Shown: positions 1 through 64,000 of the stretch, in pieces
Position numbering within the stretch: position 1 is the stretch's first letter
How the letters are laid out: each line of letters begins with the position of its first letter
Origin: Parachlorella kessleri
Lineage: Eukaryota; Chlorophyta; Trebouxiophyceae; Chlorellales; Chlorellaceae
Direction of reading: 5' to 3'
Assembly: GCA_001598975.1 (NCBI GenBank)
Contig: BBXU01002910.1
Location: 1 to 64,000, forward strand
DNA length: 64,000 nucleotides
Position numbers and translations under genes: made by a program
Notes under the pieces: model-generated
Told to the model about the DNA's origin: nothing
The model's input: only the letters and a program-made list of their open reading frames with translations
Database searches by the model: none

Positions 1-470
1 GTTACAGAGCTGTAACAGTCACATATGCCGCTTTCACCGTACAAGTGCCCACGAGTAGGTGACAGAGCAGGACAGTTGACAGACAGCCTGCACCGCAATG
101 CCAAGGAAGAAAGAACTGCAAAAAATGAAGTTCTGTCAAATTTCACCGGCTGAGGCACCCCACACAGCCACCCTTGCCCGCCGCCCTCAGGGCAGCTGCC
201 AGACCCCAGATTGACCTTACGGTTAAATCGTCCTGTCTGCTACCATCTCATGAGAGCGCAGCAGCACGAACAGCCACCTGCACCTGCCTAGCTGTCCGGG
301 TAGGTGCCAGCGGCCCCCCTCCCAACCCCACTTTGGGTTGGCGCCAGCCTTGGCCCTTCACAGTAACGCTTGTGCGTGCCTGGCAACCAGGGCGGTGGCT
401 GACTACCAACACATACTTATTGAGGTAGCACCTGCCAAAAGGGTAGTCTGCCAGGCAGCCTTCACCCGCG
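1..470. other. Intergenic, no gene seen
   Basis: This stretch lies 3' of the RUS-family gene. I see no coding exon, RNA gene or repeat of note in it. It may contain that gene's 3' untranslated region. Confidence 0.5.
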
Positions 471-3400
471 TCATGCGTTAGACTGCCATGGGTAGCTGCC
501 CTCCAAGAGCACATAGCCTCGCCTTTCGGTGCTGCTGAGCATGAAGGGCGAGGTCTGCCAGCCGTGCTCCTCTAGCTGGCGCATGAAAGGCCGCAAGCTG
601 GACTGTGCCTTCCTGCACAGGTCGATTCAAGGGTGTCACGACAGGCTTATCCAGCCCTGTGCCCACTACCTGTGCCCTGTACCCTGTACCTAGCACTCAG
701 CCCAGCTCACCCCTAACTCCTGTCCCTTCGCACTGCCTGCCACCATCAACAAGTTTCAGGCTCAGCAAGAGTTGATCGAACTGTGAACGAGCACCATGCC
801 TCACGTTGGTCAAGCCTCCCAACTACCCCTATTTGGCCCTTGCCTGCTGGGGCTGCCGGCAATGTTTTGCAGGCCCCTGCCTTTTCAAGCGCGTCCAACA
901 AGCACATCCAAGCAAGCCATACCCAAACCTTCAGTGCCCCTGAGCCTAATGCAACCTAGGCTTACCTACGGCTCTCCCAGAGCAGCTTCTGCCTGTCCAA
1001 GGTATGGCATGCTTCGCAGCAGTCCACCTCCGAGGCATCAACATGGTGACTCCTCGCAGCTTCCCGCAACATGCTGGGGTCAGCAGGAGTCGAGTTGCTG
1101 CCAAAGCTGCCGTCTTTGATGTTGCCGCCGCCGCCGCCGATGCTGCTGCTGGCATCACTGCTGCTACTGCCGTTCTCCCTGTTTGTTGGCATTTGCAGCG
1201 ACTGCCGCACGTACGCTGCTTGCAGTATGGCCTGCACAGCATGTAGGGGTCAAAGTGAAAACAAACCAAACGGCTCTGCTACATGCGGCTGAGGCGGCAG
1301 GCTTGCCTTGGGACGGCGGTTGTATATCCAGCCACACCCTCATCAGCAACACCCTCATCCACGTATCGCTACAGTGGTTATCGAAACTTGCAACACGCAC
1401 ACCCACTTCAATATCCAAGTTCAACCGCCATTTTGTACCGACCTGCAGTATGTCGGCATGGGTGGCGTCCTTGCGGAGGGCTATCTGCACCCTGCCCTGC
1501 TGCCGGCTGCCGAGCCACCGCTGCAGCAGCCCACCGACCCAGGGTGGACCCCAATGGCTGCTTCTACTGCTTGGTTGAATTTCTATGCCGCGTAGGCTGC
1601 TGCTGCTGTAGTTGCTGCTGTTGCTGCAGCTGCTGCTGCTGCTGCTGCTGCCAGCCCCACTTCTTGGCACCTGGCTGTTCCCTGATCGCTCTAGGGAGGA
1701 CGGCTGGCATGGATGGGCATATGTGAGGAAGTACCGCTCATTCCTGGACATGTAGAACAAGTTACCACTGCTGATCAGTACGGAAGTTTGTGCTAGATCC
1801 TGTTAATCATCAACATCAGCTACCAATGCCAAGTCAACGTAGATGGCTACGGCTGTACAATGAGCAGCCTAGACAGAGAGAGAGGCTGTCTGTCCCATTA
1901 TCCACATGTCCTCACCCAGTGAGAAAGCCAGTGCCGTGCAGGCACTTTACATATTCCACCCAAACTCACCTGCCATAAGCTAGGAGCTGGTTCAGGTCTT
2001 GATGCGAGGTGACTGCCTGGTGCAGCGAGCCGATGGTCAGGGGTAGGCAGCCGCCGGTGATGCGGGGTGGGAGGATCAGCCGCTCCTCCTCGCTAACCTG
2101 CAATGTTATTGGCTCCACAAGAGCATTGGGACCAGTGAAGGCTTATCCAACAGGGTGGCACGGTAGACTTAGGACATGGCACTAGTCTGGCTCGCTGGCA
2201 AGGCAAGCTCAGAAGCTAGAGATACAAAAATGCTGCAATCAGCCCCAAGCCAGCTGAGCAAGGCATAGCTCATCAGCAGGACCTCAGCAAGAGGAGCTGG
2301 GGGCCTTAGCCTGACCTGCAGAGGTGAGGGCACCTCCCCCATGCGCAGCCAGTGCTCCGCGATGATCTCCGCCCGCTCCTTGTTCAGGGTCCGCAGGTGG
2401 ATGGACCGCAGCTCCCTGCACGCAGCACAGGGTCAACACCTCAAGCTTTCAAGAGTGTCACACTTACAAAACGCAGCACAAGAACATGCCCACCCACCAT
2501 CACATCACGGTGGGCGAACTTGTCCCTGCTGCCAGTGTGCATGCCACAGCCATGTTGCGGCTCCCATTGCACCATTGCAGGTGGGGAAAAGTCTCTAGCT
2601 CATGCTGGTACGCAAATGGTATTATGGCCTTGGCCTCGTCTGCCAAAGACTCAGTGCCAGGACATATAGCCTTGGTCCTGTGCTCAGGAGAGATTGTGGG
2701 GCCCTTGCCTGTAGATCGAGTAGAGGTCTCCTGTGGCCAACACTGGGAAGGCCACCACCGGAAGCACCCACGCCGGGAGCTTCGCCTTGCTGCAGCAGTG
2801 GGTAAGTGCCACTGCTGTGGCCAGCCCAAGGTTATCCATGACCATTTGCTGCGCCTGCAGCAGGTGTAAACGGATGAGGTATGCGAAACGACGCTAGTTA
2901 CTCCTGCCTGTAAGTAGTTGACGACATGGGTAATGGCAGCAGCCACCTGGGGATAACCTGCGCTTGCCAGGAGCGTTGCCAGGAGCGTCTGCCAAGACCT
3001 TGCCGCCGCGCCTGCCCTTCATCTGGCCACAGTCACCCGCGGCAAAGCAGAGCCCGGCCAAACCCACCTGCGCCTTGGCAGAAATGTCCGCCAAATTCTC
3101 CCCCCGTGCAAAGCTGCGGTGGAAGGCGGGCTGCGTGGCGATGTGTGTGGTCAGCCCCACAGACTTGCCAACGTTGGCCAGGCTGGCCAGAACCAGGAAG
3201 TGCTGCAGGCAGCAGCGAGGAGGTGGTTGTAGCAGCGGGGGTGGTCATGTTACAGCTGGAAAGACGGTGAGATGTAGGGACAGGTTCAGCCATGCAGCAA
3301 CATCCGCTTCAACAGGCCAAGTCATTGCATATCAGCAAAAAGCATGCTACCAGATTCCCACAACAGAGTGGGGACACCTAGCACCCTGCCACAAGCAAAC

Positions 3401-5824
3401 ACGGTGCACTGCCGGGCCAGGAAGCAAGCGCATGAACGAGATTGTGGCAATTCGCACCAGGCGGCAGCTCTGTAGAGGCGGCACTGACCTGTGGGAAGAG
3501 CGGCGTTATGTATTCAAGGCTCAAGGCAGAGCAGTACATGACAGAGGTCATGAAGCGGAAGCGCTGCAGAGCAGGCACAGCAGGAACCTTATAAATGGAC
3601 GGCATTCAACATGTTCCCTTCTCCCCCAGCCCATAGAGATTCATACACCAGGTCCTTCCCCTTGAGCGGCAGCAGCAGCACCACCAGCAACGGGCAGGTG
3701 CATACTCAAGTAGACGTCAAGACAAGCAGTCATACCAATGCAGGTGCTCTCCCCGGGAAGTCTATGCAAGGGCACACCTTGCCAGGCAAAACCCCCATTC
3801 CACCCGACAGTTCGATCACGACGATTACAACTGACCTTCAGGTCCGAGTCGAATGACTCCCCAAACCTTGTGGCCACCGTCAGCCTGCCCAGCCGGCCCA
3901 GCCCGTCTTTCAACACCCAGTTGATGGCGGCCGCTGCATTCAGCGGGGGTGACAGAAACTCTAACTTCGACGCCTAACAGCCGCACATGCACGTGCAGGC
4001 ACCCATGTGCCAGTTGCCTCCCTGTCAGCTCGACCCTGGCAGGGAAGCAGGCCTTACAAGCAGCACCCACTGGCGAAATATCCTGTAGTCCCCACCAGCT
4101 TACCAGTCTGAAGCCCATGGCAACCCCCGGAGGCAAAGCACCATGCCTACTCCTCACATCAACATTTCACACTGGCCGCCAAGCAAGTAGACTTCAATCC
4201 AATTGCTATAGAGAAACAAGGACTTCCGGGCAGGCTGCTCTTGACACCCCGCCTTCAAGCCCAGCCGTCAAACTCAGCAGGTGACATAACATGCAGCTAA
4301 GCAGGACAGTCGCAAGCCCTGACCTGCAGGCAGGCTACGTTTGGCCCCCACACCCACAGCCCTCAGCAGGGACTGAGTGGCGAACACGCTGCTCATGCTG
4401 CTGAAGAACCGGTGCACCGCCTTCCAGCGCGCAAACTCCCAGTAGTCTGCCGGCACAGAGCAGAGGATCAACTCTGTCAGTCATCACTCGGTAACTTAAC
4501 AGTGGTGCACCTTCTTTCACAGCATAGACTTCCAGTAGCCGGGCAGCAGCCGCCCAGCAGCGACTAGTGTGCTTAGCAGCTTCAAACCGCTAATTGCGAC
4601 TGTGGCTAGCCATCTTGCGACCCTTGCCAGCCCTGGCCTCCAACCCAAGGGGTGCCTGCCAATGCAGGTTGACAAAGCAAACCCCGGAGGACATCGCCAA
4701 TCAGGCCAAGCAGAATGACTTTACTGTGCATAAAGTCGCCACCCTGCAAGGAAGCTAGCTACAGCTGTCACCAAAAAGGCGCAGCCCACCTGAGGTCACG
4801 CTGTGTGCCTCAGGAAAGAAGGCGTTCTGCAGGTCATGCACCATTCGCCGCACGTGGCCCTGCGCACGCACCAAGCACAGCGGCAAACCAGTCAGTATGG
4901 TGTCCAGGCCACTTTCCCGGATGGCTCCCCAGGGAAGTCAAGTAAACAACACTCCCCAGCTTCACTGTGCCAGGTGCTGTGGTCACTTATGTCCAGGCAT
5001 GGTGTACCATTGCACGCGACAACGGGTCACCATATGCACAGCTTCCATCCAACCTGCCCTTTGAATGCGCCCATCTCACAAGCAGAAAATATGTAACCAT
5101 ACTGGTCCACCAATGCCGCACACCCCATTCCCTACCCACCTGCACAGTTCGCCCATAGTCCTCCCCATGAGATAAGTCCTGCAAGTCCACAGCTCTTAGA
5201 CGTCCCTGTTTGGCGTCCCACACATACGGCTTTTTATGGGTGCCTGCATGCGCAATACACATCATTCATAGTCGAACTTCTGTCGGCGGAGTTTACGGAC
5301 AGCAGGCTGTCCTTGCAGTAGCCCATACTGGATAAGAGCCCTGCGACTGTGGGGCTGAGAGTCCTGCAACGTGCAGACTAAAGTGCAAAAGGGGCGACAC
5401 CTAGGCCTTGATAGTAGTGGCATGCCAGAGTCGCCGCTACACAGGATTCTAGCATAAAGTGCAAGAGGTGCTGCATTGACCGTTTGCAATGACAGTATTT
5501 GATAAAACCCAGGTTAGCCCATCCCCTCTGGTCACCTTCTATGAGCCCAACCGGGAGCGGCTCCAGCTGTTGCTCCTGAGCTGTTTTACCATCAGCCCTG
5601 CTACCCTTTTGCTCCTTTGCTAGCTGCACCTGGGAGCTGAGCGAGGCAAATAGCTGCTTGGGCACGTTGGGTGCCCTGGCCAGCCTGTTGCACTCTCCAG
5701 GGGACAGCAGCTGCTTAGGCCGCGAGCTATCACTTGTTTCAAGCCGGAAGTCTAGCTGAAACTCAACTCCGGCTGAAGCTGGGGGGGTTCCTGAGCGTGA
5801 AAAGTCGACTGGCAGGTTGCCCAT
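471..5824 (-). CDS. Root UVB sensitive (RUS/DUF647) family protein
   Basis: Thirteen exons (5824-5536, 5243-5140, 4859-4790, 4446-4324, 3933-3836, 3563-3489, 3202-3068, 2854-2709, 2415-2316, 2097-1970, 1743-1443, 1231-966, 612-471) total 1977 nt and give about 658 residues. RUS hallmarks appear in order: DYWEFARWKAVHRFFSSM, then ATQSLLRAVGVG, then NWVLKDGLGRLGRL followed by FDSDLK, then an ENLADISAKAQ segment, LPAWVLPVVAFPVLATGD, and RTLNKERAEIIAEHWLRMGE. The C-terminus ends with a GWQTSPFMLSSTERRGYVLLE stretch typical of plant members. Plant RUS proteins act in plastids in UV-B sensing, vitamin B6 homeostasis and auxin transport; the biochemical activity is not settled. Exon 11 codes a serine-rich loop from AGC repeats, likely disordered. 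The intron after exon 8 has a GC donor. The start at 5824 is the first ATG of the open frame. The specific RUS subgroup is not assigned. Confidence 0.9.
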
Positions 5825-6233
5825 TCAAGGTGGCAACAGGATGCTCGTTAGGCGAGCTGTTCAGCTGATAGGGTCACACTTAAACGTCCATCAGTCCATG
5901 TAAGGAAGGCGGTCAGTCAGGCAAGTCGCACATCATGTCTCGGGCGCAAAGGACAACACGAGGAATCAACAACACAGCCAAAAAATACGGTGGTCAGACA
6001 CTTCCTGATGTGTGCGCTACTCTGCATTGCGCCACTCCGTCACGACAAAGTTCTCCCCGCTCGCTGACTGAGCAGAGCGCGCGGGACACAAGTGGGCTTA
6101 CAAATGGGTTGCAACAAGCCTTCCCGAAGCTGCAAGCTCAAAAGCAGTACATGCATCACAGGGCAAAGGGCCAGTCTCTTGTAGGTTGTTGTAAGGATTG
6201 CCAACCAGGACTGGGGTTGCCGCACCATTGCCA
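5825..6233. promoter_or_regulatory. Divergent intergenic region
   Basis: About 410 bp separate the start codons of the minus-strand RUS gene and the plus-strand thioesterase gene. The two genes must share or abut promoters here. I see no clear TATA box, so the promoter role is inferred from layout only. Confidence 0.4.
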
Positions 6234-7330
6234 ATGGGCTCTCCAGCTGGGGCTGTTGCCTTTTTGGAAACCCTAGTCGTTCAGTGGAACGAAGACAGCG
6301 GGGATGGCCAGCTGTTTGACACAACTGCCCTGCAAGGTCTCAAAGACATCACTGCGGAGCATGGGCGGGTCACCTGCCGGCTGCCTGTGAGGACCCGGGT
6401 GCAGAATCGCTATGGAACTCTTCATGGCGGCTGCATTGGTTAGTAAGAGGCAACATTGCCGCCGTGTGTCGTGTGATGAGCTAGTGTTTCCAAGAATTGT
6501 AAACTGCAAGCAAGCAGCCTCTTGAGAAATGTCGCCAGTTTGCATCTGCCAGGCAGGAACTGCTGCCCGTGGTCTCAAGTTTTTTAAACTACTCGTAAAG
6601 GACGCTATGCTCTTCTGTTGCAGCGACCTTGGTGGACACAGTCGGCACGGCAGCTCTCTTGACCCTCAATGGCCGCAGCGGGGTGTCGCTTGCCATCAAC
6701 GTGGACTACCTTCGAGGCATGCCTGGAGGTAGCGATGTAGTGGTGGATGCCAAGGTGTGCTGATGCCCATGCATATCGTCTTTCAGTTCATGATCGTTTC
6801 ATAGTTGGCCTTTTGTGATATTTGTAAGCCTTGCCGAGGTGTGCATTCGCCTGCTTGATGGCTGGCTTGGCCATCTGAACCCTGCAGGCTCCCTCCCATA
6901 CCACTGCGAGCTGCCTGTGGTTGATCCCTCATATGGGCCTCGCTGACTGCAGGTTGTTAAGGTTGGCAAAACAATAGCAACTATCAATGTGGAGCTGCGG
7001 GATCAAGACAGTGGAAAGCTGTGTGCCCAGGTCGGCATGACTGCTGGGCTCTAGTGGACCTCAGGCCCCTCATGCTTGCAGCGCAAGCAGAATAGCAGAG
7101 CTGCATTGCAGGGGTCTCTTTTGATGGTCCCTGGAGTGAGGCAACACAGCTTGTTCACTGGCTTCCCATAGCCTGTGCATGCTGCGCTGGCAGTGACTTC
7201 CGGTCTATGACATGGAAACGTGGCCTGTGCCTTGGTGCAGGGTACACACGTGAAGTTCATGTCCGAAGATGAGCCAGATATTGGGGAGCAGCTTGGGAAC
7301 ATCAAAGAGCAGCCCAGGTCCAAGCTCTAG
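6234..7330 (+). CDS. Hotdog-fold acyl-CoA thioesterase (ACOT13-like)
   Basis: Four exons (6234-6438, 6624-6754, 6953-7030, 7241-7330) total 504 nt and 167 residues, the usual length of the PaaI/ACOT13 thioesterase family. The core reads LPVRTRVQNRYGTLHGG followed by CIATLVDTVGTAALLT, which carries the family's NxxGxxHGG turn and the catalytic Asp in the LVD helix. The strands SLAINVDYLRGMPGG and GKTIATINVELRDQDSGKLC follow. Such enzymes hydrolyse medium- to long-chain acyl-CoA, or related phenolic acyl thioesters, as small tetramers. The ATG at 6234 is the first in-frame methionine. No clear transit peptide is visible, so location is unknown. The last ~20 residues are hydrophilic and not conserved. 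Confidence 0.88.
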
Positions 7331-7370
7331 GGGGACCAACGTTCTAAGCTGCTTCATGAAGTATGTCGGC

Positions 7371-7450
7371 TATTTAGCATGGGTGGCAGGTCGTACAACA
7401 GGGAGTAGAGCTGGGTTAGAATGGACTGACAGGGCTGGATGCAGAATGAG
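7371..7450 (+). repeat. Dispersed repeat copy A
   Basis: The copy starts at GCATGGGTGGCAGGTCGT and runs through GGGAGTAGAGCTGGGTTAG to ACTGACAGGGCTGGATGCAG. Similarity to copies B and C extends a little further, into a GCCTGAGTTCTG-like tail shared with copy C. Confidence 0.75.
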
Positions 7451-8154
7451 CCTGAGCCTTGCCTGAGTTCTGAGCTGGCTATTGTGCATGCTTCAGCACT
7501 GCACACTACTAGCATAGGGCAGCGGGATCCAGCACTCTTGTGTCTGGAGTGAGGAGGAAAGGAAGTTAGGTTGCCATGCACCGCCTCGGCCTTTTGCAGC
7601 TTGAACATCACTAGATTCATGCACCACCGTTGCGTTGTCTTGGGGCATTGATGGGTCGATTGAAGGCCATGCTGGTACTACGGTTACAGCACCTCTTTGC
7701 CACCCAAGAAGTGCTACTTGCAAGGTGCATTAGTAAGGGATGAGTTTTTTTAGCTAACTTGGGCTGCAACAGTCTCTTCTGCTGTTGTGCTATCGCTGTT
7801 GGCTTGCCATATGACCAAGAGGCCACCCATTCGACAGGCGCTGGCAGCCATGAAGCTTGGTGGGCAGCAGCGTGGCTCGGCTGGGTTAAGAGTTCAACTA
7901 CCTTGGCATGCAGCCACTTTTCAAGCACCGCATGAGCAGGCATTCAAGCTGGGGTGTTTGCTGGTCACTGGGGCCCAGGCTAAATAAGTACCACTCCTAG
8001 ATTAGAGCATGACAGGACCCAACTCCCCATCCGGGCAAGAGGTTAGGCAGCGGTTTGGCGGGTGTCAACTGCATTAGATAGCAAGCAAAGGGTAGAAATC
8101 AAGCGCGAAGGCCGTAACCAACATTGTACAGACACCATTCGTCTATTCTATATT

Positions 8155-8237
8155 AGCATGGGTGGCAGGTAGTGCGAACAGGGAGTAGAGCTGGGCTGGA
8201 CTGGACTGGACTGAACTGACAGGGCTGGATGCAGAAT
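8155..8237 (+). repeat. Dispersed repeat copy B
   Basis: Same family as copy A, in the same orientation. GCATGGGTGGCAGGTAGTG is followed by AACAGGGAGTAGAGCTGGGC, then an expanded GGACT run and ACAGGGCTGGATGCAGAATG. The GGACT units vary in number between copies. Confidence 0.75.
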
Positions 8238-8668
8238 GAGCATATACATGTACTAAACCCTGAAAAAAATGCAGCGCAAAATGGTTCGGGCACCGCTTTC
8301 AGCGTGTCACTGCAACCAGAGCAGCTGCAGTGGCGGCTGCGCAATAACTGCCTTCAGAATTGGCTGCTTCCCTGCCACTTCAAAGGCCAGCTGGGACGTG
8401 GGCAGTCTCACAGTGGCCACCCGCACAGTGGCCACCAGGCCTGCACTTAGCCAACAATATGATCTTTCAGGCCAGTGTACAGCTTGGAGGTTTGGTTTAA
8501 GAAAGAGTTGGCACAAATGCCACTAAGTGATAGCTTGCACGATCGACTGTCTGAGTGAGAAGAGAGCCTGCATGCTCCTACAGGAGTGCAGCTTTCTCGA
8601 TGTGCTTCCTCATGGTCCCTTCCCACCTGGGAGTGCATGGGGTGGTACCAGGGCCGGTCTCCGACTGC

Positions 8669-10855
8669 TCATGCTATTAGGCCGGCATGCCAGACTTCCA
8701 ACCAGCCGTGGTGGTTGCCGGGCGGCAGCAGCAGTACTTTCAGGAGCAGGAGCAGCAGAAGCAGCAAGCGGCGCTTCCAGAGCTTCCGCTGCCGCTGGCG
8801 CACAAGTATGCTGCAGAAGCGAGTGCATGCTTAGCTTGTCCACCTGCCTCTACCTAAGCCTGTTGAATATCCCATTCTGGTAGCTAGCTAGCCCGAGGTT
8901 GGCTGCCGCAGTGTAGTACCCTCAAAGGGCCAGCCACAAGCTTGTGTGAGTGAAAGGCTGCGCATGTCACCACAAGCTCAGCCCAAGGACGCAAGCAAGC
9001 AGATGTGGTAACACAAGCTTGCACGGCGGCACATGAAGGCATTTGCAGTGGCACACGATGGTATACCAAGTCTCTGTGCCCAGCCTCACCTGTCCATGAT
9101 GCGGAAGCATGTGTCTAAGCCATCATCCAGCCCACCAGCCTGGATGTAGAGACGGTCGTGGAAGGGCAGGTTGTGTTCAAACATGTTGCGCTGCCATGTT
9201 GGCAGCACCTCCATGTGACCTCTGGCCCGCCCAGCCTCCCTTTGCAAGGTTGATAATGGCGTCAGTTCCAAGACCCTCAGCAGGGCACGGCTGCACGACA
9301 AGTGAAGGATATCTAGGAAGTGCAAGTGCGGTTCTTAAGGATGCCTAGGATGAGCCAAACACCATCTCTTGATCCGCCCAGCTGCAATGCAGTTACTCTT
9401 GGCCCAGTGCCCAGACAGTGAGATCCATGCTGCATACACGCAAACAGCAATGCTGACCACGCACGCACCCCGGGCTGCACTAATCCATTGCCACACAGGC
9501 TCTTACACTAGCCTCACCTCCGTAATCCAGGGTCCCGGATGCTGTCCATGCAGACTCTGAAGCGGTAGTATTCCCACCGGTGGATGTTATCTTCAGCCAG
9601 GCGACGCAGGACCTCCTCCTCATACAGCAGTATGTTGTCCCCCACCACCACGCAGACACCTGCCCGCACACGATACGGCTGCTCAGCACAAACATGTGTA
9701 AAGCAGAGCAGAAGCTGACGGAGCAGCACTCGCTGCCGAGTCTACCCTGCCAGTACCCTTCGAAAGTCCTGCTAGGCAGGCATGCAGTATTGCGGAGCGA
9801 GTTCAGTGGTTGAACCAGCGGAAGATGCAGTACCCCTGCAAGTTCCGCATGGCAGCTCCAGAGGTGCATGAGTGTTGTCATAGCTCCTACCCAGAACAAT
9901 TTGTTGTTTGTGCAGCTGCCACGTAGCTCTCATTGATTCAACATAAACCATGGGCTTACCAGCTTGGGTCAGGAAACGGAGCAGCTCTGTCAGTGTACAC
10001 TCGCTGAAGCGGGGCACCCTGACCGACAGCGCTTGCATGTTTGCCCGATCTCTGATCCAGAAGATGTTTGCGAGCCACCCGCCATGCATCTGAACCCCAA
10101 AAGCGTATCGCACGCCCTGCAAGGCAGTGCAGGCTATTATTATCAACTTCACTTCAGCCGGGGCCAGCTCCGCAAGCTTTGGTTCCTAAGAAAATCCGCT
10201 GAGGCTGTAGACTTGTCCAAGGTGGACAACATCAACAGCAACCCCCTGTGCTGCATGTTGGACTTGCAACCAGGTCTCTTACATGCATGCCAAGCTTTGC
10301 GTCCTCCGGCAAAGCTGCTTCTAGGAAGCTGATTTGTCTGTTCGCCTCCAACAGGGACACCAGCTCATGGTTGGGCTGGTCTGCCTCCTCCTGCAGGTGC
10401 TCCTCCTGCTGAGCGCCACAAGTGCAGCAAGGTCTTCAGTGGGAAAAAGAGTATTAGAAACACTGCTTCCAGCCGTAGCAAGGTTGTATCGAACCTTGAC
10501 AGGCATACGCCGTCTTGCAACCCTCACCCACTGACCAAAGCGTAACCCCCACCTCTGCAGCTTCTTCTGTGCCATGCCTCCACCAAGCTACCACGATGCC
10601 CACAAGCCCAGCAGCAACAGGCAGCACCAGGGCATGCTGCCTGAGGGAGGTCAGGACGTGTGCTTGAAGACACATAATCCACTGCAGGCGCTTGCTGCCT
10701 CGATTAGGAGTAATGGCAAGAACCTTGACAAACCTAAAAATGCTGTAGCCTGCACGAGCGCAGCGAGGGACACCCATCGCGCCCTCCCAGAACAGGCGCA
10801 ACTTTATTACGTTATGCCAAACACAGGCAACAGCAAGCTTCCAAGCGATCGCCAT
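8669..10855 (-). CDS. Unrecognised membrane-anchored protein
   Basis: Six exons (10855-10553, 10408-10283, 10116-9960, 9659-9518, 9290-9090, 8810-8669) join in frame, giving about 356 residues. I do not recognise the family. The N-terminal exon is basic and ends in a membrane segment (LVLPVAAGLVGIVVAWW). An acidic, probably helical stretch follows (EEAAEQEEHLQEEADQ, then LVSLLEANRQISFLE). The middle is soluble, with GVRYAFGVQMHGGWLANIFW, VVVGDNILLYEEEVLRRL and GHMEVLPTWQRNMFEHNLPF. The last exon codes a basic cluster (RQRQRKLWKRR), a run of nine leucines and a short tail, resembling a tail anchor. Exon phases are consistent throughout, which argues for a real gene. It is divergent from the CDCA7 gene. 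No function is assigned. Confidence 0.65.
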
Positions 10856-11377
10856 TGTTGTAACAAAGTTGTGAACACCCTAAGAACCGACACCGTCTTG
10901 AGTAACGGCCCTGGTGGGATGAGAATCTCGAGTTAACCCCTCTGTTAACCCTGACCCCCCGCACGGGACGCACTACCGGCCACTATTAACATAGTGGCCT
11001 TAGCTTGTTTAGGGGAGAGACCTGGTAGATCACAACTAAGGCAAGCCCCAGAGCATATAGTTATCAGTTCTGCTGCCAGCCCTGTCAGCGCCGTCTCCAC
11101 CTCCCTCCCCCAGTTCGCATTGCCTCCCACCATCTACAAAGACTTGGACCAAAGCGTGGCCCCAATTCATTTGATCGTAAACTCGATAAACGCAGGGTAC
11201 ATTCCCCCGCCATCCCTATCTTTCTTCCCATTCAAAAACCAACACCCCCGCGGGGCCCCGGCTGAAAACACATCCCGGACTCCTGTATCAATCATCATTC
11301 ATAGCGTGCGCATCCCAACAGTTACGTCTCATAACTCTTGCTTATAGCCTGCCGACCGACACATTCCGGCAGCCATC
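10856..11377. promoter_or_regulatory. Divergent intergenic region
   Basis: About 520 bp separate the ATG of the minus-strand membrane protein from that of the plus-strand CDCA7 gene, so both promoters should lie here. No coding exon is supported. No TATA box is identified. Confidence 0.4.
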
Positions 11378-14300
11378 ATGGCGAGCAACTTCGAGGCGGC
11401 ACGGCAGGCTCAAATTGAGAAGAACAAGGCTCGCTTGCAAGAGCTGGGACTGCTTGAGGTGAGCCCATCAGTCCTGCGCTGAGATTCAACCTGGATGCCA
11501 ACGTTCCGATCCAACGTTCACCTGACCTTGCCCTGCCTGTCGGAGTTGCCTGAAGTCTGAATCTAGTCCAAGACGGCAGATAAACCTAAAAATACGCTTC
11601 TCTGCACTGTCACTGCTGCCTGCCCTACCAAGCTTGTCTCCCTCTCCCCTGCAGACGGTGCGCAACATCAACAGCAGCATGAATCAGGAGCGGCAGCAAA
11701 ACCGAGTGCAGAAGGCCGCCCGGAAGGCTGCAGCTGCAGCGCCAAGGAACCCCAAACGGAGGTCAGAAATTACTTTGCACTTGCCAGTCCTGCAAATAGT
11801 CGCCCCACATGCATAGCGAACGCAGTGTTGCCTTCTACTCATGACTTGTGTGATATAGTTGGAGCTCTCCCAGCTTATGGCACTGCATGTGGGCCACACA
11901 CCGACGGCCCCGCCCGGCATGTTCTATCAGCCGCCGCCAACCTTCCCTGGCCCCCCTCTTTCCAGCCCAATCCTGACCTTCAGACTCCGGGCAGGGTCAG
12001 TTTGGCTGTCTTGCGCACAATAATCCAGGAAGTGTGTGGGTCCCGTTCAGGTCGGAGCGTGTTCAGGGCCGGGACGCCCCCAACTACAACGAGCGGGCGC
12101 TGGCTTGCCTGGGGCTGGCTGAGGCCGAGGAGGAGGGTGGCCGCAAGCGCAGGCTGCTGAGGGGTGAGCCATCAAAATGCTGCAGTTGCAGGTTGGCAAA
12201 GACCGGCCTGGCTGCAGGTCATAGCCGGGCTGCCCCCATGCACGCAGGCCTCTTGGAGGGGGGAGGAGGCGCTATCTGATATGAATCAAATCCCCAGACC
12301 AGACAAGTGGTTCTAGCGTCCTGGCCTTCCATGGCCAACCAGTCATCCTGGCCAACCTGAGCCTGCAACCTGCTGTTCCTGCTGGCCATTGCCCAGTGCG
12401 CCATGGGCACCTCTAGGTCGACTGGCCACGGCATGTGCCCATGCTGCCTCCCCTGCTGCTGCCCGGTGCAGAGAATACGTCTGAGGAGGTATACACCCTG
12501 GACCAGATCAAGCTGCTGGGCTCCGCCTCCCAGCCCTGGTGGGTGCTTGCGCCCGCCTACCTGCCTTTTGGTTTCCTGTTGCCTCCAGCTTTGGCCCATC
12601 CCCTGCCCTGCAGTGTTCCTTAATGCCTGTCTGCTTGGAGAGTTGTTGAGCGGGGGTAACGTCATGAGGTGCACTGGCCAGCCCCTATACGCCAAGCCCA
12701 CGGCACCTTGTCCTCCCTGTGCTGTCTGAGGAGGTGTTGTTTGCTTAGTGACATCAGTAGTGGCAGATCATTACAAACCTGGCACCCTACCCCCTCCCCC
12801 TGTTGCAGGGAGCTGTTTGTGGACGGCTACGACTCCAAGGGCGAGCGCATCTACGACAAGGTCAACGGCCTCACCTGCCACCAGTGCCGCCAGAAGACCC
12901 TGGGCAAGCGCACAGCATGCTCATGCTGCCAGTCGTTGCGGGTAAGGTTGTGCCGGTCGCATATCTCCCTCGTCCTGTGTTTACTGAGCTGCATTGCGAC
13001 TATACTACGACGTGCTTGCTGGGTGCTTAACAGTCTGCCTCTCATTGCAAGCTGTGCACACATCGTGGGTGAATGCATGCGGGCTGGATGGTTGGTGAAG
13101 TACTTGCCTCACCATGCCACCAGGATCAAGATGCCTCTTCCTCCACCCTGCAGGGCGTGTTCTGTGGCGACTGCCTGTACATGCGGTACGGCGAGAACGT
13201 GGAGGAGGTCAACGCCAACCCAGGTGAGGTGACCGACCATCTAATGTCACGTCAGCATGGGTGAAGCGAGCACCGTCCACTTCTGCCCTTGCTGTCGCCC
13301 GGCCCCTACTGGACTGGCTCTTTCCGCTGGGCAGGTACCAGCACAGCCCAGCTGCAGCCTTCCGCCAGCCAAGCTGCACAACTGGCACCACCAACATGTT
13401 TCTACATGAAGGACTGGTGACCCAATCTGCTTGCTGTCCCTGCTTCCCTGCAATTTGCAGAGTGGGTGTGCCCGGTGTGCCGCGACCTGTGCAACTGCTC
13501 CTTCCACCGGATCAGGAAGGGCTGGGCGCCCACCGGCACCCTGTACCGCACAGCTACCGCAGAGGGTGAGTGCTGACGAAGTGGGGACCAGGCCTGCTAT
13601 GCTATGCTGCCATTTTCTAAGTGGGTGGCAGGAGTCGCCTCTCCATGATGTGCGCCCCAGGTGTTGCCGGAGGCTAGCTGGGTCCACTATTCTGCCACAA
13701 CAGGCTAGCTGAGCTCTCTCCTCCCGCCAGCTCGCGTGCTGGTTGTGGCCCTGGCCTGGCATGTAGAATGCCTCGCCTAGACTTCGCGTGTGAGTGCATG
13801 CCGTGTTCGAAGCTCCGATGGAATTGTGGTGCCTGCAGGCTTCAAGTCCGTGGCTCACTACCTGGTGCTGACCAACCTGCGGCCCGAGGACCGACCCCAG
13901 GCAGCCCACATGCTCCCAGACGGCTGGGCATGGGAGGAGACCAGCACCGCTGCTGCTGCAACCGAGCCTGCAGAGGTTGCCTCAGAGGCCGCGCCCAGCA
14001 GCAGCGGCAGCGAACAGACTGCTGTGGCTGCAGCTGCCGTGGATGCCCAGCTGCTCAGCCTGCCTGGCCAAAGTGAGGCAGAGGAGGACAGCAGTGCCGC
14101 CCAGGCAGCAGCAGAGGTGGCGCCCACCCGCGGTCGCAGGGGCGGCGGCCGCCGCAGCTCCGCCATGCCAGGACAGTCGCAGAATGCAGCAGGCAGTGCA
14201 GAGCAGCAGGTGGGGCAGGGCAGCAGGCAGTCAGCCAGGGGTGCTGCGGTTGCCGGTGCCAAGGCGGCTCCCAGCAGGCAGACAAAGCTGAGCGAGGTCT

Positions 14301-14665
14301 CCCGCAAGCGTAAGGGTGAGCCGACGCTGTTGTGGATCTGAGCCACAGTGTGGAACGGTCTTTTATGTATTCTATGGAGTTATGTTGCTGTGCTCCTGGG
14401 TTTTGGGCCGTTAGAAACTGAATCTGTGGCAAGCCGCTTGCATGTGTACGATACCCCCCGAGGGCTAGTCGTCGACTTGCTGGCGTGGACTAACGTGGTG
14501 CGCCAGCAGTGCAATGGCTCATGCTATCTTCCTGCTCTGCTTGCAGCGGCTGAGCCGGTAGGCAACTCTGCCCCTTCGAAGCTGGCAGCTGCTGGCAAGG
14601 TTCAGTTCCTGGCCGGTGCCCGGAGAGGCCTGCGGTCCGCTGCTGTTGCTGTAGCCGCCTTGTGA
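11378..14665 (+). CDS. CDCA7-like 4CXXC zinc-finger protein
   Basis: Nine exons (11378-11458, 11655-11761, 12051-12163, 12472-12538, 12809-12941, 13154-13223, 13461-13565, 13839-14315, 14547-14665) total 1272 nt and 423 residues. The CDCA7 (zf-4CXXC_R1) domain reads LTCHQCRQKT, CSCCQSLRGVFCGDC, MRYGENVEEV, then WVCPVCRDLCNCSFHRIRKG and GFKSVAHYLV. In animals CDCA7 recruits the remodeller HELLS to hemimethylated DNA and supports maintenance methylation. Residues matching the human ICF-syndrome positions (R of CRQK, G of GVFCG, R of RYGE) are kept. The last metal-ligand pair differs: human CNCSFC has His here, and the next Cys is lost. The N-terminal part is basic and coiled (AARQAQIEKNKARLQ, KRRSERVQGRDAP). 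The C-terminal third is Ala/Gln/Glu-rich with a basic SRKRK patch. A proline-rich stretch at 11870-11990 is treated as intron because joining across it preserves RRSERVQ. Confidence 0.9.
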
Positions 14666-15512
14666 GTGCGCTGGAAGGAAGAGTTCTTGGTGGTGCGCTG
14701 GGAAGCCTGAAGGAGTGCTAGCCCTGCTGGCTTCTAAGTTGAGTTGTGTTTTGACATGCTGACTGACTGTACTGCCACCTGAGGCTCTTGACCTGGGTGC
14801 TCATTGCACCCCCATATTGACTGACCGGACTGACTGACTGACTACCCTGCCAACAACTGCTCGCTACCTGACAATTGATGCGAACTTGACATCTTGTATC
14901 CTTGATGTACATTGTATGGCATCACCTCTTGAACAGTGCTGCTCTTTGACTTCCATGCTGCAAGAGAGTTGTCACACTAGGACTCCCTCCCTCCGCACGT
15001 CTGTCCTGACCTGATATTACATCTAAGGACAGGAAGTGATAAGCCTGGTGTAGGCCCCCCTTATTGTTGTTTCCGTTGTTGGTGTGCGTCTTGCTGGTCA
15101 CAGGATATTGAGAGGCAAATGACCGGTGTACAGTTTGTTGGCTCTCTATGTCCCATCTTGTTAAGCACAACCTTACCTGCTGCCCAAAAAACACAAGACG
15201 ACCGGCTCAAACATTGCTGTGGAATGCAATCCAGACTGCTTTGTCCTGTCTCATGCCTGTGCTGTCGTCCAGCAGCAGTCAAGACCAACGGTGGGGAGAG
15301 ATTCCTGAGTTCAGCAGTACAGCTTCAGGCTTCATGGACCGCTCTAAAAAGTCAACCTCAGGGACCAATTCAGAAAGGGACTTTGTCTAGGTGGCACCGT
15401 GCTCAGCCTGCGGAGCTTCTTGAGCGCCAGACTTGTAGGCAAGGAAAAACGATCGGATCGTGCAAGGAGCTTTGGTCTGATGCCCTGACCGAGCCGGTAG
15501 GCTGCTTCTATT
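14666..15512. other. Intergenic with TGAC-rich tract
   Basis: No exon is supported between the CDCA7 stop and the ALG8 start. A run of GACTGACTG-type repeats lies at about 14758-14846, probably in the CDCA7 3' untranslated region. The ALG8 promoter should lie in the distal part. Confidence 0.5.
14758..14846. repeat. TGAC-rich imperfect tetranucleotide tract
   Basis: Interrupted TGAC and CTGAC units occur at both ends of this stretch, for example CTGACTGACTGACTAC. A similar longer tract lies at 63045-63345, also just 3' of a gene. Confidence 0.6.
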
Positions 15513-18500
15513 ATGGTGATCGAGCCCTGGCATGTAGTGGTGCTTTGCACCGCCGTCAAGGCGCTGCTCATTCCTGCCTATCGTTCCACGGACTTTGAGG
15601 TCCATCGGCACTGGCTATCAGTGACACACTCGCTGCCCCTGTCCAAGTGGTAAGAGTTAGAGAGCTAGTTAAGCACTCCTTGTGCTACGTGGTTGTGCAA
15701 GGGGCAGTATCTCCCTATATTGCACACTTGATACCTGACCTTCCTCCAGGTACAAAGATGTGACCTCCGAGTGGACCTTGGACTATCCACCCTTTTTTGC
15801 CTGGTTCGAGTGGGTCCTGTCCCAAGCCGCCAGGCTTATCGACCCAGCCATGCTGGTGGGTTGCAAGGCAGGCGTTTTGGCTTCCCTAGCTTCACTAGTG
15901 GCAAGCAACTTCCGTGGTAGATGTATGAGTGCTAACGTAGGATGGTAGGCCCAGGGATGGCAGGGCACGCACGGCAGCATAAGCCCATGTGACACAGCCC
16001 TCTGTAATACCTATGATGTCCTGTGTTGTGCTCAAGTGCAGATGCTGGGAAACTTGGATTACGCCAGCCACCCAACTGTGGTTTTCCAGAGAGCCACAGT
16101 AATGGCTTCGGAGTTTATACTATTTGGAGCCACATGGTATGCCACCAGGTAAGGTTTGCGGCCCGCGTGACAAATAACGTTGTGGTACCATGGCAGCCGT
16201 TCACAGCAACTCTGGAAACACTTGATTTTGTCTACTGTTTTGAAAACAGTTAGGCAGCTCCAGGTCAGGAAGCTGCTTCCCTCTGCCTTGCAAGCTTAGG
16301 AGGTTGTACTCTACTGTGCAGGAGGAGGCGCCGGGGGTTGAGGGTTATGACGCTCTTCCTAGTAGCAGCACACCCAGGGCTCATCATTGTGGATCACATA
16401 CACTTCCAGTACAATGGGGTGCTGCTAGGTGAGTGTAAGGTGCTGCTGTCCCTGCTCAGGTGATGGGAAAGGCCAAACCTGAAGCCTGGGTGGCGTTCTT
16501 GTGCATGGTCCACCTTATCGCAAGAAGTGCGGTTGGAGTGACTGTTAAATGACCTTTGCTGGCCTCCCAAAACCTCCAATCCGTTCTACGTCCTTTCGTC
16601 CTGACCATTAACTCTGCTGCCTTTCTTCTCCTTGCGAGAGGAGCAGGCGCACCTCATCGGTAACCCACCTGGGTGTCTCTGCAGCCTGCAGGGCTCTTTG
16701 TTCTGTCAATGGCGTTGGTGGCTGAGGGGCGAGACCTAGCAGGTGGCATCACTTTTGCGGTGCTGCTCAACATGAAGCACATCTTCCTCTACGCGGCCCC
16801 CGTCTACTTTGTGCACCTGCTGCGGCACTACTGCAGGTGGCTGCCTACCATCTTGCTTAATGCTGGCAGCACTAAGATTCCATGCCTAAACCAGGCCAAG
16901 TAGGCAGTTATATGGCATCTGAGGGGCGGGCAGGCAACCGACAGGATTGGTCGCAGTGTGGCGCTGCCTGCAGGGGCCCACAAGCAGTTAAGAACTTCCT
17001 TGTGCTGGGGACATCTGTATCAGTCATCTTTGCCGCGTCATTGGGGCCCTTTGTTGCCATGGGACAGCTCCCTCAGGTGGGCTAGGCGGCAGTACCCCTG
17101 CTTTTAACATGGAGCAAGCAGGGCATGTCTCGTTATGTTTGACAATGTGCGGATATGACAAGGCTAATAGGTCTAGACCTACTGAGTGCACTTGAGCATG
17201 AGTGCACAGCTGCGCCTAAATATGTTCTCGCCTCTGCGTTTTGTGCGTTGCTCAGCACACTTCCTGCTGCTCGTTCCCATGTGTGCGCTTGCGTTGGTCT
17301 ACTCATGGTGATGTGCCCTTGCTGAGACCTTCCAGTAGTTTTTCCCTGGTGCAGGTTCTCAAGAGGCTGTTCCCGTTTGCTCGGGGGCTGTGCCATGCTT
17401 ACTGGGCCCCCAACATGTGGGCGCTTTATGCGGCTGCCGACAAGGTCCTGGGCAGCTTGCTGCCCCGCTTGGGCGTGCCTGTGCGTCCGCTGAAGGCCAG
17501 CATGACAGGTGCACCGAGGCTTGGGTGGGCTTTTTGGCTGAATAAATTACTTTCCTGGGCACGTGCCCTACTTATCAGGCATACAGTGCTGCACAGCATT
17601 GGGTACAGTTTATCTGCTGTCAGGTATGCCGTCCATTCTTCAACTGACACCTTGGCTTATCATGCATTACATGGAAACAGCCGTCGTGTTCTTCCTTGCT
17701 TCTGCAGGAGGGCTGGTGGGTGTGGCTGAGTTTGCCGCTCTGCCGCAAGTAGGCTCCAGGGCAACGGTGGCCGCGGTGCTGCTGGCAATGACCCCCTGCC
17801 TTGTAGCCACCTGGCGGCGACCGAACCCTGAGCGGTTCCCCGAGGCGGTACTGTATGCCACCATGTGCAGCTTCATGCTAGGGTGAGGCTCATCATGTTG
17901 TGGGGACTGGGAGAAGGTGGGGATGGTTGAGTCATTGCAGTGCCTAGGGTTAATAGCGCATGCACCACGGCTTGTTGCTGCCAGCAAGGAGCACCCTTTC
18001 CCGGACGTAAGAAGATGAGCGATGCTCTGCAGAGGTCCGGCTGCAAACTCACCAAGACACACATTGAATCCTTGAAGTCTTGATAGAAGGGCTTGCCCAG
18101 TCAGGCTTCTTGATAGGCAGTTGTAACCGTCCCAGCTTTAGTTTCATCCTACAGTGTTTTTAATCTTACCTTTAAATTTTTCCTTGTGCTAGGTACCATG
18201 TTCATGAGAAGGCCATTCTCATGGTTGTCATACCACTGGCAGTCCTAGTGGGAGTGCGCGGCTCGCCTGCAGCTGCCAGCAGCTTTCTGTTCCTCAGCAC
18301 GCTGGGCACGTACTCTCTCTTTCCACTGCTCACTGGCCTGGAGGAATACCCAATCAAGGTCAGTTCATGGCCAATAAATGACTTTGATGCTGGTGACGAG
18401 CGATGTGATGCGAGATTGTTAGTATGGGTGGCAGGTAGTGCAAACAGGGAGTGAGAGATGAGCTGGACTGACAGGGCTGGATGCAGAATGTGCCTGTGTG

Positions 18501-19152
18501 TTGCCCGAGTTCTGTTGGCCTTGGAGTAGGAGGCTGGGTGCAGGGCTGCTCGTGCTTACTTTGCACTTGAGTTTGTGGAGCGGGAATGCGAGGTGATGGC
18601 CCTCACTCAGCGCAACAATTCCAGTCGCAGCCGCCCCTGCTATTGGCCTCAGGGTTTCCTTTGTGAGAAACTTTGCATGGCTCTGTTGTGCAGGTTTTGC
18701 TGCTGGCCTTGTACACCTACATGGCCTCGTGCCTGCTTATGGACTTCATAATGCCACCACTTGACAAAGCTAGACCTGTGGCCAGCACCACCTTTGGCAT
18801 GGAGGGACCCAGCCGCAGTGGGTTGGATCCAAGCAGCAGCCAAGCAAGCTTTGATGCTGCAAGCTCAGCAACGAGGAAGGAAGTTGCTTTGGAAGAGGAG
18901 GTGGAAGAGCAGCACGCCCCAGTGTTGCCTTGGTACGAGCGAGCCTACGTGTACTGCATAGTACTGGTGGAGCTGTACAGCTCACTGCTGCACCGGCTGC
19001 TGCTGAAAGACAAGCTGCCGTTCCTGCCACTAATACTCGTCAGTGTGTTCTGCGCCCTAGGCATGGTGTATGCCTGGGCGCGCATGGCGGCGCCATACCT
19101 GGGAAGCTGGGCCCCAAGCAACACCCGTCAGCGGCATAGGAAGCAGGTATGA
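15513..19152 (+). CDS. ALG8: ALG8 alpha-1,3-glucosyltransferase (ER N-glycan assembly)
   Basis: Ten exons (15513-15649, 15750-15855, 16042-16148, 16322-16428, 16692-16836, 16974-17076, 17355-17508, 17708-17882, 18193-18358, 18694-19152) total 1659 nt and 552 residues. ALG8 adds the second glucose to the dolichol-linked oligosaccharide in the ER membrane, from dolichyl-phosphate glucose. The GT-C signature [19 protein letters not shown] is followed by [16 protein letters not shown], and [16 protein letters not shown] matches the second conserved loop. Hydrophobic helices fill the rest, with [13 protein letters not shown] near the C-terminus as in ALG6/ALG8. HRHWLS and [12 protein letters not shown] favour ALG8 over ALG6. 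An in-frame stop at 15498 precedes the ATG, supporting this start. The last exon has an acidic, Ser-rich insert (residues ~425-480) before the final membrane segments. Confidence 0.93.
18418..18492 (+). repeat. Dispersed repeat copy C (inside ALG8 intron)
   Basis: This copy sits in the last ALG8 intron. It runs from GTATGGGTGGCAGGTAGTG through ACAGGGAGTGAGAGATG and GGACTGACAGGGCTGGATGC to AGAATG. It has the same orientation as copies A and B. Confidence 0.75.
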
Positions 19153-19573
19153 CTTTGGTTGCTAGCCAGAGCAGAGGCTTCTCCGCAGCTTGCCTTTCTC
19201 CGTTGCGCCATATTCAAACTTGTTCTAGTCACTAGCTGGTGGGACAGCATACAAGTGAGCCAAACTGTAAGATAGGAAGCATAACAATCAAATAATAAAA
19301 CAGTGCACTTAACACGGAGAACTCAGCCCTACTTAATTCTGAAAAAATGCTTAGAGCAACCTTACTACCTGCCGCCGCTCATGATCATATACTACCAGTG
19401 GACAAGGAGACATACCTTCTCCTGGGAGCTCAAAGCGTCCCCAGCGCGGTGCAAGTGGCACAGGCAACCCCCAAGTGGCCCTGATGCCTCCATGTCCGGA
19501 CTACTTGAAACCCTCGCACAATGCTGCACTAGTTCAGTATTACAGGAGGAAGGGCAACCGTGCGCTTACCTTC
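19153..19573. other. Convergent intergenic region
   Basis: ALG8 and the SMARCAL1-like gene end towards each other across about 420 bp. The sequence has A/T-rich stretches near 19270-19350 that may carry 3'-end signals. No exon is seen. Confidence 0.4.
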
Positions 19574-22500
19574 CTACAGCAATGGCTGTCCATCATGCTG
19601 CTGGTGCATCATGGCTGCTATATCACGCTTCCTGCCAGCTAGGTGGCTAAACCCGCCCCCCACAGGACCAGCTCCTCGCGCGGCTCCCTCCGTTGGCACA
19701 GCACCGGCTGCCACAGGCGCCCCTGCACCAACTCCAGCCGGCTGTGTTTGCTGCCGCAGTTGCTGCCCCCCAGGTGCGCCGCTGGGTACACCAGCACAAC
19801 CAGGGGCTTGCTGTGGCATGAAGTGCGTCCACTTGCTCTGGCAATTATCACCGCTGCCACTGCCAATGAGCTGGGGAACACTACCTGGCTGGTCTTGGCC
19901 ACTAATGCCGCCGTGGGCTGCGCCGTAAGGGCCCTTGCCTGCAGCTGCCTGCTGCCCTGGGCACTCTAAAGGTCCCTGCCCATGCAGCACTGGCACCCCG
20001 CCCTGCACTGCAGCTGTGCGCTCACACGGCCGGGGCTGCGGAGGAGGGACAAACCTTGATGTGCAGTGGTCTGCAGCTGGCCCCCTGGGTGCTGCTGCAT
20101 TGGCAAGCAGGCTTGGGTCATGGAAGGGTGCAACCCCCTGCTGACGGCCTGGTCTGCCATCCAAAAGTGCTGACGGCATTGGACTCGACCCTCCCACACT
20201 TTGATGTGGCTGCTGGTGCACCCCACACCCAGCCTGGCTCCGTGGCTGGCCGCCCTCGCCATTTCTCAGACTCTCCGCCTGCTGCTGGCAATGCTCTGGC
20301 GGAGGCTGCTCCCGTGCTACCTGCGGCTGCTGCTGTCCTGGCCGCTGGAGAGGCGCTGTCTTGGAAAAGAAAGAATTGATTTTCGACTGGGCTTTGGCTG
20401 AGACTGGCGACCTCAAAGTGGCATGGGTCATTGAGGCCGCTGCTCCCTGCAGTTGAGTCCAAGAAGGCAAGGCATTAGCCCAGTCTGATTGAAGAACACC
20501 AATCCTGCAGGCCAGCTCACAAACATTGCGGTTTGCCTAGCTGCTGCTGTTGCTGCTCTCCCTACAATACCCTTGCAAGCCAGCATGCGGTCCCCCACCT
20601 GCTGCACTTGCTGCTCCTGTTGGGCTGGCTTGGACTGGGGCAGCAACTGCGGCTTAGCTGCTGATGGGGCCGCGGCCTGAGACAGAAACCCATCCAATGC
20701 CCGCTGGCCCTTGTCAGGCATGTGCCGTACTCCCGCCATCTCCATGCTCTGGTCCTGCCCGTCCAGCGCCTGCCCTACGTTCTCCAACTTGTTCTGCAGC
20801 AGGCAAGTGCAAGGGTACCATCGAGTTCCTTCCATGCCTAAGCTTGCAGGACTGTGATGGAACGGTTGGTCATCTAGGACTGTACAGGCAGCTGCGACCG
20901 TATGGTAGGGCACCATAACATGTTCCCAGTCAATAACCCAGCTCCCAGCAGTGTGCGCACTGACATCTGCAGGCCAAGATCGTGGCTGACAGGCTTACAA
21001 ACTCTCCTAGCTAGCCAGGCCATCAGCATGTGACAAAGCTACCCTGACAGGCTACTACACTACCCTGTGCAACATTATGGTTCCACACCTGCACCGACGC
21101 CCAGATAATGTCATCGATGGAGTTCTTGACATGGAGGAAATAGACATTAACCGAGGAAGCCTGCCCTATGCGGTGGGCCCGGTCTGCAGACATCACTTGG
21201 GAAATCCCCTTGCACCATGGTTGTACGATTTGGAGCCACAGATATTGGTGCAGTGCTGATGACGAAGTGGCTGAATGCTGCAATACTGCACAGGCACATG
21301 GCCTGCATCACCATGACCAGCATGCTGAGCTGTAAGGCCCGCCTTGGTAGCGGGCTTGCTCATCTGGACCACTGCAAACATTACAGACATCAAAGTAAGG
21401 CCTCACCCTCTGCCTGGATGATCTCCCCAGGCGTCCAGGACAGCTCCGCAAACACAACCGTTGAGGCTGCCTGCAACACAAAACCAGGTTGACCTTCCAT
21501 GACAAAGGCAGATAGAGTAGCTCGCAGCATCTGCTTTGTGTCGCATATGGGCAAGCTGGTGGGGCCAGGCTGCATCACAATCGAATGCATGCGTACTCCT
21601 TACGCCGCCTTTGCAGAAGTCTACTCGTCAGCCCATACCCATCACAGCCGCTGCATCTGCATTGGACTGTATTTGCAAGGGAGGCTACACTATCACCCAC
21701 ACTGCCCCAGCTACTTCCTCACCGTGAGAGTGAGCCCGACCCCAGCAGCTCTGATGGACAGGATGGCCACCAAGATATCTTCATTCTCCTGGAAACGGTT
21801 CACCAGGCCCTGCCGTTCTGAAGCGGCTGTCTTGCCATCAATGCGGATGTACCTGTAGCAGTGTTTGCTTATCATGTAAGATCCTTGCATGCCATGAGAA
21901 GCAGTGCTTTCCTAACACATGCATTCCATCAGCCAGTGACATCCGCTTCAACTGTGGGTCAGTCAGGTATTGCTGTGTCTTCAGTCATACAAGGCGTGCC
22001 AGCATATGGACTACCATAAGCATCATATGAACGGCCAATGGTCTTATACGCGGGGTAGCTCAGGCCGACTTCACCAACCCACTTGATTTTCTTCTTGTTG
22101 CAGGTGTGCTCTACCGCATCCAGCAGCACGGTGTGGTGCGCGAACAGCAAAAACTTCTGGCGGTTCTCCAATAGCAGCTGTACATACTCCTCCACTGGCC
22201 CGCACTGCGCAGAAACGCGGGCCAGAACCTAAAAGCCTGTCGTGAAGCAGAGCACGTGCTGAGCGACTACCTCAGCACCTGCCCTGCCAGCACATCCGCG
22301 GGCAGCCTGTCCGTAAGCGTCATATGCACCTCTTGCGCTAGCAGAATGTCACCAACGGAATGGCAAGAGCACCACAGAAGGTATCCTGCCGTATCACATC
22401 CCAGCTTCACCGTCCCAATCCTGAACTGCCCACCTTGAGCTCTGCAGTCCTGCGGTACATCTCCATGATAGCTTTGTTCTCCTCCATTCGCCCAGCGCCA

Positions 22501-25500
22501 GCGCTGCAGTGCAGACTTGATACTGCATTAGAACTATCAGTACCTGGCCTCCTTGTGTGGTATTGGTCAACACGACAAGCCTTGTGAGCGTCACATGACA
22601 GACTTTAGGACACTTAGGACACGACTGAATGGGCACCATACCTGCCTTAGCAGCTGCGAGGCAAGCCATATGTGGAGCGGGCAAAATCCCACTGCTTCGC
22701 ACCTGACGACACCCCCAGAGGCGACAGCCTGCTTCTGCACGGAGGCAAAGACTTGCTTCACTGCCTCAAGCTGGCTTTGCAGCGTCTGCAACTCACGCTT
22801 GGACTCGCCCTCGAGGGACAGGTAGACCTGAGGCAGAATGATCGCTTTTCACCTCTACAGCTTTTTCGTGTGCAAGTTGTGTGCCTGCAAATCAGGGCAT
22901 CCGCTGGAGCCTGCAGCATGCTTGGCTATAGCTCTGGAAGCTCCTTCGCAGTAAACCTCCGCTTTATGCACGTTCTTGGCTTGGCAGCCTGGCCGCTTGG
23001 CTGACGTGCGTTGGCAGGGACCAACCCATATGCAGCTGTGCAAGGACTGCACAGCCCAGCTGTCGCTGCATTTCAGGGTCTTGCTAGACATGACTGGAAG
23101 CAAACACGGGTTCAAGTGTGAGGAGGTCGGCCCACCTGCTGACGCCGCTTCTTGGGCAACTGTGTGAGCACCTCGTTCTTCAGGCGGCGAACCATAACTG
23201 TCCCTTTCAGCAGCGCATTCAGCTCCCCAAGATTGCAGGCGCCCCCATACTTGTCGAAGCGGTTGCCCTGCAGAAAGAGACGTCAAACATCATTTGGCTT
23301 GGGACCGGTTTCTTGAAATGCGTAGGTTTGAGTACTTTGGAAGCACCGCTGGATCACTCCATTTCTTAGGCCGCAAGGAGAGCTCTGACGCAGCCATCAG
23401 CACTAGCGCACCGTGCAGTAGCGCTCCCCAAAGTGCTTCATTCTGAGGTTGGCACTAGGGACAAGCGCAGCAAGCTGCTGGAAGATCTCCTGCACCAAGC
23501 ATGTCTTAGCAGGAGTAAAAAACATCCGGCTGGGACAGGCAAGTTTGGCCAACCTGAGAAATACGCAAGTCCAGGAAAATGATTGCATTTGAAAAGCTCT
23601 CTTGCATAGGGCTGTTCCGGCTGCACAGCACAAGCGGAATCTCTCACCTTGGGTTTGTTGAGGGCAGGCGTGCCAGTCAGCAAAATGACCCGCTTGGCCT
23701 CTTTCAGCAGCGGCACCGTTGCTTTGGTCCGCTGAGCCTGCAGGTGAAAGGCGTTGCTCAGGCTCAGGCCGAGAAGAAGCGTTGCATCGACGACATTTGC
23801 CACGCCGTATATTCCATCATAACCAAACATTGAAGTAGCCTAGCAGTTGATTCTCAATTATTCATATGGTTCCTCTGACTACTAATAAGCTGCAGGGATA
23901 GCCTGGCATTTACCAGTGGGATGGAACTGCACACTGGTGACTGAACAAGGCTTGCCTGGTGGTCTTTGATGTAATGTGACTCATCCAGGATGACCATTTT
24001 GTACTTGCCCTCCAGGCCCTGCAGCAACCAGACAGGCCTGGCTTGACTGCCCGAGTAGACTTCAGACCAAGTTAAGCTGGCTTTGGCTTCGATCCCGCAC
24101 CTTAACAAGGCGTTCCTGCCTGACCAGTCTCGCTGGCCTACATGCATGCAGCAGCTCCACATCTGTCCAGCCACAAGCCCAGACAGGACAGCTACTAACC
24201 CAGTACGCACCAAAGCCCCCATCTCCCCAGCTCATTGCCCAGACCTTCTTGACTACGCACCATCTTGGGGACAAAGTTGTAAGAGACGATTAGGAACTGC
24301 AGGCCCTTCTGCGGCACCCGCTGGGCGTCCTTGTTGCTGTGGACTACATGTACATGGTCCTCGGTGACGCCCAGCCATCGGTGCAGCGCATCAGCCCACT
24401 GCTCTGTAGGTGGTTAAACCCAGGACAACCTCTCAGGTCCAGAGCAGTACAGCTTTGGCGGAGTTTGGCGGAATTTGCTGCCTAGGAGGTGTGGGTTCAA
24501 GGGCTGTGCAAACAATTGGCTTGGCTTTGACAGCATAAGAGAGCTCCTCCCTTTTAGCGCACCTCTGAGGGAGGAGGGGGCTATAACAAGGACGGGCCAC
24601 TCATCCCTGTACGCCGCTGCAATTGCAATGGCCTGCAAACGACAGAAAACGAGCCTTGCGTAAAGATAGGGTTGTTGGGAATGTGACACACACCTGAGAG
24701 TACCAGTCATATTATCCACAAGGCCAAAGTGTTGCTCCTTACTTGCAACAATCTGCACGCCATGAACCCATACCAACAGCGCCATCATCCTCACCCACCT
24801 GCACTGTCTTGCCGAGCCCCATCTCATCACCAACCAGCGCTCTCCCGCCATGCTTGAGAGCAAATTTTATTCCCTCCCGTTGAAAGGGCATGAGCTGGGT
24901 CTCCAGGTTATGGGGGATGTGGCAGTAGCGGTTGCTGTCATCAGGGGAAATCAGAGATGCCTGCCACAAGGGTGAACAAGAAATCACAGTCAACTGCTGC
25001 ATATGTAGTTGCTGGCTATGTCTGGAGCCAGCACGAAGGTCAGGCAACCTTTAGTGAGGCTTGCAATGAGGTGTTCCCCAATCAAAATCGGGCAGGAACA
25101 GGTAAATTTATACTTTTCACAAACAGGATTCATTCATGCTCAGCATCCTTGTGGCCATCAACGCAGCAGACAAAGTTTGGCAGCAGTACTCTCACCTGTA
25201 TGACAGACATGGGCACATGGTGCAAGGGCTCCACATTTACCCGCACCCCCTTGAGGCCCTGCAGTGCTTCCAGCACGCGGTCATGGTCGGCCATCGGGAA
25301 GCGCCACACGCGGGCTTTGGTGTCATAGGTACATTTCAGCCTGCAGCAGTTACCCACGGGGCACAGAACCTGAGGCGAAGCATTAAGAAGTCGCATCAGT
25401 TCCTTGCCTCCAATGAATAGCAAACTTAAGCCTCTGGAGGTCTATCATCTATGTAGCGCCACCCAAGTCCAACGTCAGTAAGGTATGGCATAGTGGCATT

Positions 25501-26737
25501 GACTGCCCCAACTGAAACCTTGGCATACCTGGTTAGAGCAGCTTTGACGGCATCATGGTAGCCAAGTTGCAGCTGCAGCTGCCTGTCATGGCCCAGTGTA
25601 AGCTGACCATGCATGAGCGGTCCCTGGCTGCTACCAGAGCCAGGACCCTGCTGATGCTGTTGCTGCTGCCTGCTGGAACTTGGTCCATGCTGCTGCTGTT
25701 GTTGCTGCTGCTGCCCATTCCCACTGGTTCGCCCTCCTGCTTAAGTGCAAGGAACAACTGCCAGGTTGTTGGTGGCTAAGTAAACCGGCTAACATAATCT
25801 CCAACACAGCGATGGAAGAACACTCGCACAGCATCACGATGGGTACACTCTCTGCAATGATACATGCATCCGAGCAGTACTCTCTGACGCCCCATCTGCA
25901 CTGTCCTCACTCAAAGGCGCGTATGCCTGTCTTTCAAGAAAGCAACGCACCTGATGGCGCCTGCCTTTCACTTCCATATGCCTGCTGTGTTGCCGCCTGG
26001 TTATGATGGTCCTGCAACTGCTGCACACTGAAAGGGTTTGACACTCCAACAGCCTGATGCATCCCATGACTAGTGAAGCCCCCTCTGCCAGAGTTGGGCT
26101 GGCTGCGCCCGGCCACTGCAGTCGCCTGCTGCTGTCCATGCTGCATGGTATGAGGCTCACACGGCCCGGACACAGGGGCTGCCACAAGTGGTTGCTGCTG
26201 CTGCCCTGCGCCTCGCTGGGCACCTCCCGACAGTCTTGATGGCTGGTAGTGCACGGTTGTGGGAACTGTGCCATGGGCGGGCCCGTCCAGAGCACCAGCA
26301 CCCTGTGGCTGTTGGAGCTGCTGCTGTGGAACAACCCCTGGATGCTGGTGTTGGCCACCAATAGTTTGGGCGTCGCGGCCGCCACTGGGCTGAGCCACCT
26401 GCCCAAAGTCCCCAGAACCTGCGCCGCCCCGCCAGAACAGCGACCTTGTGCCAGCTGCCTCTGCGCTGGGGCCTGCTGCTAACGGCTCGTACTCCACTGT
26501 GGCAGGCTGCGCTCCGGCCAATCTGAAAGAACGGGCACTAACTGGCAGAGCACTACTGAACCCAGGCGGCCCTGCGTGTTGGGCCTTTTGCTTGTTGGCC
26601 TGGGCTGCCTGAGCCTCTTGGGCATCCCTGCAGCTAAGGAACAACGTCCGTTCTACGGTCCTTACTAGCAGCTGGGGAGGCCCGTGTGTTGCTTACCAGT
26701 TTATTGTGGCAAAAAAAGCGTCATCGTCCTCCCACAT
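19574..26737 (-). CDS. SMARCAL1-type annealing helicase with PIP box
   Basis: A long multi-exon SNF2 protein. Exon 1 (26737-26697) codes MWEDDDAFFATIN and joins exon 2 (from 26627), which starts DAQEAQAAQANKQKAQ. A Gln/Gly-rich linker follows. A HARP-like domain lies near 25130-25400 (KARVWRFPMADHDRVLEAL). The ATPase lies at about 24900-20900: LMPFQREGIKFALKHGGR, GDEMGLGKTVQ (motif I), VLVIAPSSLR, MVILDESHYIKD (DESH box), KRVILLTGTPALNKP, then LLFAHHTVLLDAV and ADRAHRIGQASSVNVYF of the second lobe. The final exon is Gln/Pro-rich and contains QSKINSFF, a PCNA-interacting motif (20389-20366). SMARCAL1 and ZRANB3 reanneal RPA-coated DNA at stalled forks. The HARP domain indicates SMARCAL1; the PIP box recalls ZRANB3. 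I did not resolve every exon border. Confidence 0.88.
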
Positions 26738-27683
26738 GCTCTTTCCTCGGAATGAGATCTGCCTGCCACGTTCAAATGAATGATGTCTTGCAACTTTTCC
26801 TGGAGTAGACGAAGGCTCTCTAACAGAACATTGCAAAAAGCGTGCCAAGCGTGAAATGCTCACAGAGGGCGCCACATCATGTGGCAAGGCCTGGGCAAGG
26901 CTGGGTGGGTATGTGTCTTCCTTCCATTAGGCGTCTTCGAGGACCAAGCAATGGGAAGAGCCCAATGTACGCCCAGGTCTGTGCCGTGGCAAAGCCGGGA
27001 CATGGCGGCTCATCAGTTCAGTGATATACAGCATACATATTCTGCTTACGCCCGACCACTTGCTGTGCATTGTTGCTGTCAAAGACTTTGTGAGCAAATC
27101 GGCTACATACAGTGAAAGTGCAGGTCGAGCTCACCAGGATGCGGCAGGGATTCACCCCAATATTCCCCCTTCCTGCCCATCCTTCCACAAGGACAAAACA
27201 GTATGTTACCAAGGTGCGATCCCTTGACACACAAGTTAAGGATTAACTTAAGGTGGGAAACATGCCCATTGGCCACACTAACAACTTAGTGCTCGTCGCC
27301 AGCCAGCAACAGCCACGCCCAGAGTTGGGGTTAATAAGTCCATGTGCTCCAGTACCAAGGTAGGTTTGACGCACTTTTGGAAGAAGAAGCTTCCCTATGA
27401 GACATGGCAAAAAAAGGCAGACTGACAGTGCGAAGCTGTACTTGGACGCAAGCTCAATGATACAACAGACTTGCTGCTGTCGCTTCTGCACCCTGCCAGC
27501 TCAAGACAAACCACCAGCGGCCGCCTTCAGGCGCCCGTATGACGAATGGGGTGGTAGCTCAAAGCAGTTTCAGGGTGCCTTGCAGCCTAAAACACTGGCT
27601 GCCAGCTTAGAAAAGGCCTCCTGCTGGGCACTTCCGCCAAAGCTGCGTGTGCTCTACACCTTGTCAAGCCGGGACCCTCGGCC
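26738..27683. other. Intergenic, no gene recognised
   Basis: This region lies upstream of the SMARCAL1-like start and downstream of the NDUFB4-like stop. Short open frames are present but none has a recognisable motif or consistent splice context. The helicase promoter should be at its left end. Confidence 0.4.
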
Positions 27684-28381
27684 TCATTCCTCACTGTATC
27701 CCCAGAACGGCCTCTTGCTCCGGTGGGCAACTTCATCAGACTTATCAAACTCCTTCACGCTGCACGGCAAGTACAGACAAATACGTGTTGCTGTTAAGTC
27801 TTCCAGTCCTCAGTTGATCCGGCTGCTTCACTAAAGCAGCTGCCCAAGCTAGCAAGCCTTGGAAGCAACACAGAGACCCATTGACGTTGCAGTAGAAAGC
27901 GGGGGACATAGCACAGCTGTGGGTGGCACAGTACTGTCCACGTAGGGAGCTTGCTCTCTGCGCCCCACGAAGTACGTACCACACAGAGTAGACGAAATAT
28001 GGGAAGGCAAAGGCCCAGAGGCCTATGTTTGCCAGCGTCTTGCCATCCCACTTAAACTCGTTCTCCACGTGCTCCCTGCGGGTTGCCCAGTCCTCCACAA
28101 ACTTGTTGGACTTCACAGGGAGGTCACCTGCAGGGTCAATTCTTCCCGTTGCAGCTGATCCCAAAGGCGGAAGCGCAACAAAGAGTTCAGCACTGTCTTT
28201 CCTGCAAATCGCTTCTGCTGATGCTGGCACGCCTGCCCCAGCCGGCTTCCCAGCTGCCTGAGGCTGCTTCTGAGGCTTCCTGACATAGCGAATCACTTCA
28301 GGTGGGCTGAACCCACCCAAAGACCAGCAAGGGTCCGGTCCAGACTCAAAGCAGGGAGCGAAAACTATGAGCTTCTCCGCA
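27684..28381 (-). CDS. Complex I subunit NDUFB4-like (plant type), 5' end unresolved
   Basis: Two exons are visible. The larger (about 28381-27976) codes a variable region, then VKSNKFVEDWATRREHVENE, FKWDGKTLANIGLWAFAFP and a short hydrophobic segment YFVYSVWY. The last exon (about 27752-27684) codes EFDKSDEVAHRSKRPFWGY and ends SEE. This matches the short plant NDUFB4 homologue: RFIEDW, R-E-x-x-E, F-x-W, one membrane helix, then an acidic-basic tail. NDUFB4 is an accessory subunit of the membrane arm of mitochondrial NADH dehydrogenase. The frame runs upstream into about 85 residues (SPPEVIRYVRKPQKQP, then Ala/Gly-rich) that plant homologues lack. No ATG occurs in that exon and it begins after a TTACAG, so a first exon upstream is expected but not found. 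Confidence 0.72.
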
Positions 28382-29797
28382 AGCAGCTGTAACTAATACA
28401 CTCCTGATCAAGTCTACTGCCTTTTGGATCAAGTGATGTAACAGCAAGGTGTTCTGGCGGGGTGTCCCTCCCGGGTTGCTCTTACTCATATAAAGCATTT
28501 TTTTTGCTTTCTCAGCTTTGAGATGCTGGTAAAGTTAGAATGGCCTTACGCTCATGACGGGGCAAGACTGCTGGACGGGTTGCCATTGAGGCCCAAGCTG
28601 GTGGCCTCGTTCACCCTGTCAAGAAGGGTTGAAGAAGGGCAAGGAGTGGGAATGGGGGTTGGAATGCTGCCAGCGATTGAATTGCATACTCAGGCACTCT
28701 GGCACACTCCGGTGAGAGGCCCTGGCCCTCCTGAGCTATGGCCTCGGGCGTGGCTATGCCAGCTGGCTATGACATCCACGCCCAGAACAAGTCCACTCAG
28801 GGACCACGGAACAACGCTTACGGTGCTGAAGGTCTGCCATAACACAGCACTCAGGGTTACAGACTGGCAAACCTGGACAGCGCCCCTAACCAGCGGCAGC
28901 TGGGCAGAAGGCCACCACACGCAGCTGGGCAGAATGCTTCCACGCGGAACAGAGAGAGCCTTACGTAGGAGTCCAGGTTCAGCATGTGGCACAACTGGGT
29001 CCACAATGAGGTTGCCATCTGCACAGATTGATAACAGCATGCTGGGATCACAAACTGGCCGCCACCGCCATAAACAACATTTGTCATGTCAAAAGAGGCG
29101 AGGAAGAACTTAAGGCAGAACTGATATGTCCATATTTTGCTGGCCCACAATCAAAACGCCAGCCTGGCAGACCATTTGCAACTCGTAAAGTTTAGTGTGA
29201 TCAGGTCACCACATATATACAGAATAGTCACCATCACTGTCGCAACTCAGGCCGAGTTGCACAGCCAAGGTCCAAGCCTGGTTAGTAGAATACATGTCGG
29301 TTTGTCCACACGCCACATCGTCGCCCAAGCATCATGCAGGGTTGCCTTGGTTTACCCTCCCCGCCATGCCCTCGCTCCTTCCACCGCACAGCAGCTTCCA
29401 TCGATCAGGACTGCTGAATGCCTGTCCGTCCGAGCAGGCCAAGCTGACCTGGCCTCCTTATGATACCATGGCATTTGCCACAGCTTACGCGACAGAGCTG
29501 TTGGTCATACCACTGGCCGCTGCCTGCGCTGGGTGGGGCGCTACCTGCCCAGCTGGCAGCACCGTTGAAGGGGTGGCGGCGGTAACCTGCAACCAAGCAA
29601 AGGACGTGGGCCTGCGGTTGGGCAGTGTTCATGGGAGGGACTTCTGAGGAGTCACAACCCAGACGACTAGACAACGCAGACCTGTGAGGTGGCTAGAGGT
29701 CTAACCTTGCGCCTTTGCTCTGCTCGAATGCCCGCTAGATAGCAGCACGCTGTTGATGACGCCTGCAGTGAAGGCCTCATAAACCAGCTTGCATTGA
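28382..29797. other. Unresolved region; possible minus-strand exons
   Basis: No complete gene model is supported. A minus-strand frame at about 28965-29050 reads MLLSICADGNLIVDPVVPHA and ends at a GTAAGG donor, so it may be an exon of an unrecognised gene or a 5' exon of the NDUFB4-like gene. Other frames look like chance. Confidence 0.25.
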
Positions 29798-32105
29798 CTA
29801 CTCCCGAGCACTCACTTGCAGCTGCTGCCACACATTGAGAGCCGCGCGTGTCCGCCGCATCATGTCGCTTCCCTCGCTCAACCCCGCCTCCTCCACGCCC
29901 CGCTTTGTTCCCGTGAGCCCGCTGCCGCCCCTGATTGCCTGCCTGGGTGCTGCACCTGGGCCCGCTCCAAAAGTAGCCGGCGCAGCGCCATCAGCAGCCG
30001 CGGCCGCTATTGGCGCACGCCTCGCAGCAGTGGCGGATGCAGCCACAGGCGCTCCGCCTCCGGTAACGCCGCCAGAGCCGGATCCTGAGGCCCTGCCGCC
30101 ACTGCCGCCGTTACCACCGACCGCGGGCGCTGCCGATGGCTGCGCGCGGGGGCTTGCAGCTGCAGCTGCTGCTGCCTTGCCTGCCATGGCACGCAGGTTA
30201 CTCGCTGAGCCCACGTGGTAGAAAGGGGAGTTGACGGTCTCGGCGGGAACGTGCATGCCGGCAGCGGCGGCAGCTGCGGCGCCGGCGGCCACTATCACTT
30301 TGTCGGGTGGTAGCACCTGGAGCTGAGCGGCTAGGGCGTTCACCTGGGCCTCAGCACGGCGTACCATGTCACAAGTCACCTGCAGCAGCCATGGTTTATT
30401 GGAGCGCACACCGTAGCGAGGGGTGTGAGGGGCCCCAGACCGCAGTAACAAGAACTGACCATGCGCTGCACGTCAAACTGGTCACCGAAGAGTTCAGCTT
30501 GTACCTGCCAAAACCCTACTTAACAATGACCACTGGGGGCTCAACAGCAGCCAAATCATACAGTTTGCAATGAGAGACAGCAACACAAGAAAACACATAC
30601 CAAAATCCATGGAAAGGAAGCAAGCAAGATGAGCGCACCTCACACCAGTGGTCGAAAGTCGCAGGTGCAACTAAATAAGCACATACCTCTACTGAGCAGA
30701 AGGGCTGTGACAGGAGGTTCTCCAGGTGTGGCGCTCTTAATAGCAGCCCCGTACGCTTATGATGTTTCTTCAAAATCTGCATGCAGGCACGCAAAGCCAG
30801 TAAGGCCACTGTTGTACAGCGTGCGACAGCAGGCTTATCTAGCTGAATTGGCAATCCATCACCGTACCCGCGCCAGCGACTTGCTGCACAATCGTTGGAG
30901 CTTGGTAGAAGTGGTGCGCAGTGCCGCATGAGCTTCATAAAATACATATTCACCAGCACTCCTGATGAGCTGTCATTGCGCGTGGCAGCACCAGCCACCA
31001 CAATCTCCCCATGCTTGCTTGGGCTTTGGTTGCCATATTCCAGCCACCCTGACCACAACACCTCAAGGGATCGATTCCCCTTTCTGGAGCCCGGGCCCGA
31101 GGCTCAGCACAGGCATAGCGAAAGGGAGCGCACCTTAACCAGGCCTGTATACGCCAGGATGCTCCAATGCAGCAACAGGAGCAGTTCGCCATGGAAGTCC
31201 ACAAACGCCTTGTACGCCTCCTGCAGCTCCTCTGGCTTCGTTGCCCGGACAGCCTGCAGTAGGTTGGTCAATGAGGGCCATCATCACAGGATCAGTAGTG
31301 TGAGGTTGGCACCGCCTGATTGCGGGATCTTGGCTGCTACGATGCTGGGCCAGTGGAAGTGGCAAGGCAAGGCCTCGGAAGAGCGAGGTGGTTGGCGTTG
31401 GCTTTGCTCGGATAGAGCAAACATGCAGCCCCGGTCAGCTGGAGTGCTTGCTAAATGGTCCAGGCTCCTTGGCACAAGGCTAAAGCTAGCTGGCACGAAT
31501 GCTGCCTTGGCACTTTACAGGTTGTCAGACCTAACGAAAGCTAACATTGTCCAACGCAATAGCAACCCTCTGGCATCCTTGGGCTGAGCCACCCCCAGAA
31601 TTCCTGGCATGCACGATGCTCGTCGTCGCCAACCCACCTTCTCCTCCAGGGTTCCCAGCTTGATGACATTCAGCTCTTCTTTCTCAATATAGGAGTCATT
31701 CAGCTTCTGAACATCCTCGGTGATGGTCCGCATGAAGGCTTCCTCCTGCTCATCTAATTGCTGCTGCGCCTGCTGCGCATCATCATCCTCTTGCTGCTGC
31801 CGTTGTTGCTCCTCCTCATCTAACCGCTGCTGCTGTTGTGCCTCGTTCTCCTCCTCTTCTCGCTGCTGCTGCCACACACGTGAATCTCCAGGAGGTCCTC
31901 CCACAACTGCTGCACTCCCTGCCTCACCTTGCCCAACAACTGCAGCTGCAGCTGCTGCAGCTTCTGTTGGAAGTTGTGGCAAGTTTGCAAGTCCTTCACA
32001 GGCACCGTCTGCCGCATTAACCCCTGGGTGGAGTGCAGGCCCAACCACTGCGGCGGCTTTGTCAAGTGGTCCCTCATCGCCTACAGCCAGGTCACGCCCG
32101 TCCTC

Positions 32106-32161
<56 letters not shown>

Positions 32162-32644
32162 GTACGTCTGGCTGGCTGCTTGGCTGCGAGTCCTGGCTGG
32201 CCTGAGAGTCAAAGTCACCGCCCCTGTTTGGAATACGTTTCAGTGACTTCTTCAGCTGCTTGTCTGCAAGCAAAACAAAGCATTTTGTCGGCAACACTTT
32301 CATACACCTCACACTCGTGGGACTGCGTCCAGATAAGCGTGAATAAGAGTTTATCAGAGCAAAGGAGAAGCACCAGCCGCGTATAGACAGGCTCCCTCTG
32401 TTACTAAGGGTTCTTCTTGTGCCAAGAGGCAGGCACCTCCCTACAGCAAGACCTCATTGCATCAGAGCGGCGCAAGCGAGGTCAGCAGCAGCTTACCCAA
32501 GGATCAACTCGTTTCTACCAAGCCAGGAAGGCAACAACAGAATACCATCAAGAAGGCTGTACGAAGCGACTTACAAAGGGCAAAAAGGTCTGCAAGGTCT
32601 GGCAACTCTTCAGCAGAGTTTCGCAGAACCGAGGCAAACTTCAT
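29798..32644 (-). CDS. SPX-domain protein with polyglutamine insert
   Basis: Six exons (32644-32575, 32263-31638, 31253-31134, 30776-30687, 30504-30460, 30379-29798) join in frame to about 510 residues. The SPX domain, a sensor of inositol pyrophosphates in phosphate signalling, starts MKFASVLRNSAEELPDL, continues YKQLKKSLKRIPN, then EEAFMRTITEDVQKLNDSY, VDFHGELLLLLHWSILAYTG and LVKILKKHHKRTGLLLRAP. The lysine clusters YKQLKK and KILKKHHKR correspond to the phosphate-binding surface. Between the first helices and the long helix sits about 180 residues of disordered sequence, including about 18-19 consecutive glutamines and further Gln/Glu runs. After the domain comes an Ala/Gly-rich tail ending NVWQQLQVSARE. 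A GTGAGT at the QLQ codon could instead splice to more exons. No RING, EXS, MFS or VTC domain is seen. Confidence 0.85.
32106..32160. repeat. CTG/CAG trinucleotide tract coding polyGln
   Basis: An almost pure CTG run on the plus strand reads as CAG glutamine codons in exon 2 of the SPX gene. It is likely to vary in length between strains. Confidence 0.9.
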
Positions 32645-33104
32645 CGTGGCAGTGTCTCCACAAACGCTTCAGATGCCCCCGGGTCCACCTTCGTCTGCAA
32701 CCATCCAGTGCAGGCCACTGGTGCCAGGTCGACTGCATGTCACCGCCTAGCAAAACACAACATAAGACATCCAGCCGTGCACTCGAAGCATGTGCTATCA
32801 TGAAACCTTAATCTGCACAGCACATTCGTTCACCATGGGCACAGGGAACCTCACCTGCGTTTAGCTCACGGGCCTTACTTTAAGACTGTAAGAGTGGAGG
32901 TAACGATGCAGTATATTTGGCATATTTTGTTGCTGGGCACGTGCTCCCTAAATCCCTGTCCGCAGGCAGCGACTGTCCGTCCTGGCGGGGAGGACCTGTG
33001 GCGTTTACTAGGCAGGAGAAACCCTGTTCTGATGTTGATATTCATTGATATCCAGTGCCGGGTGTAGTGCACTACTGTATTATGGTACCTTGGTACAGAC
33101 CTGC
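32645..33104. other. Upstream region of the SPX gene
   Basis: No exon is supported. The stretch should hold the SPX gene promoter and the 3' end of whatever lies to its right. Confidence 0.35.
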
Positions 33105-34209
33105 CTAAAGCATGCAACAGGCAAGGCGTAAGGGAGCACCTCGCAGCAGGAGAGCAATAGAGTCGTTCACACAAGGCAGCGCCGCCGTGGCGGTGGCGGC
33201 CGTCTTGAGTGCCCCAGCACCCCAGGGGTCATCCAGGGATACTTGATCGAAGTTTTGTTGATTGTAGGGAGTGCACAACGACAGCAGGGCAGGGGGCAAT
33301 TCTGCGTCAACATAGGCTTCACTGTGGTAGGTGGTGCAGAGGGTAGGTAGGTGCAGCTAGTGTGAACTAGGTCTGTTGGTTGCAAGGTATGCTCTGGGTT
33401 TGTTTGGGTCTGAGCCAGCAGGTCTGTCCCTGAAAGGGAGAAGGCGAGAAGGGGAGCTACATATCGCACCTGTGCACTTGCAACACTGCTGGCAGCGGCA
33501 TCTGTTATTGGTGGCCGGCAGTGAGGGGTGAAAGGTACTGGCAGGGCTGGAGCGGTAATGCAAGCTCCCGTATACATAATGCTCTCTGTAGGCTGGCGGT
33601 GGTTTGGCACCTTTTAGATGAGCTGTAAGCTTGCTTGAGTGGGCGATCAGGTTGCAAATCGCTGCTGGCGCACCGCACCTGCTGTGAAACACTCAACGCA
33701 TGACGATACCCATTGAAAGTTGAACGGGCACTAGACCGGGTGCCACACAATGCGGCATCTTCCTCTAATTTTATATATGAAGTGCAGCACCTTCCCTGTC
33801 ACTGCACCCGGCTGTCACGCTTTCTCCCCTGCCACTTGCTTGTTTCAGCTGTTACACACACATTGACCTTGCCGGATGTCCACCGCTGCGCTAAACTTCA
33901 AGGCAGGACCCCTTAAGTAAAATCTGCAGCACCTTACTGCGACGCCGCGTACCAAGTGATGCAGCTATTCAAGGCCGCTTGCCCTTGCGCCAAGTGAGCC
34001 CAACTGGCACTAAAGGCCCCCATTTGTAACACCTCAGACTTGGAAAGTGGCGGCCAGCCGCAGGCTGTGTAGCGAGGAGTGCGCTGTACACCTCCGCAAC
34101 CTCCCTGGCCTGGAGAATGTGCCCCAGCGTACAAAACCATGAGCGGCTTTCTACTAGGCAACCCATCCCTGCCACCCCTGGCCACGTCAGTGTCATAGTT
34201 GGCCCCCAC
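33105..34209 (-). other. Possible exons of an unrecognised minus-strand gene
   Basis: Three minus-strand frames look coding but I could not join them. At about 34150-34035, GHILQAREVAEVYSALLATQ leads to PAAGRHFPSL. At about 33910-33860, GPALKFSAAVDIRQG ends at a GTCAAT donor. At 33340-33105, SEAYVDAELPPALLSLCTPY continues to QQNFDQVSLDDPWGAGALKT and a TAG stop at 33105. They lie downstream of the Sm G gene. The family is not recognised and these may belong to more than one gene, or be partly chance. Confidence 0.3.
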
Positions 34210-34380
34210 CTAAGCCGCGTGAGGTCATCCCTTTGCCAAGGCCTCTCAAACTGGCAGTTTCACCTCGCACTGGCATCTATATGGCAACAGCTCCCCGGCC
34301 AGCCCCGGCTCCCCAGCACTGCTGAATGGGCAGCTGTTAGCCTCGTTTGCCTCCCTGCCTTCCGTGTAGAGCAGGCAAGG

Positions 34381-35350
34381 CTACATCTGCACCCGCGTGT
34401 CAATCCGCTCCAAAGCCTCTATAGTGATTATGCTGTTTCCTCGGATTACCTGCAGCAGAAAAGGCAGCGACCAGCCCAACCTTGCACAGCCGCCTGGCTG
34501 CCAGGCCTTCCGCCCACAATGCTTCGAAGAGGAGCCAATGTAGCAGACTTTGGAGCTGGCCATCGCTGTAAAGAGCCATCGCTATAAAAACGAACAGCTT
34601 CAGCTCAAACACTCCAAACACCACGACAACAAGGGCACAAGCAGGCTTCAGGAACACGCAAGAGAGACACAGGTCCGCTACCTTGTACTTTTCTTAATAG
34701 AAGACACTTCACAACACTCACCACCATGCCGATATCCTGTTTGAGCTTCTCATCAACTGTTCCATCCAGCACCAGGTTCATAAACTGGTCAAATCCACGT
34801 AGCACACCGGTCACGTGCCGATTGGCGTTCAGCCGTACTGCAACAAGCAGGACAGGATAAACCCAAGTAAGTCACTACGGGATACACGGTGGGAATGCAA
34901 TGACAACGCGAGGTTCACTGAGCCACAGCATGACTAACACCCAGGCGAAAAGACGGTAGTGCTACTTGCCAGTAAGTTACGCAGAGTAAGCTGAAGTGAG
35001 CACAACACATAACACAACAGCGAGCAGCACGATTCCTGCCCCCCCTTGGAGTCCTGCCAGCTAGCTGAACACTGATTAGTGCAAGCCCAACGGAGCCCTG
35101 TGTATGCACTCACTACTAAGCTTCTTGTCCATGTATCCCTTCAGTTCTGGCGGCTGAATCTTCACCTGCACCCACCACAACAGCCTCCATGCTTACCCTG
35201 CTACCTGATATCGAGGCTCCTGGCAAGGAAGGACGACAAAACAGTGCATGTTAAGGCACACTCGCAATTGAGAGCACGGACCACCATCACACACCATGCA
35301 CGATGTCGATCAAGCAACGACCGTCACTGAGCACAGAAAACACTCACCAT
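34381..35350 (-). CDS. SNRPG: Small nuclear ribonucleoprotein G (Sm G)
   Basis: Four exons (35350-35348, 35165-35114, 34837-34722, 34449-34381) total 240 nt and 79 residues, the normal size. Sm G is one of seven proteins forming the Sm ring on spliceosomal U1, U2, U4 and U5 snRNAs. The sequence VKIQPPELKGYMDKKLS begins the Sm fold. The Sm1 motif RHVTGVLRGFDQFMNLVLD is followed by TVDEKLKQDIGMV and the Sm2 motif VIRGNSIITIEALERI. Lsm7 is similar, but GFDQFMNLV with IGMVVIRGNSI fits Sm G. The first coding exon contains only the ATG, which is followed at once by GTGAGTG. It is inferred because exon 2 (VKIQPPEL) has no methionine and a GTGCAG acceptor precedes it. Confidence 0.92.
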
Positions 35351-36230
35351 CTTTGCTTATATGTGCAAGCAGCAAGCTTTGGGGAGATGGAGCACAAAGG
35401 AAGCGTGTACTTGCGTTATAGTCTTTTGGAATGTTAAGGACAGCCAATCCAAATAGGCCGTGGAAGCCTATAGAGCATGACAACGTTGTTCTTCCCGGAG
35501 TGCTCGAGCATGCTCCGCAGGCTTCCCGCCAGTGGAACTGCGTTTGGAAATGGTGCAGGCAATGCAACAAAGAGGAGGTCGGGTTGGACTGGACTGACAG
35601 GGCTGTCTGCACTTATTAGTATGCGTGGCAGGCAATGCTACAGAAAGGAGGTACGGGTATACCGGGCTCAGGGTCAACAGCGGCAGGCGCTGCGGCAAAA
35701 AAGGAAACGTACAAGTGAACTGTGCTGAGAGGGTTGGATGCAGTAAGCTCTGGGACTTGCCTGAGAGCTCTGACTTAGGTGTCTAATATGGGTCCCCCCC
35801 CCTTCCCAACTGTCGTCAGCGGCACACACTAGTCCCTAGGGTCCCAGCTGATTACACACCACAAGTGAGCCCTGGAAACCTATAACTCTTGGGTACCTCG
35901 GTCATCGGCTGTGCATTGCCAGTGCATCTGGACTTTATGCTTTGGCTGCGTATCTACTTTATGATGTGCATGCTGGCCAGAAGGCCTAAGCGGGCTAGGT
36001 ACGGTAGTGACTTCGCACCTATGGACACATTGTTCAAGGACCTGCAGAAGGACCAGCAGGGCACGCTACCTTGCCCTTGGCAGGCATCATTGGCTCGGTA
36101 GCAAAACCTCCGACCACTCATACCACACAACTACCTGCACGTCCTGCCATTCTACAGTCCCTAAGCCTGCGTCACCTTAAGCCGTCTAATCAACCTGGCA
36201 TGCAATCAACCTCGCCCTGTCTGCTGTTTC
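35351..36230. other. Intergenic with rearranged repeat copy
   Basis: This region lies upstream of Sm G and downstream of the POLE3 stop. It contains a scrambled copy of the dispersed repeat near 35580-35765. No exon is supported in the rest. Confidence 0.45.
35580..35765 (+). repeat. Dispersed repeat copy D (rearranged)
   Basis: GGGTTGGACTGGACTGACAG lies at the left, then GTATGCGTGGCAGGCAATG at about 35619, then GGGTTGGATGCAGTAAGC with a CTTGCCTGAG tail at about 35730-35763. The order differs from copies A-C, as if two partial copies were joined. Confidence 0.6.
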
Positions 36231-38264
36231 TCAAGTGCCTCCGTGCTCAGCTGCCGCTTGCTGATCTGGTTCCGCCAGCTCGGCCTCCGGTATTGTCTGC
36301 TGCTGCAAGTGTTGACTCTCCTGCCCCTGCTGCTCCCCCTGCTCTGCGTCCTCCCCATCCACCTCCTGCTCTTGCTGCTCCTCCGCTTCCTCCTCCTCCG
36401 CTGCACCTCCTGCACCGTCCTCTGCTGCCCTTTGCTCTGCACGGTAGTAGCCGCAACAATACGCATGAATGCACATCATGGCATGCCGGCTTCGGGGGGG
36501 ACCTTGATCTCCCAGTAACTGGCGGGGCTAGACCATGCAGTAACAACCGTGCTGGACAAGGCCCCTCGCCGGAAGTAATATAGCAGTGCTGATGCACACC
36601 AATGACACAGGGCACACAGTCACTCTGATTCGGCTGGAACTCAGGCTCACATCCTGCCTTGGAAACATTGTTAAAGCAGTGCTGTCCACTTGCGTGGCTC
36701 TCTGCACAGGAGTTGCCTTCCCAGAGCACCAGAGAAGACCTTCCTTGGCAAGACCCGCTGGCTCACCTTCTTCTCCTGCCCCCTCCAGCTCCTTGCCAGC
36801 CTTCCGCTTCTTCGTGGCCTCTGCCTTCTTCTTGTTCTTTTCCCGCGCCTCAACTTTGTAGGCTGCAGCAGGCCACCAGGCGAGCATGCCAAATGAGCAC
36901 ATCAGAGCTCAGGCAAAACTGAGGAGCATTTCTGCACCCAGCCATCAGTTTAGTTTGCTCTCTCAGTCGTTGTGCGCATGCCTGCCAAACAGTATTCCAG
37001 TGACCGAAGTGATGGCGAACTTCTGCGGTTGATGCCTCACAACTGGGTGCGCATGTCCATCTCCACAGTGAAACCACTGCCAGTTCACTTTGCCTCCTGT
37101 TGCTGCAAACCCTCCCTCCCCACCTAGAGGGCCAGGCGGCCATCCCATGCTGACATGGATTACCAGTATACCTCTCATTCACCATCTAACATAGCCGCGT
37201 TGCGCGCTCTTTGACAATAAGACAATTCCTCCCCACCTAGAGGGCCAGGCGGCCATCCCATGCTGACATGGATTACCAGTATACCTCTCATTCACCATCT
37301 AACATAGCCGCGTTGCGCGCTCTTTGACAATAAGACAATTCCTCCCCTGCTATAAAAACAAAGCAGTCACATAATAGCTCTGTAAGCCTCCCTCACCTTC
37401 CAGGGCCTCGCGTAGGCCCGGAACCAGCTCTCCGAAGTCCAACTCCTCCAACGCGGCTATGACGTCGTCAGCGCTGATGGTTTGTCGCTTAGACTCCTTG
37501 CACACATCGTTGGCGGTGGCAGTAAGGTAATGGATGAACACCTACAGCAGTTGAGGCAAGCTTCAGTACAGTTCCGGGGTTGCGTGTGGTATGACTTCAG
37601 CGTGAAAGGTGGCCTACCAGGCAACCATAGTGATGCGATATACAACAATTATAGTCTGACCATGCCATGGCACAGCCAGCGAATGACCACATGCAGCAAG
37701 GCGCGACGGCCAATGGTAGCCCGCCTTCGTTGTACGAGAGAAGCTGACGGTGAGAATGGTTTTTCCTTGCATCCCAGTGGGCTGAGCTTCCTCCCAAGGT
37801 GTGCCCCCAGTAGCCCAACACACAGAAGAGCAGATGCTAGAACGACAGTCAACACAATGGCAGGCTAGCGAAGTGTTTGCTATCACTGAGGGCCCCGGAG
37901 CAAAGCATTTTGCTTTGGGTGCACACCTTGCCAGACTCGCAGAAGGCCAGGAGCGCATCCTTGTTGACCTGGAAGTCACGGCTGCCGTCGCCGCCGTTGG
38001 CTATGTCCACCTGTAGGATACCACTGAAGTGAGCATTCAGCTCAGACCTTACGCCCAGCCGTGCTGCAACTGCTGTCTGCCGTCATGTCGGCTGGCTTGC
38101 TGCTTCCCTCCTGCCACACACACAACTGTACCCACGTCGACTGTAGACTGCAAGCTAGACCTATATGCAAAAGTGTGGCATGATACCTGAGCCAGCTTGC
38201 CCTTCACGATGCGCTTCACAAGCGCCTTGGGCAGGTCGGCATCTGTGCTCGTGACTGCTGCCAT
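36231..38264 (-). CDS. DNA polymerase epsilon histone-fold subunit (POLE3/DPB4-like)
   Basis: Five exons (38264-38187, 38010-37927, 37541-37397, 36862-36767, 36436-36231) total 609 nt and 202 residues. The histone fold reads ADLPKALVKRIVKGKLAQVD, VNKDALLAFCESGKVFIHYL, TATANDVCKESKRQTISADD and VIAALEELDFGELVPGLREA. DLPKALV at the first helix and ISADDVIAALEELDF match POLE3/DPB4, rather than the CCAAT-binding NF-YB. POLE3 pairs with POLE4 in the replicative polymerase epsilon and in CHRAC-type remodellers, and helps pass parental histones to the leading strand. A lysine-rich segment (KNKKKAEATKKRKAGKELE) and a Glu/Gln-rich acidic tail follow, as in animal POLE3. Intron 3 contains a 113-bp tandem duplication. 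Confidence 0.9.
37117..37343. repeat. 113-bp tandem duplication in POLE3 intron
   Basis: The segment beginning CACCTAGAGGGCCAGGCGGC at 37121 recurs at 37234 and continues identically through TGACATGGATTACCAG and TTGACAATAAGACAATTCCT. I see no mismatch between the two copies, so the event looks recent. Edges are uncertain by a few bases because of CTCCCC at the junctions. Confidence 0.92.
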
Positions 38265-40519
38265 TTTGCAGCTCACGTCGGAGGTCTACTTATTACTTTA
38301 GTGACTGACGATATCCTGCGACAGAGTGATTCAAATTGACACACTTGATCAAGGTAGCACTTAGTAAACACACCTTTGCTTAGCTGATTCAGTGATATTA
38401 CTAGTGCTACTTCAAGAGCTTCACACACCAACTCACACTTTGGCCACGATGGCCATGGTTGAATCTCCCGCCACTGTCTCATTCCATCGATTCCACGATG
38501 CCTGGTGTCTCACAGAGACTCTTGGATATTCATCTAGAACATAATGCCACCGAAGGTTGCTGTATCCACCCTTGCTGCATAAGCTTGGCCCTCCCTTCTG
38601 CAGGGGAGTAGTCTTGCTACATCATGCCTCAAACACTACTTTGGGAGGAGCTTCAGCAACAACGGATTTGGTATATCACAGAAAACCCAGCTGCTGGTGC
38701 GGCTTCAAGCAACCCTGGCAGCCCAGGACAGCGAAGATGCAGCCCTCTATGCACAGTTAATGGCTAAGACTGCGCTGCCTGCCAAGAGCCTGGGATGCGC
38801 CCTCTACACTGTGTGACTATAGTAACTTATCCCTGCGGCGCTGCTTCAACCACCTGCTGCTTATGTAAGCGGGACGTGATGTATCCGCCAGGGCCGCAAC
38901 TGGCCCCTCTGCCCTTGGGGTCCCAGCGGGAGAAGACGATATCCCCGGCGGATGCTGCCCACGGGGGGCGCCTGGCGGCACGTGATGCTGGAGAGCGCGC
39001 AGCTCTCGACCATGCAGTTGCGTCGGCAGACAGGGAGCACTCACTTGCTTATGGCATGTGGAGCAGATTATCAACCCTTGAATTGGGGTGGAAAGACCCC
39101 TTACGAGCTGGCATGCATTCTGAGAGTACGCTTCGTTCTGGACAGCCAAAGGCATTAAGCAGGGTGCTGAGCAGGCGAGTCAAAGAGGGATTGCCTTTGG
39201 TTGTGGGGTTGTCACACGCTTTGTTTCTACTGCAGCATGGCCCATGAATGGTGCTCAACCCTGCTCCTGGATGCATGTCAGGGACAGGGGCAGTTCAAGT
39301 CTCCTAAGCTACTGCTACTGGGCATTACCACTAGTGAGAAGTATGACACCTGCTGCTCAAGTCCGCCTAAATCTGGCCCTTCCTGTCACGTGCATTTCCA
39401 TCTTAAATTTGGGGCCCATGGTAATTTTTTGGCTGCTTTTTACGCATGGTGTATGATTGGCGCACCAGATATCCTGGCTTTGCCCCAGGCAGCTGGCAGT
39501 GTCTGTCCGGGGCCTGCAGAGTTTGCGACTTTAGGTGCCAGCCTGTATATCATCAACGATGTTAACCACACTTCTCCCAATTGTAGCAGTGTTCGTGTGT
39601 ACAGCTGTAGTTGTCAGTGCGCTGGTCCAGCTGTCACTCACGCGGGGCCAGACATCCATACCCTACGTGTGTGACAGCCGGCATTCCAATGCATTTCACC
39701 TAGCAGAACCTATGGCGCTGGGCTAGAGGCAGCCCCGGGGCTGCTGGAGGCTGGGGATGATGCCAAGGGCAATGCCGGGGGGGGGGGGGTGCTGCCGCCC
39801 CCGTTCACTTTTGAGTTTGTGTACCAAAAACCAACCTGACTGTGACGATGCCTCCCATCGAGGGGAGCTCCCCCACTCCTGATCATTACACTGGCATGGC
39901 AGTTTCAGTCTAAGGGATTAGCAGCGAGGGATTGGCTAACCAGCATTGTCAGCTCTGGATGTGAAAGACTTCGAATGGTTGCAGCTCCTGCGTTGAGGTA
40001 GTATACAGACAAGTGAGACATCTTGGAAACCAGCATAGCGACGGTCAAGGTCCTTATGTACGTGCTCGCTGTCTAGCAAGCGTGACTGGGTGCCTTCAGA
40101 TGAGTGGTGGTAGGCCCCCAACAGCCTGAACCTCAAGTTGATGAAGCGCCTGCGCCCGGGAGGTCTCCAGCCCATGAGGCGCTGGTCTGGGGGCCAATGC
40201 AACCTGATTGGCCCTTCTGGGCTGCTTTGCGGGGGAACCATTGGGGCAGCTCTGGTTGCAGGGAGCCGAGCGGACAATGGACAGGTACCCTGCAGGTGTC
40301 AATGCAGGTCCGAGCGACTGGTCGGACGGGATCTCTAAGATGCTATACCACCCCATGTCAACAGAAGGCACAGTAAACGGAGGTTGTCAATACATCTCTT
40401 TTCAAGCTGTGTGCTTGCTGTTGTTCACCAGTGCTTCCTGCGGTGCGTCACTCCATGATTGGCCCCCCTTAGTGACCGCGTGAGCGACAACCAAGGCTGA
40501 CTCAACTCTAATTGCACAG
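38265..40519. other. Unresolved region; short possible exons
   Basis: No gene is assigned. A plus-strand frame at about 38605-38815 reads CLKHYFGRSFSNNGFGISQK and TQLLVRLQATLAAQDSEDAA before a stop, following a CTTCTGCAG acceptor. At 39559 a plus frame starts MLTTLLPIVAVFVCTAVVVS, a good signal anchor, and continues LTRGQTSIPYV before a GTGTGT. On the minus strand, about 40275-40020 reads RRRFINLRFRLLGAYHHSSE. These could be parts of real genes, but I cannot join them. A run of about eleven G lies at 39778-39788. Confidence 0.3.
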
Positions 40520-43311
40520 AAACTACTAGCCTTGTACTTTTCATGTCCAAGCCGGAGCGGGTCACAGACGAGGAAGGCCAGCTTGACGAACTTGGCCACA
40601 GGCACCCATGGGAAGAGGCTGTGTTCCTGGACCATGAGGTGCCTGACGAAGCCAGGCAAGCCTGCTTTTCATATAAAGTAATAGCACTTGTGTGTGCCTG
40701 CCCTCTGGTTTACCGCTGGGTCTGTAAGGTCCTACCGATACCTCCCAGTCTGCTGGTTGCAGGGAGAAGTTCAAGTACAGAGGCTTGTTTCAGAGTGGAA
40801 GCAGTGCGACCCCTCTACTTTTGTTTTCCGTGAAAGGTAACAACACATGGTATTTAGGAGTTGCGGTATAGCAGCCCTGCCTGAGTATGCATGGCGACTG
40901 GTCATCGGCAAGCTCCTGCTGTCATACGAACTGCCACTTCCGCTTGTTGATCCATGTGCACGGCCTTGACAGCAGTCTTGGCAGCGCGACAGGATGTCGT
41001 CAGTTTGGTGAGCCTCTAGCCACCGGGTTCGATTGCAACCCTGCGTCACTGCTGGTCCTGCCAGGTGTGGACCACAAGGGTCACCATTTCCATTGGCTAG
41101 CGCGCCGACACCGCAAGCGCGTCCGACAGCATCATGAGGCCCGCAGGGAGGATGGCAAGCCCCCGCCGGTCAGCTGGCTGGGCTGCCTAAATGTGGCAGC
41201 CCAGGCTGGCAAGCTGGGCTGGTGGGTGGCTGTGTTCTACACCCTGGGCAGCGTGTTGTTCATAGTCAGCGGCGCCGGCGGCGAGGCGCGGTGGATTGTA
41301 GAAAACAGCGAGGGTCTGCAGTCGCCCTATGCACGCTTCATTGCGTGGCCCAACCTTGTGGCGGCCTGGCTGTGCTTCTTCCCAGGCGGCATTCTCCAGG
41401 TGAGGGCGCGGGTCCGGTATTGTTGCTGATGTTTACGTGCCCTAGGACGACAGCTTTGTGTCAGTGTCGCTTGCCACGTTCCTCTCGCTGGCGGCAAGCT
41501 GGTGACCAATTTGCCTGGGTCCAATCGGAGGGCTGAAGGTGTTAGTAGTGGGATTTACGTGTTCTAGTCACGAGAGCAAGCGTGGCTAAGGGCCTCCCAG
41601 CTCCCAGGTGCAGCAACCAGGTAGCAGCAACATCAGGGCTCAGGGTTGAGTCAGGGTACAGGATCTAAGCCTTCAAGCATGGACATCTGGCAGCAAAAGT
41701 GCGGAGGCAGGGCCCTGGAGGCAGGCGATAGAGTGTTCTCCTCCTTGGTGCTGCAGACAATTGAGAGCCAGAACATGGACTATGAGGGCAGGGTGCGGGC
41801 TTGGAGCAAGCAGGGGCGACGCGGCAGGAAGCCCCGGCTCCGATTGTGGCCTCGGAAGGAAGGTGAGCTGTTGCGTGCGTTATTGCTGTTGCACATCTTG
41901 TTCAAGAACAACCTCAGGCTGCGATTAATTGTGACAGCTGGATGATGCCGAAGTGGTGGACATTTGTATTGTCAAGCCCTCGAGGTTAGATATGTGACAG
42001 CCATAGGGAACCTGTCACCGTAGTCAGTTGTATGTATCGCACCCTACCCATATCCGATGTACGTTACTGCCCATGTCTTTTTGCTCTGCAGATACCTTGC
42101 ATGTGGGGTGGTTGGGTGCGATTGTCCAATTATCTGGCATGCTGGTGAGACTTACAGGTAGTCGCTTTGGCTCCCTGTGGCTCATGCACCTGCCCATTTG
42201 TTCCCAGCTTAGAACTAGAGTTCTGAAGAGCAGTTCCTGCTGGGATCTCAGCATAGCCACTGCTATTGGATGAGAGCAAAGGCGGAGCACACGTGCTATG
42301 TCGCCCCTTCCCTGTGTGATTCCTAGGTTGCTTTGCACTGCAGGGCTTTAACCTGGCCACCTTGAGCAGCCTGATGAACACCTGCATCGACATGGAGGTG
42401 GGTTGAAAAGGCTAAGCTACGTTGCAGTGGTGTACTGCACCAGCATACCAAGCCTTGTGCTGTCCACTGGCCGCGCCCAATGTGAGCTTGATATGTCGCG
42501 GCTGTGCTTCTCCCTGCAGCCTATAACCTCCAAATGGACTGAGAACTTTGGGTTCACCTACGGCGGTGCAGGATTCACAGGTGGGGGCGCAGTCAGCGTT
42601 TGCATTGCACTCCCTTTGCCGCCCTTGTATGCCTTTGAGCAGAGTCTAACACTATCCTGGCCAGTTGGACAGCAGGATTGGCTAGGGATGGCGGGCTGCA
42701 GTGCTGACAATTGCCCCAGCAGGCTCCCAGCCAGTTACCGGCAGCTCCACCCACCTCAGACACGTAGCTGGGCTGTGCTGCAGTGTCGGGGGTAATGTTC
42801 TGCTGGGAGGCCACGGGCAGCCTGTGGAGGGGCCTGGTGCCAAGCCGCCTCTCTGACCTCAGAAGCATCAGCTGGCATGCAGGCAAGTGTCTTGCCGTAT
42901 GTGGACCTCGCTGCATGATGTTAGCCACAGGCACACCATGGAGTACAGAACGAGTCTCAAGGCTTGCTTTGCAGGTGTGGTTGGATGCGTTCCGGACTGG
43001 CCTTCTGGTGCCTCTTCAGTTCAGTTGGCAGTCAAGCCTTGTCTTGTCCGGTGTGTAAGCATGAGATGTGTCCACCACCTAATATGGTCACGGCACCTGA
43101 GCACCCCGCTGTGCCTTCCTGCACTGCAGCCTTCTGGAACCTGCACGGCTCCATCGGCTTCCTCATAGGCGGTGCCGCGCTGTACGCCACCAGCTTCAGC
43201 TGGCAACAGCTCCTGGCAATCAATGGCTACGGCAACTTGTGTGGGGCTGCGTGGTTCCTCCTGGGGGCGCTGGCAGCTCTGCTGGAGCAGGCAAACCCCG
43301 ACCACCCGTGA
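40520..43311 (+). CDS. Multi-pass membrane protein, possibly YrhK-like; 5' end uncertain
   Basis: Core exons 41065-41399, 41757-41862, 42092-42144, 42344-42397, 42520-42580, 42784-43050 and 43130-43311 join in one frame to the TGA at 43311. They code a basic cytosolic stretch (WLARRHRKRVRQHHEARRED) and several paired membrane segments: LGWWVAVFYTLGSVLFIVSG, FIAWPNLVAAWLCFFPGGIL, VGWLGAIVQLSGMLGFNLAT, and finally LHGSIGFLIGGAALYATSF and GAAWFLLGALAALLE. Repeated short G-x-x-L-F-x-x-G-S helices suggest YrhK-like domains; this is a guess from pattern. The exon at 42784 may contain an in-frame intron. Upstream, exons 40520-40638, 40763-40836 and 40875-40955 fit in phase, but two reading frames are possible and a GC-rich minus-strand frame overlaps. 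No certain start was found. Confidence 0.6.
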
Positions 43312-44264
43312 AGCTTCCCAGGGTGCTTACATAGCCAAGCTTCCCAGGCCAGCCTAGCCCACAGACTGGCGGGAGCAGCAGGTAGTTGCGCACCAGCATG
43401 CAGAGCAGCGGGTGGTTGGCAGTTTTGGAGGAGCTTTCATAGCTACGCCCAAGGCATTGCTGTAGCAATCGTGCCTCTGGCAGTGGCATGCGTGCTGGCA
43501 GTGTCAACTATAGCCAAAGGTTATTTTAGCGTGGTTTCCAGGGTAACAGGCAGTGCGGCATGAAGATTTCTATATCCGGCAGTTTTTATGGCGTGTATGG
43601 TGCAGCTCAAGAGCGCTGAAAGTTGCTGATGGAAATTGCAGGCGAATAAATTGAAGTTTTGCAAGGTGGTGTTTGTGGCACAGCCAAATGATTGTGGCTC
43701 TTACGTGCGTACAATGACTAATGCTTGGTTTAAGACATGCAAGGTAGGCCACCCCATTTCTGACAGACCCCCGAATGCTAGGGACTAGGATGACTTTAAG
43801 AGGCTGATCTGCTTACACCACGTTACCCACTTTTCATGTTGATTCCTCTAACAAGAGTTGCAGTGCAGTGCATGCAGCGAGTGCAGGCAGGCAGTGTCTG
43901 GCAGGGAGTATAGAGCGTCAAACCATGGCATGACCGTGGAAGCTAGACATTGGAAAGTGAGGCTCTTTCAATCAGGCAGGCACTGAACTGGCTAACGAGC
44001 GAAATGCACCCAGCAAGGTTTTATGCTGTCATCCTGTTCTAGCAGCGAAAGACGAGAGCTTCTACCTGGTGACACATCTCCTAAAAGTAGAAGCAACACA
44101 TTTGAAGGCTTTCCAAGCACCAGTACAGCGAGACTTTCAAGACATAGCGGTCAGTCAACTTGGGTGCAGTACCCCTCCGCATGTCTTCAATAAAGCTTTG
44201 TTACCATGTCTAGTAACTTCCCAGTAAATGGCAGTACTTGGGTTTTCTACCAATGCAGCAAGTG
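43312..44264. other. Convergent intergenic region
   Basis: The plus-strand membrane protein and the minus-strand expansin end towards each other across about 950 bp. No exon, RNA gene or repeat is supported. It should contain both 3' untranslated regions. Confidence 0.45.
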
Positions 44265-47046
44265 CTAAAGCCCCTGACGCAGTAGCAGTTTCCTTCCACT
44301 GCTGGAACTGCTGGGCTTGCAGCGACCACAAGTGGCCGCGCAGAAGTTGCGGCTGGTGGTGATGGAGTTATTGCACTGGCCCCACTCCTTCCGCTGCTGG
44401 CAAGTGGCGCTGCCGTCGGGCGGGATGTCTGTGCAGCTGTCCTGCGCTAGGTTGTTGGCAGTGGGCAGCGGTGAGTAAGCTGGGCTGGGGCTGGGGCTGC
44501 TTTGCTGGCTGCTTGAAGACGGGGAGGGACTTGGAGAGGGCGAGCTAGGGCTAGGACTGGGACTAGGGCTGCTCTGCTCCTGTGCTGGGGGAGAGGGGCT
44601 GGTGCCGCTGCTAGTGCTGTTGCTGCTGCTGCTGGTAGAGTTGTCGCTGCTGCTGTCGGAGGGGCCACTGAAGGCCTGAACGGTGCCTGGGGGGGCGCCA
44701 GGAATGTTGAACTGCAGCAGGGAAGAGACACAGCAGGGCAGTCAGTGTGTGAACCATGCATCCATGCACAGGAAAACCATTGCAGCATGGGCATTGCCAA
44801 TGCTTTACCTGCAGGGAAGATGGTAAGGTGCCGGGGCGGTGCTTTGATCCAGCAGGCAGGCAGGCAGGCCTGGCCAGGGTACAGGTTGACATGTCACCAC
44901 ACCCTGATGACTTGCCTGCACGCCGGTGGAGAACTGCACCTTGCCGCTGCCGCTGATGCCGCCATTCTGCTTCACCACGTCGTTGGCAGTGACCTGCGCA
45001 GCAGCACAGGCACAGGGTTGTGTGAAGCTTGCCGTGCTCACAAGTTGGGTGCTGCTCCCTCCTCCCCAGCTTAAAGTAAGCAACACCAGGGTAAACACTC
45101 TAGGGCCGAGCTTAGCTCACTATGGTGAGCACATTTGTATGTGTGCTGTTGGCATCGCATTCCGCATTGGACATAGCTCACGCCCCCAGTCTTGACTGTA
45201 ATCGGGCACGCCCAGCTGAAACTCAAAGCCGAAGCCTGGCTAGCCCTCGCCCCGCTCTACTCACCGCGTCCCCGTTGTCCAGCTCAATCTTGAAGTCCAG
45301 GGGTGGCTGCGGAGCATTGCCCAGCTCCCACATGGCGCCCCACTTGTTGACCATGGGCCCAAAGGAGCCGTCGCTGCTGCCCTTGACGTACACCTGCTTC
45401 ACGGAGCCGCGGCCGCCGGTGTCCTGCAGCAGCGTGTGGGCGGAAGGTGGTGGTGTCAGCATTGGGTGCTGGGAAGGACTGAAAGTGAGCACCTTCATCG
45501 CTTACAAGAGACCATGCGGAGCTAGGACAGCTCGACCTCCGCTTCCAGCGCACAGCCCTGGTCCTGTCAGCAGTTCTGTAGCAGGGGACCAGCAGCTCAG
45601 CAGACAAGACCAGCAGCTCAGCAGGAGGAACCTATCAACACCAGGGCTCTGGAGCAAGTGGCAACGCACGTCAATGGAGAGGCGGATCCAGCCGCCGCTG
45701 CCGCCAAAGTTGTCGACGGTGACCTTGAGGTCCGTGGGCGGGGCGCAGTTGACGCGGCGGTAGTGCATTTGCACCCGGCCGTAAGCAGGGACGGCGAGCT
45801 GCACATGGTGGGAGGCAGACGGGGCGGGGGTTTATCACCGGATGGATGCCCATTGTGACCAGCGCTAGCTGTGGCATGCCCCGTTGCCGCCGTTCAACAA
45901 TGTGCTTGATACATATAGTCGCTGAGATCTAAAACCACTTTGCCAGGGCGTGATGACGTCCTGCAGGGATGCAACAGCCCGGCCTACCTTGGCAAAGCTG
46001 TTGGCCTGGAGGTCGATGTGGTCAGCCTCGCACTCTGGGCAGCTGTCGGTGATCATGGCCGTCACGGAGGCAGAGTTGCCAGAGGAGTCCTTGACGCACA
46101 CACCTGCAAAGCGCAAGGGAGTTTTGCTGGCTGCCAATGGTGAGATGTATATTGCATGCTACATGTGGGATGCGACCCTGCGGACCCTGGGAAATGTGGC
46201 ATGCGGACGTGAGCATGACGCCATAACCGCGCCACCCTTCCTGCTCATGTTCCGCTGTATTTGCAGCGCAGCATCCCATTCCGAACGTCAGCATAGCGCC
46301 ATTGGCCATAGCAGCTGTGCTATTGTGTGCGTGGCTGCGTCACGCCTCACCTGGCCTGCTGTCTGTGCACTGGATTTCAAAGCACTGGCCGCATGCCTTT
46401 AGCGGACCCGCAATGGAGAACTTGTTGGAGAGCGAAAGGGCGGCAGTAGCAAAGTAGGGGTAGATGTCTTTCTGGATGAGACCATAGCCACAAGAACCCT
46501 GCGGGCAACACGAAGGGGTGCCTTGTGAGACGGGGCTGACAGGGTACCGCACAGCACAATACAACGGACCGCAACACAGTAGAGCAAGCACTAACCAGCT
46601 CCCTCCGCATGAAGCACACAGCAAGCTTGCCAGGAGACACACTGCTTTGGCTCATCCACGCCAGGCAGGCCCCATTACTGTCGCGTACTGCAAGCGCCGC
46701 ATGCTCACCTCCTTAGTCCCATAGCTGGGGCTATTAGGGTCCATGCCGTCGGGGGCTCCACCAAAGAATGCTGCATAATGGCAGAGGGTTGTCGGTTAAT
46801 CCTCTCCAGGATGGGAGCTTGTGTGAGCAACAAAGTGTGGCGGCAGTGGCGCCCCTGACACAGCTGTCAGTCTAAGACACCAAAGTGAATTTGTGACGCA
46901 GGCTGGCACGCCCTTCACTCACTTAGAATGCCGTCATTCCAGTCGCTCAGGGTGCTGCTGGTCACGCCCACTGCCGGCTGGCAGCTGCAGAGTTGTAGGT
47001 AGGCCAGGCACATCGCCAGCACAAGTGGAAAGCGGGGTTGCTTCAT
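44265..47046 (-). CDS. Secreted expansin with C-terminal ShKT-like domain
   Basis: Eight exons (47046-46923, 46770-46709, 46498-46351, 46103-45988, 45798-45670, 45423-45265, 44993-44916, 44711-44265) total 1263 nt and 420 residues. Expansins loosen cell-wall polysaccharides without hydrolysis. A signal peptide (MKQPRFPLVLAMCLAYLQLC) precedes the double-psi barrel: ILTFFGGAPDG, GSCGYGLIQKDIYPYFATAA, CGQCFEIQCTDSRPG, SVTAMITDSCPECEADHIDL, NSFAKLAVPAYGRVQMHYRR. ADHID keeps the expansin Asp. The second, beta-sandwich domain reads DLKVTVDNFGGSGGWIRLSI to AMWELGNAPQPPLDFKIELD. A Ser/Pro linker follows, then a six-cysteine module (C at DSCTD, ATCQQ, GQCNN, NFCAA, ATCGRC) matching the ShKT pattern, found as an extracellular module in many algal and animal proteins. 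The intron after exon 7 has a GC donor (CAG|GCAAGT). Confidence 0.92.
44319..44435 (-). other. ShKT-like six-cysteine module of the expansin
   Basis: Six cysteines span about 39 residues in the spacing C-x10-C-x8-C-x10-C-x3-C-x2-C, with EWGQ before the third. The spacing fits ShKT (PF01549). It is attached by a Ser/Pro-rich linker that resembles algal wall-protein linkers. Its role here is inferred to be binding or anchoring. Confidence 0.8.
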
Positions 47047-49936
47047 GCCGACGGCGAGCTTGAATATCTGCAGCAACGGAACAACTTGCCTTTTAGTAGA
47101 AACATAAGCTTGTCATAAGCAGAGGCAGCAAGTGACACGCCATGGCCAGCCAACTTCTGCAGGTCCTGGGCAGCAGCAGAAAAATTCATAAGGTCAGCAG
47201 CGTTGCTGCTCGAGGTGAGAGCTCGCCTGCATGGCTTGGGTTTGGGTGGCGGCGGGCCTACTCACGACACCTGATTACTACCACCCAGCTGTTCCAGCTC
47301 TATATCCCTCTCCTTGCAAGTGTCAATTTAGGCAGCAGCCAAGATGGAAGTTCGAAAGGAGTGAAGAAAGGTTGCAGTGAGGCAAGCCCAGAACGGTTCC
47401 TCACAAACTATGAAAGGTGGTACAAGATATGAATATGATAGTTGGATGAGAAGGAAGAGAAAGTGAAAGAATAGGATAGCCTCGAGGGTGGACGCTTTGT
47501 ACATACATGCTGGTGCAAGCGAGGGCTAGCCTGTCAGACGGGGCCTAACAACATTGTAGGTCAGCTTCCAGCGCATGGCTTCAACATGACTCAAGTTGTA
47601 TGCCAACCTCGGGATAGTAAAGACATGAAAGAAGGCATTGTGACCTGGTCGGGCCCCTCTGAAGGGGCAGACTCGTCTGACAGATTGGTTGGGGTGGGGC
47701 ATGGGGTGCGGCCGACATGCTACAGCCGCCACTATTGAGCGACCGTTCATGTCCCTCGCAGCTCTTGCTGGAGAGGCCGATGGCCTTTCAGCTGATGTTA
47801 CAGCACCCTAGCAGGGGGATGATGTCTTTCCAGAGCTGACAAACTTGGACACCGTCACAGGTCCCCAGCATACACATGCTGCTGCTGCTGCCATACCTGG
47901 CCTGCTACTGACGTACTGGTCAGAAGCTTTCGCCATCCAAGGCCAGACGCCTTGGACCCACAGGTCCACAGCATACAGTATGACCTCACAGGACTGTCAT
48001 CCCAATGGTAGAGCCGCATTGGTCCGCTACAGTTGTTCAAGGCATAGAGGACATCGGGCACAGCCAAGGATGCCGCGCAACGCGGGGCTGCCCTGCCTGC
48101 CAGGCCCCCAGGGAAAGCAAACAGGACTGCCAACAACAACGAACAATCTCTTCCCTTCTTATCAGTGTTGTCAGTCTGACGTACTTGCCGCCCTCCCAGC
48201 TGTCAGCCGCAGCGGCCCCAGCAGTGCTATATCGACATTCCGAGGGTGGCAGGAGCAGTATATCTTGCCAACGAAGCACCCCCAGCAGCGCGCTGCAGCG
48301 CCGCATCCAGGGTTCATTCAGCCCGGCTTGGGGTAGGCTGTTCCCAGCTCTATACATCATGTGCATGCAGCCCATGCCACCAGCTGCTTGTGCCAGCCGT
48401 CTCAATCATACTGTCTGCCCCTGCTGAAGCCAACACCCTGGTGCCTGATTCTGTCCGCCGCACGCTGCTCAGCATGTAGCGCAGACATGCCCACAGCGGC
48501 TGCTTTGGGAATAGAGTCTTTGGCTGCCGCATAGCTGCAGACGGTCCATCCCGGGAGGACAGGCGGGGAGGGGTCATCGGCCTTTAGCATCTATTTCAGC
48601 CTGCCCTGCTGTATCATCTCGCTGTAGCGGTGCAGTGCTGCTGCCTGGCCATATAGCTGCTTCGCATCAGTGTCGCCCCTTCACCAAATAGTGCCAACAC
48701 TGCCTCCTCCAAGGCTGCTGGTCGGTGTTGACGAATGCACAGTCAAGCCATTCCTCGACCTGGGGCCATCAGTTACCTGCAAACACTGGCCGATGTCCAC
48801 TATATTGCTTTGGACTGCAGATGTTTGGAAGGTTTCTGTATGGGCTGTGGTGCCTCATGCCGTGCAGCCTGCGGGCAAGGAACCTTGCTGAAGTGCTCCG
48901 ACAGCTCACAACTTGACCTGTGCAGACATCCTAGGCCAGGCCAGGGTGGCTACCGTTAAAACCAGCAGCCGCGCTTGAGGCGAAACCCTGACGAGACTGA
49001 GGAGGATGACTTGTAGCCCCGGTGGTACCCACTCTTCCACCAGCCCACATGTGTCCTGGGCTGGCCGCAGTCACTGAGCTGGCTCTTGCTACCATAAAGC
49101 GCATCCAACAAGCTACCACACACCAGACAAACCCTCCGTGGGGTCCACTGTGGGCTTCTTCACAGTTATTAGAATGTTGGATCGGGGTGTGCCCATGGGG
49201 TGTGCCTTTGTGATTGCCTTCCAGTGCACCGCGGGTGATGCCTTCCTGCTCGTCGGGCGCAAACCAGCGCACGGGCAAATGGTTAACGTTAGCGGCTGTC
49301 ATGTCTGCACTAGAGAAAGCAGGTCCACTCAACCCCATCCTCGCTATGAGCATCTCCCTTCACGAAACGTCAGATGAACAAACATATCCAATTAATTGAT
49401 AGACACTTCTTTTCAGAAAGAAGGTGAGGTGTGGTAGTGTTGCCAGGTTGGCAGCCACGCTGGCAGACTTAACCAGGAATCACCTCCCGGAAAGCAACAG
49501 ATATGCGTTTCATAAATAATCAGTAGAGATTAATGCAAGTTGGGCACCCAACGTTAGTTGTGTTACAGGGGACCTTGGATTGAAGTGGGAGTTGTTGCTT
49601 TCTAGGTCGAGAAAGGCATGCATGGCCTCAGAACTGCATGTCGTGGCCACTGCTGGCTAGGGCATGAGCGACAACCAGCCCACCAGCGCGGTCAGTTGTT
49701 TGCCTAGCTGGGCGGGCATATTGACTCGTCTTTCACTGGCTTCACACCTGTTCCTTGCTTGTCCTTGCAGTCCTATTGCTTCATTTGCTGCCGCGCACGC
49801 TGGGGACAAGGATCCCAGCCCGCCTGGCTAACCGGGCAACCTTGATCACAGTGAGTGGTTCTGCAAGGTTTGTGAGTGCCCCCATACTATTTGCAGGTGT
49901 GCAGGCCAGTGACAGTGGTGAAATGGGACATTGCAG
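47047..49936. other. Unresolved region between divergent genes
   Basis: This 2.9-kb stretch separates the expansin start from the CBM20 exon. It must contain the expansin promoter and the first exon(s) of the CBM20 gene. A minus-strand frame ending at 48591 reads DTDAKQLYGQAAALHRYSEM then IQQGRLK and stop, and looks coding, but I cannot connect it. A minus frame at about 48320-48180 (GLNEPWMRRCSALLGVLRWQ) is a weaker candidate. A plus frame at 49755-49855 (LLLHLLPRTLGTRIPARLAN) could be a leader exon. No transposase or reverse transcriptase motif was seen. Confidence 0.35.
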
Positions 49937-52900
49937 GTATGTGCCGCCGGCAAGCAGCACCAGCAGCAGGTTGCCAAGGGGCCACCCACAAAGCGTGCCA
50001 AGCAGTCCAAGCTGGTACGGGTTCGGTTCACCACTCGGCGAGAGGTGGCCTTTGGGCACAGCCACGTTTTAGTGGGGGATCACGCAGCCCTGGGCAAATG
50101 GAAGGTGAAGCGGGCGCTGGAGATGAAGTGGGGTGAGGGCCACCAGTGGGAGGCGGTTGCCAGGCTGCCACCTGGCCTGCGCCTGGAATTCAAGGTGAAG
50201 AGGCCAGCGACCTTCTTTACCAAGGCATCTTGTGCGAATTCGCTGTACACTGCCAAATTTTGGAAACGAGTGCTTGCTCTGCATGTATCGGAGCGGCAGG
50301 GCGTGGGTCACTTGCAGGACGGCACTCCTCCCTTCCTTGATCAGGTGTTGCTGATTTCTCGCTGCTTGGGCTTCAAGAATGCCTTCAAGGCAAGGTGCCC
50401 GGCTATTCCACTCCAACCAGACGTGACTTGGTTGTGTTTGAAACTCTCTCGGTCCTGCCACTCAGACGGTCTTCTGAATCTGCTGCTGCAGTGCGTCCAT
50501 GTCAGAGGTTTAAACAAGGTGGGCGGCACTCAGTGGGAGGAGGGCCCCAACCATGTCCTGGAGGTCCCGGCCAACGGCGTCAGCAGCATCAGCGCTGCCT
50601 TTGGCTGGGATTCTCCAGATATGGAGATCGTTTCCGAATATGAGGACCCAGTGGATGCAGCAGGAGTTGAGGCAGCCTCTCAGCAAGAGGAGGTGGAAGA
50701 TGATGAAGAAGAAGGAGAAGATGATGATAATGATCTTTCAACGGCAGTGAACATGAGGCAGCGGGTGGCAGACGAACCAGCTGCAGGAGACGATGAGCTG
50801 CAGCTGAGGGATGGGACAGAGATGGACACCTTGGATTTAGGCGAAGCAGATGATCTGGTAGAGGTGGAAGCAGGTCAGCAGCCTCTGAGTTGGACGTGTG
50901 GTCGTTCTTGCGACTCAGGGGTGCCACTGGGAGGTTTCTCTATGTTATTTAGGTGACAGCAGACCTGCAGTTGGGCTTCTCAGACGTGGTGCATCTTCAC
51001 CAAACATGTGCGAGTCAGAATCGCACTTGGAGCAGGGTGTCTTGGCGTCAGACGGAGCTTTGCATGGTGAGCTTGGCTTGTTTATGCGTCCCTCTAAACG
51101 AGCATTGTGGGTGATGTACAGATGCCCATACAGCTGCCACCTCTGGAGCTGCTGATGGCGGCATTGCACATGCATTTGACACTGCTGGCAAGCAACAGGT
51201 GAGCGTTGGTTCATAGGTAGGTTACATCCCGGGCTGCAAGAGGCAAGGCAGGTTAAGCAACCTACTAGAAAGCAGTGGGGCTTCTTGTGACCTGTCAAGT
51301 TGGGAAGTATCAACCTCTCAGTGCGCTGCAGCTGTCTGTTAGCTATGTCTTTCTGTGACGCACTATCACAGCCGCTTTTTAGATTTGTCGTGACTCGCAG
51401 GATCAGGCTGATGCAGCTGAAGAGGCGCTTGCAGTGAAATTTGTGTCAATGGGCAAGAAGAAGAAGGGCGAATCCGAGCAGCAGGCTGGCACGAAGGTTG
51501 GTCATATGAACTATTGAGCATTGGATTCTCATATTTCGGGCAGGAACGTGTTATGCCACCATACTTTTGTAGGAATCACCAGCAAAGCCCAGCCTGCATG
51601 CCATTGAAAATGCAAATTACCTGCCCGGTGTCCTTGAGGACCGGCAAAGCTGATGCGATGCCAACATCTTCTAATGTAGTGGGCTACATTAAGAGAGTAG
51701 TATGCCTCCTCTGCGATGTAGTATGCCTCCTCTGCGATGGGTCCCTGTGCACTTGCAAGGCCGCGCGTTTGTATACCCGTCAGTTTGTGTTAGCCATTGC
51801 TAGCTTCACATTTGCTTTTCCTGAGTTATTCACCAGTCACTTTGCAGGGGCCGCTCCTTAACGCCGTGGCACGTGAAAACCAACTCCTCAAGCGTGCTTT
51901 GGCCGCTGAGGAGCAGCTGTCGGCAGCACAGCAAGCACTGCGAGCAGAGCGAGACCTGGTTGGCAAGCTGAAGCGGGAAGCACAGTCGGCGGCAGCCACT
52001 GCAGTTGAGGTAAGTTCCCCGGTTAAGGTGTGTAATTTACCCAATCTTGCGCTGAACCAACGTTGCAGATGTAGCTTTAGTCCAGGCAGTCGGGACGGCT
52101 GGGCAGCTCCCTGACATAATTCCAGTGTTCATAAAATGCAATTTCCCTGTTCCGCTCCTGTAACTTGAAGCTTGGCAGAAAGCTATGGAGAAACTGCGCA
52201 AGTGGCTGCCTCACACTTGCCAAGCTCTATCACTTTCATCCCCACTCTTATGCCATGGGGACTCTGACGAGGCCGGGATATATGCGTCTTTCAGGGGACT
52301 CCTCATGTCGAAATTTCTTCTTCGTCCCACCCTGCCTGCAGGAGAACCTGGAGCAGGCCTTGAAGCAGGCGGCTGCTCGGGAGAAGGCTCTGGCAGAGCG
52401 TGCTCAGCGGGCTGAGCTGGCATTGTCACAGGCGCAGGCGCAGCTCAAGGCCGACCAAGAGCGACTGGCCCACGTATTGAAGGAGGCAGAGGCTGCTGCA
52501 GGATGGCAGGAGCGGCTGGTGGGTTGTGTGGTCTGTGCAGCTTGTTGAGAGGGCGTGACTGGCAGCTGGAATCTTCAAAGGTACGTAGCGCAGGAGCAGC
52601 GGCTGGGCCATGTCGTTCCTGCTGAGCAGTAAAGTGAAACTGCGTGCTGATGCTGATGGGCGACAGTTCATGGACAACAGGGAATGACTGCTGCTAGCGG
52701 ACCCTGATGCTCCTGCAGGCTGAGTTGGAGCGGGCTCTGGAAGGAGCAGCCGAGCAGGAAGCTGCGCTGCAGGAGCGAGTGGAAGCAGCAGAGCAGCAGC
52801 TGGCAGCGACGCAAGAAGCCCTCGCTGCTGAGCAGGCATCTGTGGCCAAACTCAAGCTGGAGGGTGCGGCAGCGCTCGCAGCCTCGGTGCAGCGACAGGT

Positions 52901-55900
52901 GAGACCGGTGTCTGGTGATTTTGGTGGAACAGGCGATGCGCATGATGAGGCGGCCATGTTGGCTAGAGCAGCAGGTAGCCTGGCTGCTGTGAGCTGCTAG
53001 TAAGACCCAGCGAAGAAGGATATCAACACCATTACTTTCTTGGCCTGCAGGCTGACTTGGAACAGCAATACCAGGCTGCTGTCAGCCGCGAGCGCGGCCT
53101 AGCTGAGCGCGCCGCGGCAGCAGAGGGTCAGGCCAGGGCGCTGCAGGAGCAACTGACCAGGGAGCAGGGCTTGGTGACGAAGCTGCGGGAGGAGGCCTCG
53201 GCGGTGGTGGCTTCAGCACTCAAGCAGGTGGGCAGGATGTTGCCGCTGAGTTGGCCGTGAGGAAGCGCTAGTGCGCATGCAGGATTTGTGGTGATTGGGT
53301 GCCATGGCGACGCTGGTTGAGTACTGCGTGCTGGAGCAGTGCCCTGGCAACACGGTATAGACACGATATACGGTTTGGGCAAGCCGGGCTGGGAAGCAGT
53401 GTACCTGTGGCGTGACCCCGGTTGCGGTTTGCACAGCTTGACTTTTCACTGTTTTGAGGACCTCTGCAGCTTATCGTTCAACTGAAGGCTAGCTGAGAGA
53501 GAGCTAGTCAAGTCCCTGGAGGAGCTGCATTATAGTCAATGCAAGTGCCCCGGCAAGCTCAACGCAGCCTCCCATGTTGCAGGTGGAGCTTGTTCGGGAG
53601 TATGAGGAAGCCGTGATCCGTGAGAACACCCTGCTGGAGCGCGCTGCGGGCGCTGAGGAGTCGCTGGCTGCTTTGCGTGCTGAGCTGGCCAAGGAGCGCG
53701 AGCGCAATGCAGCAGAGGCGGAGCGGGCGCAGGCAGATGCAGCCGCAGCAGCTTCCAGGCGCCAGGTAGCTGGAATGGGGCCATTGCGTTTGCGCTGAAT
53801 CATACGAGGGGGCATGCATGTGGTACGCACAGCTTGCTCTTGTGCGTGCTCCAATGAAGTGTTGCTATTCATATGGTGTCAGATGATTGTGACATCTCCT
53901 GGTAGGTCCCTGCTAGGTTTTGCCGTAGCGCTTACTTGCACGGATACTGTGCATGGAGAGTTTAACAAGGGGCGACATGCAAAACAGTGTACAAGCGTTA
54001 TGCGTGAAGGTGGAGCTGGAGCGCGCCTATGCTGATGTATTGGATCGTGAACGCGCCCTTCTACGCCGTGCTGAGGACGCTGAGAACCAGCTGGCAGTCG
54101 TAGAGGCGTCACAGCGTGAGCAGCAGGCGCTGGTGCAAAGGGTGCAGGACCAGGCCAGGACAGCATTGCAGGGGATGCAACGGCTGGTGAGTTGAGAGGA
54201 ACGGAGATGTTTGCAGGTGCTGAGACGGAGTGGGCGGTTCTTTGAGGTAGAGCTATAGGTATAGCTCTGCAGCAGGTGCTTGGCTTGGTGGTAGGGAAGG
54301 CAGTATGGCGGCCACTCATTCGATTTTTTGTGAAGATAATGGCACTTCCCTTGTGTGCCTGCTTAGCGTCTCTGTCAGACGCCATCAGCAGGTATGATTT
54401 GCAGTGCTTGTCATAATCATGGCATGTAGTTGCGCTGAACAGGAGGTTTGGTGACGGAGCTTGAGCTTGGCAACAGCAGGGGAGCAAACCCTGCAGCAGC
54501 AACACACAAGCTATGCTTGACAATGCGGAAGTGTTACCCTGGGGCTGCCACTTCCTTGGGCGTTCCAGGGAGCTCTGGGGTGCCAGGCCCAGGGTGCACA
54601 CGCTGCATCAGTTGTAGAGCACACCATTCGTGTTGTGGGACCATTGGAGTTGCACAGGGAACCACTTCACGGAAGCTAAAAGGCCAAGGCGGGGAGCACT
54701 ACAGCATCAGCAGCAAACTCGAAGGCGTTCTTTATAACGTAGGAGTGCTGACCAGAGCTGCCCTTGTGCTTGCTCAGGAGGAGTTGGAGCGGGAGCTGAG
54801 GGAGTCCAGGGGCAGGGAGCGGACGCTGCTTCAGCGGGCACAGCAGGCAGAGCGTGCGCTGACGGAAGCACAGCACGCGCTATCCTCACAACAGGCAGGG
54901 CTGAAGCTCGAAGGCACCCACCGGCAGGTGAGCAGAGGATGACTTAATGTAGATGGCTCGTTTTGTGAAGGGAAGTCAGGCGGGTGTGCAGCGAGAGTTG
55001 AGAAGTATGCTATTGCGATGCATTCCAGCGCAGCTCGCATGATGTGGGTGTGTTGGTATTGTGCGCTGTCATTGCCATGTGGAGATGCTCGAGGGGTGTT
55101 TAGGTGGCAGGTGCGTCAGCCAGGTACTGCTGGTGGCCCCTTAGCCCAGCCACATTGAGATCATGGAAGCCTTGCACTGGTTATGTCGAAACAACTCTGG
55201 CACACTTAAGAGGCAAGCGTGTATTCCAAAGCCGCGCAGTACAAGCTAGGTGATCGTTGCTTACTGAGCACCAGGCTCCCCATTCTGGTGCCTCCACTAT
55301 GGTTTCCATTACCACCAGTGGAGGCGACCGGTTCCCTGCAGAAAGCAGTCGCCCGGCAGGCATTACTGACCCTGCCAAGGCCTGCAGCATAGTTCCCCCA
55401 GGCGTGTGTGGTTGCCAAGACGTTTCGCCAAGTTTGACATGGTTGCTCACATGTGGCAGGAGGAGCTGGAGAGGGCCTTGCAAGAGGCATCCGCCCGAGA
55501 GGCGTCCCTGCAGGAGCGCGCGCAGTCGGCCGAACAGCTGCTCGCACAGGTGCAGCAGACGCTGCAGCAGGAGCAGGACTTGGTCGAGAGGGTTCGCCAG
55601 GAGGCAGCGGCTGCCGTGACAGCAGCCAGGGCGCTAGCAGGGGCGGCGACGATGGTCAGCCCTGAGCTGGAGGACAGTCTCATAGGCGGCCTCAGCAGCA
55701 GCAGCAGCGATGGGGACGGGGCTGGGAATGGGCTGGAGCAGCTTGAACGGTCCGAGGAGAAGGCAGATGTTGGGCTGGAGGTGAGCCCCGCAGGCTGTGG
55801 CATATCATGGTTGTCATACACAAGGCACGTGTTTTGTGAGGAGGCAAGGGGGGAGGGGTTAAGCGGCAGCTGCTGGGATGGGGGAGGCGGCTGGCATGGG

Positions 55901-58900
55901 CTGGATAGAATGTAGCAGGTGAGCCTGGCAGCGATATGGTTGTCAGTTCTATTCGTGCGCCGCAGCGTGCACAAAAATGGGCCGTGATCTTGAAACTCTT
56001 GTCGGGAACAGCGTGGGTGATGTTGTGGTGTTGAGCATGTCTCTTCACTGCAGCAGGTGAGGAATGACATGTGGCCACGCATGAGCTTTTATAGAAGGGG
56101 TGGGGGGGTGTTGGGGGGGCTTTTGCAGCATTAGGATCATTTCCAAGTGCCGGGTGCGGATGATTTCCTGTGCAGGACGCTGCTCAGGGCATAAGCAAGT
56201 CCTGCTGGTGTGACTCAGCTTTGGTTACGGGTCACATTTATGATGGTCATGCCCATATGCCTCTGCAGGACTCTGCTGCCTTTGAGAAGCAGGTACGAGA
56301 GGCAGTAGCCCGTGAGGAGAGTTTGCTCGCACGTGCCCAGGCAGCAGAGCAGCAGCTGCTGGATGCAGAGCGGGCGCTGCAGCGGGAGCAGGACCTGGTG
56401 GCGCGGTTGCGGCAGGAGGCGGAGGCGGCGGTAGCGCGGGCACAGCAGCAGGTGTGCAATTGTCTGGGCTAGGTGCACCTCTAGGCTGTATCGGACGAAT
56501 CAACCTGGGCCATAGCGTCTTATGCTGAGGGCTCAGCAGACACTGTTAGGATATGTAACAGCTATCTAATCAACAGTTGCCATGAACAGCCTAAGGAAAG
56601 GGATATGTATGTTGCTCCAGTCCGCCACCTGGGACCCCGCCCACCTACCTTAGAAAGCGGCTTCTGACACATGGTGTTCATCCCTGACCTGCAGGTCGAG
56701 CAGGACCGCCGCCAGCGCGAGTCCGCATCTCGTGAAGCCGACCTCATAGCCCGCGCCGAGGCCGCTGAGGAAGCCCTGTCCAATGTACACCGCTCACAGC
56801 AGGCAGCGCAGCGCGAGCTGCTGGCCCGCGCTGAGGCCGCCGAGGGACAGCTGGCAGCAGTGCGGGAGGCGCTTGAGCGGGACCAGGATGTGCTGGAGCG
56901 GGTGCTGGAGGCAGAGCGGCAGCTGGCGTTGGCCGAGCAAGTGGAGGGGGTTGCCGATGCTGGGCGTGGTGCCAAGGAGACTGGGGTTGTGGGCGACCTA
57001 GCCGACGGCGGCAGGAGCGAAGCGGTGGAGAACCGGCTGTGGCGGCGGCACCTGGAGCGCATGCTAGACGAGGTACGAGGTTAACGCACTGGAGGCGGGC
57101 TTAAAAGGGTGGGGCTGTTGGGGCTGGGGCTTCTCGTCAGCCCCCTGATCTGCTAAGGAGGATGAGTAGTTTATGTGCCAGCTGTTTTGCGTTGAGGTCC
57201 AGGTGCCTGCTAGTCTGGTGTGGATATGGGGTAAGATGTTGAGGCAGTATTGTTCACCGTTTCCTATGTGTTGTGTGGCACCTTGATTGTTGTCGCTTCC
57301 TGATAGCCAAGACCGGACAATACATCCATGATATTGACAAGAGCGCCACCCACCTACCTCAGCTGTATTAGGCGACTCGGTTGTCCGAGTTATCAGCAGG
57401 TATCACTGGGCGGTTGGCACTCTGTCAGAACCTTGAACGTAAGAACCACCACACTGCTTGCCCTTTCCTGCAGGCCAACTCTCAACTGGATGCCGAGCGA
57501 ACCAAGGTGCAGCGCCTCCGCTCAGAAGCCCAGCGTACCAAAGCGCAGCTCCTTAAAGCGGTAGACTCCTCCTCGGCGCTGGCGCAGGCCAACTTGGCGC
57601 TGAACAGCAAGGTGAGTGCGTGCTGTCGCAGCATGAAGTGAGTTGGAATTGGATGAATTATCATGCTGAGTAGGAAGGTTGAGAACCTGCTGTGCTAGCC
57701 CGGATGCAGCGCCCTGGGACGGTTGGTGGGTAGCCGTTGACCGCACTTGCAGCACAGAAGAAGAAGAAAAAGAAGGCGCCTTTTGAGTGTAGCATTTGCT
57801 ATCATTTAGGCATGCAAGCATCTGGTCTGATCCATTCATCAAGCAACCCTACACAGCAAGCAGTGGCCTTTACCGTAATACCCACTTAGAGCATGTTCGG
57901 GGAGGTGTGCACCAGACCCTTCGTCCTGCAAGGCAGAGGAATGTCGAGGGCTTTGGCGGCAGCCTGGCGTAAAGCGGAGTCCTTAGCCTTGCTACCACAC
58001 CTTGGCAGGAAGGTCAGTCATTACTTGCCCCTCCAAGCATGCTATTCGTCACTTCCCAGGTTCACACATGACTTCTCATCTGACATAGGTGGAGGAGGAG
58101 AGACGGCGGGCCAAGGACCTGGAGGCTGCCTCAGCCAGCCTGGCAAGGGAGCTGGAAGATGCAAAGCAGGCAGTACAAAGGGAGCGCATTGCGTTTGAAA
58201 AGGTCGGGCTTGGAAGGGGACATGCAGTGTTGTGTTCCTAAGGCTGCTGCTCAAAACGAGCAATACATCCACCTGTCAGCTCTGTTTGGGGCCGTTTTTT
58301 GGACCTGCCACCCAGCTGCAAACCAAGCTGGGCGCACTCCCAGTGCTGCAGTCCTTGCTTGGCTTTCTATTGGCCTCTTCAGAAGCCCGTATGACCGGAG
58401 GCTCGCCGTACAGTCAACCATGGTATGTGTGCTAGACCTGCCACGGCCCCGCCCAAGCTTTATGCCTGTCATAGTGCAGGCGGTACGCATGCGGGAGGCA
58501 GTACAGCGTGAGGCTGCCCAGCAGCGCGCCAAAGCCGAGGCTCACTATCTACAGGAGCGCAGGCGCAACGACCAGCTGGAGGTGATTTGGGCGCCTGGGA
58601 CCCTGTTGTGCGTCTCTCATCTACAGGGGCACGAAGTGTCCCCAGGGTTCAGGCAGCGTATCTAGATGGGCCTCATCACTCAGGCTTGGGTTGCGGGCAT
58701 GCCGTCGTCTGCCTTGCAGCCCTTGAAGGATCGATGCCTGCTGGTTAGGACACAGCTTGTGGGGCTGTCGGCGATCATGGAACACCCCCCAGTGTGGTGA
58801 GCGCAGCTGTGGTGCTCCGGATGCTCGCTTGCTATTTCATAAAGAAAGGAGCCTGGCTGTGCTAATGGATCGTGCATCACTCGCTGTGCAGCGTGAGCTG

Positions 58901-58987
58901 CGGAGCTGGGTGGAGGCGGTGGGTGGACGGCTCATGGGTGAGGCAGGGGTTAGTGCCAATGGCAATGGCCAGCCGACCCGGTGGTGA
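49937..58987 (+). CDS. CBM20 starch-binding, long coiled-coil protein (SAGA1-like)
   Basis: Exons 49937-50194, 50492-50873, 51122-51198, 51401-51496, 51848-52009, 52342-52518, 52719-52898, 53051-53227, 53583-53765, 54010-54186, 54778-54927, 55460-55780, 56269-56451, 56695-57072, 57474-57611, 58089-58202, 58480-58581 and 58892-58987 join in frame to about 1,115 residues. The N-terminal CBM20 reads VRVRFTTRREVAFGHSHVLV, GDHAALGKWKVKRALEM, HQWEAVARLPPGLRLEFK, then TQWEEGPNHVLEVP. An acidic linker (EEVEDDEEEGEDDDND) follows, then repeated coiled-coil units such as ELERALEGAAEQEAALQERV and ELERALQEASAREASLQERA. In Chlamydomonas, SAGA1 and SAGA2 have this architecture and link the pyrenoid starch sheath to Rubisco. 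The assignment rests on architecture, not alignment. The 5' leader exon was not found, and a GTGAGTG at 58984 could extend the 3' end. Confidence 0.85.
51848..56451 (+). repeat. Phase-0 exon repeats coding ~60-residue coiled-coil units
   Basis: Exons of 162, 177, 180, 177, 183, 177, 150, 321 and 183 nt each begin and end at codon borders. Most code one unit of the form (E/D)LE.x.A..RE..L.ERA..AE..L...Q..L..E..LV..L..EA, lying between a CTGCAG-type acceptor and a GTG/GTA donor. The 321-nt exon has a unit plus a Ser/Gly-rich acidic tail. Further, more diverged units occur at 56695-58581. Confidence 0.85.
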
Positions 58988-60117
58988 GTGTTGCTGCCTG
59001 GTGAGGACTATGGTGGAAGGCTACGCCCATGTTCAGGTGTAGACGGGAAAGGAACGTGCTACAGCAGTGGTGACGGACTTGAAAGGGGTGTTGGTAGCAG
59101 TGAGCACCCAGCTGGGGGAGACAATGTACAGATGAGAAGCGCGGGATGGAAAGGTCGGGAGTTGGGATTTAGTGGGACCTGTCGAAACTGTCGATATTGC
59201 TATCTAAGAGCCACCTCGTATGTTTTGGATGGAGCATATTATCATCTTCGAGGCTGCAGGGAAAGAGGCACAGAGAGAGAGGTTCAGCAGAAGGGTTTCA
59301 TTATTCCAGCATTGGCAAGGAATGGCCCTGGTACGGTCAACCCTCGGTAGTGGTGCCAGGATCCCAGCTAACTTGTAGTGAGCGCAGGCTCACCTCTGCT
59401 CTCTCGGTATGTTTGTAGGCCAGGGTTGGCTGTTAGTGGCAGGCAATGTGAACTGAAGAGATGAAAGGGTGATTGTTGTGACAGGGCTGATGCAGCCTTT
59501 GATGCACTCTCTTGTCACCCTTGCACAGCAGAAAGGATTTTGTTCGTAGTAGGAAGTGGACACTGGTATGTATGTTGATTGTAGGGTACTGGACAGCTCC
59601 TCTTGTTCAGTGGCTTTTTATGCTGCCAATTTTGGAAAATGGTATATATATTGTCATTTGCCATTCTTGTCGTTGCGGGTTGTACTGTCGCATGCTGCAC
59701 TCAAAGTTCCACACAAAAATGAAGCTGATGACCCTATGGGATTACTTAGTGTCCTAAATGCGTGGGCGGCAGCAGAACAGAGCCTAACCTACCATACATC
59801 CCAATGCAGATGCGAGCGATAAGTACTACCCAGTATCAGACACAAAAGCATTCCGTCAGAGCATGGGTACAGAATGCAGCAAATGTAGATAAGGAGTTCC
59901 AAAACTGCGGGGAGTATCATACCCCTAACAGCAGGTAAAATAATGTCTTGCAGAAAAAACAGGTCAACATTGCACCCAGACTGTCACTTTCTGCAAAAGG
60001 AAGCAACCGGTGCCGCCAAGCATTGTCTCAACCAGCCTAACTAAAACCTGGATGAATATGTAAATAAGAACGCAAACAATTAAAAGTTAAAAGTCTGTAC
60101 TATGTATGGGATTGGGT
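58988..60117. other. Convergent intergenic region
   Basis: This lies between the CBM20 protein stop and the CPBP protease stop. A possible additional exon at about 59261-59330 (plus, ERGTEREVQQKGFIIPALAR) would require splicing at 58984. The right end, from 59820, is A-rich and likely 3' untranslated sequence. No other gene is seen. Confidence 0.4.
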
Positions 60118-61295
60118 TCACAGGAGCCTATTGATCATCCAGCACCGTAGGTTCCACATCGCATGGAGGAGAACAGGAGCCACCAAACTCCCAGTGTACA
60201 TGTATGCAATGGCACACAGCAAGGCCAGCAAGGTCAGAGGATACAACTCATCAAGCTCTAGCTGCCAACGCTTGAAATCCTTAAAGGGTAGGTGCTGAAG
60301 CGCAAACGCTGCTGAGCTCACCGCCACAGCAACCCAACAGGGGAGCAGCTTTGCCAGGGTGGGAAGCAAGAACCCCCTAAAGATCAGTTCCTCATACAGA
60401 GGGCACAGAAGCACGGTTGTCACCACCTGAGCCCACTCCCTTCGGAGGGACCTCACTGCCAGGGAGGCTACACTCATCAACTGGCCCAGCAGGAGCCTCT
60501 GCTTTGCCAACCAGCCAGCAATGCCAGCATCACTGGCAAGGCTGATGCTCCCTTTGGCGCTGTCCCAAGCTCCACCCACCGCATGCACGGCAACGCCCCG
60601 GGTGCCTTGCTGACTCTGGTGCTGCCCTGCAGCAGCCGCGGCAGCCATCATGCCAGCACGCACGTTGGCAGGGAAGGTGGCTGCACCCAGCAGCACCAAG
60701 GGCAACCCCAGTGCGGCAAGGCTGAGGTGTGCGGGGAACACCTGCGCCAGCCCCACACCACTCCCCCCTGCCTGGAACCATCCCAACGTGCTGCCTAAGA
60801 GCCCTGCTGTAAAGGCAGTAACCAGGCTGTTCAATGCCAGGTGCCCAGTCCAGCTGAGGCAGCTGTCCCTGGCACCCAACACTCCTCTCAGGGGCGAGTG
60901 CTTCCACATGGCCAGCACGACGACAGCTGCTGTGAGGGCATAGTACCCTAGCAGCCAGGCAGGGTAGACGGCTAGTGATGGCCAACCCCAGGGAACAGCT
61001 GGAAGCTGCGGCTGCAGGGCCAGCAGGAGGGAAGGCGCTGCTCCCAAGGCCTGTACCTGTAACTGATCGCCTGCCATTCCCGTAAGGCTCTCAAAGGCAC
61101 TGCTACCGCCGCCACTGCTGCTGCTGCTGGGAATCTTGTGAAGGGAGGAGTAAGACACGGTGGATGGGTGCCTAGCAGGCTGATCAGTATGCTGAGAAGT
61201 ATGCTGGGACAGATTGACGGCTGCACCGCCTCTAAAGCAGCTGCCCTGCCTGGCTTGTACCTTTGCTGCTCGGAAAGGGTCGCTGTGAAGCAAGC
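60118..61295 (-). CDS. CPBP-family (CAAX/ABI) membrane protease, 5' exon missing
   Basis: One long exon ends at 60118 and codes about 392 residues. The CPBP (Abi) glutamic intramembrane protease signature EELIFRGFLLPTLAKLL lies about 90 residues from the end, followed by SSAAFALQHLPFKDFKRW and the last helices LVAPVLLHAMWNLRCW. The catalytic Glu pair, the Arg of FRG, the His of FALQH and the H..WN motif are all present. About eight hydrophobic segments are visible. Related algal and plant members are plastid or ER membrane proteins; some remove prenyl-protein tails, but the substrate here is unknown. The open frame extends to 61356 without an ATG, and a GTCCCGCAG acceptor lies at 61296-61298, so a first exon upstream is expected. 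The next ATG in frame is at 61077, which would lose a possible transit peptide. Confidence 0.82.
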
Positions 61296-61499
61296 CTGCG
61301 GGACAGACACCCAGTTTCAGAGACGTGAAGACGTGAATAAACACTTCCGATTGCAAGGGCTATTTAAAGCAGAGCAGTAGTTGACCTTTCCCAGGGCCTT
61401 AAGGGGGTCTCGGGGTACCCTGCAAGACTCAGCAAACTTTAATCATAAACCTGTGACAGGCATGCCGATAGAAGCATCCAGACTGCTCACCTATCCGCC

Positions 61500-62965
61500 T
61501 GCTCCACCTGACTGCAGGCACAGCTAGTGTGTGGCGTCCTGATTTTGGACGATATCTGGGATGTGGTGACTGGCAGGCCTTCAAACTGCTCATTCCCAGT
61601 CTAAACCAAGGAAACCTGCAGGGAGTCCAAGGCTGGAAAGTCACTAACAATCTAAAGGGCAAGGTAAGTAATAGCCAAGTTGGCTACGTAGCTTCTTTGC
61701 ACACTTTGTAGTAAAGATACCTCCTGCTTCACAACACAAGCTGGTTCTCACCTTCAGGTCAACTTCACCCTAGGACCGGCCGCGCGGAGGCGCGCTAAGA
61801 AACACATACCTTGAACTTGCCAAAGCCACTGCTCGCACATGGCTGATCAAGTCGGCTAACGCGTTATAACGACAAGCTTTCAGTTACATCGTTTTTTGCA
61901 TGCCAGGCGTGCTGTGATTTAGCGCCCTTCATGAAGGCGCCATTGCGGACCGTCACTTGGCTGAAACAGCAACACGGACTGACGCGATCCTATTCATCTA
62001 CTTAATATCTCTTCATTGTACTCCGTTCAGCAATAGGACACCGCTTGCTGGCAAGTTTAATAGGCACTGCACTCCCCTTTGACAGCCCTGTGGCCAGGAT
62101 GGTGGGGCTTGATCTATCTGCCATCAGGACACAAGAGGGCATAGAGGTCGAGTACCAGGAGCGGCGCTTCAGGTGGTTTGCACCAGAGTCCCGACCGTGG
62201 ACACCTACAACTCCAGCCCTTCCTATTGTTGCCATGACTGTCCAGAAGGGCACTCCTCTGTACCAGGCGTCCACGATACCTGACGTTGTACTAACGGGAC
62301 AGCCACCCCCTTTACACTTACCAACCGTGCAGGGTGGGGGTGCCCCTTACAGAGGCAGGCAAAGCTGCAGGAATCTATATCAATGGCAACGAAGTCAACA
62401 ACCCAGCAGGAGCGACTGGTGAGTGCTCGTTCGCGCTGAAAGTTTGAACGACTGACACCCAGTGAGCATAGACGGAGGGATGCAAGATATTGTGTGCCAA
62501 TGCCAGTGTCCTGATAACACGTGACTAGCTCAACGAGGTCAAACCAGCGATCCAACAGGCCTTGCTTGGAGTCCTCAATGTGCGCCCCAATGTGCGCCGA
62601 CTTTTGCAGGCACCTGGCCCACCGGTTATGCCAGCTTTCCTGACGGTGTCTTCTCCATCGGCTACGGCGCAATGGTCCTCCACAGGGATGGCGCCATCGA
62701 GCTGGGCAGTCCACAGTGCACCCTCAGACCTGACAACCGCCTGGTGCTCAAGGATGGCATGGTGGTGCCTGCCCCCCCAACAGCAGCAGAGATTGAGGAT
62801 TACCACTCCGCGGACGAGGAGGCACCCAGCCCGCCAAGGCTCAGCAGGGACTTCCTGAGAGGGCTGGTCTGTGGGGTGCTGGTGGGTGCTGCCACGGTGG
62901 GGCTGGCTTGGCTGGGAGTGGCTCGCAGCAGCCCATGGGCGTGCAAGAGGCAGAGCAGAAAGTAG
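61500..62965 (+). CDS. Unrecognised gene with C-terminal membrane anchor
   Basis: I do not recognise this gene. The 3' exon (62611-62965) codes TWPTGYASFPDGVFSIGYGA, MVLHRDGAIELGSPQC, LRPDNRLVLKDGMVVPAPPT, an acidic IEDYHSADEEAP, then one membrane helix (GLVCGVLVGAATVGLAWLGV) and a short basic tail. It joins in phase to an exon ending at the donor after 62419 that codes LTEAGKAAGIYINGNEVNNP. Further left, 62038-62330 (IGTALPFDSPVARMVGLDLS) and 61521-61660 (TASVWRPDFGRYLGCGDWQA, ending at GTAAGTAAT) look like earlier exons, but I could not fix all borders or the start. The architecture suggests a soluble beta-rich domain held to a membrane by a C-terminal anchor. Confidence 0.5.
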
Positions 62966-63044
62966 GCCAGCCTACTTCATTGGGTTTTTGGGGTGCTCCT
63001 GGTGTGCTGTCTACGTGTTGTGGCGGTGGAGTGACCTTTGCATC

Positions 63045-63345
63045 TGACTGACTGACCGACCGACCTACAGATTGTGCACCATCCCTTGACCGACTGACAG
63101 ACCGACCAACTGACCTCCTTTGCAAGCCGAGTATTGCATGATGTATGCCTGTGCCTGTCTTGGCTCTGACTGGCTCTTTGACCTCAAAAGTTTCACTGGC
63201 TGCCTATCAACTTGACATGATTGACCTTGACTTGATTGACCGACCAGCTGTGCAACTTCTTTATTGCATGAAGGAGCTGTGCCTGGCTTACTGATCCCTG
63301 CTGACTGACCGACTGACTGACAGAGTATGCGACTGACTGACCTTA
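63045..63345. repeat. TGAC/CGAC-rich imperfect tetranucleotide tracts
   Basis: Runs such as CTGACTGACTGACCGACCGA at 63045, GACCGACTGACAGACCGACC at about 63090 and TGACTGACCGACTGACTGAC at about 63300 are separated by unique sequence. The composition matches the tract 3' of the CDCA7 gene. Confidence 0.7.
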
Positions 63346-63591
63346 GAACTTTGACAAGTACAGCCAGGGGCCGCTAAAAAGCCTGTGAGCCTGCTCTAAA
63401 TGGCTTGTTGTATGCGTGTAGGGTGTACCCATGTAAGGAGCTGCCTGTGACCTGCCTGACACATGCATTTCCACTAACTATGGACGGGTCGCCTGACTAC
63501 TTACAAACTTCTTGTGTTGGTAAGACGTGCCTGGTACCAGAACATCATGCTGTGCTACCAGCAACAATTCACTGCCTTTGCTGTATGTAAG

Positions 63592-63660
63592 GGTGGCAGG
63601 TGGAGCGAACAGAGAGGATAGGGTTGAACTGTACTGACTGGGCTGGGCTGGATGCAGTTG
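63592..63660 (+). repeat. Dispersed repeat copy E (diverged)
   Basis: AGGGTGGCAGGTGGAGCGAA is followed by CAGAGAGGATAGGGTTGAAC and GACTGGGCTGGGCTGGATGC. It is more diverged than copies A-C but in the same order and orientation. Confidence 0.65.
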
Positions 63661-64000
63661 CCTGGCATGGTGTTCAAACCTTGCATAGACATTGGCTCCC
63701 CTCCTAGCAGCCAGCATTGTAGATGAAACCCCTTTGTTTGATCAACCAAAACCTGTGCAGTTTCAAAGTTGGCATGGTACCAGCAGCTTCGTCACTTTGT
63801 CAACCTAGCTGGCCAGTCACGGTAAACAGTCAAGCCATCAGATCACAGGAATGATGGGACAAGAATATGACAACGGAAATAACCAAAACACAAGAGAGAG
63901 CCAGAAGGCATAGCACACAAATAAGCAACCAGCACTCGTCAGCAGTGCTTGGCAACAATCACCAGTCACAGACCAAACAAACAACCCGTGACTGTCATAC

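Follow-up and report, generated by a model that had tools for sequence, protein, structure and literature searches.

The gene that runs from position 49618 to 58987 on the + strand of the window (the whole 64,000-nucleotide stretch of Parachlorella kessleri DNA analyzed here) very probably encodes a starch-binding scaffold. We give roughly an even chance to the fuller reading that its product is a non-catalytic, probably plastid-targeted protein that positions starch, or gives it its shape, at one defined place in the chloroplast, with the pyrenoid surface as the likeliest candidate. The N-terminal CBM20 domain would grip starch or malto-oligosaccharides, and the acidic linker that follows it would give slack. 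The long, exon-duplicated coiled coil would act as a spacer and probably dimerize, carrying the glucan-binding ends away from a distal partner that the far part of the rod or the tail may bind. Arguing for a scaffold are the CBM20 match with its conserved glucan-binding residues, the 3.5-residue periodicity of the rod, its exon-sized units with their coding constraint, and the helix predicted for exon 17. The combination of CBM20 and coiled coil is of a known kind; the new aspects are the exon-duplicated rod and the lineage. The gene bears on how starch is placed around pyrenoids in algae outside Chlamydomonas. A literature search, with most subscription papers outside its reach, turned up no description of a protein of this kind in Chlorella-type algae.

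Gene model and starch-binding domain

The gene model, read by eye and checked by script, joins 21 exons into a reading frame that stays open for 1205 codons and then reaches a stop codon. All 20 introns begin with GT and end with AG, measure 55 to 591 bases, and have compatible phases without any in-frame stop, properties that the borders were picked to meet. Position 49937, given by the earlier note as the start of the gene, is instead an internal acceptor, that of exon 3. Two 5' exons probably precede it, with splice signals and phase as the basis for placing them. Exon 1 (49618 to 49690), tentatively picked by eye and fitting the phase of exon 2, would supply the start methionine and the first part of a transit-peptide-like N-terminus. 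Exon 2 (49771 to 49850), also tentative, has AG and GT borders, enters in phase 1 and leaves in phase 0, and would encode the rest of this Arg/Ala-rich N-terminus up to the residues VCAA. These two exons provide the model's only methionine upstream of the CBM20; the next one lies inside the domain. With 1% D/E and 17% K/R, residues 1 to 75 have the composition expected of a plastid transit peptide, which we presume them to be. Together with the last exon, exons 1 and 2 are the least certain parts of the model.

The joined protein carries an N-terminal CBM20 and an acidic linker, as the earlier note had claimed. The domain (Pfam PF00686) spans residues 78 to 168, with an E value of 2.4e-16 and a score of 59.8 bits against a curated cut-off of 23.3. 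It is split over exon 3 (49937 to 50194), which encodes its N-terminal two thirds, and exon 4 (50492 to 50873), which encodes its C-terminal third. Because exon 4 also encodes the linker, in which 38% of residues 178 to 270 are D or E, domain and linker share an exon. No other Pfam domain was detected in the joined protein at E ≤ 0.001, neither a catalytic domain nor a CBM48. We aligned the CBM20 with that of Aspergillus glucoamylase. The counterparts of the glucan-binding Trp, Lys, Trp, and Asn of that domain are conserved here, within LGKW, EFK, QWE, and PN, and the site 1 pattern of LGxW, E(F/Y)K, WE, and PN is present.

The nearest solved CBM20s by sequence, among 29 that matched, belong to cyclodextrin glucanotransferases and glucoamylases. 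This ranking would agree with an accessory role in starch degradation, the protein recruiting enzymes to granules, as would the suggestion, in PMC6374437, that the Chlamydomonas CBM20 protein BSG1 helps to target enzymes degrading pyrenoid starch. However, the ranking says little because none of the 29 is of the scaffold type, and the window protein has no catalytic domain; we consider such a role very unlikely. A protein database search with residues 52 to 380 and 76 to 178 as queries returned zero matches of any kind, which is weak evidence, given that nothing at all came up and that the database may lack algal proteins.

The CBM20 and the rod likely belong to one gene. They could alternatively come from two neighboring genes, one for a CBM20 protein and one for a separate coiled-coil protein, that were read as one. 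The model was assembled from genomic sequence, and the connecting exons 5 to 7 (50953 to 51066, 51122 to 51198, and 51401 to 51496), which lead from the linker into the rod, are short; a rough automatic chain of exons also split exons 4 and 5 differently. Against two genes, the CBM20 and the linker lie together in exon 4, exons 5 to 7 end in phases 1, 0, and 0 and so fit exons 4 and 8, and the 20 GT-AG introns, picked to be free of in-frame stops and to agree in phase, include none longer than 591 bases. In addition, a close paralogue on another contig (C1125) runs from its CBM20 into helix-like exons, and the chain search recovered exons 6 to 13 and 15 to 20 with identical borders, using splice scores trained on the same model. 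On balance, the two-gene alternative seems improbable. The chain for this gene comprised 38 pieces, including many spurious-looking micro-exons, and lengthened exon 14; these micro-exons, and the derivation of the splice scores from the manual model, make its output a rough guide only.

At the 3' end, the tentative exon 21 (58892 to 58987) would encode a C-terminal tail ending in QPTRW and the stop; its coding score is -0.11, stop codon included. A longer C-terminus is possible because this stop overlaps a good donor-like sequence, GTGAGT (score 9.6), which the chaining script used to continue past the stop. Two further pieces used by the chain were omitted from the model but may belong to the gene. 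One, at 57905 to 58012, is in phase 0 and has a good donor, but its acceptor is poor (1.7) and its coding score is close to zero (0.03); it would add 36 residues that include W-R-K without matching the Rubisco-binding motif considered below. The other, at 58720 to 58743, is 24 bases long, keeps the phase, and has borders of intermediate strength (6.6 and 5.6). A candidate green-algal polyadenylation signal, TGTAA, lies at 60059 to 60063 on the + strand, where no other copy occurs from the stop to the coding frame of the next gene. It could be there by chance, since the model has three further copies within its introns 8 and 16.

A rod of repeated exons

The rod comprises residues 361 to 1174, or 814 residues, and is mostly helical, with 2 prolines and 29 glycines. 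It is encoded by 13 exons (8 to 20, 51848 to 58581), in agreement with the more than ten coiled-coil exons seen in the earlier note. Each of exons 8 to 21 starts and ends in phase 0. Hydrophobic power at a period of 3.5 residues is 2.69 for the whole rod, whereas 200 shuffles averaged 1.04 and never exceeded 1.45; it is 2.86 in exons 8 to 17 (shuffle maximum 1.53) and 2.26 in the 118 residues of exons 18 to 20 alone, which is below their shuffle maximum of 2.99. If the rod formed one straight helix, it would be at most about 120 nm long.

A unit of the same pattern opens each of exons 8 to 16 and is 59 to 61 residues long in most of them. Exons 8 to 11 lie at 51848 to 52009, 52342 to 52518, 52719 to 52898, and 53051 to 53227, and exons 12 to 16 at 53583 to 53765, 54010 to 54186, 54778 to 54927, 55460 to 55780, and 56269 to 56451. 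The units of exon 8 (54 residues) and exon 14 (50 residues) are shorter, that of exon 15 is followed by a longer Ser/Gly/acidic tail, and exon 17 (56695 to 57072) contains a longer form. In exon 17 the repeat-like coiled coil gives way, after a break, to a short helix with a single W-R-R-H-L-E. AlphaFold2, run on this exon as a single sequence, predicts a helix of 95 residues (2 to 96), a break, and a helix of 24 residues (102 to 125), with a mean pLDDT of 90.4 and a pTM of 0.53. The distal coiled coil is completed by exons 18 to 20 (57474 to 57611, 58089 to 58202, and 58480 to 58581).

The first 60 residues of exons 8 to 17 align with one another at a mean pair score of 79.3; shuffled units reach 35.5 ± 1.0, and 38.5 ± 1.0 when the shuffling preserves heptad classes. 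When the same rod is cut into consecutive 60-residue slices at six offsets, the slices score 60 to 66, and slices of the coiled coil of another CBM20 gene in this genome (C628) score 51.6 among themselves and 38.8 against the window units. Since the unit score exceeds all of these, the units are exon-bound repeats beyond what coiled-coil composition would give, and the margin over heptad-preserving shuffles shows that the rod grew by exon duplication. Pairwise identity among exons 8 to 16 averages 0.40 (0.27 to 0.53), third codon positions differ most (0.59, compared to 0.43 at first and 0.42 at second positions), and blastn at E 1e-3 found no similarity among the introns. These observations indicate that the duplications are old and that the exons have been under coding constraint. 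With 518 residues as the query, running from the CBM20 to exon 11, a genome search matched rod exons in the window gene alone.

Relation to SAGA1, SAGA2, and BSG1

Three CBM20 proteins of Chlamydomonas, SAGA1, SAGA2, and BSG1, act on pyrenoid starch, according to PMC13167743 and PMC6374437. SAGA1 and SAGA2 place the starch sheath redundantly, and their CBM20s bind starch and maltoheptaose; the same source (2026) describes SAGA1, SAGA2, and the Rubisco motif as not found outside the Volvocales and raises the possibility that CBM-bearing proteins of similar structure, with a Rubisco-binding motif of their own, serve other algae (PMC13167743). By description, the window protein resembles these coiled-coil CBM proteins in joining a CBM20 to a long further region, and it differs in having one CBM20 where SAGA2 has two (PMC13167743). 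It also differs in lacking a supported Rubisco-binding motif and in having a rod that is a run of duplicated phase-0 exons.

We searched for the Chlamydomonas Rubisco-binding motif, which we take to be exactly W[+]xxPsi[-]. The pattern W[RK]xx[LIVAMF][DE] matches the joined protein once, at W1046-R-R-H-L-E in exon 17, and several copies were not found; at least one match occurs in 4.4% (0.044) of shuffles of residues 177 to 1205. The genome contains five RbcS matches, and docking residues were read in four of them (L009 to L012). Position 87 (M in Chlamydomonas) is S, S, G, and G in these four, and position 94 (V in Chlamydomonas) is N, S, Q, and D; L90 is kept in all four. At two further positions, which we assume under this numbering to be the contact residues D23 and E24 of Chlamydomonas, the four genes have N, N, G, and A (position 23) and D, D, D, and P (position 24). 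A Rubisco mutated at two of these sites, M87D/V94D, was used in PMC9825591. The W1046 sequence was rejected as a Rubisco motif: it is a single copy at a chance level of 0.044, and the small subunits are unsuitable. Because the motif is single and at chance level and the docking residues are mostly absent from the four small subunits read, the Chlamydomonas mode of Rubisco binding is unlikely here, and any contact with Rubisco would have to use a different motif. No match to rbcL was found in the assembly.

The earlier note had called this gene the local counterpart of SAGA1 and SAGA2, a claim that is supported for the build and not supported for descent. The presumed transit peptide, the CBM20, the linker, the long coiled coil, and the lack of a catalytic domain all fit, as does the likely presence of a CO2-concentrating mechanism, which is suggested by the five RbcS matches and by 18 LCIB_C_CA exon matches. 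The rod of duplicated exons, the lone chance-level motif, and the altered small subunits do not fit. A true orthologue, tethering starch to Rubisco through the Chlamydomonas-type motif, would explain the domain order and the one match at W1046; given the motif count, the residues at positions 87, 94, 23, and 24 in the four genes read, and the apparent restriction of SAGA1, SAGA2, and the motif to the Volvocales (PMC13167743), we regard it as highly improbable. A convergent tether, which the note offered as its fallback, is a better form of the idea. We tentatively propose, at clearly less than even probability, a pyrenoid starch tether that arose in a trebouxiophyte independently of SAGA1, combining a CBM20 from a local five-member subfamily with a rod that grew as a single phase-0 exon was duplicated again and again, and docking on Rubisco, or on a local linker, through an undescribed motif. 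If this is true, the protein would be a convergent functional homologue of the kind on which the SAGA authors speculated in 2026 (PMC13167743), and confirmation of the role would mean that evolution arrived at a coiled-coil starch tether twice, here through duplicated exons.

There is a trebouxiophyte precedent for independent evolution of Rubisco binding. CsLinker of Chlorella sorokiniana is an independently evolved Rubisco-binding protein, different from the window protein in being a disordered linker with short helices, and C. sorokiniana Rubisco binds it on the large subunit (PMC11570498). A search of the genome at the DNA level for a CsLinker-like EFLERK coding pattern gave 0 matches, compared to 3 for the reversed control. 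This result, like the single chance-level site of the Chlamydomonas type, counts against the scaffold reading.

The main rival to a pyrenoid tether is granule shaping without contact to Rubisco, because BSG1 has a head of much the same layout and its loss alters granules. BSG1 (Cre02.g091750) has 792 amino acids, with a transit peptide of 50 amino acids, a CBM20 at 72 to 150, and a coiled coil at 302 to 380; its loss leads to starch granules of abnormal size and morphology, and the protein was found in the pyrenoid proteome (PMC6374437). Compared by description, the window protein shares the single N-terminal CBM20 at nearly the same place (78 to 168) and a coiled coil past a linker, and its presumed transit peptide, judged by composition, would be a further likeness. 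In land plants, granules are likewise positioned by PTST2, with a CBM and coiled coil, and by the coiled-coil protein MFP1 (PMC13167743 and PMC6374437); PTST proteins differ in carrying CBM48 instead of CBM20, and MFP1 has no CBM. The window protein could thus be a general scaffold of the plastid stroma for granule initiation or size control, like PTST2 with MFP1 or like BSG1, bringing glucans to starch synthase without a special tie to the pyrenoid or to Rubisco. The BSG1 order of parts, and the failure of the motif scan and of the small-subunit docking residues to reveal a Rubisco-binding element, favor this view. However, BSG1 has a coiled coil of 79 residues, far short of the 814-residue rod of this 1205-residue protein, and BSG1 itself occurs in the pyrenoid proteome (PMC6374437). 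We hold the stromal role to be possible, at odds well short of even; it overlaps with the pyrenoid-tether reading because of where BSG1 is found.

CBM20 relatives and CO2-concentrating context

The genome (50.9 Mb in 1642 contigs, window included) contains 22 CBM20 exon matches on 19 contigs, counting the window gene. The closest relatives, by identity over the matched part, are C1125:8836 (59% over 61 residues), C1126 (54%), and C345 and a second C1125 gene (52% each), the last of which is cut by a contig end; C679 (45% over 51 residues) and C678 (47% over 58 residues) come next. In the four closest paralogues the CBM20 match likewise runs to EFK and then a GT codon, which suggests that they share the position of the intron between exons 3 and 4. 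Rough modeling of the four did not reveal a long coiled coil. After its CBM20, C1125:8836 has shorter helix-like exons that carry a repeated KSVVSG-type motif. As a possible linker motif, this repeat gave 5 matches in the genome at E ≤ 10, 3 on C1125 and 2 on C746.

A divergent CBM20 in C628 (30% identity over 46 residues; CBM_20 E 3e-13) is followed in a rough model by a long coiled coil, and C1152 resembles it, also in a rough model. Such a gene could hold the proposed role instead, which counts against the scaffold reading for the window gene. With 22 CBM20 exon matches, four close relatives, and another gene combining CBM20 and long coiled coil, a single local counterpart of SAGA1 and SAGA2 cannot be named. 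Coiled-coil windows lie near the CBM20 at 7 of 19 loci by an ad hoc threshold; at L016 and L019 their linkage to the CBM20 exon is not established. The window gene, C628, C1152, and the apparent LCIB-CBM20 gene described below form a short testable list that may lead to the Rubisco-binding motif of this lineage.

The photosynthetic genes are consistent with the lineage. A PsaD exon looks Chlorella-like, scoring 152.5 bits against 6zzx, which we take to be from Chlorella ohadii, and 130.9 against 6ijj, presumably from Chlamydomonas, among the best 60 of 82 matches; the top entry, 9vfj, sums three stretches. An RbcS exon scores 90.4 bits against the C. sorokiniana entry 8q04 and 83.6 against 1gk8, which we assume to be the Chlamydomonas entry, only a slight difference.

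The 18 LCIB_C_CA exon matches, on 7 contigs, indicate an expanded LCIB family. On contig C362 (L026), a CBM20 exon closely follows LCIB exons of the same strand. The two can be spliced in frame through a good donor (AGAG followed by GTATGT, L026:2615) and a good acceptor (ending in CTGCTGCAG, L026:2858), and no methionine precedes the domain within the open frame of the CBM20. The joined pieces, with LCIB borders set by eye and the LCIB start beyond the stretch read, give E values of 6.3e-41 for LCIB_C_CA and 1e-13 for CBM_20. Judging from these splice signals, this appears to be an in-frame fusion of an LCIB-type carbonic anhydrase with a CBM20; alternatively, the CBM20 gene may have a separate short first exon. 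A carbonic anhydrase that can also attach to starch would make sense as part of a CO2 barrier at a starch sheath.

A predicted fusion of LCIB and CBM20

One contig of the Parachlorella kessleri genome, C362, apparently encodes an LCIB-type carbonic anhydrase fused in frame to a starch-binding domain of the CBM20 family, as predicted from the sequence. In the stretch read from this contig (L026, G000:C362:10000-19900; coordinates internal to the stretch), the LCIB exons lie at about 369-2614, upstream of the CBM20 exons, which begin at 2858. At the junction between them, both the donor and the acceptor are good and the phases are compatible, and the CBM20 frame has no methionine ahead of the domain. 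Among the literature matches listed, represented by titles and abstract openings, no title described a fusion of LCIB and CBM20. The LCIB family is expanded in this genome, with 18 exon matches to the LCIB_C_CA domain over seven contigs (C194, C1486, C269, C328, C250, C362 and C1574).

Other CBM20 genes in the genome

The nearest relatives of the window CBM20 include a tandem pair of CBM20 genes on contig C1125 (L013/L014, G000:C1125:5000-17643). The motif ELxGLVxAMMxKSVVSG..KKRLLDK occurs three times in the first gene of this pair, and two further matches to it are found on C746. Contig C628 (L028, G000:C628:3000-12900) carries a divergent CBM20 at 3328-3504. In a rough gene model, a long coiled coil comes after this domain, as in the window gene, which would make it the second gene of this build in the genome; the arrangement on C1152 (L029) looks similar.

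Additional genes in the window

The downstream neighbor of the window gene, in convergent orientation, encodes a CAAX-type (Rce1-like) protease (60118-61359, minus strand; E = 6.8e-21). Elsewhere in the window, an open frame at 18667-19152 (plus strand) matches glycosyltransferases of the ALG6/ALG8 family at their C-terminal end (E = 5.4e-7), and an SPX-domain fragment at 31515-32453 (minus strand; E = 2e-7) contains a long glutamine run.
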